Shown here: in pieces, positions 1 to 64,000 of the stretch
Layout: each line of letters begins with the position of its first letter
Position numbering within the stretch: the stretch's first letter is position 1
Origin: Polytrichum commune
Lineage: Eukaryota > Streptophyta > Polytrichopsida > Polytrichales > Polytrichaceae
Direction of reading: 5' to 3'
Assembly (NCBI GenBank): GCA_950295325.1
Contig: OX485809.1
Location: 9,300,001-9,364,000 of the forward strand
Length of the DNA stretch: 64,000 bases
Notes under the pieces: generated by a model
The model's database searches: none
The model's input: only the letters and a program-made list of their open reading frames with translations
Told to the model about the DNA's origin: nothing
Program-made: the position numbers and the translations under genes

Positions 1-725
1 GGGTATATGCCTAGTAGTCTTAGCCAAAAGAAATGCATAATATGTCATAGTCACAATACATCATTGTATTGAGAGTGTGAAGGGTCTGCCTCACCTGTGT
101 CCATGCAACCAACCAACAAATAATTGAGGATTAGTTACGTACACGAGGTAAATAGCAGCAGAACCCAGTTGTTATCCATGTCGCACACATAAAACTTACA
201 TCAAATGCATAATAGTACTTCAAATGGTAACACTCATTACACAATGTCAAATGGGTGTTCAAACCTGTTCCTTAGCCATGAGTGTATCACCACAAGTAGA
301 ATACTCCGCTTGGTGAATAGCTCTAGTATCCTCTCCTTAACACACGTATCTAGTATCCCAGTAAGTGTGTGCTAAGTTACCGCACCAAGCTCTTGTGTGA
401 ATGGTAAAAAAGAGCCTCCTTTAGGGTTTGAGGGTTTATATTGAAGATCTTACCCGTGGTAAGTTCTGCCAACCCTAAGTTCACCATGGGTTAAAAACGT
501 GCTTCACGTCCTTAGCCCTGGTTACTTTGTTCCATTCATCCATACTCATGAAAACTTAATTCACATGGTAATTACATTTGCTTTCCATGTGTATATAAGA
601 TATATTTCATGACTCATCGTCCTTCTTTTTTATTATTATATTTATAACAAAAAATGAAGTATTTGCAAGGTGTATAAAATGAGGGTTCATGGTCCTAGAG
701 CTAACACTTGGTTTAAATCAAGAAC

Positions 726-758
<33 letters not shown>

Positions 759-1400
759 CAATTTTTATCAAGTAAACTTTTGACGTTCCCACACTCATGC
801 GATTCTTTGGTTTAAGGCTGAAAAACGGAAGACAATGAAAATAAGTTGATTCAACCATAAAAATTGGCTTGAAACTGTGCAATGTTTTTTAGAGATGGGA
901 GTAGAGGAAATGGTGAGGGATGTAAGTTGTTTTGTTACATTATTCCATGTAAAGGATTAGTTACATTTTCTCAAAGAGGCAAGTTACCCCCTACTTGTAA
1001 TGTAGAGTCTCCATGTATTGAGCATCAAATTAGTCTACTGTGCATACGAATGTACACAAAATGGGTAACTAAATGGCACCCATAAGTGATCCCAAGTCTT
1101 ATGTGAAACAAGACCTATGTGGCCTATCATTGCATCCTTTCCTAGCCACCACTTTAACAATTAGCCATCACACAAGAATTATTCTACTCCTAGTATAGTG
1201 CACTAAATGCATTGTATATGATATTCAATGTCACTCGCCCTAATTTGAGGCATATGCTAGGTTACATTGATGATCAACAACTTCATCATGAGTGTGACCT
1301 CATGACACTTGGAGTTTAAGTGCGCTTACTAATATCTTGGTATGAGAAAAAGGTTCAATAGCGTATGTGAGGTGCATGTTTATGTTACACAATCGTCTGC
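1..1400. other. AT-rich DNA without a recognisable gene
   Basis: No reading frame here resembles a known family. The only distinct structure is a GA microsatellite at 727-756. The short 67-codon frame at 882-1085 has no domain I recognise and is of the length expected by chance in such DNA. Confidence 0.6.
727..756. repeat. (GA)n microsatellite
   Basis: A perfect GA dinucleotide run of about 15 units. Confidence 0.95.
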
Positions 1401-1408
1401 AAGTTGAC

Positions 1409-1833
1409 CATGGGGAGGTCACTCCATTGTCAAGTTGAGCACCATGTGCGAACAAAGATTGCTACCCCTATATTACATGCCATGGATACTTTTAAATTTT
1501 ATGATATTTTTTCTACGTATACATAAATATTGATAGTATTCTTTGGATATTTTTTTTTTAAAAATCGGCATCTTCATTTTTGTAGTACTTTTTTTAGTTC
1601 AATTCTACGTCATTATAGTTAGAAACGGTATGTTTTATTTAAAAAAACCAAATCAACAAATTTAGTTACCATTTTTTTTACTATGTAATAGGTATTGTGT
1701 ATATCTACTCATGAAAAAAAATTGATAATCGTTTGACCCATTTGGGTGATGCTTTATGTAAAAAGTAAGATTTTTCCCATGTAAAGTGTTCGCACGTGGT
1801 TGCTCAACTTTGCAATGGAGTGACCTCCCTGTG
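1409..1833. mobile_element. MITE with Mutator-like target duplication, copy 1
   Basis: The ends form terminal inverted repeats: GGGAGGTCACTCCATTG at the left and its near-exact reverse complement at the right, followed inward by a shared CAAGTTGAGCA-like segment. The flanks repeat AAGTTGAC (1401-1408 and 1834-1841), the matching core of an imperfect 10-bp duplication. A second copy at 16015-17380 has the same ends and a perfect 10-bp duplication. Duplications of 9-11 bp are typical of Mutator-like elements, so I infer a non-autonomous MULE derivative. No transposase frame is present. Confidence 0.75.
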
Positions 1834-1841
1834 AAGTTGAC

Positions 1842-2349
1842 AAAAGTGACACGAATGACACTTGTCATTAGTACGCTCAAGAATATCTTCCCATTACATA
1901 ATAAAATGCAAGACTATCATCTAAAATATCCCAATGTACTACTCTAAATCTCATAATGTATATGTATTTTTCACTTTAAAACTTTTATATCAACAAATGG
2001 AATCATATTGACAATTATTGGGTGTGACACCTTGAGACCTCTAGGCATCTAGTTTGGGCCCTTCGCAAAGAGTGCATGTACTGTAACACTAAATACCATA
2101 AAAGAAAAGAAAAAGAAACGCCCGTACATGGTACCGGCGTGAATGTGAACCCGTTATCCAAATACTTTAACACAACGGACCGTGTTGTAGTATGAGGTTT
2201 TATGCCTCTCTGGGAGGTGGGCTCTGGTGTTATGTTTTTATCCCTTTGTTTAAGGGGGTGTGACAGTAGCTTGTTTGTTTTCTAGTTTTCCATAACACTA
2301 AATACCATAAACGGTGTAGTGGTCATTCATCAATTCCCCTTCCTATACC
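1842..2349. other. AT-rich spacer
   Basis: I see no gene or repeat structure. A few short homopolymer-rich stretches are present. Confidence 0.5.
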
Positions 2350-2352
2350 TTA

Positions 2353-2863
2353 GGGGCGGTTTACACTATGGACCAAGAGCCATGACCATGAAATTCTAAA
2401 ATCTGTGATTGGAGAGTAAAGTGCTCTTGGTCCCATTTGGCTTTACACTACCTTGAAAAAAGGAGAATGACCACTAACTTTGAGGTCCCAAAAAACTACT
2501 AAAATCTGCCATTTGGATAATGTGCCATGGTCCAACGGGTTTTCCGTTGAGGCGAGGCAAAATGCTCGACTCAACGGAAATCAAGGGAGCGTAAGGCTGA
2601 AAATCAGCCATTGGCCGATTTTTTTTTTAATATTTTTTTTCCCCGATTTTTTTTGACGTTACTGTAGATCATTGGGATAGAAATTTAAAAAATCAGCCCA
2701 AAGTTGTCCCGGTCCAAATCCACTTTACACTACAAGAGTGACCAAGCCACTCAAAAATCCATTTTTGATTTTTCATGGTCACGGCTCTTGGCCAAGAGCT
2801 GTGACCATGAAAATGATTTAATTTTCTTGGTCATGGCTCTTGGTCCATAGTGTAAACCGCCCC
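2353..2863. mobile_element. Tourist-like MITE (PIF/Harbinger type) with TTA duplication
   Basis: This 511-bp unit starts GGGGCGGTTTACACTATGG and ends with the reverse complement of that sequence; pairing of the two ends continues inward through an ACCAAGAGCC segment. It is flanked by TTA on both sides (2350-2352 and 2864-2866). A 3-bp TTA/TAA duplication with G-rich inverted ends is the hallmark of PIF/Harbinger MITEs. The interior has no coding frame. An internal motif near 2760-2810 repeats the terminal sequence in inverted form. A weak relative of the right end lies near 17950-17985. Confidence 0.8.
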
Positions 2864-2866
2864 TTA

Positions 2867-4077
2867 GTGATATGCAGCTGACTTCTATGTGGCTCCATCA
2901 CATCCGTTTTTTTATGAATTTTCACCAACCATTTCTTCAGTAATCTTCAAATCTCTCAATTATTAGTCCCTCTACTTATCATATCAGTTCTTTAGCTTCA
3001 CATCAAAGCACCGGTCTTAACAAAAAAAATCTTCTAATTTCAAACAGAGATCTCACAACCTTGTTATAGCACAACCATGTGTTGACCATAAGGCCCATTT
3101 CAAGGAGGAAAGTGCCAATTATCATCTATCAAATTTAATTGGAAAAGTAAGAATATCACAAACATAGAATAAATTATTCAACTACTAATGCATTATGTAT
3201 GTGCCACATGCCAATGAACTTAACAAAATTGGTTGTTTGGTAACCCTTTTTTTTATGCTTTTGACTCATATTCGAAATTTGAAGTGTGAACCTTTCCTTA
3301 GATTCTTTTGCACTTTGGCTCAACTTTCTAGAAGGCATCAATTGAGAATTCCGAGTTGTTCCCACAGACATGTTTGAAGCTCATGTGACACTTCTCCAAA
3401 CTGGCCTCAAAGTGGCCGTACACAAAGGCATCTTGTGAATGTATTCATGGCGGAGTTTCCACCAATGTTGGACCGGTATACAAGGTGATTACATTGCACT
3501 AATAAATAACGAAGATCGATGTACGGAATCAAAGAATTTACCCTTGAGCATCACAATTGTAATATTGGCCAACTATTGATATTTGGTGGGTATCTTGAAT
3601 TGGTGAGGGAATTTGTATATACCGGAGTTATTTTTTGGGTCAATGTTTTTCTAAACCACAATGATGCTAGGGCAATTTCACCCATGTATATGAGATCTGA
3701 ATGATATAAAAACTGAAATACCAAAACCGGTATACCCTTTTGGTACCCATAAATACAAAATCTTCATTATAGATACTAGAAAGATACCCAAAAAAAGATG
3801 ATGCCAATCCAACAACAATGGTTTCAACCGAAACCATTTTGCATGAGAATTACTCACCATTTATGAACTAATATTCAATTGAGTATCTCCACAAACAAGT
3901 TTGTGAAGTTACACCTATTAACGTGGGTTGAAAGTTAGTGTGAGTAGAACATACCATGGTTCACTGCATTTTATGTGTGGGTTGAGAATTAGAGTGGTAT
4001 ATTGATAGAATATATAGAATATGGAATAGTACATTGTTGATAAAGTATATAGTTTTATCATGTTCTAAAAAAGAGAG
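2867..4077. other. AT-rich DNA without a recognisable gene
   Basis: Several frames of about 60 codons occur on both strands, but none has a recognisable motif and they overlap one another. I see no repeat structure. Confidence 0.5.
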
Positions 4078-4086
4078 GCAGTCAAG

Positions 4087-4706
4087 CCGCGTCACTGAGG
4101 TGCAGATTAGGGAGCCGGGCCTGTGGCCGGCTCCCACAATCTGAGCCGTTCACTTCTAAACATTCATCCAATGGTTGATAATATCCTAGGTGGCGGGCGC
4201 CCATGGTCGGGCACGGGGGAGCCGGGCCTGTGGCCGGCTCCCACAATCTGAGCCGTTCACTTCTAAACATTCATCCAACGGTTGATAATATCCTAGGTGG
4301 CAGGCGCCCATGGTCGGGCACGGGTCCCAAACGCAGGGGGGCATGCAAGGTCCGGCACGGGTCCCGGAAGGCAGCTCCCCATTAAATGTGGTCCAAATTA
4401 ATTGATGTCAATTAATTCTAATGCCCTCTCCTCATTACTTGACATCAATTAATTTGGACATCAATTAATTCTAATGCCCTCTCCTCACTTGACATCAATT
4501 AATTTGGACCGCAGTTAATGGGGAGCTGCGTTCCGGGACCCGTGCCAGACCTTGCATGCCCCCCTGCGTTTGGGACCCGTGCCCGACCATGGGCGCCCGC
4601 CACCTAGGATATTATCAACCGTTGGATGAATGTTTAGAAGTGAACGGCTCAGATTGTGGGAGCCGGCCACAGGCCCGGCTCCCTAATCTGCGCCTCAGTG
4701 ACGCGG
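4087..4706. mobile_element. Foldback element with 9-bp target duplication (MULE-like)
   Basis: The element is almost entirely two long inverted arms around an AT-rich centre. The outer ends read CCGCGTCACTGAGG on the left and its reverse complement on the right. The flanks are GCAGTCAAG (4078-4086) and GCGGTCAAG (4707-4715), a 9-bp duplication with one mismatch, which suggests the Mutator superfamily. The left arm contains a tandem duplication of 107 bp (4111-4217 and 4218-4324) that the right arm lacks. The arms are GC-rich (GGAGCCGGGCCTGTGGCCGG type) while the centre near 4390-4500 is built of repeated CAATTAATT-type words. Nothing is encoded; the 155-codon frame from 4556 only crosses an arm. 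Confidence 0.85.
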
Positions 4707-4715
4707 GCGGTCAAG

Positions 4716-5178
4716 TCCCTTCCTCAAACTTCAACTATCCCCTGCAATTGTGTTGGCCACTGAAAATCATCACACACTTCCATGTGGATGGGAGTCCAAA
4801 ATTTTGTCATATTTTTGGTTTACACCGACTCTACCGACACATGAAAGTGTGCCTCATAGGTGTAGTTGCCAACACAATCCACGTTGACACTACATTGGAG
4901 GTCACCACTTCTCACATGTTTTCTCCGCTTGGCTTTGTAATTCACACCTTTTGTGTAGCATCGATACGTTTAGCATGCAATATTGGAACGAACTCCATGA
5001 GCATTCAAGACGAAATCCATTAGCATGTGATGCATGCAAGATTGCTTGTAACATTCCGTCAACTGTGGTCACATTGCTCCACTTCATCTGTGCGATAAAA
5101 ATGCGAAAAGTTGTAGACACAATTTCCATTATGGTTGTATGCAATCCAATGAATGGAGAGAACTGACTGCTAAGGTAC
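4716..5178. other. Spacer without a recognisable gene
   Basis: Overlapping short frames on both strands, with no identifiable domain. Confidence 0.5.
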
Positions 5179-5370
5179 AGAGGAACCAGTTGAGTTTGAG
5201 AAATAAGAGATTGGGTTCAAGACTTCAGGAAGATCACCAGTCATTCAAGGGAAGATCACCAGTCATTCGAGGGAATCTCTGCAATATACCTAAAATTAAT
5301 AAAGAAAAACCAAAACATATCACTGTGTAACATGTTGGACTTGGGAACTCTCGACCGATTGTGTCCAATA
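5179..5370 (+). repeat. Dispersed CCGGTT-type repeat, copy A
   Basis: This segment has the recurring order AACCAGTTGAGTTTGAG, then a second GGTT-containing word, an A-rich middle, and a closing 'GACCGATT-TGTCC' block. The same order recurs at 14056-14212 and 14240-14400 on this strand and at 51880-52110 and 53020-53205 on the opposite strand. It is a low-copy dispersed family of about 160-190 bp. I cannot assign it to a superfamily. Confidence 0.6.
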
Positions 5371-5496
5371 ATCTCCACACACTGATGCAATCCAACTGCA
5401 TCAATTGGACAGCACTTGTGTTAAAATCACACAAACCTATGAAATACAACTTTGTTTCCCAAATTAATACTACCGGTATTCTATGAAACATGATAA

Positions 5497-5991
5497 GGGT
5501 TGCTTCACAATATGGCCGAAGGTCGAGAGCCGTTGATTTACACCCATCAGAATGCAAGAAACCAAGAATCCGGTCTCTTGACCCTTCACACTAGAGGTCA
5601 AAGTCCAAAGGTTGTTGTTCTCCAAACTGCCTACATGGCAACATTTTTTGACCAAGGCGACGGAGTCTCAAAGGAAGTTTGGGTTGGATAGGAATGAAAA
5701 CCCAAATTATGGTTGAGAGGCTGTTGAGATTTTGTTCATTAAAAAAAAAAAACGACAAGATATTAGTTGTTGAATTGGATGGGTTGTTTTGGGCAAGAAA
5801 TAAAGTGGGATGCTCCTTCTTCCTTTGGACTTTGGGCTTGACCTTTGGAGGCTTCACACTATGCCCGGCCGAAGGTTCCAATTCCTATATTCTATTGACT
5901 AATTTCAGCCCATTTCTTTGGACTCTCAACAAAGTTTGTCCATTCAATTCCAAGGCCTCTCGACTTGGACAACCATAGTGTGAAGCGGCCT
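5497..5991. mobile_element. Possible MITE with TAA flanks
   Basis: The left end (GGGTTGCTTCACAATATGG) and the reverse complement of the right end (AGGCCGCTTCACACTATGG) agree at most positions. TAA lies at both borders (5494-5496 and 5992-5994). An internal copy of the terminal word occurs near 5849. The shape resembles the TTA-flanked element at 2353-2863, but the ends are more diverged, so boundaries and class are tentative. Confidence 0.45.
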
Positions 5992-5994
5992 TAA

Positions 5995-8807
5995 GTTTGT
6001 GACACTAAAATAAATTCATTAGTTTTTCTTATATTATAATATGGCTTTGCATGTGAGAACTGCGATAGTCAAGCCTATAACGGTTATTTTCAGCATTTTC
6101 ACTTATAACTTAGAGAGACGTAGATCAAAGTAAAAAAACCACAAAGGCACATTAATGAATCAAACAAGGTATACATATTAATTGGAAAGTATATCAAGTT
6201 TTTAATGATTTTGGCACAAACGAGAAAACTTTATATGTTTGAAGGTTGTCTTCAAGTAAGTTAGATGGATCTTAAATGGCTTGTCTTTTGAATCGGACCA
6301 TTATATTTAATTGGTATGTGGTTCAGTGAGGATCAAAAGTAAACATCATAATGACACATGTTTAAAAAAGATTGGACTATGCCTTTAAGTATTAATAACT
6401 ACTTTATATTCGAACAGTAAACACAATTGGGAGGGCCTATGTATCCATTTAAAAAATAAAAAAACATATATTTATAATGACCAACCGCTTTTGATCTCAA
6501 TCAACACTACTCTTAATTGAAAGACACGCTACTTAGTTATTTAGTTGCTTTGAATGATAATATTTTAAAGACAAAATGAGGTTGTTGTTATCGTTTAATA
6601 AGAATACTTTTTATATAATTTTTTATATTTTTGTTCATTGTGTTGATGTTGTACTCTAATCCCTCTTCATTTATTGTGAAGTATAATTAATTTCTATCGA
6701 CTGCCGCATTAGTTACTAATTTTGGGTTGAAAATGGTAGAAGACTTCAGCTACTTATCACATCTTGCTTCTAAATTCAATCCTAACATATTTTATATACA
6801 AGAATAGCTAATAATTTTTTTTCTAGTAAATTTAATCTTATACAAATCCATTATTTAATCTAAAAATTATAGGCATTTCTATGAGACAACTTCTATTTTG
6901 GTCATGTTGACTTTATAACTTTACTCAGCTTGCTCAAATGTCCATTTTTTATAAGTTTTATATTCATATGTAGATATTGAAGTTGTTTTTGTAGTTTAAT
7001 TCATCTTGTTCCATTCTAAAAATTTGACATGAAGTTATAAGCATTTTTGTGAGCTGCTCACAAAATCTTTCATCGTCATTTTTTTTAATAGTTAGGAATT
7101 TTATAATGTTATGTTAGTTTTTCGACCACCTAGTATGAAATTTTAGTAGAAAAGCTACACTAAAATAGTCTAAGTTATATATTTCATGGTAGCCAAGCTT
7201 GTATTGGACTAAATGGAAGTTGAGAATGACTAATTATGATATTTTCATTCAAAAAGATTTTTGAATTTCAAAATTATTTACTCATGAACAAAACAGTAAG
7301 TGCAAACCAACCATTGGCTTGGAAACTTAAAGAATGCTTACTTTATCTTATAAAGACCATTGCGACCATTGAGGCGATCTTAACAATATATTTGTAGGTT
7401 TCATATTGTACTATCATAGGTTCCGGTTGGGATCCCATGTAGCCAATATGGTGTGGTGCGTACAAATGTCCGTGTGGATGTGTGTTGGTTTGGTTAAAGT
7501 AGTGTCTTTTATAATTGGGTTTTTGCTATGATTTGAAACAACCAAAGCCCATAGTACAAACTCTCAGGGAAGACTTAGTTGGTATCTCTTATATGTATTT
7601 AAGAAATAAAATTCATTAATTAAACAAAACATTTGTTATTTCATTGTAGAACATACATCACATATCTTTTATTATTCTTTCCTTTCAAAGGTTCCTTTGA
7701 GGACCTCACTTTCAATATTTCATTATATATTGTCTTTTGATTGTGGTATGTAATTTTCTATTTTTTCACAATAAACTTTAACAATATTTTTAGGTAACCA
7801 TGATCTTTTGAGTGTAACAATTATCTTTGTAACCATTGGCCAATGTATCTTCATTTCACAACAAGTTTCTTCTTTAGTTGGTTGATGTTAATTCCAATGC
7901 AAGACAAATTGTTTATTCATTTTTCCAAGATCTAAGTATAATTCACAATTATGCAATTAATAACCAAAATCAAGGTGAAGCTATAGTCTTAACTAGCATG
8001 CACAATATGCAACAACAATAACAACAACCAAGATAACACACATGACCATAATTAACATGGTTAGTTTGCATCTCATTCTCATAAATCATAATTCCTAGAC
8101 TAGGAATCAATCTAAGATCCCTACTTAATCCAAGGACAAGTCATGCCTCAATCTTCTCGATACCAAAGTTTTCCCTATCACCGCTATACATGATGGCTCG
8201 CAATCTATCAACCCCACAATTGCTCAACCAATCACAATTCTATTCTCATCACATTCAATTGGTAAAAGGATTAGTCTAATGCAACTTCTCTAGACACACC
8301 AACACAACTATAGTTTTTTTTTCTTTTCATTATAGTCACAATTTGAATAACATGATCCATCACGTTTTTCACGTTTCACATGTCTCAACAATTGTCAAGT
8401 GATCTCTCTCTTTCACAAACCCTTGACCTTATTTCTCTCAAACACTTCCCATGCCTTTCACATGACTTAATTGCACCCAAGTGGTCCCTATCCCAAGTGT
8501 CCCTTGGTAGCTCTCAAACTTCCCCTATCACAGAGGTAACTCTCTCTCCATCTCAATTAGTAGTAAAATTTTCTTCCTCGCATGCTTAATCTATTTGTGC
8601 TTCGACTTGCCTCCGTCACTCAAAGTCTATCTCTTCAAGTGAAGACTGACCATAATTTATGCAACGCTTTACAATATCACCTATCTCGGTCAATGGTTTT
8701 ACATATGTTCTTCAACGTCTACAGTTTCATTCGACACTTTGCTAATAGTTTAAATTACTATTAGATTGATTCTACTTGATTCTCTCTACAAATAACATTG
8801 ATCCTTT
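5995..8807. other. AT-rich DNA with one dispersed repeat copy
   Basis: I see no gene. The part at 6870-7300 belongs to a dispersed AT-rich family annotated separately. The remainder has no recognisable coding or repeat structure. Confidence 0.5.
6870..7300 (+). repeat. Dispersed AT-rich repeat, copy 1
   Basis: The segment shares an ordered set of words with 20985-21440 and 25245-25735. These are a 'CATTCTAAAA-TTT-ACATGAAGTTATAAGCATTT' block, a GTGAGGC/GTGAGCTGC word after it, and a 'GCC-AGC-TTGTATTGG' type block about 150-200 bp further on. The copies are strongly diverged, so the family is old. No coding frame is seen. Confidence 0.45.
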
Positions 8808-9613
8808 GGGTCCATTCACGGTTGGGGTACTACTTTTGGGACAAAGGACTTAAGGACTATGTCGCATTGGATCTCGGCGTTTATCATGATTTATTATTAT
8901 TTGATCAATAAATTTTAAATAGATAAGTATGTACTTCATAGGCTTTATCAAGAAAGATATTATTTCTTATTAAATAATCACCAATAATAAATTCCCTATG
9001 AAATGAGTAGATAAGTCATAAAACTTGTAAAGAGGTCATATGACTTGTTTGGGCCACATCAATAGCAATTTTTATTATTCAAGTGTACATCAGAGGTCAA
9101 TTTTTTCTTGTTTTGCATCCTAGTACCTTGGTGTAAGTGTCATGTGTCCATACATATATTTTTTAATGTCCAACTCTAATATTAAACGTTCCTTTTTCAT
9201 GTAGCCATGATTTTGTGTATTGTTGGCCATGTTTGGTGCCACATGTAAAGTTATACAATTGGTATGCAATACATTTTTGGTTCTATTGGTAAACACTTGA
9301 ATGATGATTGTGAGGAAAAAAAATTGGGATCGTTTCGATTAATTTTTGTTGTCCTTTTCATTCCTTGATCCTAAGGTGAACAATTTTGACAACACCCATG
9401 AATGTCCTTTAAGGAATCAAAATGACATCTTAGATGACCCTATTCCTTGTAAATTAACTTTGTCGGTGTACTCAATATGGAGTATGAAATGTAGGTATGA
9501 TCCAAAATATGCTCCACAATACAAATCTAAGCACACTAAGTATGTAAAGTTGTCTAAAATAGTCCTTAAACCGTTAGACACCCAAAAGTAGTACCCCAAC
9601 CGTGAATGCCCCC
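8808..9613. mobile_element. DNA element with about 60-bp terminal inverted repeats
   Basis: The ends share a 26-bp perfect core, beginning TTCACGGTTGGGGTACTACT on the left, with its reverse complement on the right. Pairing extends inward through TTAAGGACTAT to about 60 bp. CTTT stands at both outer borders, possibly part of a target duplication. The 81-codon frame inside (9346-9591) has no recognised domain. The superfamily is undetermined; absence of transposase suggests a non-autonomous element. Confidence 0.75.
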
Positions 9614-9617
9614 CTTT

Positions 9618-12360
9618 ATAAGCTTTCTTCACTTCGTCCTTACACATAATCATTAGTCTTTGCCAAGTTGATATGATTTTGTTCAACTTTTGGACAAACA
9701 TTCTTGCATACTTACATCGTCCAACTTTGGTTAATTTTCCTTAATCTCCACTCTAATCACATTCACAATCCAACTTGTTGGCAATTCCAACTCAATCAAA
9801 AGTAACTCAATCATAAAACACTCTTCCCATTTAAAAAACAAACACTCTTACACTTTCAAACAACCTCTATTATTCTCGAATCTCTCATATTCACACACGT
9901 CTCATTCATAACTTCTGATATAATCAACTGCATTCACCATAGAAGACAATCATTTGCAATCTCACACACAAAAAAATAAATTAGTTGGCTTTTGGCGCTA
10001 ATGTATAACTTATATTAAAATAAATAAATAAATAAATCTCATAATTACAATCCCACAATCACTGTGGTAACTGCTAATTGATTAACAAAAAGTAGTTTAA
10101 CTATCATCCTAGCACAATCTTTGTGCCGAGGGAAACAAGACTGTAAATTTATCAATGGGCTCAAAACCAATCAAAGAAATGTCTCAAACCTCGGCTTGTC
10201 TTACCTTCTTATGCGAGGTGGGGAAGATGATAGTTCCAACCGACTAAGGGCTCCCAAGCCTATGATCTTAGGTCTAACCGCTTAACTTTGTCCACAGTTC
10301 ATTTTTCATCCATCCAAGTACAATTTCCATCACAGTGTCACTATGAAACCTAAAAATTAGGCTCATGCCTTCGTTTGCTATTTTGTTGCCAATTATTCTT
10401 GTGCGCACTCTAACTTTTAGTCTGGTTATTTTGTGGGCGGTTCATATTATTTTATTTACTATGGCATAATTGAGTAGTTTGTCAAGGTGGTTATGTCAAG
10501 ATGAAGGATGTTTGATGTGGTTATTTATTAGGTATATGCAATTTGAGCTATATGTGAATATGAATGTGTCATTTGTGTGATTCCTTATGGCAGTCAAGGC
10601 GATAGTATAGCATCTCACTCACTCAAAGTATGTTTTGTAAACCAAAGAGTCTTTCCACAATCTTAATGTTATTGGCAAAGTTGTATACACCCAAGAATGC
10701 CGTGCTCCCCACGTTGTGCTCATTAGGTGGTATAAATGATCTATCCGTGTAGATGCATTGTTGTTTGTTGCATTTGAATGTGCGTCTGATGTATAGAAAG
10801 TTGGGTGTGTGTGTGTGGGGGGGGGGGTGATAATGTTGAATGGTACGGTTGATGTTTTTGAGTTTGAACGATAGCCTTTAATGAATTTTACTTGATGTTT
10901 GTAGACATTGTATATTTCCAATATGTGATTTGTAAGCATGTTTAGTATTTGTTGGTTGCATAGGGAGCTCTTTGGTTGTGTATGCATAAAATAGATATGT
11001 ATCAAGATTCATATTTGTAGAGTCAAGAGTGTAGAACATATTTGTTTTTAAATCAAAACAAAGACTAAGTCTACATCAAGTTATCGCGCACATGTCTTGT
11101 AATCATGGTGAAGGTTTCTTATGTTCAACAATGAATTTGGACTCCCCCGGCATCCCCAAGAAAATCCTAGCATTTATCAACTAAATTTTTTTTGACCCAT
11201 TTCTTGACCCATGCAAGTCTTCTAAAGGGTTGAGTAATGATATGACAATGGCACGTATGTCAAGTGGAGACACTAATGAGATCTATGCCAACAAAGCCTT
11301 GCCATGCAAGCTTTGGTCGCTCAAGTAAACAACCTCGGAGAGCTCAATTCAGAGAATATTCTCATCAATATAGAGCACGTGAAATAAAAGGTATCCAAGT
11401 TAGTGCATGCAACATGTTTTGAAAGCTATATCTTATCGAATAAGGACAAAAACCTCTATGATTGTAAGGACCTTTAGAGATGAGAACAGTCCTTGGTTTA
11501 CATGTCATGGGACATTGTGTGTAAGCTTATAGGGAGTCCCATGCACATTTGCTTTCCACACTTCAACCATTGAATGGAATTAAGTGGTTTATTCAATTGT
11601 TTCCCATCATAGAACCCCCGTTTAATAAAATCAGTCGTGCTACAAAGGTTTGTGAACCCAAGAATTGGGTGGGGAGTTGTGCCCTCGAAATACGCGTGGA
11701 ATTCCCATGAGCACTAGGTCGAGGCATCTATAACCAAAAAAATAAGAGAGTTTCCATCCGTTTAGGAGGAGTGATAGGGGGGAGGTGTTTCTCTTGCAAA
11801 GAGAAACAAATTCTAGGGAGAATGTAATCAGATAGAATCAAATTTCATGAATTTGGAAATCACTACAAATTTTGAAGAGTGCGTTTTAGGGTTGTTGTAG
11901 GTTAACCCATAACTGCTCATCTCAATGCTACTCCTTGGCTATGACACTTATCAAAAAACTTATGAGGGTAATCGATCACAAGCCACCACCACATAAACTT
12001 CCAACTTTGTCTGACTAAACAATATAGATCTCATTTATGTTGACACTACATGACCGTAGTGAGCAAGTTAAAGTTGACATGGTCAACTTGGATGCCTCAA
12101 CCTTAATATGTAAACTTCTCAAGCCGAGTAAAGTTTTTGTGAGCATAGTTCTCTAGCCACACATGAAAAGGATTTAGTATAGAAAGAAAAAGTAGAATCT
12201 TTATGTTGAATAATGGTATGCAGATAGATAGAAACTCCAACCCCTTTCAAGCAAGGGGCCGGCGTGAATAAAGTGTCCGTTCGTAATGCCAATGACCCGA
12301 TGCCCATTGGACAAGGGGACATTGGAACAAATACTACTCTCCCCTTTCGAGGATGGACAC
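9618..12360. other. AT-rich DNA without a recognisable gene
   Basis: The longest frame (128 codons, minus, 10619-11005) crosses a GT microsatellite and an 11-base G run at about 10805-10827 and has no domain I recognise. An AAAT tetranucleotide run lies near 10018-10037. Confidence 0.5.
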
Positions 12361-12364
12361 TATA

Positions 12365-12570
12365 ATGACACACTATACAAGTTCCTCGCTAGCCACTAGT
12401 GCCTTGAGGATACCGGACATGGTATCCCCCCAAAGGGCTTTGAGGTACCCATACAACAAGGTCCAAGGACCCCCACCATAGTTGGGTGGACTAAGGTGGT
12501 GAGCACCACGCCAGCATAGGGAATAGAACCCACAACCTCCTCATTGGTATGCACTAAAAGATAAGAACAA
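12365..12570 (-). mobile_element. Possible tRNA-derived SINE
   Basis: Read on the minus strand, the sequence contains GGTTCTATTCC, close to the RNA polymerase III B box (GGTTCGANTCC), about 30 bases downstream of a TAGTGCATACC word that roughly fits an A box. The segment is GC-richer than its surroundings. I see no clear 3' tail or target duplication, so this is a guess from the promoter-like boxes. Confidence 0.3.
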
Positions 12571-12574
12571 CCTA

Positions 12575-13312
12575 CATGTGAAGAGGCTTCCCATTATGTT
12601 TGATTCCTCTTGAGCTTGAATTTTTGAAATTTTTTTCACTACATGGATCACATGATCATCCCACAAGACCATGTCACCAAGTTTGAAATTTTCATGCAAG
12701 AGTGGGAGAAAGAGGTCAAAGTCATTGTCATGTCCACCTGACTTTTGTCATAAGTTCTCCAGTTAGGGTGTCTCATGTGAGGTCAACTATGCCAATACAC
12801 GCATAAAAGGAGTGATGAAATAAAATAAGATTGTTACTTACATAGCATTATCGTGTGAACACAAATGTTCTAAACGCACACATTTGTAGATTAGATACTT
12901 CCACCATGGGCAATAGCTTTTGAGCTCATGTGAGGAGATCATGAGAGCCAAAAAATGGTTCCCACAATAAGGATCATTATTGTGGTCCACATACTACGAG
13001 AATTAAACACCACATTGAGGCTGGCCTCTTATTTTTGGTGCTCCTTTTTTACGGGTCCGCCTTCATTTCATTTGACATGTTACTTTTTTTCTTTTTTGCC
13101 TTTCAATGTGACAAACAAAGTCAAACACTACCTTTGGGATGACAGGTTGAGAAAATCTTGATTTTTTGCACAAAACTTAAGATCAAATCATACTCATGAA
13201 TTCAAATATAAATGTACATATGTTTGAACTTCTTACAATATTTAGTCCAAACTAAGAACTCTCAAATTCTTTATGTTGCACCATAACTCAAATACAACCC
13301 TCCAATCCATAT
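12575..13312. other. Spacer next to the hAT relic
   Basis: No confident gene. A minus-strand stretch near 12630-12710 reads like the basic C-terminal part of a retroelement Pol in one frame, but the match is too short to call. Confidence 0.4.
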
Positions 13313-13914
13313 TCACACCTCTATCCCGCATAATGATACTTGCATCAAAGCATCCAGAGTGTCTAACTTCAATGAAGCTCGCAAGTGGCTCTTGATAGCG
13401 TTTAGTTTTGAAAATCCCCTTTCACAAATTGCAATACGTATGACAAGTATTTTTTGCCAAAGTTTCATGGGATGTGGCCAATTGGTATACCACTCGTTGA
13501 TGCCCCCACATAATTCTCATGCCTCATACACTGATTTGTTGTCACATTCATGCCTCAAAAGTTTCTACAAACTCAAGCAACTCGGCTTATTGCATCGCTT
13601 TCAATTGCCATCAATCCAAAATTTATGATCAATCTATCCAACCATTCCTCTAACATACTTATACAAACTTTTTCAGCACTTGGATAATGTTTTGAACTAA
13701 AAAGTTTTGATGCATTGAAAATATGTAAATAAGGAAACCTTTTGTAGAAATAAGGTAAAAAAAGGAAATCATGTGCTATGATTAACAAACACACTATGGT
13801 CAAATTCTTCAACGAGAATACATCCCGTGTCAAGTTTGAATCATAATTGTAAAGAAGATAACTTCTTTTGTTGACTATAAAATATATCAATGGCCTAGTG
13901 ATAGTCAACATCAA
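13313..13914 (-). pseudogene. hAT-family transposase relic (C-terminal dimerisation region)
   Basis: The last part of the relic, in the frame that closes with TGA at 13315-13313, contains the hAT dimerisation signature: an ERGFSKLNAIKSHLR-type core followed by a leucine-rich LDTLDALMQVSL tail. Further upstream, in a different frame open from 13914 to 13573, are ASKLFSSKHYPS and LEEWLDRLI words that match the order expected just before the dimerisation domain. Between them the frame changes at least twice and holds stop codons, so the gene is broken. hAT transposases cut and paste DNA elements with 8-bp target duplications. I found neither the catalytic core nor the element's inverted ends. 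The family call rests on the dimerisation motif, which I consider secure. Confidence 0.75.
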
Positions 13915-14055
13915 ATTTATTTGTAGGGTGCATGATGCAATGATTATTGACCTTCAAGCCAACCTCGCTAGGCTTTGCCCTTGCTCATTGCTTCTAAACA
14001 CCCATCTCACACCAAACTATCAATGAATATGGAAAATTGATTGCTCGTTATAAAT

Positions 14056-14400
14056 GAACCGGTTGAGTTTGAAGAATAATTGGTTGAACTTCAAGAGTTA
14101 AGGAGAAAAACCCCAATTCAATCAAGAAAAACTAACAAAGCACAATATGTAACTGGTTGGACTTGAAAACACTGGGATTTTGACCGATTATGCCCAAAAT
14201 TCTTTCCGATCACTACAATCTACACATGTGACTTGGACATGGTTCACAACTGAGTTTGGGGAATAACCGGTCGAAGTTCAATACTTCAAGAAAAAAACTC
14301 AATTGAGTAAAGAAGGACCAAAATATCACAACAAACATGTAAACCAATTGGATTTGGAAATACTAGCATTTGGACCGATTATGCCCAAAAACTTGCATGG
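14056..14400 (+). repeat. Dispersed CCGGTT-type repeat, copies B and C in tandem
   Basis: Two diverged units lie head to tail, with starts near 14056 and 14240. Each has GGTTGAGTTTG or GAGTTTGGGGAATAACCGGT near the start and closes with GACCGATTATGCCCAAAA. They are the same family as 5179-5370, 51880-52110 and 53020-53205. Confidence 0.65.
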
Positions 14401-16004
14401 ACGCTGCAAACTATAACTTGGACATGATTCACAGTTGCTCCTTTAAGGATCATGTAAATTACTTTTCTACATACATATCATATCTCATCACTACCACAAT
14501 TATGTTGAAAACTCAACACAAACTCAAATTGGTTAGGTGTCACTTACAAGTGTAGAAGTTGACTCATATCTCCTAAGTCATTATGAAATCAAATCGTGGC
14601 TTATAAATTACAGGATTCAACATTGTTATCCCATATCTATGGGATATGGTTGACAAGTAATGGTTGAGGGGACCTTTCTTTTGACAACATAGTATTTTTC
14701 TTTCTTTCTTTCCATGTGACAAGCATTTTTTCATTTCTGCTTTTCTTTCGTTGGGCAAGATTAACTTCAAACTTTATATGCCTTTCTTTTGGCTTGTGAT
14801 AGGTGGGAAAAGAAGCCTTGATTATTTTGTAGCTACCTTCATACATCACTTTATGCATGGCTACTTTCAATAGATTGGTTAACTTAGCATGTGCATGGAA
14901 AACGAGTAGATTTGGGTTGTTAGGCTAGCCCTTTGGGAGTGGTGAGATCATGAATTCAAAACCCTCAGCTAGTGCCCCTAGTGTAGTCATGCATGCCCAG
15001 GTGGGACCCATGTCATGCGGTGACAATGCCTAGTGGTAAGCCTATAATTGGTGGATTTTGTTTTTGTTAGGTATGCTTGATGATTGCAACTATTTTGATT
15101 AGAAGAAAACTTTCTTAGGTTAATGTTGCATTGTGGGTGGTCACCACCATTGGTTCATGCCCACTACACTATACTTCATAACACTACAAAAATAGACGAT
15201 TGATTTGCATAATTTTAACCTTCTAAAATGGTCGATGTGCCAATAATTTGACTATGCGGTCCTTGTTGTGTCTATATATAAAACTAGGGAATGAGCACCG
15301 TTTCCATCTCCCTTGAGTACAAAACTCTTGGGACTATGCTACAAAGAATCTTGCAACTAGCAAGTTCAAATTACGTTTGGTCAGAATCACAACAAAAAAT
15401 TTGGCCAACTTGCGCAAGGTCCGTGTATGATGAAGAATATCATAATAAAGAGCCTTTACTTTTTCTTTTTCTTTTTCTTTTTGCGCACTTGTTGAAGATT
15501 GAATTGCAAAGAGGAACCAACAACAACCACCTCGGGAGAACCAAAATCAAGGGCCTTTACAACCAATAAACTACACAAACATTTGCAATTAGGTTGTCCC
15601 CAGGCTAAGTTATCAAGTTTCCACACAATTTTGAATGGTTATTACAACCATAACAAGACACGTATGATTTTTTTTAAACTATGGTTGATATACGAATGAA
15701 TAAACAAAGTTATAAGTATTTTAAATTTTATTTTGACCCAAGGTTATTTGCATGTGTAAAGAGGCAACTTATTTTGCAAAGGCAATGTATTTGCGAAGGT
15801 TACCTAATTGCATATACCATGGTCACTTTGTACTTAAGCTTGAGGGCCCATGACCCGTGATATAAAAATTATGTGATTGTTTAAGAAGCTGGAAACAATT
15901 CAAGTTCACTTTTAACTACATTTTGAAGACACGAGTGACCTCAATAAATGGACTGGATGAAAACATAACATTTTACATGATGTCTGACATGGAAACAAAG
16001 AGGA
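14401..16004. other. AT-rich DNA without a recognisable gene
   Basis: A TATATATAAAAC word at about 15274 precedes a 92-codon frame (15291-15569), but the translation has a low-complexity LFLF stretch from a CTTTTT repeat and no known domain. I do not call it a gene. Confidence 0.45.
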
Positions 16005-16014
16005 TAGTTTCATG

Positions 16015-17380
16015 CATAGGGAGGTCACTCCATTGTCAAGTTGAACACCACACGTGAACAAAGTTTGCTACCCCTATATTACATACCATAGATAACTTTA
16101 AAATTTACAATATATTCTCTACATACCGTAGTTTAATAGCAGGTTTGACAGAAAAATAATTCTAAAAATAGATGCCAACAATTTTGGAATATTATAGGCA
16201 TTTTTTGTCGAATATAAAATTTATTATTTTTCAAAATTGCCAAAAAGTAATAAAATCTTACTTCTCACTGGAGTTTTACTTACAATGGAAGCATATGCAA
16301 ATTTTGAAAGAGAGAAGGTGCTCCTTTTGTAATCAAGCTCACTTACATTAGTCCACAAAGAATATGGGTTAAGAAGTAGCAAGACTCTAGGTGAGGCTTT
16401 TCAGATGTGTTGTACACAAATTTTTGGAGTCCAATTGAGCATAGAAGATGAAGTTTTATAGAATTCTGTCCAACTAACAAAAGTTGAGAAATCAATCCTT
16501 CTTCCACTTCCAACAAGTTTTGTGTCAAAATAAGTCTTTATGCAAAAGATATGGACAAAACATTGCAGCCGTGTAAAGATCAAAAAATTAAAATGCGTTC
16601 ATAACAGTTTTTCGGAGCTCATTTGTGCATAGAAGATCAACTTTTTTGGAATTTTGTTGGTCTAAGAAAAGTTTAGAAATCAAGTAATCTTTCACCTCCA
16701 ACAAATTTTATGTCATTTGAAGACTCTATGCAAAAGTTACGCGTGTTATAAAAATGAAGTCTAACTAGGTGCTTCACCTCAAAGTTTACATATCCCATAT
16801 GCATTGTTGAACACAACTCCACTCTACTTGCATAAAGCACAGAGCATTCTCAACTCTTCACTCACATCTTACTTGTCATTCAATGCAAGAGAGATGTACA
16901 AGATATTATCTTGAATTGAAAATTAAAAATGAATTTAAGATGAGTTTTAAAAATTAAAAGAGAAAATTGCTGAAAATAAATATATTATTTTAAGGTGCCA
17001 AACCGACTTTTTGAACTTTAATTAATTATTCGGCTAACATGTGTCGATCCAGCTATGAACCTACGGTATACATAACCATTGATAGTATCTTTTGTATATT
17101 TTTTTGAGATTTTTAGTCATCTTCATTTTTGTAGTAATATTTTTAGTTTGATTATGCATCATTCTAGTATAAACAATATGTTTTATTAAAAAAAGAAAAC
17201 CATCAAATTTAGTTACCATTTTTTACTATGTAATAGGTACCGTGTATATCTACTCATGACAAAAAAAAAATTGATAAGAGTTTGACTCATTTTGGTGATG
17301 CTTTATGTAAAAAGTAGGATTTTTTACATGTAAAGTGTTCGCACGTGGTTGTTCAACTTTATAATGAAGTGATCTCCCCG
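16015..17380. mobile_element. MITE with Mutator-like target duplication, copy 2 (long form)
   Basis: The termini match copy 1 at 1409-1833. A perfect 10-bp duplication, TAGTTTCATG, flanks it at 16005-16014 and 17381-17390. Compared with copy 1 it carries about 940 extra bases between roughly 16123 and 17064, bordered by CTAC on both sides. These could be an insertion into the MITE, or internal sequence that copy 1 has lost. The interior encodes nothing recognisable. It includes an imperfect tandem repeat at about 16340-16760. The clean duplication is the best evidence for a Mutator-type mechanism in this family. Confidence 0.8.
16340..16760. repeat. Two-unit imperfect tandem repeat
   Basis: Two units of about 188 bp share the words GTCCAATTGAGCATAGAAGA or a close variant, then AAGTTTAGAAATCAA-like and CACTTCCAACAA-like words in the same order. 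It lies inside the extra part of the long MITE copy. Confidence 0.6.
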
Positions 17381-17515
17381 TAGTTTCATGGGCTATTGGA
17401 TATTGCATTAGGTTCATCACAAAGAGGTGCTTGTAATGCAAAATCAAAGGTTGTAGTAATCAATAAATTGCCATTGACTCTTGAAAGAGCATGCTGCCAT
17501 GGTGGAGATCCAAAC

Positions 17516-17804
17516 TGGGGCTCCCTAAATACCCCTGACGAGCGTTGCAGTTGTCAGGCTCGGAGGCCAGGTTCGGTGGGGTTCATTTTTCTGGCCCTCC
17601 CCGTTTTGGCCCCTTGGGGATTTTTTTTGGTTTTTTTTGCTAAATTTGGGTCATGCGGCCCCATATTACTCTAGGAAGCCCCCTATGAGATTAAGTAAGG
17701 CCCCACCCAATTAAAAGAATAGGGGGCAAGTTTTACCCCAACCCTGCCACCCCCTCCCGAACCTAGCCTCCGAGCCACGCTCAATGGGGGTTTTTAGGCA
17801 GATC
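17516..17804. mobile_element. Short GC-rich inverted-repeat element
   Basis: The arms at about 17516-17577 and 17753-17804 pair through CCTAAATACCCC and CGAGCG, then a nearly perfect GGCTCGGAGGCCAGGTTCGG segment. The centre is C/G-rich with T runs. No target duplication is clear. It is likely a MITE of unknown class. Confidence 0.6.
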
Positions 17805-17809
17805 CATCC

Positions 17810-20800
17810 AAACCCAGACCCATGTTGAGGTCCCTCAACATGGTACACTTTCACTTCATGACTAAATTCGAGGGCCCATCAATTGCAAAAGTGGATTTCT
17901 ATTTCCCATGCAACGGCCTTTGGATGATTTTCAAGGGCATCTAGATTCTCATGTCCACGGCTCTTGGGCTATGTGTAAAGGGGCCCTCGGTGTAGAAAGA
18001 AAGGGACCCATAACATAACCGACACTCAAGGTTACAATGTTTCTAAGTAGTATGTAGTGCAGAAGACAACGTCTCCCACATCTGGTGGATTAAAATCAAA
18101 AATTCACCCTACCCTTCACTCCACTCCTCAAGTTTCAATCCTCATACCAAATGCTAGAATATAAAATAGGAATTGAATAAAATTATATATGTTGTTGACA
18201 TGTGTGTAGCATCGTGTTGAAAATTAGTGGACTTGAAATCTACAAAGTTGCAGCCAATCTAGTGCAGCCCTTTCCAAATAGTGTATGTGACACTAAACTT
18301 GTAGATAGTGTAGATGTCTTGCTTTTTGATGTGGCTCTCATCCATCCAATTTTCCCAAGGTAAAGAAAGGCTAGTAAACGATTGATTCAAACGCATTTGT
18401 AGTTGGATCATCCAAGTTGGGTGTGACTACAACAATCCGGGATTTAATGGGGGTAATTCACAAGTTTATTCAACTAATTATTGTAATTTCCATGTTGTAA
18501 CATAACTAGCTAGGACCCATGCTCACTCGACCCATTGCACTTGATGTCCCCCATCTTTTGTACACGTGTTGTCCGTGTTGTCCTCCACCTAGTATAGGTA
18601 TGTACAAATGACGAATTACTTTCACGTGGTCCTTCCTGCACTGCCACCACCACTCTAACTGGTGGACAATGATGCAACGATGACATTGCCACCACGTTAT
18701 TCATGTGTATAGCAAAATTCTCACATTTTTAATTTAGTTAATACTGTTGGGATCCCTGTAGTCCAAAAAGAGATTGTGTTTTGCAACACTTGCCATTGGA
18801 GTTGCAATAAAATTATGCCCCTATAAGTATTATTGTTAAATTGTATTAATTTATCCTCAATAAATTAAAGTGGGGTCTTTAACCACGTCTTAAATGTTAA
18901 CTTGGCGAAAAAATAACAATCTTTGGGTTCCACCTAAGAATCATTGTTTGCACCGTCCTCGATGGTAGGTGAACATTATGAACATGTACCCCTCAAAAAG
19001 CACGACATATCTGCTATGAAAAATGTGGTCCTACAACACACTGCCCATTTGACATGGACGGTCAATAGGAGTTCCATCCACAATTGTTATAGATTATGTT
19101 AAACTTTTGCCAATGGGTGGTCCCTCCTTGCAAACCAACATGTTTCCGCGAAGCAAGATGACACCATGCTTGAATGAGAAGTTATACCTTGTTGTTGAAC
19201 ATTGCCAAGCAACTAGATGATGCTTCATTTCCATAGAAAGAGGTTGAAATTAAAGAACTCTAATAATTATAGCTATTTGTCAAAGAGTTCCCATTACACA
19301 ACATGAGTGTTCCCTACAAAACGGGGAATCCCGGAATTAGAGGAGAGCCATACTTATGTAGTACATGGCCCCGCATAACACATGCAAGGAGTTGAGTTGT
19401 GTAATATTATCCACCTGCATGGACTGTGACATTATTTATGTATGTTCCTTTGACAAAAATTCATCATCAATCTTTGGATTTTGAAGAATTCGAGCTCTTA
19501 TTTCGTGGGCCCTTATGTTAACAAACATCAATGGCTTGAGACAAAAACGGATAATTACACTACACTTGTCAACTCAATTGAGAAATATGTCAAAGAGTTG
19601 GAGAGATGGAGATTAGTACAAAAGAAGGATAAACTTGTGTCTTATTGCATATTTGTCCAATTTTTGGGTTTTGGTTGTCTCAAGAAACATGTTGCTACAA
19701 TAGGTAAACTCAAAGATTGGGATTGACAGTGAATGGAAGTTGGGTGTTGGGTGGTGCACCTAATAGACAATGGAAATCAAGATGGAATACGGCTAGGCAT
19801 TAACGTTTTGGTAAGTAGCATGTGCATGGAAGGAGCCATGAGGGGATGGTGTTGTCAGTTGTTTTTCCATGAATCTGTTTGACATTTATGAGTGTGAAAC
19901 ATTGGGTGGTAGGATGTTCCAAAAGGGTTCTAGGCAATAATTACGTGGCTTTGTTGTGTCAGTTAGTGTGTAGATTATTTGCGTGTTAATTTGTACGACG
20001 TGATAGTAGGTGAAGACATATATCATTTTCGCATAAGTGGCATATGTTGTAGAGCGGGGAGATATTATGTTTGAGGATTTTATTTATTTTATTATTAGTT
20101 TTCTCCGGTAGTTCTCCATGTATTGTATGTATTGGAATTTGAAGATTGGTGAGATTTGTACCTCAATGATCCATTGAGCATCCCAAAGAAGTTGGAACCT
20201 TGGAGTGAAGCTCATCATTGGAGAACTATTTGCTGACATATAAGAAAGTGTTTATGACATGGGAGATAATTGAGCATTTGTAATTATTTTTCAATGTACG
20301 AATTTTTTGAAGCACAATAGAACTAGAGATCAAATTGCATAAGCAAATACACATACACAAAGACTTATGAATAATGTTTGGAATGAGATAACCACCTCTA
20401 CCAATTGCCTTGCCCTTAATTCCATTTTTCCTCCTCGGTTCATACAATGCATATGGGATATCTCAACTCCCACTTCCCAAAAATCATATGAATCTTTATT
20501 AAACCTTAATCACTCTTAAACCTCTAACAAACACTATTCTATGACTACAAGCAACACAATGCTCTACCTTCAACACTTTCATTTTGCAAGTAGTCAAAAA
20601 ATTACAATTTTATTGACATTGATTGTGATTTTTTTTAATGATATAATTATATAATACTTCAACTAATCATTCAAATATGTCTCATTCATCTTTTCTTCAC
20701 CGTGTTGGAAAAATATATGATTCTTCCATCATTCTCCAAACACTTAGTGCACCCTTATGAGATAGCCTTGATTCTCTAAAGGTTGTCTTTCTCTATTTAC

Positions 20801-20984
20801 ACCTAGAAACATATATATTTTATCAATACAATTGTCTTTAGGTGATGAAATTAAAGAACACCCTTTGTTTGCTAGTCCTCCTCTTGGTTCTTGAAAAATG
20901 AATGCGTTATTTCCCACTTGCTCCTGACATCTCCTCAATATTTTCACGACTTCCTAAGTGCATTTATTTTCTACAAATTTCATA
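17810..20984. other. AT-rich DNA without a recognisable gene
   Basis: No reading frame has an identifiable domain. The 81-codon frame at 19481-19726 and the 73-codon frame at 20226-20447 (minus) have no features I can place. Confidence 0.5.
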
Positions 20985-21440
20985 TATTTGGATAGGCATG
21001 TCTTTGAGTTTTTTTTGCAGCTTAAGTTGTTTTACAATTATCTAAATGTTTGTTCAAAAGTTATAAAGATTTATGTGAGACTACTTAGAAATTTACCTAT
21101 CTAGAAACATCTAGTTTTCAAAGGCTTGCCACGGTTCTTTGTGGTTATCATTGTTTTTTAATATTATACGCATAAATACAATTTGAAATTATTTTTCTAG
21201 TCTAAGTAATTTCAATTTATTATACAATTTTGGTGTTAAGTTATAAGCATTTTCATAATGGAACTTTAAACTTCATTTCTCTTACATTCTCTATAGAATC
21301 TCCTTAAGCTTATGAATGACCACAATAGGTTCTAGGCTACATTGGAATTTATTTTACCTCACATTTTAGATTTCAGAAAATAATAACTCATGGGGTCTCT
21401 AAGCCAAGAGTTCAAATTGTCAGATAAATTAGGAAATAAT
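20985..21440 (+). repeat. Dispersed AT-rich repeat, copy 2
   Basis: This copy shares, in order, an AAGTTGTTTTA word, a GGTGTTAAGTTATAAGCATTTT block and a GGTTCTAGGCTACATTGGAA block with the copies at 6870-7300 and 25245-25735. Confidence 0.45.
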
Positions 21441-22289
21441 GTAGCTTCAAACTTATTGTGATAATTTTAAAGGCTAAGGAAAAATGCCTCACACCGACTA
21501 ATCCTACATTATTTTCTATTCGATAGTATCCCACTATGATATAAAAACTAGTGACTACGTCCATTATTCAAGAAAGACTAGACAGAAGATAAGATAATGA
21601 TGAAACGAGATTAAAAAAATGATAAGGCTTATACTTCAGAGGTTCAAGCCCTCCAAAGGCGGACATGATAAGTAAGAAAGTTCGAGAGAAATGATGTTGA
21701 AGTGATATTGGAGTCGAAGTTGCATCCCATTTCAAACAAATGTCTCAAGAAGGCGGAAGTGAGCTTCTTCATTGACTTGGGCCTCAATTAACTTAGTGGA
21801 GAGTTTCTCACCGTCCATTTACTTAGAATTGATTAATTGAAATCTCAGTTCTTGTAGACTTTCATCCAATTAATTTTTATGCATCCATTGGCTTGTTATT
21901 GTTGCAGGAGATTTTTCAATAGAATTTTCTATCATCAAGGAAATCTACTAAGTTAAGACCATATTTTAACTATACCTATCAAAACCAACTTGTTTTCCTA
22001 TTATATCCAATCGTTGTAAGTGTTTTCACCTCATAACATTTTTTAGACGACCTTTGAATAAAAAAAGAATATCGATTGATCCAATATTTGCCTAAGCCAA
22101 GTAAGCCCCTCATCTTTAAAGTCTAATTCAGTTTAGTCATACTAAATAATTCATAAATAATTTGTTAAAGTTTATCACTTAAGTCATCTTCTCTCTTAGC
22201 TAATTTTTATCTCTAAAACCTCATAATGAAGTACATTAATATATAAATAATACTAATATACAAATTATTTGGTAGAAAAATCAAATAAA
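21441..22289. other. Spacer downstream of the copia relic
   Basis: Integrase would be expected here if the minus-strand copia relic continued, but I cannot find convincing remains. Confidence 0.4.
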
Positions 22290-23455
22290 TCCTCTACATC
22301 ATGTCAATCAAAATGCTTTGAAGTACACAAAACGCGTTGGACATTCAAATTTTAAAGCCGACAATGTCCAATCTTCTTAGTACTATTATTTTCTAATAAA
22401 TGTGTAAAACTTGACAGATTTATTCTATGCACCTTCAAATGAATTATTTCAAATATATTTTAATAATTTTCTTCACGTACTCACATTGCATTCATCTTTC
22501 TATTCAAATCTTTCACAATTCATTTATTTAGGTGAAATCTCTCATTCAATGCATTTGGCAACAACTTGCTTATAGAGATACGATTTGCTTGCAACTTGCG
22601 TATATATGGATTATTTCTTATATGTGTTATTTTAATCTTGCCTTTCAGAATCACCTCAAGAATAATAGAATATATTTTGACCATTTATTATACTATCATC
22701 ATCCAAAATATTATGTCAAACAATTATCTCGTATGTGTGAAATGTCACCCTACAAAGAGTCATATGGTTTAATGCTCCAAAATTTATGATCCAATTACAC
22801 ATCACCTCCAAATGCACTTCATGTTACATTACAAATGTGTAATCATTTTCTTATTTTTGGTGTTTTTTGCAACATTGTTTTTATTTTATTTTTTTGTAAT
22901 GAAAACGTGCAATACAATCCAATTAGCTACAAGATTAGCATGTTTGGAAGTCTTTGTACCACTTTGTCTTGACGCAACACCATTGCGGCATCATCAAATT
23001 TGGATTTTAATTATTTCCTCTTCGACATTTCATTCATCAAATATGATGTTACATATTTCATAGTCAAATCCTTCCTTGGTTACATTTCAAAGGTGGTGAT
23101 CAAATGTTCATGCGATGATGATAAACTAAATTATGGCAACTTTTTTGTTTTATATAAACAGTTCCAAATAATCAAGTGGATCTGCAAATGCCTTGACCTT
23201 GTTGATCAACAAGTCATCAATTTTTTGCATCTTGCGCGTCAAGAAGTTGCAACATGCGAAAATAATGTTCCATAAGTTCTTCGTCTTGTGGATGTTGCAA
23301 AGGGCCTACTATACCTTTGTTGGTGCTTTGCAACTGCTTATGTATGCAAGTTGGTTGTCCGCCACATTGAATGCAATGATAGCCATTGTCTTCTCCACAT
23401 ACCTTTAATATTTTTTCTTTACATTTGAATCAACGTTGGAAGGTGGAGTTCCTTC
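22290..23455 (-). pseudogene. Ty1/copia gag-protease relic
   Basis: Read on the minus strand from about 23455 downward, fragments in shifting frames match the order of a copia polyprotein. A Gag region with NIHKTKNLWNI and INKVKAFADPL words is followed by LTMKYVTSYLMNEMSKRK and DDAAMVLRQ (about 23075-22950). The protease position has WIINFGALNHMT near 22800-22759, where the family has a D-S/T-G active site; here the Asp is Asn and the Ser is Phe. A KLQAN-like stretch (about 22600) and an NLNVQRVL-like stretch (about 22350) correspond to the region before integrase. Stops and frameshifts are frequent. No LTRs were found. Copia elements replicate by reverse transcription in cytoplasmic particles; this copy cannot. 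Confidence 0.75.
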
Positions 23456-23659
23456 AGGTTCGTCCACAATGCCCCAAACATCAACGAAAGTTAACACCAT
23501 CTCTAATGCGAACTTCCAAATATTGAAGTTCACTCCATGTCAAGTGATGTCATGTTATGCTAAAAAAATTGAGAATATATTTTGTAATAATCCACATCAA
23601 AGTTTTATTGGCAATTACATGCATTCAGTGACTTGTAGACCTTAACCAACATCTTTTAG

Positions 23660-24135
23660 GTTAAATGAATCATTCTTGGATTCAAATATATTGTTGCACC
23701 TCAATCCACTCAAATCATCCATTTTTTTTTTTAAATGCATGTTCATCTCAATCCTATTCAAATCATGTTCTTTTGCTTTCAAATGTGCCATTGAATTATA
23801 AATCCACTCATATAAGCCATTTTGTTATCAAGTGTGATTTTGTACCTTAAATTCACTCAAATCAAATAATTTTCAACTCAATTGCAAACTCTAGAATTCA
23901 AATGTGCAGTTCAACCCTTAAACCACTAAAATTAAGCCATCCTCAACTCAAAATGTACCTTTGCACTCCCAATGTATTCAACTTAAATCATTTTCAATTT
24001 AATGTGTTATTTTATCCTTAAACCATTTAAAACAAACATTCTTCAACTCGAATCATACGCTCTACAATTCAAATATATTCTTGCACTATCAATGTACTCA
24101 AATTATATATATTTTTCAACTCATATGTGCCATTT
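23660..24135. repeat. Degenerate tandem repeat, about 58-bp period
   Basis: Successive units carry variants of 'TTCAACTCA', 'AATGTGCCATTT' and 'CACTCAAATCAA' in the same order about eight times. The units are too diverged for exact boundaries. The short frames crossing it are products of the repeat. Confidence 0.55.
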
Positions 24136-25240
24136 GTAGAAGTCATATTTGGTTGTTTGGTCCATTAAGTTTTTTAATATAAGAAATGAGAATAAGAAGA
24201 AGTTATAATAAGAGTTACGATGATACTAGGTATGAACATTAGCTTAGATAGATAAAAGCCTAAGCAATGAATAAGAAAAATTATTTTGTAAGTTATTTAA
24301 AAAGGGCTAAGCCAAAATCAATGTACGTCATGAAAATATGAAAATATGAATAAGAGAGTGACTTGGTTCAAGGAATTTGGCATAAGATTCAAAGACTAAT
24401 TCTAAAGGATCCAAGATGAGAAGATGCCTAAACAATTAAACATGAAAATGTAAGTTGACTTCACAAGTTGTTGATGAAATCTAACATTTAAGTTAGTAGA
24501 ATTTGCCTCAACAATGTAGGATCGATGTGATGAATATCTTTTAATACTACAAAGTAAAAAATGGATGCATAAATATAAGATGAAGGATGACGAAAGTAAA
24601 TTTTTAGAATAAATATCTAAAATAAATTAATGGTGAAGAATGTTACACCAAATCAACCAAATGGATAGTGAGGTGTAAGTAAAGGAAGAAGTTCATCCTC
24701 GCTACTTAAGGTGATATCTTTAAAATGAGGATTTAACTTTTCTTTCAATCATCTCTTATTTCTGACCTCCACCTCCGAAAGATTTAAACCTTCTCTCTAT
24801 CAACCTTGTCTGATCTTTAATGAACTCTTCACCTTGAACAAAATATTTATTTATCTTTATCAGAATATAGTATTATTAAGTATTACCCTATATAATATTT
24901 TTAGACATAGTTGTTGTGATGATCTAGAATAGTAACACAATACTATGAAATACAATGTTCTTATTTCTACACCTTAAATTAAATTTTTTTGGTATGTAAA
25001 TTTTGTTTCTTTAAATTAGTTTATTTTAATAACCATATTATTTAGTTGTAAGATGATAATCATTTAATAGGTATTTTAGTGATGGAAGAACTCAAATTAA
25101 TAGATAAATAATAGATAAACTTGTATTAATATTGAATGGTTTGAAGCCCATTGATTCGTAAAAGATATTATAGAGGTTCACCACAACTTGTCATGACGTT
25201 TGATCTTGCAACAGTTATAACAATGGATAGATCTTGAATT
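24136..25240. other. AT-rich DNA without a recognisable gene
   Basis: No frames of note and no repeat structure seen. Confidence 0.5.
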
Positions 25241-25244
25241 TTTT

Positions 25245-25735
25245 CTTCTATTTAAGTTGTTTTATAAAATTCTAAATTACAGTAAGAAGTTAAAGGTGTT
25301 TCCGTGAGACATCATATCATTTAATATAGTTGACTTTAGAACCTCGTCATGGTTTACTATGGGCATCAATTTCTACAAATTGTGTGTCCATGTATAGGTC
25401 TTAAAGCTATATTCTTATTACGAATAGTTTTAATTCATTCTAAAACTTTAAGATGAAGTTATAGGAGTTTCCGCGAGGCAACTATAATATCCTAGTTTCC
25501 TTCTTTTCCAATAACATCTTATGTTACTTATAAATAATTATGGTGGACTTTAAGCCACATTGGGATGCATTGTACTTTCTAAAGTATGTTATAAATGTAT
25601 AGTTTGTTCATTTCATAACAACTCAACATAAATTGGATTTCGAGGCATTTAGTATGATTAGCTAAATATGTTTTCACTTACAAAGATTTTAAAACCTTAA
25701 TCTAGTTATTTGTGATTTAAAAATACATACAAATC
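25245..25735 (+). repeat. Dispersed AT-rich repeat, copy 3
   Basis: This copy has the shared order of words, and the core block occurs twice inside it (near 25255-25320 and 25425-25490), ending GTGTTTCCGTGAGACA and GAGTTTCCGCGAGGCA. A TTTAAGCCACATTGGGA block follows. The internal duplication suggests the family itself is built of two related halves. Confidence 0.5.
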
Positions 25736-25739
25736 CACC

Positions 25740-27420
25740 TTTAGCTTGGAAACCCAAAGTGTAGAAACTATACATCATCCCATTGCACCCTCAAACCACT
25801 CAAAACATTTTTATTTATTTTATTGCTACATGTTATTCAAAAACATGATTGTATTGAAAGGTCAAAGGCAAATCGTCACCACAAAGCTCTACCTGACCAA
25901 TTCAATTGAAGAGATGTGAAGAATTCTTTATCATGTAAGTGGTTTGGTGGTTGAGAGTCTTATAGATTTTAATTCCAAGTGACTTACAAGGGTTACGTAT
26001 TTAATGTATTTCAAGGGCCCCTTGGAGCCCTGAGTCTTTTTGGTAAGTCCCCATTGCCATGTTACAACCACTCACTCTCACAACTTTAATATATAGTTGG
26101 TAGTTGATCCATGAAAGCTAACCATATCAAGTCAAAGGACACATTAGCTATGCACAAAGCCAATAGTTTGAGTGGACGAGGCCCATGTGATAGGTCCGCT
26201 TTATATCATGTCCACTTCAAGGTGACTCAATATGCACCTCTTTACTCGGTTATTCAATAAACGCAAGCATGAAATAAGATGGTGGATTCAATTTCCACAT
26301 GCTAATTAGATTTTTAACTTTAAAATTGCTTTCACAATAAAATTATCAAACATGTTCCATAATTTATTCTTTGAGAAGTAGTTACTCCATTAAGGATGTT
26401 TATTTCAAGAAGAGGGTAAAAACACATTGACTAGCTATATATGAGAAAACTCTATGCACTTATTCATGAAAAACATAATGTCAATAGCCAACATACGTAT
26501 TGCTAAATTCAATATATTGCAAAATGCAAATACATAATTGCTTATTTTGGGAAAAGGATAATGAATGAGTGCATGAATTCAAGCCTCACGAATTCATGTA
26601 TAAAATACTCTTGCAATGTGTGTAAATGGAAGTAATCTTCAAACACAAGTACGAGCATCCGGAATTGATAAAGTGGATGTGGTCAATTGGACAACAATGA
26701 TGTACTTTGCATGCAGAGAAATCGTCCTCAGCTTTGAGGAGCCAACACAATCTCTATCACCCTCGGGGGGATCACACCCCCATTACATTTTGTAACCACG
26801 TGCGATAATGGGGTATTTAATGGGGGGATATTTATGCACCTTTCAATATTTTTTCCCTCCCTATTTGTAGATATAAAGCTACTTTGATGTATTTTTTAGC
26901 ACCCTATATTTATTTGTAATTTTTTAGAGAGGTTAATTTTTGGCACCATATTTTTTTTATAAATCATACAAGTATCAAATAATGAACAAAATACTATAGC
27001 ATTGCAAAATCAACTATGTGAGCAACAAACGTTCCATATCATCCATCTTGTCATTCAATCGGTCTCAATTAGGTATACCAATGCTAAACCACTCGATGTG
27101 TCATTTGAGACACAACCAATAGCACTTGGATACTAGTTAAAAGGTTACCAATCAACATGGAGATAATAAAATGTACAAGCTAACATAGACAAGTTGTAAA
27201 CACGGATAGAAAAAAAACAATAAATACAATCAATTGTAACAAGATATGACATTTTGCATAATTATCTACTCCAAAAATAAAAGATTGCATTCAAATGAAA
27301 GAAAACTAAACACAAAAATTGAAAACATTTACATTCATTGTGTTTACAAATACAATCAACCTTGTACCAAATATTTACAATGTGAAGGGTTAGGATATAA
27401 CTATGCATTCTTGAATACAT
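25740..27420. other. AT-rich DNA without a recognisable gene
   Basis: No coding or repeat structure that I can support. Confidence 0.5.
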
Positions 27421-27429
27421 ATTAAGGTA

Positions 27430-28250
27430 TATGTCAATATGGGTTGTCCCTCTGTTGAATTCAACTGCTTATTCCCTGACCTCTACCTTCACGTGCGAGA
27501 GTTTCCCACCCACACAAGGCCGATTGTAGCCGTTCTCCCGGGACCTGCAGTTTGCTTTGGCAAATGCTCACTGAAATTTGGAGTCAGCCTCGTGGTTGCA
27601 CGATGGTTGACATAGTGCATTACTGGTCTCCGCCTAATTCCAGCTGCCTAAGCCGCCTGATTCTCCTTGTCTGCCTCCCATGTTTTGGCACACACTACAC
27701 TCTTCACTTCGGTGATGTTCTTCGAGTGCTCAGATCACACCAGTGGCATCAATCTCCCTTTTGTAGGATAATGCGGTGTGATGTCAGAGCTCTGCTCTGC
27801 CCCTTACCTTCACGTGCAATTTCATGCTTTGGTGGCAGTGCCTATTGAATTTTGAATCGGTTGGGTACAACAGTGATGCTTTTACTTCCGTTTGCTTTGG
27901 CAAGCTCTCAGTGCCCGGTTGAATCCCCGCTTCGATGCACCGAAATGACCAGCTTGAATCCCGCCGAGCCACATGCGCACACATGCGCACATTGTCGCAC
28001 CCCTTGCTAGCTCCCCTTAATAATCTTGCCAATTTCCGTTTCTAGCAAAGGTTACGAGAACTAACCCTTCGCATTCCGCCATGCTAATGGTTAGCTCCTC
28101 CTTACCCGGACCTTATAGTTCATAAGAGGGAACCAACCCTCCTACTTTGCTTTCGGGACTCACCCCTTAATCGGTTACCCATTTTTTTGATGTGGACTTC
28201 CACTCCTATGTTGATCATCGCGTTGCCAGAGCAACACTACAACAACCCGA
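27430..28250. other. GC-richer unidentified segment
   Basis: Base composition rises sharply here. The words TACCTTCACGTGC and CAGTTTGCTTTGGCAA-like sequence each occur twice (near 27483/27806 and 27548/27887), so it may be a diverged repeat. A CACATGCGCA word is tandemly duplicated at about 27970-27990. No frame has a recognised domain. Confidence 0.4.
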
Positions 28251-28696
28251 AGCATACTAGGCAACTATGGCCTCACAATGGGCCAAAGCCCATGGAGGCC
28301 GTGCCGTTCGGCCTCGGGTGGGTGAGGCCACACCACCTCACCCATATAAGCCTCTAGGACTCTACGCGGGGCCTCCACCCCACCGTCAACCAACCTCTTG
28401 TCTCTCCACCAAGAGTTGGGGCCAAGTAGACATTTTCCCTTAGCCGCTGGGCCTAGAGGCCCCCAGCAACTTCAGACCATCATAACTTCCTTGTATGATG
28501 TTTGATGCTAACAACAAACCGCTCCATCCTCATCTACGCTTCACGTAGATGCCGATGGACTCCTCACTTGCCCCATTCGCAAGTCTTGGGGAAGTTATGC
28601 CTGTTTGAACCTTGGCAGTCCCGGGAATCACTCCCAGGCACTGCTATACCAGGGCGCTGTCCAGGGACAACACCCCACTCAAATTGCCATAACTCC

Positions 28697-28858
28697 TAGC
28701 TCACACCTCCGATTGAGGTGTTCTTGAGCATTCTAGAATCACCACGCCATGAGCTACGCATAGCTCATGGCCTTACCCTTGTGCCTCCTAGTCTCCGTGG
28801 ATGGAAGGCGTTCCCAACGCCCGGGGCCCTCACCCACACTAGGATCACTTGGGCCTTA
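28697..28858 (+). repeat. Tandem unit of about 257 bp, 5' part, split by the Ty3 element
   Basis: This matches 40132-40290 closely, from CACACCTCCGATTGAGGTGT to ACTAGGATCACTTGGGCC. Together with 40036-40131 it makes one unit; 40132-40388 is the next. The intact junction in the second unit shows what the empty insertion site looked like. Confidence 0.75.
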
Positions 28859-29559
28859 TGTGAGCCCAAAAGGGTGCCCACATTTAGTCTTAGACCCTTG
28901 AAACGTTAGTTGATGCACTTTGAAGTAGCATGTTACTTCATAAAAATATAAAAAGAGTGAAATGTTAGTCTTAGAAGTACCATGTTGTAAGAGGCTAGGA
29001 TGTGAGTTGTTATTGTGTTTTTACCTTCGGAAGGATTTGAGTGAATGAGGATAGGTAAGGAGAACTTGGATTGAGTAGTTAGTGAGTAGGCTAGTACAAA
29101 TGGATGGAGACAACCAAAGTGACTCAAGAGGCAAGTGCATTCGAATTGGGATGAATGGAGGATCACATGGAGCGCACAAGTGGACCACCTCATCATGGCC
29201 ACTTAATGGGGAAGGCCCAAGGAAGAATGCAAGGTGGAGGATAAGCAAATTCTCAAAGCACCAATCAAATCACGAGTTAAGCATCGTGGTTTGAATTAAG
29301 TGGTGAGCGACGATTTGGGAAAGTAAGGGGAGAAAGTTATGGCGGCGGAAAGCGAAGGAGGCTAAGTTTGGGTTGAAGCATTCCAAGTTTGGTAAAGTGT
29401 GGTAGGTAGAAAGCCAAGGCTAGTTAAATGTTCGAATTAGGATCCTTGTTGATCATTTGAGGGAGGAAGACTTAGAAGATAGGATTGGCGCCTACTAAGT
29501 AGGAGGAAATCTCAAGGGCTTATCGTGAGCCTTGAGGGTGCTCACCCCCTCAAGCTTAC

Positions 29560-29566
29560 TATATAA
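29560..29566 (+). promoter_or_regulatory. Probable LTR TATA box
   Basis: TATATAA lies just before a C/T-rich segment in the middle of the LTR, where the U3/R border is expected. The 3' LTR has the same word at 38537-38543. A short hairpin (CTCAAGGGCTT paired with the later GCCTTGAGG) stands just upstream. Function is inferred. Confidence 0.6.
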
Positions 29567-30084
29567 TCCCTCATTCTTCCCTCACTCATCCTCTCTTTCC
29601 TTTGTGCTCCAAGGCACCCCACGAGTTATAAGTGTGGGTGTGGGAAGCCATATTGGAGCACATGTGTGTGCTTAGTTTTTAGTTTGAGAGCCAAGGCTTG
29701 TTAGCCTTGAAGAGGGCTTGACCTCTTGGTAGAATTAGTGTTGACGTGAAGGATTTTAAAGTTAATTCATGATTCCAATTTGTGGTACTTAAAGTTCATG
29801 TTTTGAATACACGTGGTTGCAAGTTCCATGTTTAAGAGTTGAGCACTTGATGTTGTGATGAGTGCAAAAATATACTTGTGTGGATTAGTTAGTCTTAGTG
29901 AAGTTAGGAAATTCTCTCTCCCCCTCTCCTCTCTAGGATTTTAGGATTTTAGGATTAGAGAAGAATTGTGTGATTAGAAAGGGGTTGTTAGTAGAATTAG
30001 GGAAATTAGGTAGGAAGATTAGTTAAGGGCTTGAATAATTAGTGAGGTAGTTGGGGATTACAACTACAAAGTTGTGGGTTCATG

Positions 30085-30265
30085 AAGGAGCCGGGTTTAT
30101 GAAGGAGCTGGGTTTGTTTAGTTAGAAAGTAAAGAGTTGGGTTTATGAAGGAGCTGGGTTTGTTTAGTTAGAAGCTAAGGAGCTGGGTTCATGAAGGAGC
30201 TGGGTTTATGAAGGAGCTAGGTTTATGTAATTAGAAAGTAAAGAGATGGGTTCATGAAGGAGCTT
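30085..30265 (+). repeat. LTR minisatellite, 5' LTR copy
   Basis: The 17-bp word GGAGCTGGGTTTATGAA repeats, alternating with GTTTAGTTAGAAGCTAA-like spacers. Copy number and order differ from the 3' LTR array at 39085-39335. Confidence 0.8.
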
Positions 30266-30629
30266 AGTAGATAGCCTACCTAATTAGCTCATAGACAAGT
30301 AGTTAGTTACATTATGCTAGTTAGTGTTATGTGTGGCTTTCACAAGTAAATGTATTTGAGATTGACTATAGAGAATAGTGTTTTTTTTAACACTTGCATC
30401 CTCTCTTTAAAAATAAACCACGTGCACAACTTAATGGAGAATGTGGAGCACTATCGCGATGGCAAGACAAAGGAAGCAAAGACCAAAGTTAAATCCAAGA
30501 CCACTTGAAGGGTGAACCTTGCACTATGGACTCATCCAAGTCCAAATCCAATACCGCGGAGGAATGTGAGCCCAAACCCACTACTCGGACTACGGACGCT
30601 TAAGGGTGGGGGGTTTGGCCTCACATAAT

Positions 30630-30646
30630 TGGTGCGTCCGCCGGGA
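30630..30646 (+). other. Candidate primer-binding site
   Basis: TGGTGCGTCCGCCGGGA begins four bases after the 5' LTR. TGG is the complement of a tRNA CCA end. The outer part (TGGTGC, GCCGGGA) resembles the 3' end of a glycine tRNA with a few mismatches. Position is convincing; the identity of the tRNA is not. Confidence 0.6.
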
Positions 30647-31534
30647 GCGAAGCGGAAGGTAGTTACAAGACTTGGAGGCGACTAGGAGACTTGGAGGCAA
30701 CTAGGAAAAATTGGAGACACAAACTTGAGAGAAGGGAAGGAGCACCCGAAACTCGGTAAGTATTCTCTCTTTGGGTTACATTTGAATTCATTGTATTTCA
30801 ACTATTCCTTGGAATGAATTGCATTGTCAATTACGCAAATTCATTTTTGAGGAAGGAGCGCGGCGAAGGTACGTCCTCAACCTTTTTGGGGATTTGCTAA
30901 GAACTTAAAAGGAACCTATAACCGAGTAGCTCATTAAAACATTAGAGGGTAAATTCACCTTAGGACATTGAACTTTGACACTCACCTCGGGGTGAGTCTC
31001 AAAGTTTTGGGAGTTGTCATTTCATGCTCTAGATTAAATTAATATTTCACAAAGTTTATGGTGTTGTTACATTGAGTCACGATTGAGGGGAGTGCTAACT
31101 CACAGGGGGATGCGATTGCTCAAGGTATGTTTATTTCTTCAAAGTGAACTCATTAACTAATTAAGGAATGCCTTTTGTACTCGTGATTGTTGTTATCCGT
31201 TGTAGAGGGTAATTCCCAAATTGTGGATGGTGTGAGAAGTTGAAGGGTGAAGCCTCGACTTTTAACATAATCTACTCGGAAGGTCACCCCCTCACAATCG
31301 GTATTGTGGTGAGTGTTAATTTGCGGGAAGGTGCGGAGGTGATGCTCCGACTTAACCAAAAAATTAACATGAACATGCCTATCCCCTATTGGGATTCTTT
31401 CACCTAAGTGGGCTTGCAGGTTCTTTTCCTCACCTCCTAAAAAAATTATAACCACACCAAGACAAGTGAAAATATTAAGAGGGGAATTGCTAGGATTATG
31501 TGTGGTCAAGTGAGGGTCGATCGATTCTTATGGA
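30647..31534 (+). other. Untranslated leader of the Ty3/gypsy element
   Basis: It is purine-rich just after the primer site (30650-30765), then AT-rich. The start codon at 31535 opens the long frame. The minus-strand frame at 31153-31509 has no recognised domain. Confidence 0.7.
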
Positions 31535-34500
31535 ATGCAAGGTAGGACTCGCTCACAAAAACCAAGTTTGATAGTAGGACTAGAGAAATCTACTCGAAAG
31601 AGGCGGTCCTCTAAAATCAGTGATAGATTAGAACAAGATAATGTTAGAATAGAGAGTTGTTTGAACGTCGAACCTAGGACTAGGTCAATTCTAGACACCT
31701 TAGAACTTGGAGCTCAACTTGAAGAGGAGATCACTCCCTCCAAATTGAGTGGTGAAACTTCTTCGGAAAATTACACACTTAGAGAAGAATTCCCGGTAGA
31801 AGTTGATAGGGGATTGTTGAATAGTTCACCGGTCACCATGGCCGAGGAACGGGGGATGGATCCACCACCCATACCCCCAATTCCGCCCATACCTCCTATA
31901 CCTCCAATAGACCCATTGGTTAGGCCAAGAGGCCTACCAATTGTGGTTCCACAAAATTTAGCGGCGATGGATATGCCATCTCATCTCCCTAAATTTTATG
32001 GGACCAAGGATGAGGACCCCTCTCGGCACATGGAACGGTATATCGAACGGTTGGCTAGCTTCCTCATAACCGACCCGGGTTATTGGTTAGTGTGGTTTCC
32101 TACCACTCTAGAGGGGGAAGCCTATGAATGGTATCGGGATCATGCCGAGGGACATTTTAGGGGATGGGAACAATTACAAAGGGAGTTTCTTAACGAATTT
32201 AGGCCGGAAGTGGGTCAAAGTACCGCATTAAGGGCATTGTCGTCATTGAAGCAAGGAAGGGAGGAAGAAATTTCGGCTTACATTAGGAGGTTTGATTTAG
32301 TGTGCACTAGATTTGTGGGTACCATGCTCAACGACGACATGCTAAAGCAATTTTTCATTCAAGGGTTTTTTAAGTCCGGAACTATTAGGGGTGTTCTAGA
32401 AAGGAATCCCTTGACCTTGGCGGATGCCAAGCGTGCGGCTAGAGATATTGAAAACTTGGATAAAGATCACGAAAGGCTATGGAGAAGGGAGGATGAATTG
32501 ATCCCACAATTCATCCCCATACGCCCTAGGGTGGTAGCGGTAGAACCCGCTAAGTATGAGAACCAAATTCCATATGCCATTGTGTACACCGGTCCCCGAC
32601 CTTTAGCGGTTAGGGAACCGGCACCTCTTTTGGCACTACCGGCCCCTAGAACGGATCCACACTTGGAGGAGGTTGAGAGAAGACTAGGTGCTAGCCAACT
32701 AGGATTCCAAGAGGCTATGATAAAACAAATGCAAAGCCTCACGGATCAAATGTCATTAATGATCCGGAGTCAACAACCGGGGCCTCCACCCCCGGTTGAG
32801 TCGGGTAGGCATTCTTCCGGATTATGGTGTGTCCAATGTGGCCAACCGGGCCACACGCGTCAATTTTGTAGAAGTGGACAAAACCGTGACCAAAGAGGAA
32901 ACGGTAACCCACCTCAACAAAATCAACGAGGTCAAGCGCCACCTCACTATGGAAATGGAAGCAATAGAGGACCACAACCTAGAGGGCAAGGTGGCAAAAA
33001 TTTAGAGAAGAAGGAATTTCATCCCTTTTGTGGAAGGTGGCACGCTCAAGGACAATGTTGGTCCGAAGGTCAAGAGTTTAATTGTAGCAATTGTGGAGGA
33101 AGTCATCCTTCGGATACGTGTCGCCAACCGGACAAAATAATTAATGTCCCTTACCCGGTGGCTAATCCACAACAACAAGCAAGGGATAATATGCGAGGTG
33201 CTAGGCCACAAGGAGTACCGGCCAATGAACTTAGGCCACCTAACTTATACTATGACCATAGTAATGCTAGGCAAACTTTTCATCCACCGGTGGGCTTGCA
33301 AACTACAACCGGTTACATTCCAATACAAAATAGACAAGGAGTTCCACCTAATGTTAGTAACGGGAGACAAGCGCCTCCAACGGATCCGGGACCATCTAAC
33401 TCCCAAGATGTTAGGTTCATGGATGGAGTGTTGGAGGCCACATGTGATGACATGCTTCCTCTCCCAACGAAAATTGGAGAGGAGCAAAGTCAATGGCCTC
33501 CTCACACCAATGCTATTACATATGAGTTAGTGAAGGGTAAGGGTGTGGTTGAAGAAGCACCTGCACTAGCGGTAACTACTAGGGCTAGGAGAGGGGATGC
33601 CCCGTTGGAGGTAGGAATAGGAGAGCAAGGAAATTACTCTTCGGATGAAGAGATTAATCTCTCCGAGTTGGATAGGGTAGCTAGAAGAGCTACTAAGGAT
33701 GTGGAGAGGGAAAATATAATTTTACAAGATAGGGAGAGGACTAATGCGGTACATGACTTGGATAATAGCGATGTGGGTGAATGGGAAGGACCGGGGGTTC
33801 CCGTAGACGAATTCGACGTAGTGGGTAATTCTAAGGTGGAAAGATCTACCGGGTACGACTTGTGGGCGGACCTTAGTACACTCAAGGCGGATATTACTTT
33901 CGGCCAACTATTGGAAATTTCACCCACGGCAAGGAAAACATTAAAGGAGGGAATGCCGGTACACAAGAGGATGAGGAAGGTGAAAGCTAAAATAGCCGCT
34001 AGGATCCAATCACAAGGTGGAAGAGACGTGAAAGCTATAGAAATAGAAGTTGTTATAGTAGATAAGGTGGTTCCTAATGTGCTAGTCGACGGAGGGAGTA
34101 GTCTAAATATACTACCGGAGGATACTATGAAAAAATTGGGACTTGGACTCACGGGGCCTTCACCTTTGGTCATAAATATGGCAAATCAAAGTTCGACTAC
34201 GCCTTTGGGGATGATCAAGGATTGTAGAATGACTACGGGAGGTGAGGAGTACTTGGTCACCTTCCATGTCATTAAAATGCACTCCAACAAGGACACCTTC
34301 CCCATTTTGCTAGGTAGGCCTTGGTTGCGGATGGCGAATGCTATGGTCAATTGGGGTGGACCTAAACCATCCATCACTTATGGTCCGGAGGGTAATAGGG
34401 TCATAGTGTCCATTGGTTCATTAGAAGGATGGATGAAGAAGGAGATGTATTTGCCATTGGAGAAGGAAATTGATGACTTAAACGAGAATGAGATTGGCAA

Positions 34501-37500
34501 GGCATTGGTGGGAGTCGTCCATCCCGAAGGTCAAAGGGTTGTTATAGATTCGGGCTCGGGAAGTCTAGGTCCTAATTTTTACAATTATGGGGATAATGGG
34601 GATTATGCCCAATGGCTAAGGGAGTACCCCGAGTCCGAGGTTGATGTAATGGTTACATTTCACCAAGTAGGCTTAGGGAGTGAATTTCCTAGTGTTAGTT
34701 TAGGAGAGGGCTCATTGTTGGAGCCATGTGAGGTGCTCACCGAGGAAGAGTGGGTTAGCGGTGGGTTAACACCTTGGGTAGATGACGTGGAAGAGGGTGA
34801 GGTTAGTTTAATTCATGTAGATGGGACTCAAGAGGAGGATGTGATTATTGAGTCATCGAAATTGGAGGAGCCTTTACATTTCAAGACCACGTCTACGGGG
34901 ATAGTTGTAGGTCAAGATGTGAAAGATTACCCCAATGTGCCTTCCGATTGGTATCGGAACAAAGAGGAACAAGCACATGTGTCGGAAGCGGATTGGCGGT
35001 ACGTGGATGTGAAATTAAAGGATGGAAAAACCCGACAAATGAAGATGGGCTCCAAATTGGGGGAGAAAGAGGTTAGGGAGTATAGCAATTTGGTGGATGA
35101 GTTTAGTGATACTTTTGCATGGTCCTACGATGAGCTTAAGGGAATTCCTAGGGAAATGGTAGAGCACCGGATTCCTTTAATTCCGGGGGCGAGGCCAATT
35201 AGACAAAAGGAGAGGAGGATGAATCCTCAATTGCAATTGTTGGTGAAAGCGGAATTGGAAAGGTTATTGAAGGCCGGGTTTATCAAGCCGGTGGAAATCA
35301 CGGATTGGGTTTCTCCTATGGTCTTAGTAAAGAAAAAAAATGGGAAATTAAGGGTTTGTGTCGACTATAGGAAATTGAATTCGTGCACACAAAAGGATCA
35401 CTTCCCCTTACCTTTTATCACCTTGTTGCTTGAGGAGGTTGGAGGTCATTCGCGATATACCTTTATGGATGGGTATGCGGGTTATAATCAAATTTCCATA
35501 GCCCTCCAAGATATCCATAAAACGGCTTTTACTACACCTTGGGGTACTTTTGTGTGGGTAGTGATGCCATTTGGGTTATGTAATGCCCCGGCTACTTTCC
35601 AACGATTAGTAATGTATATCTTCACCGACTTGTTGTTCAAATGCATGACCGTCTTTGTGGACGATTTTAGCACACAAAGTAATGTGGATGATCACCTACA
35701 TTGTGTTAGGGAGGCATTGGTTAGGTGTAGGAAGATGAGGTTAGCATTGAACCCGGATAAGACATTTTTGGGAGTGAATAAGGGAGTGTTGTTGGGTTAT
35801 GTTGTTAGTGAGAAAGGTAGAGAACCCGATCCGGATAAGATTGCGGCCATAAGCGACTTGGCAACTCCAACCAATTCCAAGGGGATCTCTAAGTTGTTAG
35901 GACATGTGGGATGGTACCGGGAACTTATTCCTAATTTTTCAAAGATAGCGGTGCCCATTACCCATTTGCTCAAAAAGGATGTCAAATTCGAGTGGACGGA
36001 TGCTTGTCAAAAAGCCTTTGAGGAATTGCGGGATAGGTTGAGCACCTATCCGGTGTTGATACCACCCAATTGGGGTAAACCTTTTCACGTCTATTGTGAT
36101 GCTAGTAATGTGGCAATAGGGAGTGCGCTTTGTCAAGCAACGGGAGAAAAAGAGAAGGATCAACCTATAGCTTATGCGAGTAAGCAATTGACCCCCGCCG
36201 AAAGAAACTACTCTACAACGGAGAGGGAGTGCCTAGCCATGGTGTTTTCCGTTAAAAAGTTTAGGCATTACCTCATGTGCAACCCGGTTGTATTTTTTGT
36301 TGACCACATGGCTATCAAATATCTAATTAACAAGGCGGAGTTAAGTAGTAGGTTAGCTAGGTGGGTTTTGTTATTAGAAGAATTCGACTACACGGTGGAA
36401 TATAAACCGGGTCGTATGCATTTACAAGCGGACCACTTGTCTAGGTTGTCGGAGGAGATAGGAAAAAATCCGGTAAATGATATGTTAGTAGATGATAGCC
36501 TCTTTGTGGTCACTTCTACACCGGAGTGGTATGCGGGCATAGTGGAATTTCTAACAACCCACAAGTTGCCCAAAGAGTGGACAAAAGAAGAGAGAAGGAA
36601 GGTGAGGGTAAATAGTAGGCAATTTGTTGTAGTGGGCCATAGGTTGTTTAGAAGGGGGTCCGATGGTATTTTACGACGATGCGTGTCAAAAACGGAGGTT
36701 GAAGCGATTTTAATCGCTTGCCACGATAGCGCTTGCGGCGGTCACTTCGCGGGTCAACTCACCGGGCAAAAAATACTTAGAGCGGGCTACTTTTGGCCTA
36801 CACTATTTAAGGACGCCCATGACTATGTAAGGAAATGCGACGCTTGCCAACGGTATGCCCGAGACGACCTTAGAATGGAGATGCCTTTACATGTATCATT
36901 ACCCTTAATTCCTTTCGAAAAATGGGGCATCGACTATGTGGGTGAGGTCCATCCCCAATCTTCAAAAGAAATGAAATATATTGTGGTGGCAACCGAGTAC
37001 CTCACCAAGTGGGCGGAAGCCAAAGCGGTGAAGACCGACACGGCGGAACACGCGGCAACATTTATGTACGAAAACATAATTTCGCGGTTCGGGGTGCCGA
37101 AGATCCTAGTAAGCGATAGGGGTACTCACTTTTTGAATGACTTGATTCGAGAGATGACAGAGAAATTTAAAATTGATCACCGGAAGACTACTCCCTACCA
37201 CCCACAAACCAATGGACAAACGGAAAGGGTTAACGGAATTTTGGTGAGTATACTACGCAAGACGGTTATAGACTCGAAGCGGGATTGGGATACGAAACTA
37301 ACGGCGGCACTTTGGGCATACCGTACAACCTATAAGGTAACTACGCGTGCTACACCATTTTTCTTAGTCTATGGTCTTGAAGCGACACTACCAATCGAAT
37401 ATGAAGTCGAGTCACTTAGGGTGGCCGTGAGTACGAGACTTACCGAAAGTCAATCCTTACGAAATCGACTAACCGATTTGGAAGCACTTGACGAAGGGAG

Positions 37501-37774
37501 GAGAATGGCGGCTCAACATATTGAGGCAATCCAAAGAAGGAGAAAGATTACTTTCGACAAACGACATAAGAGAAGGGCCCTAATACCGGGAATGATGGTC
37601 ATGATTCAAGACGCACGAAAGCTTGAATTTCCGGCGAAATTCAATGCGGTATGGTTAGGACCTTACCTTGTCTATGAGGTCTTTCCTAATAATTCAATTC
37701 AATTGGAAACGTTGAATGGTGAGCTCTTTCCTACCCGTACATCGGGAAGTAGATGTAAGGAGTACCGAGCTTGA
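31535..37774 (+). CDS. Gag-Pol polyprotein, Ty3/gypsy
   Basis: A single frame of 2079 residues. The order is: a proline-rich PPIPPIPP run (110-126); the Gag domain with a YEWYRDHAEG-type core (about 150-310); a CCHC zinc knuckle (432-445) and a second variant Cys/His knuckle (517-529); an aspartic protease with DGGSS (852-856) in place of the commoner DTG/DSG; reverse transcriptase with WVSPMVLVKKKNG, MPFGLCNAPATFQ and FVDD (1374-1377); RNase H with Asp1522, the Glu in TTERECLA and Asp1590. Integrase has an HHCC finger (H1730, H1737, C1768, C1771) and the D1800, D1861, E1897 triad with exact D-35-E spacing. No chromodomain follows. All catalytic residues are present and there is no stop or frameshift, so this copy may still be functional. 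The first Met was taken as start; Met102 is an alternative. Confidence 0.95.
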   Translation: MQGRTRSQKPSLIVGLEKSTRKRRSSKISDRLEQDNVRIESCLNVEPRTRSILDTLELGAQLEEEITPSKLSGETSSENYTLREEFPVEVDRGLLNSSPVTMAEERGMDPPPIPPIPPIPPIPPIDPLVRPRGLPIVVPQNLAAMDMPSHLPKFYGTKDEDPSRHMERYIERLASFLITDPGYWLVWFPTTLEGEAYEWYRDHAEGHFRGWEQLQREFLNEFRPEVGQSTALRALSSLKQGREEEISAYIRRFDLVCTRFVGTMLNDDMLKQFFIQGFFKSGTIRGVLERNPLTLADAKRAARDIENLDKDHERLWRREDELIPQFIPIRPRVVAVEPAKYENQIPYAIVYTGPRPLAVREPAPLLALPAPRTDPHLEEVERRLGASQLGFQEAMIKQMQSLTDQMSLMIRSQQPGPPPPVESGRHSSGLWCVQCGQPGHTRQFCRSGQNRDQRGNGNPPQQNQRGQAPPHYGNGSNRGPQPRGQGGKNLEKKEFHPFCGRWHAQGQCWSEGQEFNCSNCGGSHPSDTCRQPDKIINVPYPVANPQQQARDNMRGARPQGVPANELRPPNLYYDHSNARQTFHPPVGLQTTTGYIPIQNRQGVPPNVSNGRQAPPTDPGPSNSQDVRFMDGVLEATCDDMLPLPTKIGEEQSQWPPHTNAITYELVKGKGVVEEAPALAVTTRARRGDAPLEVGIGEQGNYSSDEEINLSELDRVARRATKDVERENIILQDRERTNAVHDLDNSDVGEWEGPGVPVDEFDVVGNSKVERSTGYDLWADLSTLKADITFGQLLEISPTARKTLKEGMPVHKRMRKVKAKIAARIQSQGGRDVKAIEIEVVIVDKVVPNVLVDGGSSLNILPEDTMKKLGLGLTGPSPLVINMANQSSTTPLGMIKDCRMTTGGEEYLVTFHVIKMHSNKDTFPILLGRPWLRMANAMVNWGGPKPSITYGPEGNRVIVSIGSLEGWMKKEMYLPLEKEIDDLNENEIGKALVGVVHPEGQRVVIDSGSGSLGPNFYNYGDNGDYAQWLREYPESEVDVMVTFHQVGLGSEFPSVSLGEGSLLEPCEVLTEEEWVSGGLTPWVDDVEEGEVSLIHVDGTQEEDVIIESSKLEEPLHFKTTSTGIVVGQDVKDYPNVPSDWYRNKEEQAHVSEADWRYVDVKLKDGKTRQMKMGSKLGEKEVREYSNLVDEFSDTFAWSYDELKGIPREMVEHRIPLIPGARPIRQKERRMNPQLQLLVKAELERLLKAGFIKPVEITDWVSPMVLVKKKNGKLRVCVDYRKLNSCTQKDHFPLPFITLLLEEVGGHSRYTFMDGYAGYNQISIALQDIHKTAFTTPWGTFVWVVMPFGLCNAPATFQRLVMYIFTDLLFKCMTVFVDDFSTQSNVDDHLHCVREALVRCRKMRLALNPDKTFLGVNKGVLLGYVVSEKGREPDPDKIAAISDLATPTNSKGISKLLGHVGWYRELIPNFSKIAVPITHLLKKDVKFEWTDACQKAFEELRDRLSTYPVLIPPNWGKPFHVYCDASNVAIGSALCQATGEKEKDQPIAYASKQLTPAERNYSTTERECLAMVFSVKKFRHYLMCNPVVFFVDHMAIKYLINKAELSSRLARWVLLLEEFDYTVEYKPGRMHLQADHLSRLSEEIGKNPVNDMLVDDSLFVVTSTPEWYAGIVEFLTTHKLPKEWTKEERRKVRVNSRQFVVVGHRLFRRGSDGILRRCVSKTEVEAILIACHDSACGGHFAGQLTGQKILRAGYFWPTLFKDAHDYVRKCDACQRYARDDLRMEMPLHVSLPLIPFEKWGIDYVGEVHPQSSKEMKYIVVATEYLTKWAEAKAVKTDTAEHAATFMYENIISRFGVPKILVSDRGTHFLNDLIREMTEKFKIDHRKTTPYHPQTNGQTERVNGILVSILRKTVIDSKRDWDTKLTAALWAYRTTYKVTTRATPFFLVYGLEATLPIEYEVESLRVAVSTRLTESQSLRNRLTDLEALDEGRRMAAQHIEAIQRRRKITFDKRHKRRALIPGMMVMIQDARKLEFPAKFNAVWLGPYLVYEVFPNNSIQLETLNGELFPTRTSGSRCKEYRA

Positions 37775-39084
37775 CTAGGCAACTTACCCTTGGAGCAAGA
37801 GATGTTTGGATTCATCCCCCGATGGTCGCCAATTATGTGAGCCCAAAAGGGTGCCCACATTTAGTCTTAGACCCTTGAAACGTTAGTTGATGCACTTTGA
37901 AGTAGCATGTTACTTCATAAAAATATAAAAAGAGTGAAATGTTAGTCTTAGAAGTACCATGTTGTAAGAGGCTAGGATGTGAGTTGTTATTGTGTTTTTA
38001 CCTTCGGAAGGATTTGAGTGAATGAGGATAGGTAAGGAGAACTTGGATTGAGTAGTTAGTGAGTAGGCTAGTACAAATGGATGGAGACAACCAAAGTGAC
38101 TCAAGAGGCAAGTGCATTCGAATTGGGATGAATGGAGGATCACATGGAGCGCACAAGTGGACCACCTCATCATGGCCACTTAATGGGGAAGGCCCAAGGA
38201 AGAATGCAAGGTGGAGGATAAGCAAATTCTCAAAGCACCAATCAAATCACGAGTTAAGCATCGTGGTTTGAATTAAGTGGTGAGCGACGATTTGGGAAAG
38301 TAAGGGGAGAAAGTTATGGCGGCGGAAAGCGAAGGAGGCTAAGTTTGGGTTGAAGCATTCCAAGTTTGGTAAAGTGTGGTAGGTAGAAAGCCAAGGCTAG
38401 TTAAATGTTCGAATTAGGATCCTTGTTGATCATTTGAGGGAGGAAGACTTAGAAGATAGGATTGGCGCCTACTAAGTAGGAGGAAATCTCAAGGGCTTAT
38501 CGTGAGCCTTGAGGGTGCTCACCCCCTCAAGCTTACTATATAATCCCTCATTCTTCCCTCACTCATCCTCTCTTTCCTTTGTGCTCCAAGGCACCCCACG
38601 AGTTATAAGTGTGGGTGTGGGAAGCCATATTGGAGCACATGTGTGTGCTTAGTTTTTAGTTTGAGAGCCAAGGCTTGTTAGCCTTGAAGAGGGCTTGACC
38701 TCTTGGTAGAATTAGTGTTGACGTGAAGGATTTTAAAGTTAATTCATGATTCCAATTTGTGGTACTTAAAGTTCATGTTTTGAATACACGTGGTTGCAAG
38801 TTCCATGTTTAAGAGTTGAGCACTTGATGTTGTGATGAGTGCAAAAATATACTTGTGTGGATTAGTTAGTCTTAGTGAAGTTAGGAAATTCTCTCTCTCC
38901 CTCTCTTCTCTAGGAAGTTGAGCTCTTAGAGCTCGGGAAAAAATGTGGAATTAGGTAGGGGACTTAGTGGGATTAGTGGAATTAGGTAGGTGAATTAGGG
39001 GGAGGCCTTGGAGAAGCTCTCTTTTGTTCATTTTCTGGTTTTTGTGGTTGAGGGTGGAGAAACTTAGTTAGAAGTAGCCGCAGC

Positions 39085-39335
39085 TAAGGAGCTGGGTTTA
39101 TGAAGGAGCTGGGTTTATTTAATTAGAAGTAAGGAGCTGGGTTTATTTAGTTAGAAGTAAGGAGCTGGGTTTATGAAGGAACTGGGTTTGTTTAGTTAGA
39201 AGCTAAGGAGCTGGGTTCATGAAGGAGCTGGGTTTATGAAGGAGCTGGGTTTGTTTAGTTAGAAGCTAAGAAGCTGGGTTTATGAAGGAGCTAGGTTTAT
39301 GTAATTAGAAAGTAAAGAGATGGGTTCATGAAGGA
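39085..39335 (+). repeat. LTR minisatellite, 3' LTR copy
   Basis: The same 17-bp GGAGCTGGGTTTATGAA-based array as in the 5' LTR but with more units, mixing Tttatttaattag-like and TTTGTTTAGTTAGAAG-like spacers. Confidence 0.8.
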
Positions 39336-39563
39336 GCTTAGTAGATAGCCTACCTAATTAGCTCATAGACAAGTAGTTAGTTACATTATGCTAGTTAGTG
39401 TTATGTGTGGCTTTCACAAGTAAATGTATTTGAGATTGACTATAGAGAATAGTGTTTTTTTTTAACACTTGCATCCTCTCTTTAAAAATAAACCACGTGC
39501 ACAACTTAATGGAGAATGTGGAGCACTCTCGCGATGGCAAGACAAAGGAAGCAAAGACCAAAG

Positions 39564-39898
39564 GTGCGAGGGAGAGATTGACATAAGTCACATAAGTATT
39601 TCTTAATACTTAAAGGCTTATGTACGGTATGGAGACACCAAGTGAGACCTCTTATAGTAGCGATACGGAATACACAAGTGATAGTTCAAGTGGTAGTATA
39701 GAGTCAACGGCACGGACTCCATTTAGGAGAGGGATATCCTTAAGGGCTTGTGTAGCTAAAGCAGCCGGATGGACGTTAGAAGCAAACAAAGACAAAATAG
39801 CACCCGAGCATAAGGAGGTTAAAATAACATAATTAACTTGTGCATTCTCCACATACGTATTGAAATCGTACATTGAGTTGTTAAAAGTGAAATTCCAG
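39564..39898 (+). other. 335-bp segment present only in the 3' LTR
   Basis: Aligning the LTRs, ACCAAAG joins directly to TTAAATCC in the 5' LTR, whereas this segment separates them here. It begins with a perfect small hairpin (AAGTATT-TCTT-AATACTT near 39595). It holds a 70-codon frame (39620-39832) with a Ser/Thr-rich acidic first half and a basic, Ala-rich second half. I do not recognise the peptide. No target duplication or inverted ends are clear, so it may be an insertion here or a deletion from the other LTR. Confidence 0.7.
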
Positions 39899-40035
39899 TT
39901 AAATCCAAGACCACTTGAAGGGTGAACCTTGTACTATGGACTCATCCAAGTCCAAATCCAATACCGCGGAGGAATGTGAGCCCAAACCCACTACTCGGAC
40001 TACGGACGCTTAAGGGTGGGGGGTTTGGCCTCACA

Positions 40036-40388
40036 CCCTTTCACCAACGGCGCCACAAGTCCTGGGTGTCACTCCGGGGTCCCCCTTGTGCCCATGGTGT
40101 TTCGGGCACTCCTCATGGAGAGGTGCGCGACACACACCTCCGATTGAGGTGTTTTTGAACATTCTAGAATCTACATGCCATAAGCTAAGCATAGCTCGTG
40201 GCCTTACCCTTGTGCCCCCTAGTCTCCGTGGGTGGGAGGCGTTCCCAACGCCCGCGGCCCTCACCCACACTAGGATCACTTGGGCCCTCTCACCAACGGC
40301 GCCACAAGTCCCGGATGTCACTCCGGGGTCCTCCTTGTGCCCATGGTGTTTTGGGCACTCCTCATGGAGAGGTGCACGACACACATGC
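40036..40388 (+). repeat. Tandem units of about 257 bp, continuation after the Ty3 element
   Basis: CACCAACGGCGCCACAAGTC and the following block TCACTCCGGGGTC occur at about 40042 and again at about 40292. The minus-strand 131-codon frame across it is simply the repeat read in one frame. Confidence 0.75.
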
Positions 40389-41077
40389 CCTGATTCCAAC
40401 CATTGAATCACACTTCCTCTACCCAATTGTATCCACTCCCCTGATTGTCACCTGAATCTCCACACCAACTGTTATCTGCCCTCATACCAGCTTGCCTTCT
40501 CAATCCTTCGCCTTGGAACAACTAGCCGACCACTGGTGCAGAGATTCGCTGCAGCCGCATTCTCACGCTGCTTGCCTGGGCAACGCATTTCCAGTGCCCT
40601 CCCTCATTACAGACTGCCCCAAGATCCTCTTGTTGGGTGTCGCCCTACCGCAGAAGCTCTGCACTACGTCTATGTGTATTGGCCACCTCCTCCACCGTCG
40701 ACCAACAACCATATGCGTTGAGCTCCAACCCAACAGGCTCCGCCATGGCTAGACCGCCTCCTGCCATGTTCTCCTCATCATCCACACAATAAGCCGCTCA
40801 CACCCTGCTCGACCGAACCCCTCAAGCCCTAACGACAACTCAGCTGACATTCTCTACCAGTTGGCTCAAAAAAAAAATTCATAAGCACCCGTCGCCCTTC
40901 CCTTTTAGCACTTAATGACACACTAAGATAATTTTTAATTTTTAATTGCTTACTTGCTTCAAACCTAGACTTAAGCTAAATCAATACAAGCTTTAAAACC
41001 TCCCACCTATCTACTTCACACTAACCCCATGAAGTGCAAATCCTATGATTCTAACACTTTTAAGGTTTAAAGTAAAA
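40389..41077. other. GC-richer unidentified segment, then AT-rich
   Basis: 40389-40870 is C-rich with no recognisable frame. The TATAAGCC-containing segment at about 28300-28690, left of the insertion, has similar composition. Both may be parts of one older LTR-like repeat that the Ty3 element split. Confidence 0.35.
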
Positions 41078-41101
41078 TGTGGGCGCAATATTGGGCTCAC
41101 A
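41078..41101. repeat. Near-palindrome resembling an LTR terminus
   Basis: The 24-bp near-palindrome runs from TGTGGGCGCAA to TTGGGCTCACA, with both ends matching the TGTGAGCCCAA type terminus of the Ty3 element at 28859. It may be the edge of an older related LTR. The strand is ambiguous because the word is almost symmetrical. Confidence 0.4.
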
Positions 41102-41104
41102 CGT

Positions 41105-42450
41105 TGGCAAAAAACACATAGCATGATGAAGAAGATGACAAATAACAAACATTAGGGATTCTCAATTTTTTGGGCATATGATGATAAAATTCATCCAAAT
41201 ATTGTGAATCATGTGTGCAAAACTAATCCTACTCAGCACAAATCCTAAAGTTTTTATCTTGAACCCCTATTTTATCAATATAAAAAATTAAATGGTCCAC
41301 ATTTAAGTCTATATACCTTACTTGTGATACGATTATCTACTTTTAAGGGACCCTTAATTATGTGGAAAATTTCTATAAAGTTTAAGTCAAATGAATTTAG
41401 TCCTCCCTCTATTAGGTTGCACGTTGGTTTCAAAATGCACTAATTGATCTACCTAGAATCAAGGGACGTGCATGTAAAGTGGGGTTGCCATGAAAATTGA
41501 TGGATTATGGTTGATCTTGTGAAGTGTCTTTGGGATTAGACTACAACAATTTGGCATGTTTACAACAACAAACATTATAACATCATAACATACTCACAAT
41601 ATCATGTTATGGTATGCAATTTGAAATTATGCATGCTCAAACTATTTTATGTGAAAACATCAATGTTGTATGTTGGAGACTCAATATCCCTACTGTGAAC
41701 TTCTACAGTTTATTGGCAAATAGTCTCAAGGAGGGCACCTCTATAGAAGGTTGGCATATGAGTGCGAGAACCAAGTATTTGTTTAGAGGTTATTTACCTT
41801 AGTGTTTGAATTTTTGGACCATGTTATTATTAAATTTCCTACTTATCACCATTTTCCTCCACCCTAGAGGTAATTTTAAGTTCTAGAGTTGTGCAATAAA
41901 TTGCAAGCTATTTTTTGTTTATAAAAATATGAATTTCATTTTTTTCTTCATGGCATTGAAGTGGATTTCCTTGTTTGTTGTTGTTTATTAAGTGATACGA
42001 TATAGCATTTGGAAGAATCAAACCAATAAATGCATTCATATATTTAATGACATCACAATGGCCACAAGACATCAACTTTGTGGGGCAAATGCAAGGGTTA
42101 CATTTTCTAATTAGGTATATGGTAATTGATGACAAAGCATTTAAAGAGTTTCCTTTAAATGAGTCAATCAACTCCAAAAACTCCAACTGTATATGCACAC
42201 TACACCCTAGTAAAAACAATGCATAGTGCCTTACAAAAAACCTTAAACCACATAAGCAAAAATGGATGCCTCCAACCTTGACTAACCCCTCACAACACCT
42301 TACAACAAATCAAAAACATCGCTTGAGCAGTTGGACCGCCTCAAAGAGTCTAAGAATGAGCACAATGTGAGCAAGAGTTAAGTTGAATTGAGCACCCTAA
42401 AAACCCTAATCAATTGGGCCGACATCACCTCTGTCCAAACTAAACTCTTC
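41105..42450. other. AT-rich DNA without a recognisable gene
   Basis: A 103-codon minus frame (41908-42219) and a 62-codon plus frame (41614-41802) have no domain I recognise. I leave them uncalled. Confidence 0.45.
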
Positions 42451-42453
42451 TTA

Positions 42454-44694
42454 TGCCCCCTCCCCACTTGACATTAGCAAATAACCAAAGACTTCCCTAA
42501 AACCCGGGTAAAGCTCCCTCAGTTATAGCGGACACGTCCGGCCATCCCAATGCACCTACAAGAACTTGCTCCAGAGATTTCCAAGTAGGTTTTAGTTAAG
42601 TAGCTTTCATACATGTTCATTGCTTTATCTACCAACCAATGAATGTGGGATAGTTTTTGTTCCATGATCCCCAAATGCCTTAATACTTACCATTGGTTTT
42701 TGTTAATGGAGCTCCTCGTGCCCTCAAAGCTAAGATTAAAAGCAACCAATCACAAGGGCGGGAGGCAACACTTTTAGAGGTCCTACATTCTTGCCTCATG
42801 TCTAGGTACCGATGGGAGGGTCCGTAGTTTTAGCTTAAAACCTCCACTTTTAAGCCATGCCACATCATTTGCCAACTAGGCTCGACACTAGATAATGTCG
42901 ATGGTGTGAACGCTCATTTTTAAGAACTGTAGAACTGATTTTTTGGCTATCGCCCGTCTGAAAATGGCAATTCTTGAAATCTAACGTATTTCATCTGGCT
43001 ATAGGCAGTCAGTAGCCATCCAGAGGGATGAAAGCAAGCAATAGCCGTTAAGAAGTGGTTATGACGGCTAACCACCTGACCTTCTCTCTCTCGGCATTTA
43101 GGAAGAGGGTGTCAGGAAGAAAGGCAGGCTATTTGCAAGCAGCAAGATCTTACATAGTCTCATATTAGCAATAGGCGTAGAAGTCTGTAGCTCAGTGATT
43201 GAGCCAGGCAATAGTCTTGAACAAGCAGGAAGCTTGGAATGACAATGTTAGGAAGTTAAAGGGCCGAAAAACTTGGACCCTGAAGTGGACTTATCTCTTT
43301 TGTGTTAATGAGATGATTATGAGTGAAGTATTATGTGAAATTGTTTGTCTTATGAGTGGAGAGGATTGTTGAAGTAAGTTATGTGAAATGTTGTGAGTGA
43401 TATTTGGAAGTAAGGTTGGGCAAGTAGTCTGACATAGCATTGTAATGACAAAATCAGGCAAGTAGTCTGAGAGGAAATCTGCATTTGGAAGAGTAGAGAT
43501 TGGTTCAGAGTGAGTGATCAGAGATGAGACGGAAAGAGGTTGAGAGATATGGAGTGTGACTGAGGTGAGGCAATGGTCTGAAAGATCAAGAAGTGGCCGA
43601 GAGCAAGGCTAAGACAGGCAACTGGTCAGAGAGAGTTTGACGGATACATACCGCCTGTCGTGAAGAAGGCAAGTAAGAAAAGGCTTGATAGGAAGCAAGA
43701 AGGGCAATAGACTTGGCTAAAGACTAGTAGCCGAGACCAGTGGGATCAGGCCATGGGCCAAGTCAAGAAAAGATAATGGCCATAGTCTGTAGAGAGGACT
43801 GAGAGGTCCCGAGGGGCTGCTTAGTAGCCAGCCGAGAAGGGCAATAGTCTTAGGAAGAGAGAAAGACAGGGAGGCTAGAGTGAGGCCATCGCCTGGGCTA
43901 GCGCCCCAAATTCACAGCCATTAGCTAGTGTGTCAGAGAGGGAAAGAAGAGAAGAGCTAAGCAAAGTGTCAGCGGAAAAGATGGAAGGGCTAGAGGCAGG
44001 CTATAGGCTGTCAAAGCTGTACCTTCCCCTGAAGGAAAGAATATCTTACTGGAGTAAGACTTTACCCTTTGTATGTTGATTGATTAGTCTATAGAGGACT
44101 AAAGCCTTAAGGAAGAATATCGCCTAGCTGTTGATGTATTGATTCCGTATTGACAAATGGATGATTGTTTGAGATGAGTCACCAGATGGTCGAAGACTAA
44201 GGTGGTGACTTGAGCATGTGAAGATAGGCATGATGGTTGTAAGTTTAATTAAAAGGAAATTAAAATGTTGAATTGTTGCAATTGTGATTTACATTGATCA
44301 AAGACGATGCGGTTACTAAAAGACATTACCCCGGACTTCGGTCCTGACAAATTGCCAATGACTACTTGCCAAGTTGTTGAGCTTCACGACTGACATAGGT
44401 CGAAACCATAGAATGATAGAAAATTACCTTTTGATAGGACGGAGTCACTCACTACTGAGGAAGCACAAAAGAACCATAAGAGTGAGAAAATAACTGGAAT
44501 TAAGAAGTAATGAAGGAAGAAAGATCTTAACATGTTATTAAAATCCTTAATCCAATGTGACAATAACCCTTATAGACACTAGCTCAGTCTTCCTGGAGAC
44601 TTTGTTCCCTGGGTTTTGTTGTTTTGAGCCATAGCAAAAACTTACTACAAGAACCCATTTTTAGGCTTAGCTAATGTCAAGTGGGGAGGGGGCA
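42454..44694. mobile_element. 2.2-kb DNA element with 25-bp inverted ends and TTA duplication
   Basis: The left end TGCCCCCTCCCCACTTGACA and its continuation TTAGC are matched by the exact reverse complement at the right end. TTA flanks both sides (42451-42453 and 44695-44697), the duplication size and sequence of PIF/Harbinger elements. The interior has no transposase frame, so it is presumably non-autonomous. From about 42950 to 44050 the sequence is purine-rich and repeats a GGCAATAGTCTG-like word many times with variation. Confidence 0.8.
42960..43990 (+). repeat. Scattered GGCAATAGTCT-like motif array
   Basis: Variants include AGGCAATAGTCTTG (about 43208), GGCAAGTAGTCTGA (about 43455), GGCAATGGTCTGA (about 43570), GGCAACTGGTCAGA (about 43617), GGGCAATAGTCTTA (about 43846) and GGCCATCGCCTGG (about 43884). 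Spacing is irregular, unlike a satellite. Such scattered motifs near element ends are known as transposase-binding sites in CACTA/Spm elements; here the role is only inferred. Confidence 0.5.
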
Positions 44695-44697
44695 TTA

Positions 44698-45230
44698 GCC
44701 TCATAACAATCCCCACTATGTCAATTCTAGACAAAAGAAGAAGAAACCATATACAACATGAAGATGATTACAAAACGTATTTGATATTTGAACGCAAAGT
44801 AAAGTGCCCCTCAGTGGTCCGAGACAAGCCTAAACTAACAAATGATGATGAAGAGATAACCAAATGTCAAGGAAAAGGTTGGCAGTTCGATTCCCAACTG
44901 TGTAGTCTCCTCTTTACTTGACGGAAGACGTGCCATGTGGTCAACTGCCTCATGTGTTTTGGCGTTGGCTTGTTGGTCTTCTATCTCAACAAGAAGCCCC
45001 TTAGGGCATTATATTTACCAAAATTGTGGCAATCAAGGGGTTTCTAAGTTTATTACATACCTGAAGAATAATGGACAACCTATCTGCCTTGATTTTGAAA
45101 GTTCCTTATTGTAATTGTAAAACTCTTATCACGCCAATGTTAGCAAACATAGACATATAATTTCATCCACAAAAATTTATTGTAGTTGTCATATTATAAT
45201 TGTATTGGTGATTAAAAAACAAATATGAAT
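44698..45230. other. Spacer without a recognisable gene
   Basis: No identifiable coding or repeat structure. One AGTTCGATTCCC word at about 44885 resembles a polymerase III B box but has no partner. Confidence 0.4.
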
Positions 45231-45237
45231 ACATTTA

Positions 45238-45765
45238 ATTACTGTTATAAAGGGTGTGACATGTGCTTCACCCCCTCAAACTTGAATAAATTAATTACTT
45301 CTATAAGGGGTGTGACATGTGCCTCACCCCCTCAAACTCGAACAAAACTAATCACCCTTATAGAGGATGTAATATGTGCCTCAACCCTTCAAACCCGAGC
45401 AACACTAATTACCGTTAAAGATGGTGTACTATTTGCATCACCCCCATAGACCCGAATTAAATTATTATTGATATTGAGGGTTTGGTATGTGCCCCACCCC
45501 TCAAACTTGAACAAAACTAATTACAATTATACAAAGCGTGGCACATGCCTCACCTCTTCAAACTAGAGCAAAATTAATTACGGTTATACAAGGTATGGCA
45601 TGTGCATCACCCCCTCAAACCCGAGCAAAGCTAATTATTATTATAAAGGGCGTGGCATGTGCCTCACCCCTACAAATCCGAACAAAGCTTATTACTATTA
45701 TAGTGAGTGTGGCATGTGCCTCACCCCTTAAACCCGAACAAAGCTAATTACCGTTATAAAGGATT
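45238..45765 (+). repeat. Minisatellite, 57-bp period, nine units plus a partial
   Basis: Each unit reads roughly TAATTACYGTTATAAAGG, then a GTGTGGCATGTGCCTCACC block, then a CCTCAAACCCGAACAAA block. Units are 55-57 bp and 75-90% alike by eye. The period is a multiple of three, so the frames at 45225-45449 and 45538-45747 look like repeat proteins (CASP-QTR-KLIT pattern) but show no sign of being genes. Diverged single words of the unit reappear, inverted, near 46650. Confidence 0.9.
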
Positions 45766-45769
45766 TAGG

Positions 45770-48290
45770 TACGAGTAGAACGGTGCCACCAACACACTCC
45801 AAAATGTTTAACTCTAAATTCTTAAATTTGTGCATAGTAGAATAATACAGACTTGGTGAACACATATAAGATTAAAAATTGCACATTCGAACTTACCTAA
45901 AACATCGCTTACACTTTAGGTCAAAATCTTCTGCTCAGGTCTACTTGCTTCTCTTCTTTGTCACCGCTCTTCTTCAATGTTTGTCTACACCGGCGCATGC
46001 AGTCTCTCGTTTTAGTGATCTACGATGTCAACATTGTTTTCGTTCGTACCCACTCACTCCTTGATTTAATTGTTATATATCAAAAGTTTAGGGTCTTTCA
46101 TTAATACTAAATCATCTAACTTCTTGCCGTGGATTTTTGTTGTTTCAGCTCTATCATCTTGTTACGCATTCTCTTACAAATGCACTTCAACAAACAACTC
46201 CAATGTCTTCATTTGCTGCTCATCTAACTTTCGACTCTACCTTTGACTTTTATAAGCGCTTGAATTCTAAATTTCATATCAAGATCTCATTAGTATCACA
46301 TTACACACTTACTCTCAACCAAACTCAAAGTATACTTCAATTTAGCACTTTCATTGAGGTAAGTACCTACTTCTTGAATTGCCTTCAAATTCATATCTAG
46401 ATCTAGATCTAGATCTAAATCCGTTTATCTAGAAAATTTTTATTTTTTATTTACTAGAAAAGAACATCATTTACTTATTATATGTAGTTTGCAATCTGGA
46501 ATTTTAGTTATAAATACCTCTTCCTCATTTTAAAACCTTCAAAATCAATATTTCTCATCTCCAATTTTAAAACTCTATTTCTAATCTTAACTTAATATGT
46601 TTCTACTAGTGTTTTTTTTTTTTTCAAAATTTCAAAATTATATTTGTGGAGGATGAGGCACATGCCTCACTCCTTTGTTTGACATTATTGATTTTATAAT
46701 TTTAAATATAAGGTGACAGAATTATGTCGTTATTTTCTTTGGATTCATTAACTTCAATGTTATTGCATGTGATGTGCCACTTAGTTTCAATTTATTTTCA
46801 TGTTTTTAACCAAAGGGTGAGATGCATGTGTTGCACTTCTCATTCAAAACAATAATTTATAAGCTATGCACGAAGGGATGTGTTTTACTCCTTTGATTTA
46901 CTTTGATTTACTTCGAATTCATAACTTAAAATAATTTGACTAAAAAGGTGAAACACAATATAAACATGATGGTCATATAGTATACAAGGCTTGTTTTGGA
47001 ATTATTTGAAACTAATAATATTTGAAAGAATTTAAGCCAAAGGATAAATTTATTGCATATTCACTTCAAATTTTGAAAATAAAATACTTAAAAATAATCC
47101 CCCAAAAAATGCACATGCTTATGTGCGCTTTTAATGAAACCCGGGTTTATTACTATCTATGAAATGTAAGCTTATCATGGAACCTTATTATCCTCTTTTA
47201 TAAGACACGTTTAGGAAACGAGTAAAATTTCATGGTGACAAGGTGTGTGTATGGGACGCTATTGGGGATTGAGGATGATGGGAAATTGTATGGATGGATA
47301 TGCAAGGCTAAATAGGGCGAATGGATGAGCACTCTTGTAGGTATGATCAAAGAAAGATCACAAAGTAAAGATCACAATGTAAAATGATAAAGTGAATGAG
47401 CAATGTACGTAGAAGTTTCTATATATAGTGATGTTTTACACTTCTTAAATTATCCCTCGACCATTATGTATATGTAGAACTCGGGGAAAGAAAACACATG
47501 TTATTTTTGGTGTGAACCTTTAGATTAATAAATAATTGGTTATCCAAGTGATAAGTTCATAACATTATTCATCTGCATGGTAGCGTCCCATTCCATATTT
47601 AGCAGTTGACATGGGCCTCCACTACCTTACCTTCATGAAAAGAAATTTAAAGAATAAGAATTTTTTTGATGTTGATACGAATAATGAATAGTGTTAGGTT
47701 GAATAGTGCGAATATTGTGAATAGTGTCGATATTTTCAATGGTAGTCCTACTATGAATATTATTCTCATGGAATAACACTAGGATGAAGAGTGTTTCTTG
47801 CAAATATTCCTACGATGATCAATAAATCATGCACATAGTGCCGGGAGTATAACTCCACCCAAATTGTCATATTCAACGTGAATGTATGAATAGTGACCGA
47901 ACATTATTTCTTTGTTTAGGGACCCTGTTCCAAGATCATAGAACCAATCCACATGATCAATATAATGTTATGTTTGGGTTAAGATGATTATGATTTGTGA
48001 ACAAATTGACGTGCTTGTATAAAAATATGTTACAATTTGAAATTTTGTAAATTAGACATTTGGGATCCAAATGTTGCATTATCGAAGTTTCACTAGGTCT
48101 CACAACTTGAGCCATCACATACATGTCCATAAGGGGAACATACATGTATACACAAAACAAAACATATGTGTATAAACAAAACAAAGTCATAGACATAATG
48201 GAAGGTCCATTTCTAGTGGCTCCTAGTGTTTGCTTAGTTGTATCCAAACCTTTCTAGTCCTAACAATTTCCACCTACCAATTATCACCAC
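45770..48290. other. AT-rich DNA without a recognisable gene
   Basis: A short TCTAGA-type hexamer run lies at about 46396-46416. Between 47690 and 47890 the word GAATAGTG recurs several times. The 87- and 96-codon frames here have no known domain. Confidence 0.45.
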
Positions 48291-48299
48291 ATGCCACCC

Positions 48300-48885
48300 C
48301 TAAACCGTGATCTATATAGGTGTGATTGTGGAGAATACCCGAAGCATTAGGTGGACTCTCCAAATGAGTGCGGTCACATATGTCATTGGGATCAAGTGGT
48401 TATATTTCATGATTTATGTCGAATATGTTTAGTGTGCTTATAATCCTCCAAACGAGTGGGTGACATTGCAAACAACGTAAATGGTAATTTATCATGTCTA
48501 TTTTGAAAGTTTCAAGGGCCTAGACAAGTTGCTTAGTTTGATGCACACCAATGATCATGATGGTGTCATATCACACATATAGAAGATTATTTACAATGAT
48601 GGCTTGCACACTATTTTATCCTATTTTGAACACTACCATATATCATGTGGTACGTATTCGGGTACACACCATTTTTGTAAGAAAAGTAAGTGTTGATTTT
48701 TCATAATGGTTGTGGGCCAAATTCATCTTAAAATGTGGATTCAAGTGTAGTGCACACTATTTGAGATAAAAAGGTGTTGTATCGATGTAGCAAACATGAT
48801 GTACCCAATTCAAATGCTTGGAGCTTCGTGGCGTCTACGTAAACTCGTCAATTATGGGTGAAGGAGCTACTGTAAAAATCAACCA
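48300..48885 (-). pseudogene. Ty1/copia reverse transcriptase relic
   Basis: Read on the minus strand, fragments follow the order of the copia reverse transcriptase. An HLNWVHHV-like stretch (about 48825-48800) is followed by LK-stop-CALHLN, where the family has LKQAPRAW (about 48760). Next comes EKSTLTFLTKM (about 48700), then LLYV-stop-YDTIMIIG (about 48595-48555) at the YVDD catalytic motif, and a PLDPND word (about 48390) at the usual STPLDPN position. At least five stops interrupt the frame, and the catalytic YVDD reads YV-stop-Y-D. No LTRs are seen. The assignment is by motif order, as individual matches are weak. Confidence 0.5.
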
Positions 48886-48889
48886 ATTA

Positions 48890-51685
48890 TAGGGTTGGTA
48901 AACGATTCATTCCAACTGTATCCCACTAGACTAATTTGAGGCCTTTTAGACCATTTGGATTGTATTGTCTAAACATAGAGTAAGGTAAGCGTACCAACAA
49001 CCGATGAAACAAGCAATCATCAAATTTTGTATTATGAATAAAGTCCAATTTATATCCAGTTTGTTTTCTTTGCAAGACCGAGAGGATTGCAATGCGCTAA
49101 AGACCACATGTATTAAGACTAATAATACTTTAAACCCTTGATGACCACACGTATTAAGACTAATAATACTTTAAACCCTTGATGACCACACGTACATAGT
49201 ATCAATGTGATTGTATGCATTAAGGGTTTGAAGTTTTGTAGGCAATGTAAATCCAACACCTATATTTTCAAACGTATCTGTTGAACAAGCTCTCTAGATG
49301 TTGGTTTTGGGTATATTAATTTTTATATATGCATGCTATAGAACAACCGATTGTTATGTTTGTCACCTTCCCAAGAACAAATTTACGTAAAAATCACAAG
49401 ATTCTAGCCACTTCTTGGATGCGCATGAAAGCCTCACAAAAGCTTGAAACATCACCGTATGATGCCTTGATTTTCAACACCATCATGTGGCTAGCGGAGA
49501 AGGTTTATTAAGTGGCGTGGGAAGCTTTGCGTGACTACGGTGTCGCATTGAGTGGCAAAGAATCTTGAAGGATTTGGAAGAAATCTCCCCAAATGTGGCC
49601 TATCATGATTACCCGGGCGTGTTTGACTCAATTTGGTGTAGCAAAGGTCTCATTGTCACTCAAGATAGTTTTGATGGTTGCTTGGGAAGTTACACCTACC
49701 GTGAGGATCGTCACTTGATTTCCTTGAGGGACCATTGTGGGGTCCTTTTGGTTGTTTTAAACTCTTCTTGCAATTGAATGTTCAATTTGGACCCAAAATA
49801 GATGAATCAAATCATCACCTCGCTACGGATCACAAGACTTTGAAGTCTTCAAGAGGACATGATGATCTTTCACATGCACAACACTTGAAGTATGTGTCTT
49901 GTGTTTTGATACCAAACTGGCCTAGATATTGTTAGTTATAGTATATGGGTGTTTCTACTTTCCTCCATTTATATGGTGGATTTTTTTTGGCCCTTGTTGT
50001 GATTGGTACGAGTGTGCATTTTATAGACATGATCTAGGAGCACTTGAGATATATATATATATAGGCAAAATACGCGATTGATGTTCAACTAACTGGATTA
50101 GCTGACTAGAGGTGTGCAAATAGGTCCACAAAAAGAGGATGCATGTCATTTTATTTGGCCTTGACCCTTAACTTCCCACGCCCAATTTCTCTCAAATTTG
50201 TCCAAAAAATGTGACCTCAATTTTATTGACTGTAGTTGAAGATCTATAGATGTTTGCAAGTTAGAGGTGACTACTATCAATCCAAATTTGAAACGTTGAA
50301 ATTTTGTTATGTAGGACATTACAATAAGAATGTCAATAATGCTCTTGAAGGGCAACATTTTAGAAATTATATTAGGGTTGATTTCTCGATCGAACCTCCA
50401 CTCAAATCATCACCAAATGACAAAATGTTGCCTTCATTTAAAAGAGAGGCAATATACTTACTCAAATCAACCCACAAAGTTCTTGAAATCATTATTTTGT
50501 GATTTTTGAGGAAGCTTTGAAATTTGAGGCAATAGTGTCACAAATGCGCACCTTCCATATGAATTTACACCCACCAACACATGCCCAACTACATCCTCCA
50601 ATGGTAGATGTTTGGGAAACAATGCAATTGAGTGGCGTGCAATTTTTCAAATTAATTGGGAACTATTTGCACACAAGGATAAATTTAAAAAAAAAAAAAA
50701 CATGTTTAGGAAATGTTGCCCCTACACTATAGAGGTGACAAATGTCAAGTAGGCATTTGTGGAATGGTTCCACCACAAACCAATTCAGAGCACACTCCCA
50801 TATTTTAATTACTTAACAAATAATTAATATTGTTGAGTCAAAATTATCCACGTGGCAAGACATAATAAACCTAAACATGGACAAAAGGAGTAGTTGAAAC
50901 AATTCATAACCCATTTGAACTGGTGTCAAAGGGGTCATAACGAATTGCTCAATGACCAGATTATGGTTCCATGGAATATTAGGGATCAATCTTGAACTTG
51001 AGTTGGAAGGGCAACCCTTATATTCATTTGTCTATTTTTAATATTTGTTGGGTGCAAATCAATCAATAAATGCAAGAGAATCAACCCTTCGCTTTTGAAG
51101 GAAATTTGTGTGGAACCTTTGCCTTCTTTCATGACATGAAGAAATCGCCCTTTTGAATCTTGGGTTTGGTTTTAGGCATGGGAAAGGACAAAGGTTTCCT
51201 CAACAATGGTCTTTAGAGCATCTCCCGAAGGCTCATGCGCCTTCAAATTGGACATGGTGATGGAACATGAGCTAACCCTAGACTTGCAATATGGCACACC
51301 TGAAGTGGAGACCAAAGAATACCTTGACCCATAGATGTCATTGGGGACATAATGTGTCCTTGCTTTGGTCACTGCCATAATCACATCAATGTTGAATTCC
51401 TTCCTTTGTGGGTGTGACAAAATATAGCTACCTACGATTGATATCATTGTGAAATTGAAAATTGTAAGGGCACCCAAATTTGAAGATTATGTGGGCATGC
51501 AAGTTTGGAGCACATCATAGTTATTTGTAAAGTGTAGGAGTTGAGACCAGGGATTAAGTTCTAAACCTTGAGAAAACCTTGTGTTAATTTATGAGAATTA
51601 ACACAAAAGTTATCCAAGTTTTTTTGGTGCTAAAATTATCAAACAAAAAGAGTAGTGTTGGGCTATTGAATTTTGGTTTTCTAAT
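48890..51685. other. AT-rich DNA without a confident gene
   Basis: Several adjacent plus-strand frames between 49329 and 50732 (60-88 codons) look somewhat protein-like but switch frame and contain stops. I recognise no family, so I do not call them. A 41-bp tandem duplication lies at 49102-49183 and a TA run at about 50049-50062. Confidence 0.4.
49102..49183. repeat. 41-bp tandem duplication
   Basis: Two copies of GACCACAYGTATTAAGACTA plus the following block ending CCCTTGAT, differing at one base. Confidence 0.9.
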
Positions 51686-51690
51686 ACCCT

Positions 51691-51760
51691 GCCCACACCT
51701 GCTGGTGGTGGGCAGCAGTGAACGGAGTTCGCCCGTTCGTTGCCACCAGTAGGCGTGGGC
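51691..51760. repeat. Hairpin 1 of a GCCCACAC...CTGGTGG family
   Basis: The left arm GCCCACACCTGCTGGTGG pairs with a right arm whose reverse complement is GCCCACGCCTACTGGTGG. The loop also contains the inverted pair AACGGAGTTCG / CGCCCGTTCG in part. Confidence 0.7.
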
Positions 51761-51879
51761 GTCTACACTATGTCGCGGCCTTCCCACCAACAAGTATGTG
51801 ATTTTTTTTGCCCCAAGAATCTTCGCGAAAATTTCTTTACCCACTTTGACTAGTAAAACTTGAGAAAAACGTGAAATCC

Positions 51880-52110
51880 TTCGGACCTAGTGACCGGGAG
51901 ATTTTTGGGCATAATCGATTGAGACCCTATTATATGCAAGTCCAATCGGTTACACATTGACATCCTCCGGTTTTCCTGGGATAAATCAAGGTATATTTTA
52001 TAAATTCCTCTAAAATGATTGGTAATTTTTTCAATCTTGAACTTCAACCGGTTATTTCTGAAACTCAACCGGTTCATCTGCAACTAACTGCCGGTTCTCC
52101 CCGATCATAG
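51880..52110 (-). repeat. Dispersed CCGGTT-type repeat, copy D
   Basis: On the minus strand it has AACCGGTTGAGTTTCAGAAA, then AACCGGTTGAAGTTCAAG, and closes with ATCGATTATGCCCAAAAATC. It lies between two hairpins of the GCCCACAC family. Confidence 0.7.
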
Positions 52111-52154
52111 TTCAGACCTTGGACAACTAACCAACTAATTCAACTATTATAGGC

Positions 52155-52225
52155 CCCGCACACATACTAGTGGTGGGCGGCAGTGAATGGGCGAACACCG
52201 TTCGCTGCCACCAGTATGTGTGGGC
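52155..52225. repeat. Hairpin 2 of the GCCCACAC...CTGGTGG family
   Basis: The arms GCACACATACTAGTGG and CCACCAGTATGTGTGGGC pair across a GAATGGGCGAAC / GTTCG-containing centre. It is closely related to hairpin 1, in inverted order relative to it. Confidence 0.7.
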
Positions 52226-52346
52226 ATGTCTTTGTTTTATCTTAACTCTGGCCTCCTATCACTTTTGCATCTCAACTTTGATTCTCAAACATCAATTGAC
52301 AATTTTGAGTTCATCCATTTGCCAAAACCCTACCTTCTCTTATGAT

Positions 52347-52769
52347 GAAATATTGTCTTGGGATGATTGAAATTTGGATGAAAGTTCACTTGGTAAGTGA
52401 TAGTAATTGCAACACTATGAATCTATATTCCCCTATAAAAATAACAAGGAATGACCCATAATGTTGGGTTGACATATAGTGTTGGTAACAAGTAACCGCA
52501 GTTTACAATTAGTATTTGGCTAAAAAATGATACTCTTAGTTAAATGTTGTAGCAATATGTAACTCCAAATGGTAACCCACACATATTAGACAAAATAGTG
52601 TAATTGTAAACCGCCCATGTAGTTTCACTGACACTAAGTGTAAACCAAACATCATTTGTTATTCCTTCTAAAAAAGGAAATTAGACATTATAGGTTTACA
52701 TTGTTGCAATTATTGCCACTTATTAGGTGAATTTTCATCCAAATCTCAATCATCCATGACAACATTTCT
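52347..52769. mobile_element. Inverted-repeat element of about 420 bp
   Basis: The left arm (GATGATTGAAATTTGGATGA and on through AATTGCAACA, about 52347-52415) pairs with the right arm (about 52690-52769) over roughly 80 bp with scattered mismatches. The centre holds the words GTAAACC and GTTTAC several times. Ends and target duplication are not clear. MITE-like; class unknown. Confidence 0.6.
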
Positions 52770-53019
52770 TAATATGAATTTTAGGATGCAGAATATACCA
52801 AAGGTGGATGAACCAAAAGTAGCTTGTGGTGGTGATATTTGCACTAAACTTATTCATACGAAGTGTCAATAAAAAAAGTTACCACATGTGACATAAAATA
52901 CCATATGATACTAAAATAAAATATTTAGTAGTAGTTGAGATATACTTTTAGTTTTAAAATGTCACTTCATTTTAGGAAAAATGAACCAAGTTCGTTTCAT
53001 TGTCAAAAACAGACAAGAT

Positions 53020-53205
53020 AATTCGGGCCAACCAGTTACATGTTGACATCCTCCGGTTTTCCTTTATTAAGTTGGGGTATATTCTATAAATTCTTGTAAC
53101 ATGCTCGGTAATTTTCATGCAGTCTTGAACTTCCACCAGTTATTTCTCAAAATCATCCAGTAGTTTTATAACTAACTACCGGTTCTCCCCAATCGTAGTT
53201 CACGA
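53020..53205 (-). repeat. Dispersed CCGGTT-type repeat, copy E
   Basis: On the minus strand it has the order GAACCGGTAGTTAGTT, a GGTGGAAGTTCAAGACTG block, GGAAAACCGGAGGATGTCAA and TGTAACTGG, the same order as copy D. Like D it is followed on the plus side by a hairpin-rich GC segment. Confidence 0.65.
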
Positions 53206-53325
53206 AACCTAATAGTCCAAAAAATTTATCGTATGCTAGGTCGACATTCACAGTGAACGGGCAAGTTGGGTGTTCGTTGCGCCCAGTCGCTGCCGTTACA
53301 TAAATTTATATGAAAAGTGGCCCCC

Positions 53326-53366
53326 TGTTGGTGGGAGCGTGCGACTGGCCCTCCCACCAGCATGTG
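53326..53366. repeat. Hairpin 3, related GC-rich stem
   Basis: GTTGGTGGGAG pairs with CTCCCACCAGC, followed by ATGTGTGGG as in hairpin 2. Confidence 0.5.
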
Positions 53367-53379
53367 TGGGTGGCCTATA

Positions 53380-54001
53380 ACTCAAGCTACTAAGATGGGT
53401 GGACCAAGCTAGTCTTGCATAGGCCAATCCAAGATATAGGACGGCAGGTACCCTTTTAATGTCCTAAAATTCTCTTAAAGTTTGAGAGGACAAAAGAGGA
53501 ATTCCCAAAAGTTTCACCCACTTTTCCAAATACGCTTCAAATGTACGACAAGACAACAAACTCTTAATAGAAAGTCTTTTGAAAGAGGGATCAAACCCAC
53601 GGTTTTTTCTTTCTTTGAGAAACTTGACGTATAACTCTATTCACTAAAAAACGTTTTTTGATACATTGACGTACAAGTAGAAGCCTTTGAAGCATGGATG
53701 TTGGTCAAGTATATCACAAGGTGATATCTCATAGGGATTTGGAGTTCATTTGAAGTTAACATTTAATAAATAAATAAATAAATAAATATCTCGAGATTCT
53801 ACAATTTCCATACAAATTTTTCAATATTCTAATGGTTTGTACAAAATGGCTCTTGTAAAGTTAGCATGCCCTGAGATATTCAATATGTGATCAGGGGTTG
53901 TCCTCGGCTTGGGGGGTCTGGTGGGTTGTCCTTGGTGGGAGTCGGTTGGTAGTTCTTTTCACGTGACAGTGTATCGCGCCCGAGGGTCCCCACATCCCCT
54001 T
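53380..54001. other. Spacer next to the methyltransferase element
   Basis: No gene. An AAAT tetranucleotide run lies at about 53763-53786. The segment 53890-54000 is GC-rich with repeated GGTTGTCC words and may be the outermost part of the neighbouring element. Confidence 0.4.
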
Positions 54002-54106
54002 TGTCGTGTAAACTAAGATCATTAAACACAACAGATCGAGTGTCGTTGTCAACATCAATTAGCAAAATAAAATAGCAAACTAAAATGCTAAACAACCACC
54101 TCTTCA
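54002..54106 (-). repeat. 105-bp direct repeat, outer copy (R2)
   Basis: On the minus strand it begins TGAAGAGGTGG and ends ACACGACA, so it has TG..CA ends. It differs by one base from 54543-54647; the two are 436 bp apart. Beyond it the sequence no longer resembles the inverted copy at 63.5-64 kb that can be compared. Confidence 0.8.
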
Positions 54107-54205
54107 AGATGAGGGTTTCTCTCTCCAAGCTGAAGAAACTAAAATGTCTCCTTACAAAGCTTAAGAAACTCTAAAATTCACACACAAGAGTCAAACTATC
54201 TCTCA

Positions 54206-55168
54206 CTCCACGAAGGGAGAATCCAAGAGTGCAAGTGGTGGAGAAAGAATGCAAAGGCTTTACTCATAATCTACTACACCATAGCCATGAGAAAGCAACA
54301 ACAAGCTCTCTCTCTCTCAAAACACACTCACAAGACTTGACTTGACAACAATGACAAGTCAAGAGGCCTTCCTCTCCATACAACCCCAATCCTATGTGGA
54401 GTTCATCCATGGAGTGGATGAACAACTAACTAGGACTCCCAACGGAGTCCGTTACTCATCCCAACACACATGGACTCCTAGTGGAGTCCATTTACTCCTA
54501 AATTGACGTGACTTAGCCTCCGATGTCACCTCATGTGACAACTGTCGTGTAAACTAAGATCGTTAAACACAACAGATCGAGTGTCGTTGTCAACATCAAT
54601 TAGCAAAATAAAATAGCAAACTAAAATGCTAAACAACCACCTCTTCAAGTGTCCCCACTAGCAGATAAGGAGCCCCTCCAATCGGCTAGGAACAAACACA
54701 CTCATCGATAGAGTTGTTGAACATGATGAAGTTGTTGCTACATCTATACATATTTAATTGGGTAGTAGTAATCGAAGGAATTAAACTCGTAATTGACAAA
54801 GTAATCCAAGAACTGTAGGCTGGGTACAATGTGAGCCCCATCCTTAATCGCCTTCAACAATTAATGTTGAATTCTTGGATAACTCTTTCAATGTGGTCTT
54901 AATTCCATAAAATTTCCAACCAACTAAATAACAACTTCACCACTAAAACATGTGGTAAACATCCACAAAATTCTCAATCATGACCATTAACGGCCACGGA
55001 ATGAGAGGCTTTCCGACAACGAGGATAAACCCAATTGCCAGAAGGAAGAGTAAAAAGGGGAGGTGTCAAACATGCCATGTGCCATCCACTTTGACATTGG
55101 TCGTACAATAACATTGTTGCAGCTCCTTTCTTCTCTCCACAAACATAACAAGGCAAACCCTGTGGTAC
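54206..55168 (-). repeat. Inverted arm, left (about 960 bp)
   Basis: Its reverse complement aligns with 63033-64000 almost without gaps and with only scattered, mostly transition, differences. It contains the PHD-coding end, the non-coding 3' region and the inner 105-bp repeat. It includes two short GGACTCC-nnnn-GGAGTCC hairpins. Confidence 0.9.
54543..54647 (-). repeat. 105-bp direct repeat, inner copy (R1)
   Basis: Same TG..CA-bordered sequence as 54002-54106. The inverted copy of the element has it at about 63554-63658. It could mark the start of the 3' LTR, since GTGGGGACAC stands just before it, or be a duplication inside the LTR. Confidence 0.8.
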
Positions 55169-55357
55169 AACCGCCAACTCGGGATGCACAGAGCCGTCGA
55201 TGGGAAGGTGACATGGAGCACAATTCTTTGAATGCTCACGACATTCCCGTCCATCCTTGCCTTCAAGCAATAATATACCACTTGGCAAGACATTTTTTAC
55301 CCGCAAAATCGTGCGCCCAGCCTTGACATCCAATGTCGTAGGCGCCTCCCGTTGCAA
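54974..55357 (-). pseudogene. C-terminal part of the polyprotein: linker and eroded PHD finger
   Basis: The frame is shifted by one base from the integrase frame. About 60 residues continuing the integrase C-terminal region (APTTLDVKAGRTI onward) lead into a PHD finger starting GLPCYVCGEKKGA. PHD fingers bind two zinc ions with a C4-H-C3 pattern and usually read histone H3 tails. Here the third cysteine (LLYDQC) and the seventh (WVYPRC) are Tyr, so one ligand of each zinc site is lost and the finger should not fold. The inverted copy at 63036-63228 keeps both as Cys. The protein ends SHSVAVNGHD in both copies, so this is the true C-terminus. The separate start Met shown by the frame is incidental. 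Confidence 0.85.
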
Positions 55358-56172
55358 GTAAACATAATCCCCTTGGAAAATCTACGAACCTGAGGTCGAT
55401 AAGCTCCACTGCGGATCCGGGCATACCGTAATGTATCACGATGTTGAGCAATATTCAAGTTCTCCATAGCCATAGGCATGGCCTTTTGGAAGAACGTTGC
55501 TTGGTCATGAAGACATTGAGCCCAAACATCTGGATCATCCAAGTTTACCACGGGAGCCAATTTCTCTCGCACTGAGCTAGGTAAAATTGGTTCCCGTCCA
55601 TACAAGAGTTGGTAAGGACTATAGGATGCCAAAGATGTTTGCTTGCTGAAACGATAACCCATTGCTATCCATGGTAACATCAAGTCCCAATCGCGATGGT
55701 TGCCATGAAGCAATCCATACTTCCGCAAACCGCGCTTAACCGTCTGAACAACTCGTTCAACTAAGCCATCTGCCTCAGGGTGATCTCTGGAAGTTGTCCG
55801 ATGATCAATCAAAGCCTTGGTACACAAAGCCTCGAAAGATCCAAGGAATTCTCTCCCTTGACCCGTCAACACCTCTGCAGGTGCTCCAAATCGTGCCAAA
55901 ACTCGATCAAGACATGCCATAGCCGCCAATTCTGAGGAATTTTGGGGAAGAGCCACGAGTTCAATCCACTTACTAAAATGCTCCACCATCACAAACACAT
56001 ACTTGGAACCACGTGGAGTGATAGTAAGCGGTCTGGCAAAATCCAAAGACCAACGATATCCCAAGCCCATAATATGTAAAGGCTGAAGTTGAGGTGACAA
56101 AGTATTAAAACTTGACCTGACCCGGTCACATACTTCACACCGAGAAACATAAGTGGCAACCTTTTGATACAT
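55297..56172 (-). pseudogene. Integrase segment, catalytically altered
   Basis: The frame continues the polyprotein after the TAA at 56190-56188. The CxxC of the zinc finger (CEVC, residues 12-15) pairs with an HEELGH motif before the stop. The DDE core has the first Asp in SLDFARPL (residue 44) and the Glu in GLVERVVQ (residue 140), but the second Asp is Gly (LTGQGREF, residue 104, codon 55863-55861). The residue 104 to 140 spacing is the expected 35. Without that Asp the enzyme cannot join cDNA to the chromosome. The GYRFSKQTSLASYSPYQLLY stretch is the usual post-core region. The frame then leaves the correct reading at a run of four Cs (55369-55372) and ends in unrelated residues. Confidence 0.88.
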
Positions 56173-56187
56173 ACCAGTCCACCAATA

Positions 56188-56646
56188 TTAGTTGCGCAAC
56201 ATAGAGTGCGTCCTTCGCACTCCAAAATGTCCAAGCTCCTCGTGCACTTGCCGCACCAAAGAATTTCTTTGATCTGGCCTTGGAACGATGCATCTCGTTC
56301 CGTTCGGCCACACACGAAATAACAAGCTGTTTGTCCAACGAAACCTTGTTATCCGGTGACTAACTCTATCTCGCTCCATAGCAGATAGTCCAAGAGGAAA
56401 TATCCCGTGTTGAAGTTTGTGCAAGACCGCCTGGTCTTCCCACACATCACTAACAACGAGAGATTTATCAACCTCCTCATCTTGTTCTTCTACAAGGATC
56501 TCAGCAGCCAATCCCGACATCATTGTGAGATATGTGGCAGCATGCCAACCCGGAACTGCCTCACGATCACAATTTCCATGCCACCTGGCTCCAGTTAAAT
56601 CCTCATCTGAAGGACTTGGATTGCGAGACAATCCGTCTGCATCCAA
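56188..56646 (-). pseudogene. RNase H to integrase linker with HH of the integrase zinc finger
   Basis: Same frame as its neighbours, bounded by TGA (56658-56656) upstream and TAA (56190-56188) downstream. It starts with DADGLSRNP, the conserved word that ends the RNase H/connection region, and finishes with VHEELGHFGVRRTHSMLRN, the histidine half of the HHCC finger. The 5' stop stands where the family normally has a Gly or Lys codon, and the 3' stop is one C-to-T change from CAA. Not a separate gene. Confidence 0.85.
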
Positions 56647-56655
56647 GTTGGCAAT

Positions 56656-58104
56656 TCATGCTCGGTGAACAACTTCAAAATCATATTCCTGAAGTAACAA
56701 TGCCCACCTAGCAAGTTTCCCGGTGAGCTTATCTGATTCCATAAGCCATTTTAAAGGCTGATGATCAGTCACCAAAGTAAACTTTTGCCCATACAAATAA
56801 GGTCGAAAATGTGCAATGGCCCAAACGGCCGCCAAGGCCTCGCCTTCATAAGAAGAATAATTAGATTCAGTACTATTATTGCTTCTAGATGCATAAGCCA
56901 CCACATATTCCTTTCCCTCTTTATTCTTCTGTGTCAATACCGCTCCCAATCCCACTGCACTCCAATCCGTGTGCAATTGAAAAGCTCTAGACACATCCGG
57001 GCGTCGAAGCACTGGCGCTGAACCGAGCCTCTGCTTCAATGTATCAAATGCCTGTTGTTGTTCCCGACTCCAAATCCATGATTGGTCTTTCCCCGTGAGA
57101 ATGGTAAGAGGTTTGGCAATCAAACTAAAGTTTTTGACAAACCTCCTATAATAATTTGCCAATCCTAGAAATGCACGAAGCCGTGGTACATCACTAGGTG
57201 CGGGAATTTTGTGCAAAGCATCCACCTTCGCTTGTTGCACACCAAGACCGCCAGGAACAATCATATGGCCTAAATAGGGTAATTGATCATGGAAAAACTT
57301 ACATTTTCCATGATGTAAACGGAGTCCCCACCGTTGAAGTCGTTCAAATACAGCTTGCAAATGTCTCACATGATCATGTGGACTATTACTAAAGATGATA
57401 ACATCATCAATGTAACATCTAGCAAACGGCAAACCAGCCAATAATTGGTCCATCACCCGTTGAAATTCAGCTGGTGCATTCTTGAGACCAAATGGCAGAA
57501 ATTTCCAATGATAAAATTGATCTTTGCCATCTTTATCAATTCCCCAAAATGCGGTCTTCACCCAATCACCCAACAACAAAGGTAATTGGTGATAACAAGA
57601 CCTCAAATCCAGAGTGCTGAAGATTCTAGAAAATCCCAGTGCATCAAACAACTCCTCCGGCATTGGCATTGGATATCGATCCGACTTGGTCTTGCGGTTG
57701 ACTGGACGATAATCACCACACATCCGTTTTTCCGTCCAGTTGCCAAAAATATCCTTCTTTGACGGCATAACCGTGGCACAAGCATACTCTCCATTGGAGA
57801 GTTCAATCAATTCCGCTGCCAATAACTCTTGACATCGAGTTTGAACACCCAACCTTTCAGATGCACTAAGTCTGTACGGCCGTCTGAAAATAGGGTGGTC
57901 GTCCTCGAGTTGAATACAAACAGGTTTACCTTTATATCCTTCAAGATCATGAAGACTAAAGGCAAAACAATTACGGTAAGAGCGAATAAATGCCCGTACC
58001 TTTCGTGCTTCGGCACCAGTAAGCTTTGGCCCCACTTCAATTGGCCAATCGTCAAACTCCGTGGTTTCCTTCTTCATAGAAGGATTGCCACTTGGTGCCA
58101 GCAC
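56656..58104 (-). pseudogene. Reverse transcriptase and RNase H segment
   Basis: 482 residues in the polyprotein frame, between a TAG (58119-58117) and a TGA (56658-56656). Reverse transcriptase motifs are CGDYRPVNRKT, STLDLRSCYHQ, FLPFGLKNAPAEFQ and the catalytic YIDD (231-234). The thumb and connection follow with FLGLANYYRRFVKNF. RNase H has Asp380 (HTDWSAVGLGAVL), the Glu in SSYEGEALAA and Asp447 (VTDHQPLKW). The motif set is Ty3/gypsy-like, and this stretch looks undamaged internally. The segment would copy the RNA into cDNA and remove the template. The Met at the start is not the true N-terminus, since the frame runs in from the methyltransferase region. Confidence 0.92.
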
Positions 58105-58116
58105 AGCCTGTGATTG

Positions 58117-58647
58117 CTAGTCCGTGGAGAGGGCAACACCTTTGCCCCCATCATCTGCACTTGAATCCAAATGCGTATCCTCTCCACTACAATCGGTTTG
58201 TGTAGCTAAATAGCTACCCACATATGAAGTATCACCAAGAAATAGAAGTGGAAACATTTTATGGGCCTCCAACTTCCCAAACTCTTGGGCCAAAGCCGAA
58301 AAAACACGTTGGGCTCGAAGCTCTTCCGCAACATGAAGTTTCAAAGGAAATAATCCCTCGGTGTCATTGACCTCAATGTGATCCTTGGATTGCGGCTCCA
58401 TTGCCTCCTGACCATTGTTCTCTGCCCTCAGAGTAAGCAATTGGTCATCCATACGTTGTTGAGCAGCAAGACAAATTCCAATTATCCACACAATGCTGTT
58501 AAAATCCATAGCTTGTCCCAATAGGAAACGTCTCTGACCTTCCTGAAACCCGTGAGTAGCCGTGGTACCTGTAAGAAAACCCATGGCGCGTTCCCGCTCA
58601 TCTGCCGTTGGCTGCTCATAAGTTTGGGATTTTGAATCCCAAACCAT
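58117..58647 (-). pseudogene. C-terminal part of the DNA methyltransferase, then a spacer
   Basis: Same frame as the upstream segment, after a TAG (58680-58678) and a TGA (58665-58663). Residues 17-64 carry the last methyltransferase motifs: ERERAMGFLTG (the ERVFGFP-type motif IX region) and RRFLLGQAMDFNSIVW (motif X, usually LGN-x-V/M). About 110 acidic residues with no recognised domain follow up to the TAG at 58119-58117, which is one C-to-T change from CAG. This shows that the methyltransferase domain is complete in the ancestral protein and is split here only by two nearby stops. Confidence 0.85.
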
Positions 58648-59433
58648 GCCAGGTCCACGAGATCAAAATGCAAAAGACTATGGATATGTCACAAAAGTAG
58701 GTAGTGCACCTCTCGGAATTCCCACCTTGTTAATTAATGCAAATGGCAAGGTGTCACCCTTGGTAACTGCCAAGGAAACACGATGATCATCTAAAATGTC
58801 ATCCACTTTGCGATCCATAAGGCGGGGAATGCGGGCAATCGCCGCTGAAAGCACCCGAGGTGATACCAAGTTGGTCCAAAACCAACGAGGCCGATAAGCA
58901 AAGGATCCCAAAGATGCAGCATCCAGAAATGTTGGAGTACCCAGAATTTGGTTAATGTACTCACCATCCTTCACCACTTTGTGCCGGGTATCACCCAATA
59001 ATGGTACATTTTCGAAAATGTACCCCGGCGGAGTTGATTGGTGGGTAAACCACCATTGCGTCAATCGCGTCAAATCCGCAAACAAACTAGACCTAGGATC
59101 ATCCAATCCCTGGCCAGTTCCTGCCCGCGAATGGCCTTGACAAGGCCATCCTGCAATAATCAAATCCACGTGGCCCAACCTTCTCAAATCCTCATCACTA
59201 ATCATAGTGACATCTTGAGGAAGTTGACCACAGCATCCATGAATGACAGAGGCTGACAATTGTGCGGGGTATCTCAACAACAATTGTTGGATGTGGTGTC
59301 GGACGGCTCTGTTGGCTGCATACCCATTGTCCACATGAATATATCGCCACACTGTAATTCCAGCTTCCAACACTGCCGCCAAACCTGTGCCAATGCCTCC
59401 AAAGATCACCACAAGGACAATACCTTCAGGTGA
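58455..59433 (-). other. C5 DNA methyltransferase domain (extent)
   Basis: The domain lies between the protease and the reverse transcriptase, in frame with both. It runs from motif I (around 59400) through the catalytic PCQ (codons 59145-59137), ENV (about 59013-59005) and RPRWFWTNL (about 58893-58867). Two stops follow (58680-58678 and 58665-58663), then motif X (about 58500). At about 300 residues it is the size of a minimal catalytic domain, and I see no separate target-recognition insert of the DNMT1/CMT type and no chromodomain. Confidence 0.87.
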
Positions 59434-62214
59434 CGGTTGCCAACGAATGGGTTGAGCAAAAGAAAATGAGGATGAAGTTGGAGGTGCCTCTCCAAGCTCC
59501 AAATCCGCTACAATGTGTTGACAATGGTCGGATAACTTCTTAGGAGTTCGCCATGGTGGAGATGGATCCTTGAAATGTCGAGCAGGAATTTGAAAAGATG
59601 GTAAAAATTGTTGTTCTGCCGCATTACAAGTGTAGTCCATTGTTTCCTCCAATAAAACTGGAGCACAAGGCAAATCTGCAACTGAACCGCTGCAACCAAA
59701 CATTGCCTCCGCAACCATAGTCATAGCAGGGGCTGCAAATGTGACGGGAATAAATACCTTCCTGCCATCTCCAGTGGACCATCCCGGTCTAATCCATGCC
59801 TCTTCCGTCCAATTATCCAAACCAAAGCCAAGTGGGTAAAGAGCTTGCTGACCAACAAGTATATCATAGTTGGTAGCATTAGTAACAACACACTTCATTG
59901 ATAAATGAGTGTAAGTAGGCCCTACCCCCACATGAAAAATCAAACGTAGAGGTGCCTTGGTGTAACCTGTTGCACGTTCAGTGCCCCCTACTGAAGTCAC
60001 AATAGTAAATGGACAAGGATCCAAGCTTGCTGGCGTCAATCCAAGACTGTCAGCAAGTCCTTTGCCAATCATAACCGGTTGAGCACCGGAATCCATCATA
60101 ACTCTCAGTGGTGTAGCACGGATAGTGGGCATATCCGTGCGTGAAACGACAAACAGAGATTTGTCGTTCATCAGCCGTACAACTCCAGGTTGCAAATTAT
60201 GGCGTTCGCGAGCAGGCCTTGCAGAAATGTCTGCAAGATATGCCGCTCCCGAAGCATAATTCGAAAATGACGTATCCACTGCTGAAATTGATGCTGGAGG
60301 AATATCAGCTTGCTTACCAAAAGCAATGATCGCCGCATCCGCAAGACTCGTTCGCAAATTGGCTAAGTTTTCCACCTCCTCAGCCACAAGTACGTCAACC
60401 ACAGCTTGGGATACTTGAAGGGATGGCAAATCCGCCTTACCTTCTAACATTCTCCCAGCTAAATGAAAAACTGCAGCAGGCTTGAAATCCGAAGCCATAA
60501 ATTCCGAACCCGAGAAAATTGGCATATGGAGAATTTTATATGCCAATGCCTGTGTAACATCCTTCGAGATGGAATCCCCATCTCTCAAAGGTACAGGGTT
60601 TTTAGCCCCAACAACAGTGGTGTCTACCAATCCAAATGAAAGAGGTAAACGTGCTTGACCAATTTGATCAGTTGGTCCGGCATGGCGAGGATGTAGCACC
60701 TCGTTGCTACCACCACTCGTGGAAGCCACCGCATCTGCCAATGTTTGTGAGCGAGTAGAAGCCGCCGCCACCACCTCTCCGGCTGCTCCAAACATATACA
60801 TGTCCGAACCCGAGGTGCCACCACCCACATGCGGCTCAGAAATTTGAACAAAAGATGCAGAAGATTTGAGCTTTTGCTCAAGCTCTGCCACCTTAGCCTC
60901 AAGACTCTGCTCCCTTGGAGACTTTCCAGTGACATAACTGGTAGGCCGCATCTCAGGATGAAGTTGGAAACAATGATCCACATCGTGATTAGTGCCACCA
61001 CAATGGCTACATTTCAATTGTCTCTTCTTAGAATTGTCCCCAGCCCTTACTGGTTCCATCTTTTGTTTTAATTTTCCCAAAGGCTGAGTTTTCTTCTTCT
61101 TAGGACAATTGGGATCATTCTTCGAATGACCAGCTTCTCCACAACCCCAACAATGCAAAATCTTTTGCTCCTTGACGGGTTGAGTCTCAGCTAAACTACT
61201 AGTAGCTGTGACAATTCTTCTTGGTTTCGGACTCTCTGTCATCCAAGATACCATATCCATGGCATCATGTTGGCAAAGAGCTCGATCACATCTCTCAACC
61301 ACGGCAAACGCTTGTGCAAGCGTAACTCGGTCCTCGTAGTCGAGGATAATCCGAGGTGATGCCAACTCAAGTAGCCGCTTGTCAATCTTAGACAAAAAGA
61401 TTTTAACAAGCTGACTCTCAGCAAAAACACCTCCCGACTCCACAGCAAATCGCGCGAGTCGCGTACACATGGTCCGTGGAGTATTATCCTTCTCTCGGCG
61501 GAAATCCTGGATGCGCTGCATCTGGTCTCGCCGAAACCCACCATACTCCACTTCCAAATGTGCGACAAATTCAGTAAGGGGGTTAAACGGAGGTGGTGGA
61601 CCAACAGCCGTCAATGCTGCCTGTGTAGCACGTGCCACCCGTGAAAGGGTTGCCGTGCTACTGCTAGCCACCATTGGCCCAAGTGCCAGTTCCGTGTCCT
61701 TAGACTCCGCCGACGATTCCTCCTCCTTTAAGGTGGGTGGAGCTAAGGTAGCAACCGCCTCATCCTTAAGGGCTGAAATGAGCTCAACCCGAGCCTCCCA
61801 ATACTGCTCCACCTCCCGAAGTTGTCGTTGATGACCCTCTGTCCAGCGTTCATAAGTTTGGAGTGCCTCATACTCCAAATATTGAGGCAGAAGTTCAAAG
61901 GCATACCAATCATTGAAATTGGAAGACCTTTGGCGTTTCTCCTTAATCCAGGTACGAAACCGGAGTTTCCAATCGGGCAAGGAAATGCCCCCAGCTCGAC
62001 CTGAAAACCGATCACGCACTGAATTGTGACGATCGTCCTCCATTTCGTCGAACGTGCCGACACTCCAAATCCGAAGCCTACTAGTAGTATCCAACGCCGA
62101 AATAGGCTCAAAAGCCTCGTTGGTATCTACCTCTGGCTCAAGATTTGTGGTGTCCACGTCCTCCAAGTAATCTGGTGATGGAGATCGATAATATCGACTC
62201 CTAGTTTGCACCAT
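58678..62214 (-). CDS. Gag, protease and DNMT3-like cytosine methyltransferase
   Basis: 1178 residues. Gag occupies about 1-350 (SLPDWKLRFRTWI near 78-90). Two zinc knuckles are at 355-371 (C-x2-C-x4-H-x6-C) and 402-415 (CCHC, x2-x4-x4). A short coiled coil is at about 436-452. The protease has MDSGAQPVM (707-715) and the second conserved block YDILVGQQALYPLG (783-796). From about 928 a C5 cytosine methyltransferase begins: motif I FGGIGTGLAAVLEAG, motif IV GWPCQGHS with catalytic Cys1025, motif VI IFENVP (1066-1071), motif VIII RPRWFWTNL (1108-1116). The last resembles the RARYFWGNL block of DNMT3, whereas PCQ rather than PCN is more usual in other families. Motifs are in linear order, unlike the rearranged plant DRM enzymes. 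The enzyme would transfer a methyl group from S-adenosylmethionine to cytosine C5 in DNA. The frame ends at a TAG just before motifs IX-X. I list it as a CDS because the segment is open throughout, but the copy as a whole is inactive. Confidence 0.9.
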   Translation of the reverse strand: MVQTRSRYYRSPSPDYLEDVDTTNLEPEVDTNEAFEPISALDTTSRLRIWSVGTFDEMEDDRHNSVRDRFSGRAGGISLPDWKLRFRTWIKEKRQRSSNFNDWYAFELLPQYLEYEALQTYERWTEGHQRQLREVEQYWEARVELISALKDEAVATLAPPTLKEEESSAESKDTELALGPMVASSSTATLSRVARATQAALTAVGPPPPFNPLTEFVAHLEVEYGGFRRDQMQRIQDFRREKDNTPRTMCTRLARFAVESGGVFAESQLVKIFLSKIDKRLLELASPRIILDYEDRVTLAQAFAVVERCDRALCQHDAMDMVSWMTESPKPRRIVTATSSLAETQPVKEQKILHCWGCGEAGHSKNDPNCPKKKKTQPLGKLKQKMEPVRAGDNSKKRQLKCSHCGGTNHDVDHCFQLHPEMRPTSYVTGKSPREQSLEAKVAELEQKLKSSASFVQISEPHVGGGTSGSDMYMFGAAGEVVAAASTRSQTLADAVASTSGGSNEVLHPRHAGPTDQIGQARLPLSFGLVDTTVVGAKNPVPLRDGDSISKDVTQALAYKILHMPIFSGSEFMASDFKPAAVFHLAGRMLEGKADLPSLQVSQAVVDVLVAEEVENLANLRTSLADAAIIAFGKQADIPPASISAVDTSFSNYASGAAYLADISARPARERHNLQPGVVRLMNDKSLFVVSRTDMPTIRATPLRVMMDSGAQPVMIGKGLADSLGLTPASLDPCPFTIVTSVGGTERATGYTKAPLRLIFHVGVGPTYTHLSMKCVVTNATNYDILVGQQALYPLGFGLDNWTEEAWIRPGWSTGDGRKVFIPVTFAAPAMTMVAEAMFGCSGSVADLPCAPVLLEETMDYTCNAAEQQFLPSFQIPARHFKDPSPPWRTPKKLSDHCQHIVADLELGEAPPTSSSFSFAQPIRWQPSPEGIVLVVIFGGIGTGLAAVLEAGITVWRYIHVDNGYAANRAVRHHIQQLLLRYPAQLSASVIHGCCGQLPQDVTMISDEDLRRLGHVDLIIAGWPCQGHSRAGTGQGLDDPRSSLFADLTRLTQWWFTHQSTPPGYIFENVPLLGDTRHKVVKDGEYINQILGTPTFLDAASLGSFAYRPRWFWTNLVSPRVLSAAIARIPRLMDRKVDDILDDHRVSLAVTKGDTLPFALINKVGIPRGALPTFVTYP

Positions 62215-62990
62215 AAAATAATCCCTTGAGTACCTGCAACTATCTACAAGGTAATGGCAACCTGCACCTGTTGCGGACTATCTAAATGGCAATACCTTGC
62301 CAAATGCCAAATGCTTATGCCCCCAGAATTCCAAAATTGTGCAAAGGTTTGAGATTGGTAATTAAAATTAAAAATCAGCGTTGAAAATGCTCATTTCCAA
62401 GGTGATTATGAACTCCAATCAACAAACTAAGTGCACCAATGGACTCCTAGGAAGATTTCACACAAATTAGGCTCAAATTTCACTCCAATCGGAGTTAATT
62501 TGCTCCCAAAAACAAAAATCAGCGTTGAAATTAGCAATTTCAGCAATGATTTTGACTTCCAATCAAAAATCCAATTACACCATTGGATTCCTTGGCAAAT
62601 TTCACACAAAATAGGCTCAAATTTCACTTCAATCGGAGCTAGTATCCCCCCAAATTTGAGCCTCAAAGTTTGTGACAATGAAATGCCAAATTTGAAAGTG
62701 AAAGTAAAAAATAAAATAAAATAAATCCGGTTTATTTAAAAAATAAAAACAATAAAACAATAAAACAATAAAACAATAAAACAAAATTAATTAATTAACT
62801 TAATTAACTTAAATGAATTAACTTAATTAATTGAATTTAACTCAACCTAACTTAATTAACTTAAACTAATGAACCTAATTAATTAAGTTAATCTAAGTTA
62901 ATTAACTAACCTAATTAACTAATTAAGCTAACTAACTTAATTAATCAACTTAAATTTAAGTCAAAGGGGGAGGCCAGGTCTTACCTTGAA
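62215..62990 (-). other. Leader of the methyltransferase element, with internal repeats
   Basis: There are two units of about 145 bp at roughly 62370-62665, sharing AAAATCAGCGTTGAAA, TTTCACACAAA and CACTCCAATCGGAG. An AAAAC run (62735-62785) and a 180-bp stretch built almost only of CTTAATTAA-like words (62785-62960) lie further out. An 11-base G run sits at about 62988-62998, at the junction with the inverted copy. No LTR end or clear primer-binding site for the minus-strand element is visible. Confidence 0.6.
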
Positions 62991-63032
62991 AAGGGGGGGG
63001 GGCCAGGCTGGCGCCGCCCGCCTTTTGTCAAG

Positions 63033-64000
63033 TTTACCACGGGGTTTGCCTTGTTATGTTTGTGGAGAGAAGAAAGGAGCTGCAACAATGTTATTGTGCG
63101 ACCAATGTCAACGTGGATGGCACATGGCATGTTTGACACCTCCCCTTTTTATTCTTCCTTCTGGCAATTGGGTTTGTCCTCGTTGTCGGAAAGCCTCTCA
63201 TTCCGTGGCCGTTAATGGTCATGATTGAGAATTTTGTGGATGTTTACCACATGTTTTAGTGGTGAAGTTGTTATTTAGTTGGTTGGAAATTTTATGGAAT
63301 TAAGACCACATTGAAAGAGTTATCCAAGAATTCAACATTAATTGTTGAAGGCGATTAAGGATGGGGCTCACATTGCACCCAGCCTACAGTTCTTGGATTA
63401 CTTTGTCAATTACGAGTTTAATTCCTTCGATTACTACTACCCAATTAAATATGTATAGATGTAGCAACAACTTCATCATGTTCAACAACTCTATCGATGA
63501 GTGTGTTTGTTCCTAGCCGATTGGAGGGGCTCCTTATCTGCTAGTGGGGACACTTGAAGAGGTGGTTGTTTAGCATTTTAGTTTGCTATTTTATTTTGCT
63601 AATTGATGTTGACAACGACACTCGATCTGTTGTGTTTAACGATCTTAGTTTACACGATAGCTGTCACGTGAGGTGACATCGGAGGCTAAGTCACGTCAAT
63701 TTAGGAGTAAATGGACTCCACTAGGAGTCCATGTGTGTTGGGATGAGTAACGGACTCCGTTGGGAGTCCTAGTTAGTTGTTCATCCACTCCATGGATGAA
63801 CTCCACATAGGATTGGGGTTGTATGGAGAGGAAGGCCTCTTGACTTGTCATTGTTGTCAAGTCAAGTCTTGTGAGTGTGTTTTGAGAGAGAGAGAGAGCT
63901 TGTTGTTGTTTTCTCATGGCTATGGTGTAGTAGATTATGAGTAAAGCCTTTGCATTCTTTCTCCACCACTTGCACTCTTGGATTCTCCCTTCGTGGAGTG
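63033..64000 (+). repeat. Inverted arm, right (runs to the window edge)
   Basis: This is a second copy of the element's 3' end, in the opposite orientation to 54206-55168. It starts abruptly inside the linker before the PHD finger and continues past the window. Two perfect GGACTCC-nnnn-GGAGTCC hairpins lie at 63713-63730 and 63752-63769. The sequence TGGCGCCGCCCGCC just before the arm (about 63009-63022) begins like an aspartate-tRNA primer site, but the match is short. Confidence 0.9.
63036..63228 (+). pseudogene. Intact PHD finger in a truncated second copy
   Basis: The open frame from 62986 begins with unrelated residues; similarity to the first copy starts near 63036 and includes GLPCYVCGEKKGA, LLCDQCQRGWHMAC and WVCPRC. 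The C4-H-C3 ligands are all present: two CxxC pairs, HxxC, and a final CxxC, with the Trp two residues before the last CxxC pair typical of PHD fingers. The protein ends SHSVAVNGHD, as in the first copy. Integrase and everything upstream are missing, so this is a 5'-truncated fragment of another copy, although the finger itself could fold. PHD fingers usually recognise the histone H3 tail; the ligand here is unknown. Confidence 0.88.

Follow-up and report, generated by a model that had tools for sequence, protein, structure and literature searches.

Structure of the element

The window, a 64,000-nucleotide stretch of Polytrichum commune DNA, ends inside a retroelement about 10.3 kb in size that lies on the minus strand. 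Its limits are set by terminal TGTC...GACA, by a 4-bp duplication (AAGG) on each flank and by alignment to other copies. The features placed in it are as follows.

54002..64000, minus strand: whole element; 5′ end beyond the window at about 64296 (contig position 9364296)
63035..64000, on to about 64101, plus strand: the element's 3′ region, from the PHD part to A2, duplicated in inverse orientation close to the 5′ end
58120..62214, minus strand: ORF1, gag, protease and DNMT3-like methyltransferase; ATG at 62214
61105-61152 and 60970-61011, minus strand: two CCHC zinc knuckles of gag (sequence pattern)
60076..60102, minus strand: protease active-site motif DSGAQ (Pfam Asp_protease_2, E 3.3e-4)
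58465..59427, minus strand: DNMT3-like C5 methyltransferase domain (PF00145, E 2.5e-11; family profile); catalytic motifs present, interrupted by premature stops
58111..58119, minus strand: ORF1 stop and context, TAG CAA TCA, matching the type I readthrough consensus UAG CAR YYA
54974..58116, minus strand: ORF2, reverse transcriptase (RT), RNase H, integrase and PHD finger (Pfam; open frames in other copies)
56656..58116, minus strand: RT and RNase H part of ORF2 (PF00078, E 2.1e-30; PF17917, E 4.1e-39)
55747..56277, minus strand: integrase zinc-binding and core domains (PF17921, PF00665)
55010..55150, minus strand: C-terminal PHD finger of ORF2, in degraded form here (PF00628, E 1.3e-6)
54543..54649, minus strand: repeat B1, 107 nt, separated from A2 by two bases
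54109..54540, minus strand: repeat A2, about 432 nt
54002..54108, minus strand: repeat B2, 107 nt, the 3′ end of the element

The order is that of Ty3/gypsy elements, with gag CCHC knuckles, protease, RT, RNase H, a DDE integrase and a short target duplication. The knuckles of the window element gave no Pfam match at E 0.01, and the protease match (21.8 bits) is under the Pfam cut-off of 24.3. This copy is dead: ORF1 is broken by two premature in-frame stops between 58663 and 58680, and ORF2 by several premature stops and a frame change; in intact copies ORF1 is a 1386-codon stop-to-stop frame and ORF2 is open for 1047 codons. The 5′ leader (62364-62651) holds two 144-nt tandem units that are 78% alike, followed by an AATTAA-rich stretch, and 41-nt tandem and 88-nt direct repeats lie outside the element (49102-49183 and 51942-53115). 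The window contains a second Ty3/gypsy element (28702-40286), with ordinary direct repeats about 9 kb apart and a single open gag-protease-RT-RNase H-integrase frame of 2086 codons (31514-37774); in contrast to its neighbour, it gave no Pfam match to a methyltransferase or PHD finger.

A DNMT3-like methyltransferase in the gag frame

An earlier note, made from the letters of the window alone, had proposed a retrotransposon carrying its own C5 DNA methyltransferase in frame between protease and RT. Every motif that it quoted is present on the minus strand.

Within 59371-59421, minus strand: FGGIGTG
59128-59151, minus strand: GWPCQGHS
59002-59019, minus strand: IFENVP
Within 58867-58899, minus strand: RPRWFWTNL
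Within 58567-58605, minus strand: MGFLTG
Within 58504-58533, minus strand: LLGQAMD
Within 57397-57417, minus strand: YIDD of the reverse transcriptase

Protease, methyltransferase and RT do share one frame, interrupted by the two ORF1 stops and by a TAG (58117-58119) between ORF1 and ORF2 that is present in other copies too. The domain had been placed at 58455-59433, which agrees well with a family profile matching from 59427 to 58681 and then, past the break, from 58659 to 58465. Pfam DNA_methylase scores 44 bits against a cut-off of 22, so the match is not due to chance; the proposal is supported, and a genome search found other copies in which the methyltransferase is unbroken. That first reading did not include four features described below: a PHD finger, a putative readthrough stop, split repeats and a second domain order.

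Searched against the PDB, the window domain matched DNMT3A best (E 1.8e-7), then DNMT3B/3C and then the bacterial enzymes HaeIII and HhaI; the family profile gave DNMT3A at 4.3e-15, DNMT3B at 2.5e-13, HaeIII at 5e-7 and 4onj, a plant DRM, at 1.4e-5. No chain named DNMT1 or CMT was present among the 43 PDB matches of the profile at E ≤ 0.001. Motifs I, IV, VI, VIII and IX-X stand in canonical order. A DRM identity was considered and rejected, the order not being rearranged as it is in two host genes. By these comparisons the enzyme is DNMT3-like, nearer to DNMT3 than to DNMT1, CMT, DRM or the bacterial enzymes. Across 67 retroelement methyltransferase domains, including four of this genome, conservation is 99% for the motif IV Cys, 100% for the motif VI Glu and Asn, and 99 and 100% for the motif VIII Arg residues.

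Among the host's own genes are two that are DRM-like (L050, L052) and a single DNMT3 whose coding sequence is spread over several exons (L051+L053). For seven element enzymes, identity is 25-28% to this host DNMT3 and 21-26% to a fish DNMT3, which puts them about equally far from both. In a tree with three cellular sequences (host DNMT3, fish DNMT3 and one host DRM), the 67 element domains all group together, separate from these; the printed support of this group is 61 following re-rooting, and the deep branches are weak. Recent capture from the host's own genes is rejected by the low identity and by this single grouping.

Copies in the genome and selection on the enzyme

The genome searched comprises 408 Mb in 64 contigs, with C1 to C7 measuring 42 to 78 Mb. 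All copy numbers are lower bounds taken from the best candidates, among which intact copies are over-represented, also in the stop-codon sample discussed below. The Pfam methyltransferase profile scored at least 123 places (best of 353 candidates), the window's own domain at least 150 (best of 512), and an RT search at least 144 (best of 1964), many of the last with an ORF2 of 1047 or 1048 codons. At 15 of the 150 places the match lies, free of stops, in a 1386-codon gag-protease-methyltransferase frame. Copies fall into subfamily A, 87-98% identical to the window (one place 75%), and subfamily B, at 62-63%.

The methyltransferase is under purifying selection, like RT-RNase H. We estimated dN/dS (Nei-Gojobori) from 18 copies, 16 of them with RT, which were chosen for a nearly complete open methyltransferase among the best-scoring places; this choice, with its excess of intact copies, lowers dN/dS somewhat. 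Within subfamily A the ratio was 0.315 for the methyltransferase and 0.37 for RT-RNase H (66 pairs each), and within subfamily B it was 0.256 (15 pairs) and 0.20 (six pairs). Between the subfamilies it was 0.13 (72 pairs) against 0.06 (48 pairs), about twice the RT value, with dS saturated (for the methyltransferase, undefined in 29 of 72 pairs; median 2.6). That the domain is a captured host fragment without function in the element, as the broken window copy might suggest, has a probability close to nil, being already contradicted by this selection, by the 99-100% conservation of catalytic residues in 67 domains and by several groups common to the methyltransferase and RT trees.

A conserved stop codon between the reading frames

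Beyond TAG CAA TCA, ORF2 continues in the frame of ORF1. In tobamoviruses, the sequence UAG CAR YYA serves as the type I readthrough signal (PMC3542737). TAG followed by CARYYA occurred in all 32 distinct other copies, that is, in 39 of 39 loci covering the site, seven copies being counted twice; nine further 5′ loci end short of the stop, and with L001-L030 taken from the top of the scores the sample leans towards intact copies. The hexamer was CAATCA at 25 loci, CAATTA at 11 and CAGTTA at three, varying only at the R and Y positions of the consensus. Synonymous sites are saturated between subfamilies A and B, yet both keep to the consensus, which argues strongly for selection on the stop context. 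We infer from this context that the ORF1 stop is read through, in which case the methyltransferase would be made at the level of Gag, whereas RT and integrase would reach a few percent of that level.

A PHD finger behind the integrase

In intact copies the PHD finger matches PF00628 at E 2e-10 (A) and 1.4e-10 (B), and its nearest solved relatives are the PHD fingers of PHF12, KDM5/lid, CHD4, UHRF1 and PHF21A. These read the unmodified H3 tail, which by similarity would be the ligand here as well. An integrase is matched in 153 related records; in 145 of them a PHD finger is matched as well and in eight it is not, a share biased upward because the query by which part of these relatives were retrieved itself contained the PHD. 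Chromoviruses, also of the Ty3/gypsy type, carry a chromodomain, a chromatin-reading module, at the C-terminal end of the integrase; the element described here differs from them in having a PHD finger in that place, together with a methyltransferase and split repeats.

In 44 of the 145 PHD-bearing records, more than 200 residues follow the PHD, often about 340-360 (e.g. P0063, P0055, P0071); the window element has no such tail. By eye, the tails of P0045 (1715-1755), P0063, P0055 and P0071 show DPWAG/DPFAG and SPW/PP-type motifs that resemble those of a second methyltransferase. Pfam gave a sub-threshold MethyltransfD12 match in P0045 (E 0.16) and no methyltransferase match in the tails of the other three.

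Split terminal repeats and target sites

We examined the ends of ten copies, including the window copy. Seven have the layout A1-coding-B1-A2-B2 (window, L036/37, L038/39, L042/43, L041/40, L046/47 and L049/48, the last two belonging to subfamily B), two have A-coding-B only (L034/35, L033/32), and in L045/44 the layout was unclear. Two equal direct LTRs were not found; the ends are A...B, with an internal B-A junction. This B1|A2 junction reads GACA-GC-TGTC, a perfect 10-bp palindrome, in L037, L039, L043, L040 and L047, and is one base off in the window and in L048. The elements begin with TGTC and finish with GACA. Exact 4-bp target duplications flank eight of the ten copies (AACG, GAAG, TTAT, TAGC, ACTT, TCTT, AAGG, GATG); that of L049/48 differs by one base and L045/44 gave no call. 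Besides gaps, A1 and A2 differ by 0, 1, 2 and 0 substitutions over 438-567 aligned bases in four subfamily A copies, by 0/334 and 14/336 in two subfamily B copies, and by 6/204 in the window copy. Some copies are therefore very young, and the window copy is older. The 0-2 substitutions and the exact duplications show recent, integrase-type movement of some copies.

These split repeats are of the DIRS/PAT type, but the tyrosine recombinase and missing target duplication of that type are not found, the element having an rve integrase and 4-bp duplications. In PAT and DIRS elements, the internal junction has been proposed as the template from which the ends are restored; by analogy, the internal B-A junction is likely to restore both ends here. 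In six copies inspected by eye, no TGG-type primer site directly follows A1. Inverted terminal repeats of the DIRS-1 type (862 nt) were considered and rejected, the 5′ inverted segment being found in none of six other subfamily A copies. In the window copy, the inverted duplicate (63035-64101) coexists with an intact target duplication; it possibly reflects a template switch in reverse transcription or a later conversion. L034/L035 and L033/L032 lack A2 and B2 and have target duplications; they may stem from B1 × B2 recombination or represent a second type of reverse transcription product. In L038/L039, an internal duplication of about 135 nt in repeat A is found in both A1 and A2, which therefore appear to share a template each round.

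Relatives and their domain orders

Methyltransferase-bearing relatives with a named host come from Marchantia polymorpha, Calypogeia fissa, Sphagnum fallax, Monoraphidium neglectum, Volvox africanus and V. reticuliferus, and thus from liverworts, a peat moss and chlorophytes; the named ones are mostly annotated as hypothetical proteins. These gypsy-type proteins carry a methyltransferase of the same family, accompanied by RT, integrase or PHD in records that extend far enough. Integrase-PHD without a methyltransferase match was seen in three Haematococcus lacustris records. P0077 carries the name of a bacterial bin (Spirochaetia) and is probably misbinned, and the TRINITY name of P0083 (EukProt) points to transcription of an ORF2-type relative somewhere. 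In an IMG/VR scan with the algal element P0037, no stretch matched its six patterns.

The best 120 of 328 integrase-PHD matches gave 115 new proteins, with the domain orders RT-IN-PHD (40), IN-PHD (29), MT-IN-PHD (22), RT-MT-IN-PHD (20), MT-RT-IN-PHD (two), RT-IN (one) and MT-RT-IN (one), where MT is the methyltransferase and IN the integrase. Those of 78 relatives from the methyltransferase search were MT only (33), RT-MT-IN-PHD (21), MT-IN-PHD (10), MT-RT (four), RT-MT-IN (three), RT-MT (three), MT-RT-IN (two), MT-IN (one) and MT-RT-IN-PHD (one). Records are often partial, and those with RT-IN-PHD may carry the methyltransferase in an upstream ORF, like the window element. In many relatives, Volvox africanus included, the domain lies between RNase H and integrase in a single ORF, whereas here it precedes RT.

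The two orders largely follow two groups of an RT-integrase tree built from 68 sufficiently long records and rooted on P0076 (methyltransferase before RT). One group contains all 34 records with the methyltransferase between RT and integrase, as well as P0169, an ORF without it; its support was lost in re-rooting. The other contains this element, P0091 and P0172, with the methyltransferase before RT, and 29 records with none in the ORF; its support is 0.986 without P0106 and 0.0 with it. The methyltransferase and RT trees have the groups P0050+P0053, P0064+P0069 and P0055+P0067 in common; their deeper branches are weak and in some conflict, P0037 adjoining the bryophyte group in one tree and P0070 in the other. 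The shared groups, together with the grouping by domain order, make the association look old, with the domain either moved once or captured twice; the trees do not separate vertical descent from horizontal transfer.

Comparison with known elements

The earlier note had pointed to such captures in a charophyte alga and dinoflagellates, and this precedent is correct (de Mendoza 2018, PMC5890265). The closest known element, compared by its description there and not by sequence, is KnitGypsy-Dnmt3 of Klebsormidium nitens, which is alike in its Gypsy domain set, in an intronless, un-rearranged DNMT3 within the polyprotein, in purifying selection and in A-coding-B-A-B repeats, described there as DIRS (PMC5890265). 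The element described here differs in that its methyltransferase forms part of a Gag-PR-DNMT ORF with TAG-CARYYA as its stop, in that its integrase ORF includes a PHD finger (the word PHD is absent from the main text of PMC5890265), and in its many copies in a bryophyte genome. SymbioDIRS-Dnmt3 and SymbioLINE-Dnmt of Symbiodinium are also retrotransposons encoding a C5 methyltransferase, and SymbioDIRS has split repeats and two domain orders, as here; they are described with tyrosine recombinase or LINE machinery, whereas this element has a Ty3/gypsy-type DDE integrase (PMC5890265).

Among the relatives listed, most of them nameless, no record bears the name Klebsormidium. The Gypsy type, the unrearranged DNMT3 and the A-coding-B-A-B repeats suggest that this element may belong to the lineage of the Klebsormidium one, and the chlorophyte and bryophyte relatives that this lineage may be old and shared. 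A 2019 paper states that such transposons are absent from land plants such as tracheophytes (PMC6338049), and the titles and abstract openings of the open-licence papers listed yielded no description of methyltransferase-bearing gypsy elements in bryophytes. Methyltransferase-bearing gypsy elements were thus far known from Klebsormidium.

Possible function

The explanation that we favour, by a modest balance of probability, is an autonomous Ty3/gypsy-type element whose packaged DNMT3-like enzyme methylates the element's own cDNA and whose PHD finger steers integration. The leaky ORF1 stop would yield a minor Gag-PR-DNMT-RT-RH-IN-PHD product by readthrough, with the methyltransferase produced in structural, Gag-like amounts and packaged with the RNA. 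The enzyme would then probably methylate the cDNA de novo, with CG as the likeliest target, ahead of integration or during it; fresh copies would land already marked and quiet, be tolerated by the host and perhaps escape foreign-DNA sensing; the PHD finger would probably direct them to chromatin without H3K4 methylation. SymbioDIRS DNMT3 domains methylated CG de novo in yeast, while the Klebsormidium gypsy enzyme showed no activity there, in a system in which human DNMT3B failed as well (PMC5890265). Self-methylation of the cDNA is put forward as the most likely function. Observed/expected CpG is 0.63-0.75 in the stretches of the element measured, against 0.53 in the rest of the window; being no lower, it gives no strong mark of self-methylation. 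Transitions between copies are enriched 1.5-fold at CG and not at CHG (1.04).

The enzyme could instead be a brake that benefits the host, silencing new copies so as to limit harm and keep the lineage alive, with no direct benefit to transposition. This has also been proposed (PMC5890265), and broad occurrence across green plants fits low virulence, but a group-level benefit is hard to keep against copies that lose the domain, and we consider a brake unlikely. An action on RNA, either the element's genomic RNA or a tRNA primer, in aid of packaging or reverse transcription, is improbable. It would suit an enzyme that sits in an RNA-binding Gag precursor, and the Klebsormidium gypsy and Symbiodinium LINE enzymes were without DNA activity in yeast, RNA methylation being proposed for the latter (PMC5890265); against it, the nearest solved proteins are DNMT3, which are DNA enzymes, no DNMT2 is present among the PDB matches listed, and SymbioDIRS DNMT3 enzymes methylate DNA at CG (PMC5890265). 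Equally, we see little chance that the enzyme works in trans, silencing rival elements or incoming viral DNA and so arming or protecting the host cell or the element: transposon methylases have been suggested to serve in defence (PMC6338049) and free enzyme made from ORF1 could act widely, but selection falls on the element, and a packaged fusion would act mostly on its own cDNA.

Implications

Combining self-methylation and PHD-guided integration with the distribution and the end structure leads to a broader reading, whose chances we put somewhat short of even. One ancient green-plant lineage, spanning chlorophytes, charophytes and bryophytes, would unite an integrase-linked PHD reader with a DNMT3 writer, and the element would thereby both select its silent chromatin state and write it itself. 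The methyltransferase would have been captured once, long before land plants, and later moved within the polyprotein to give the two groups. DIRS/PAT-style split repeats, a palindromic circle-like junction (GACAGCTGTC) and a DDE integrase occur together, and the replication route would therefore be unlike that of ordinary LTR elements.

DNA methylation is a main weapon against retrotransposons. That an element lineage has retained a de novo methyltransferase of its own under selection, probably from a time before land plants, suggests that self-marking can pay. The present findings extend the phenomenon from one charophyte and dinoflagellates to bryophytes and chlorophytes, and add a chromatin reader paired with the enzyme, a stop codon that would act as a switch for enzyme dose, and an unusual end structure. 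Marchantia is genetically tractable and has such elements, making the role of these enzymes directly testable.
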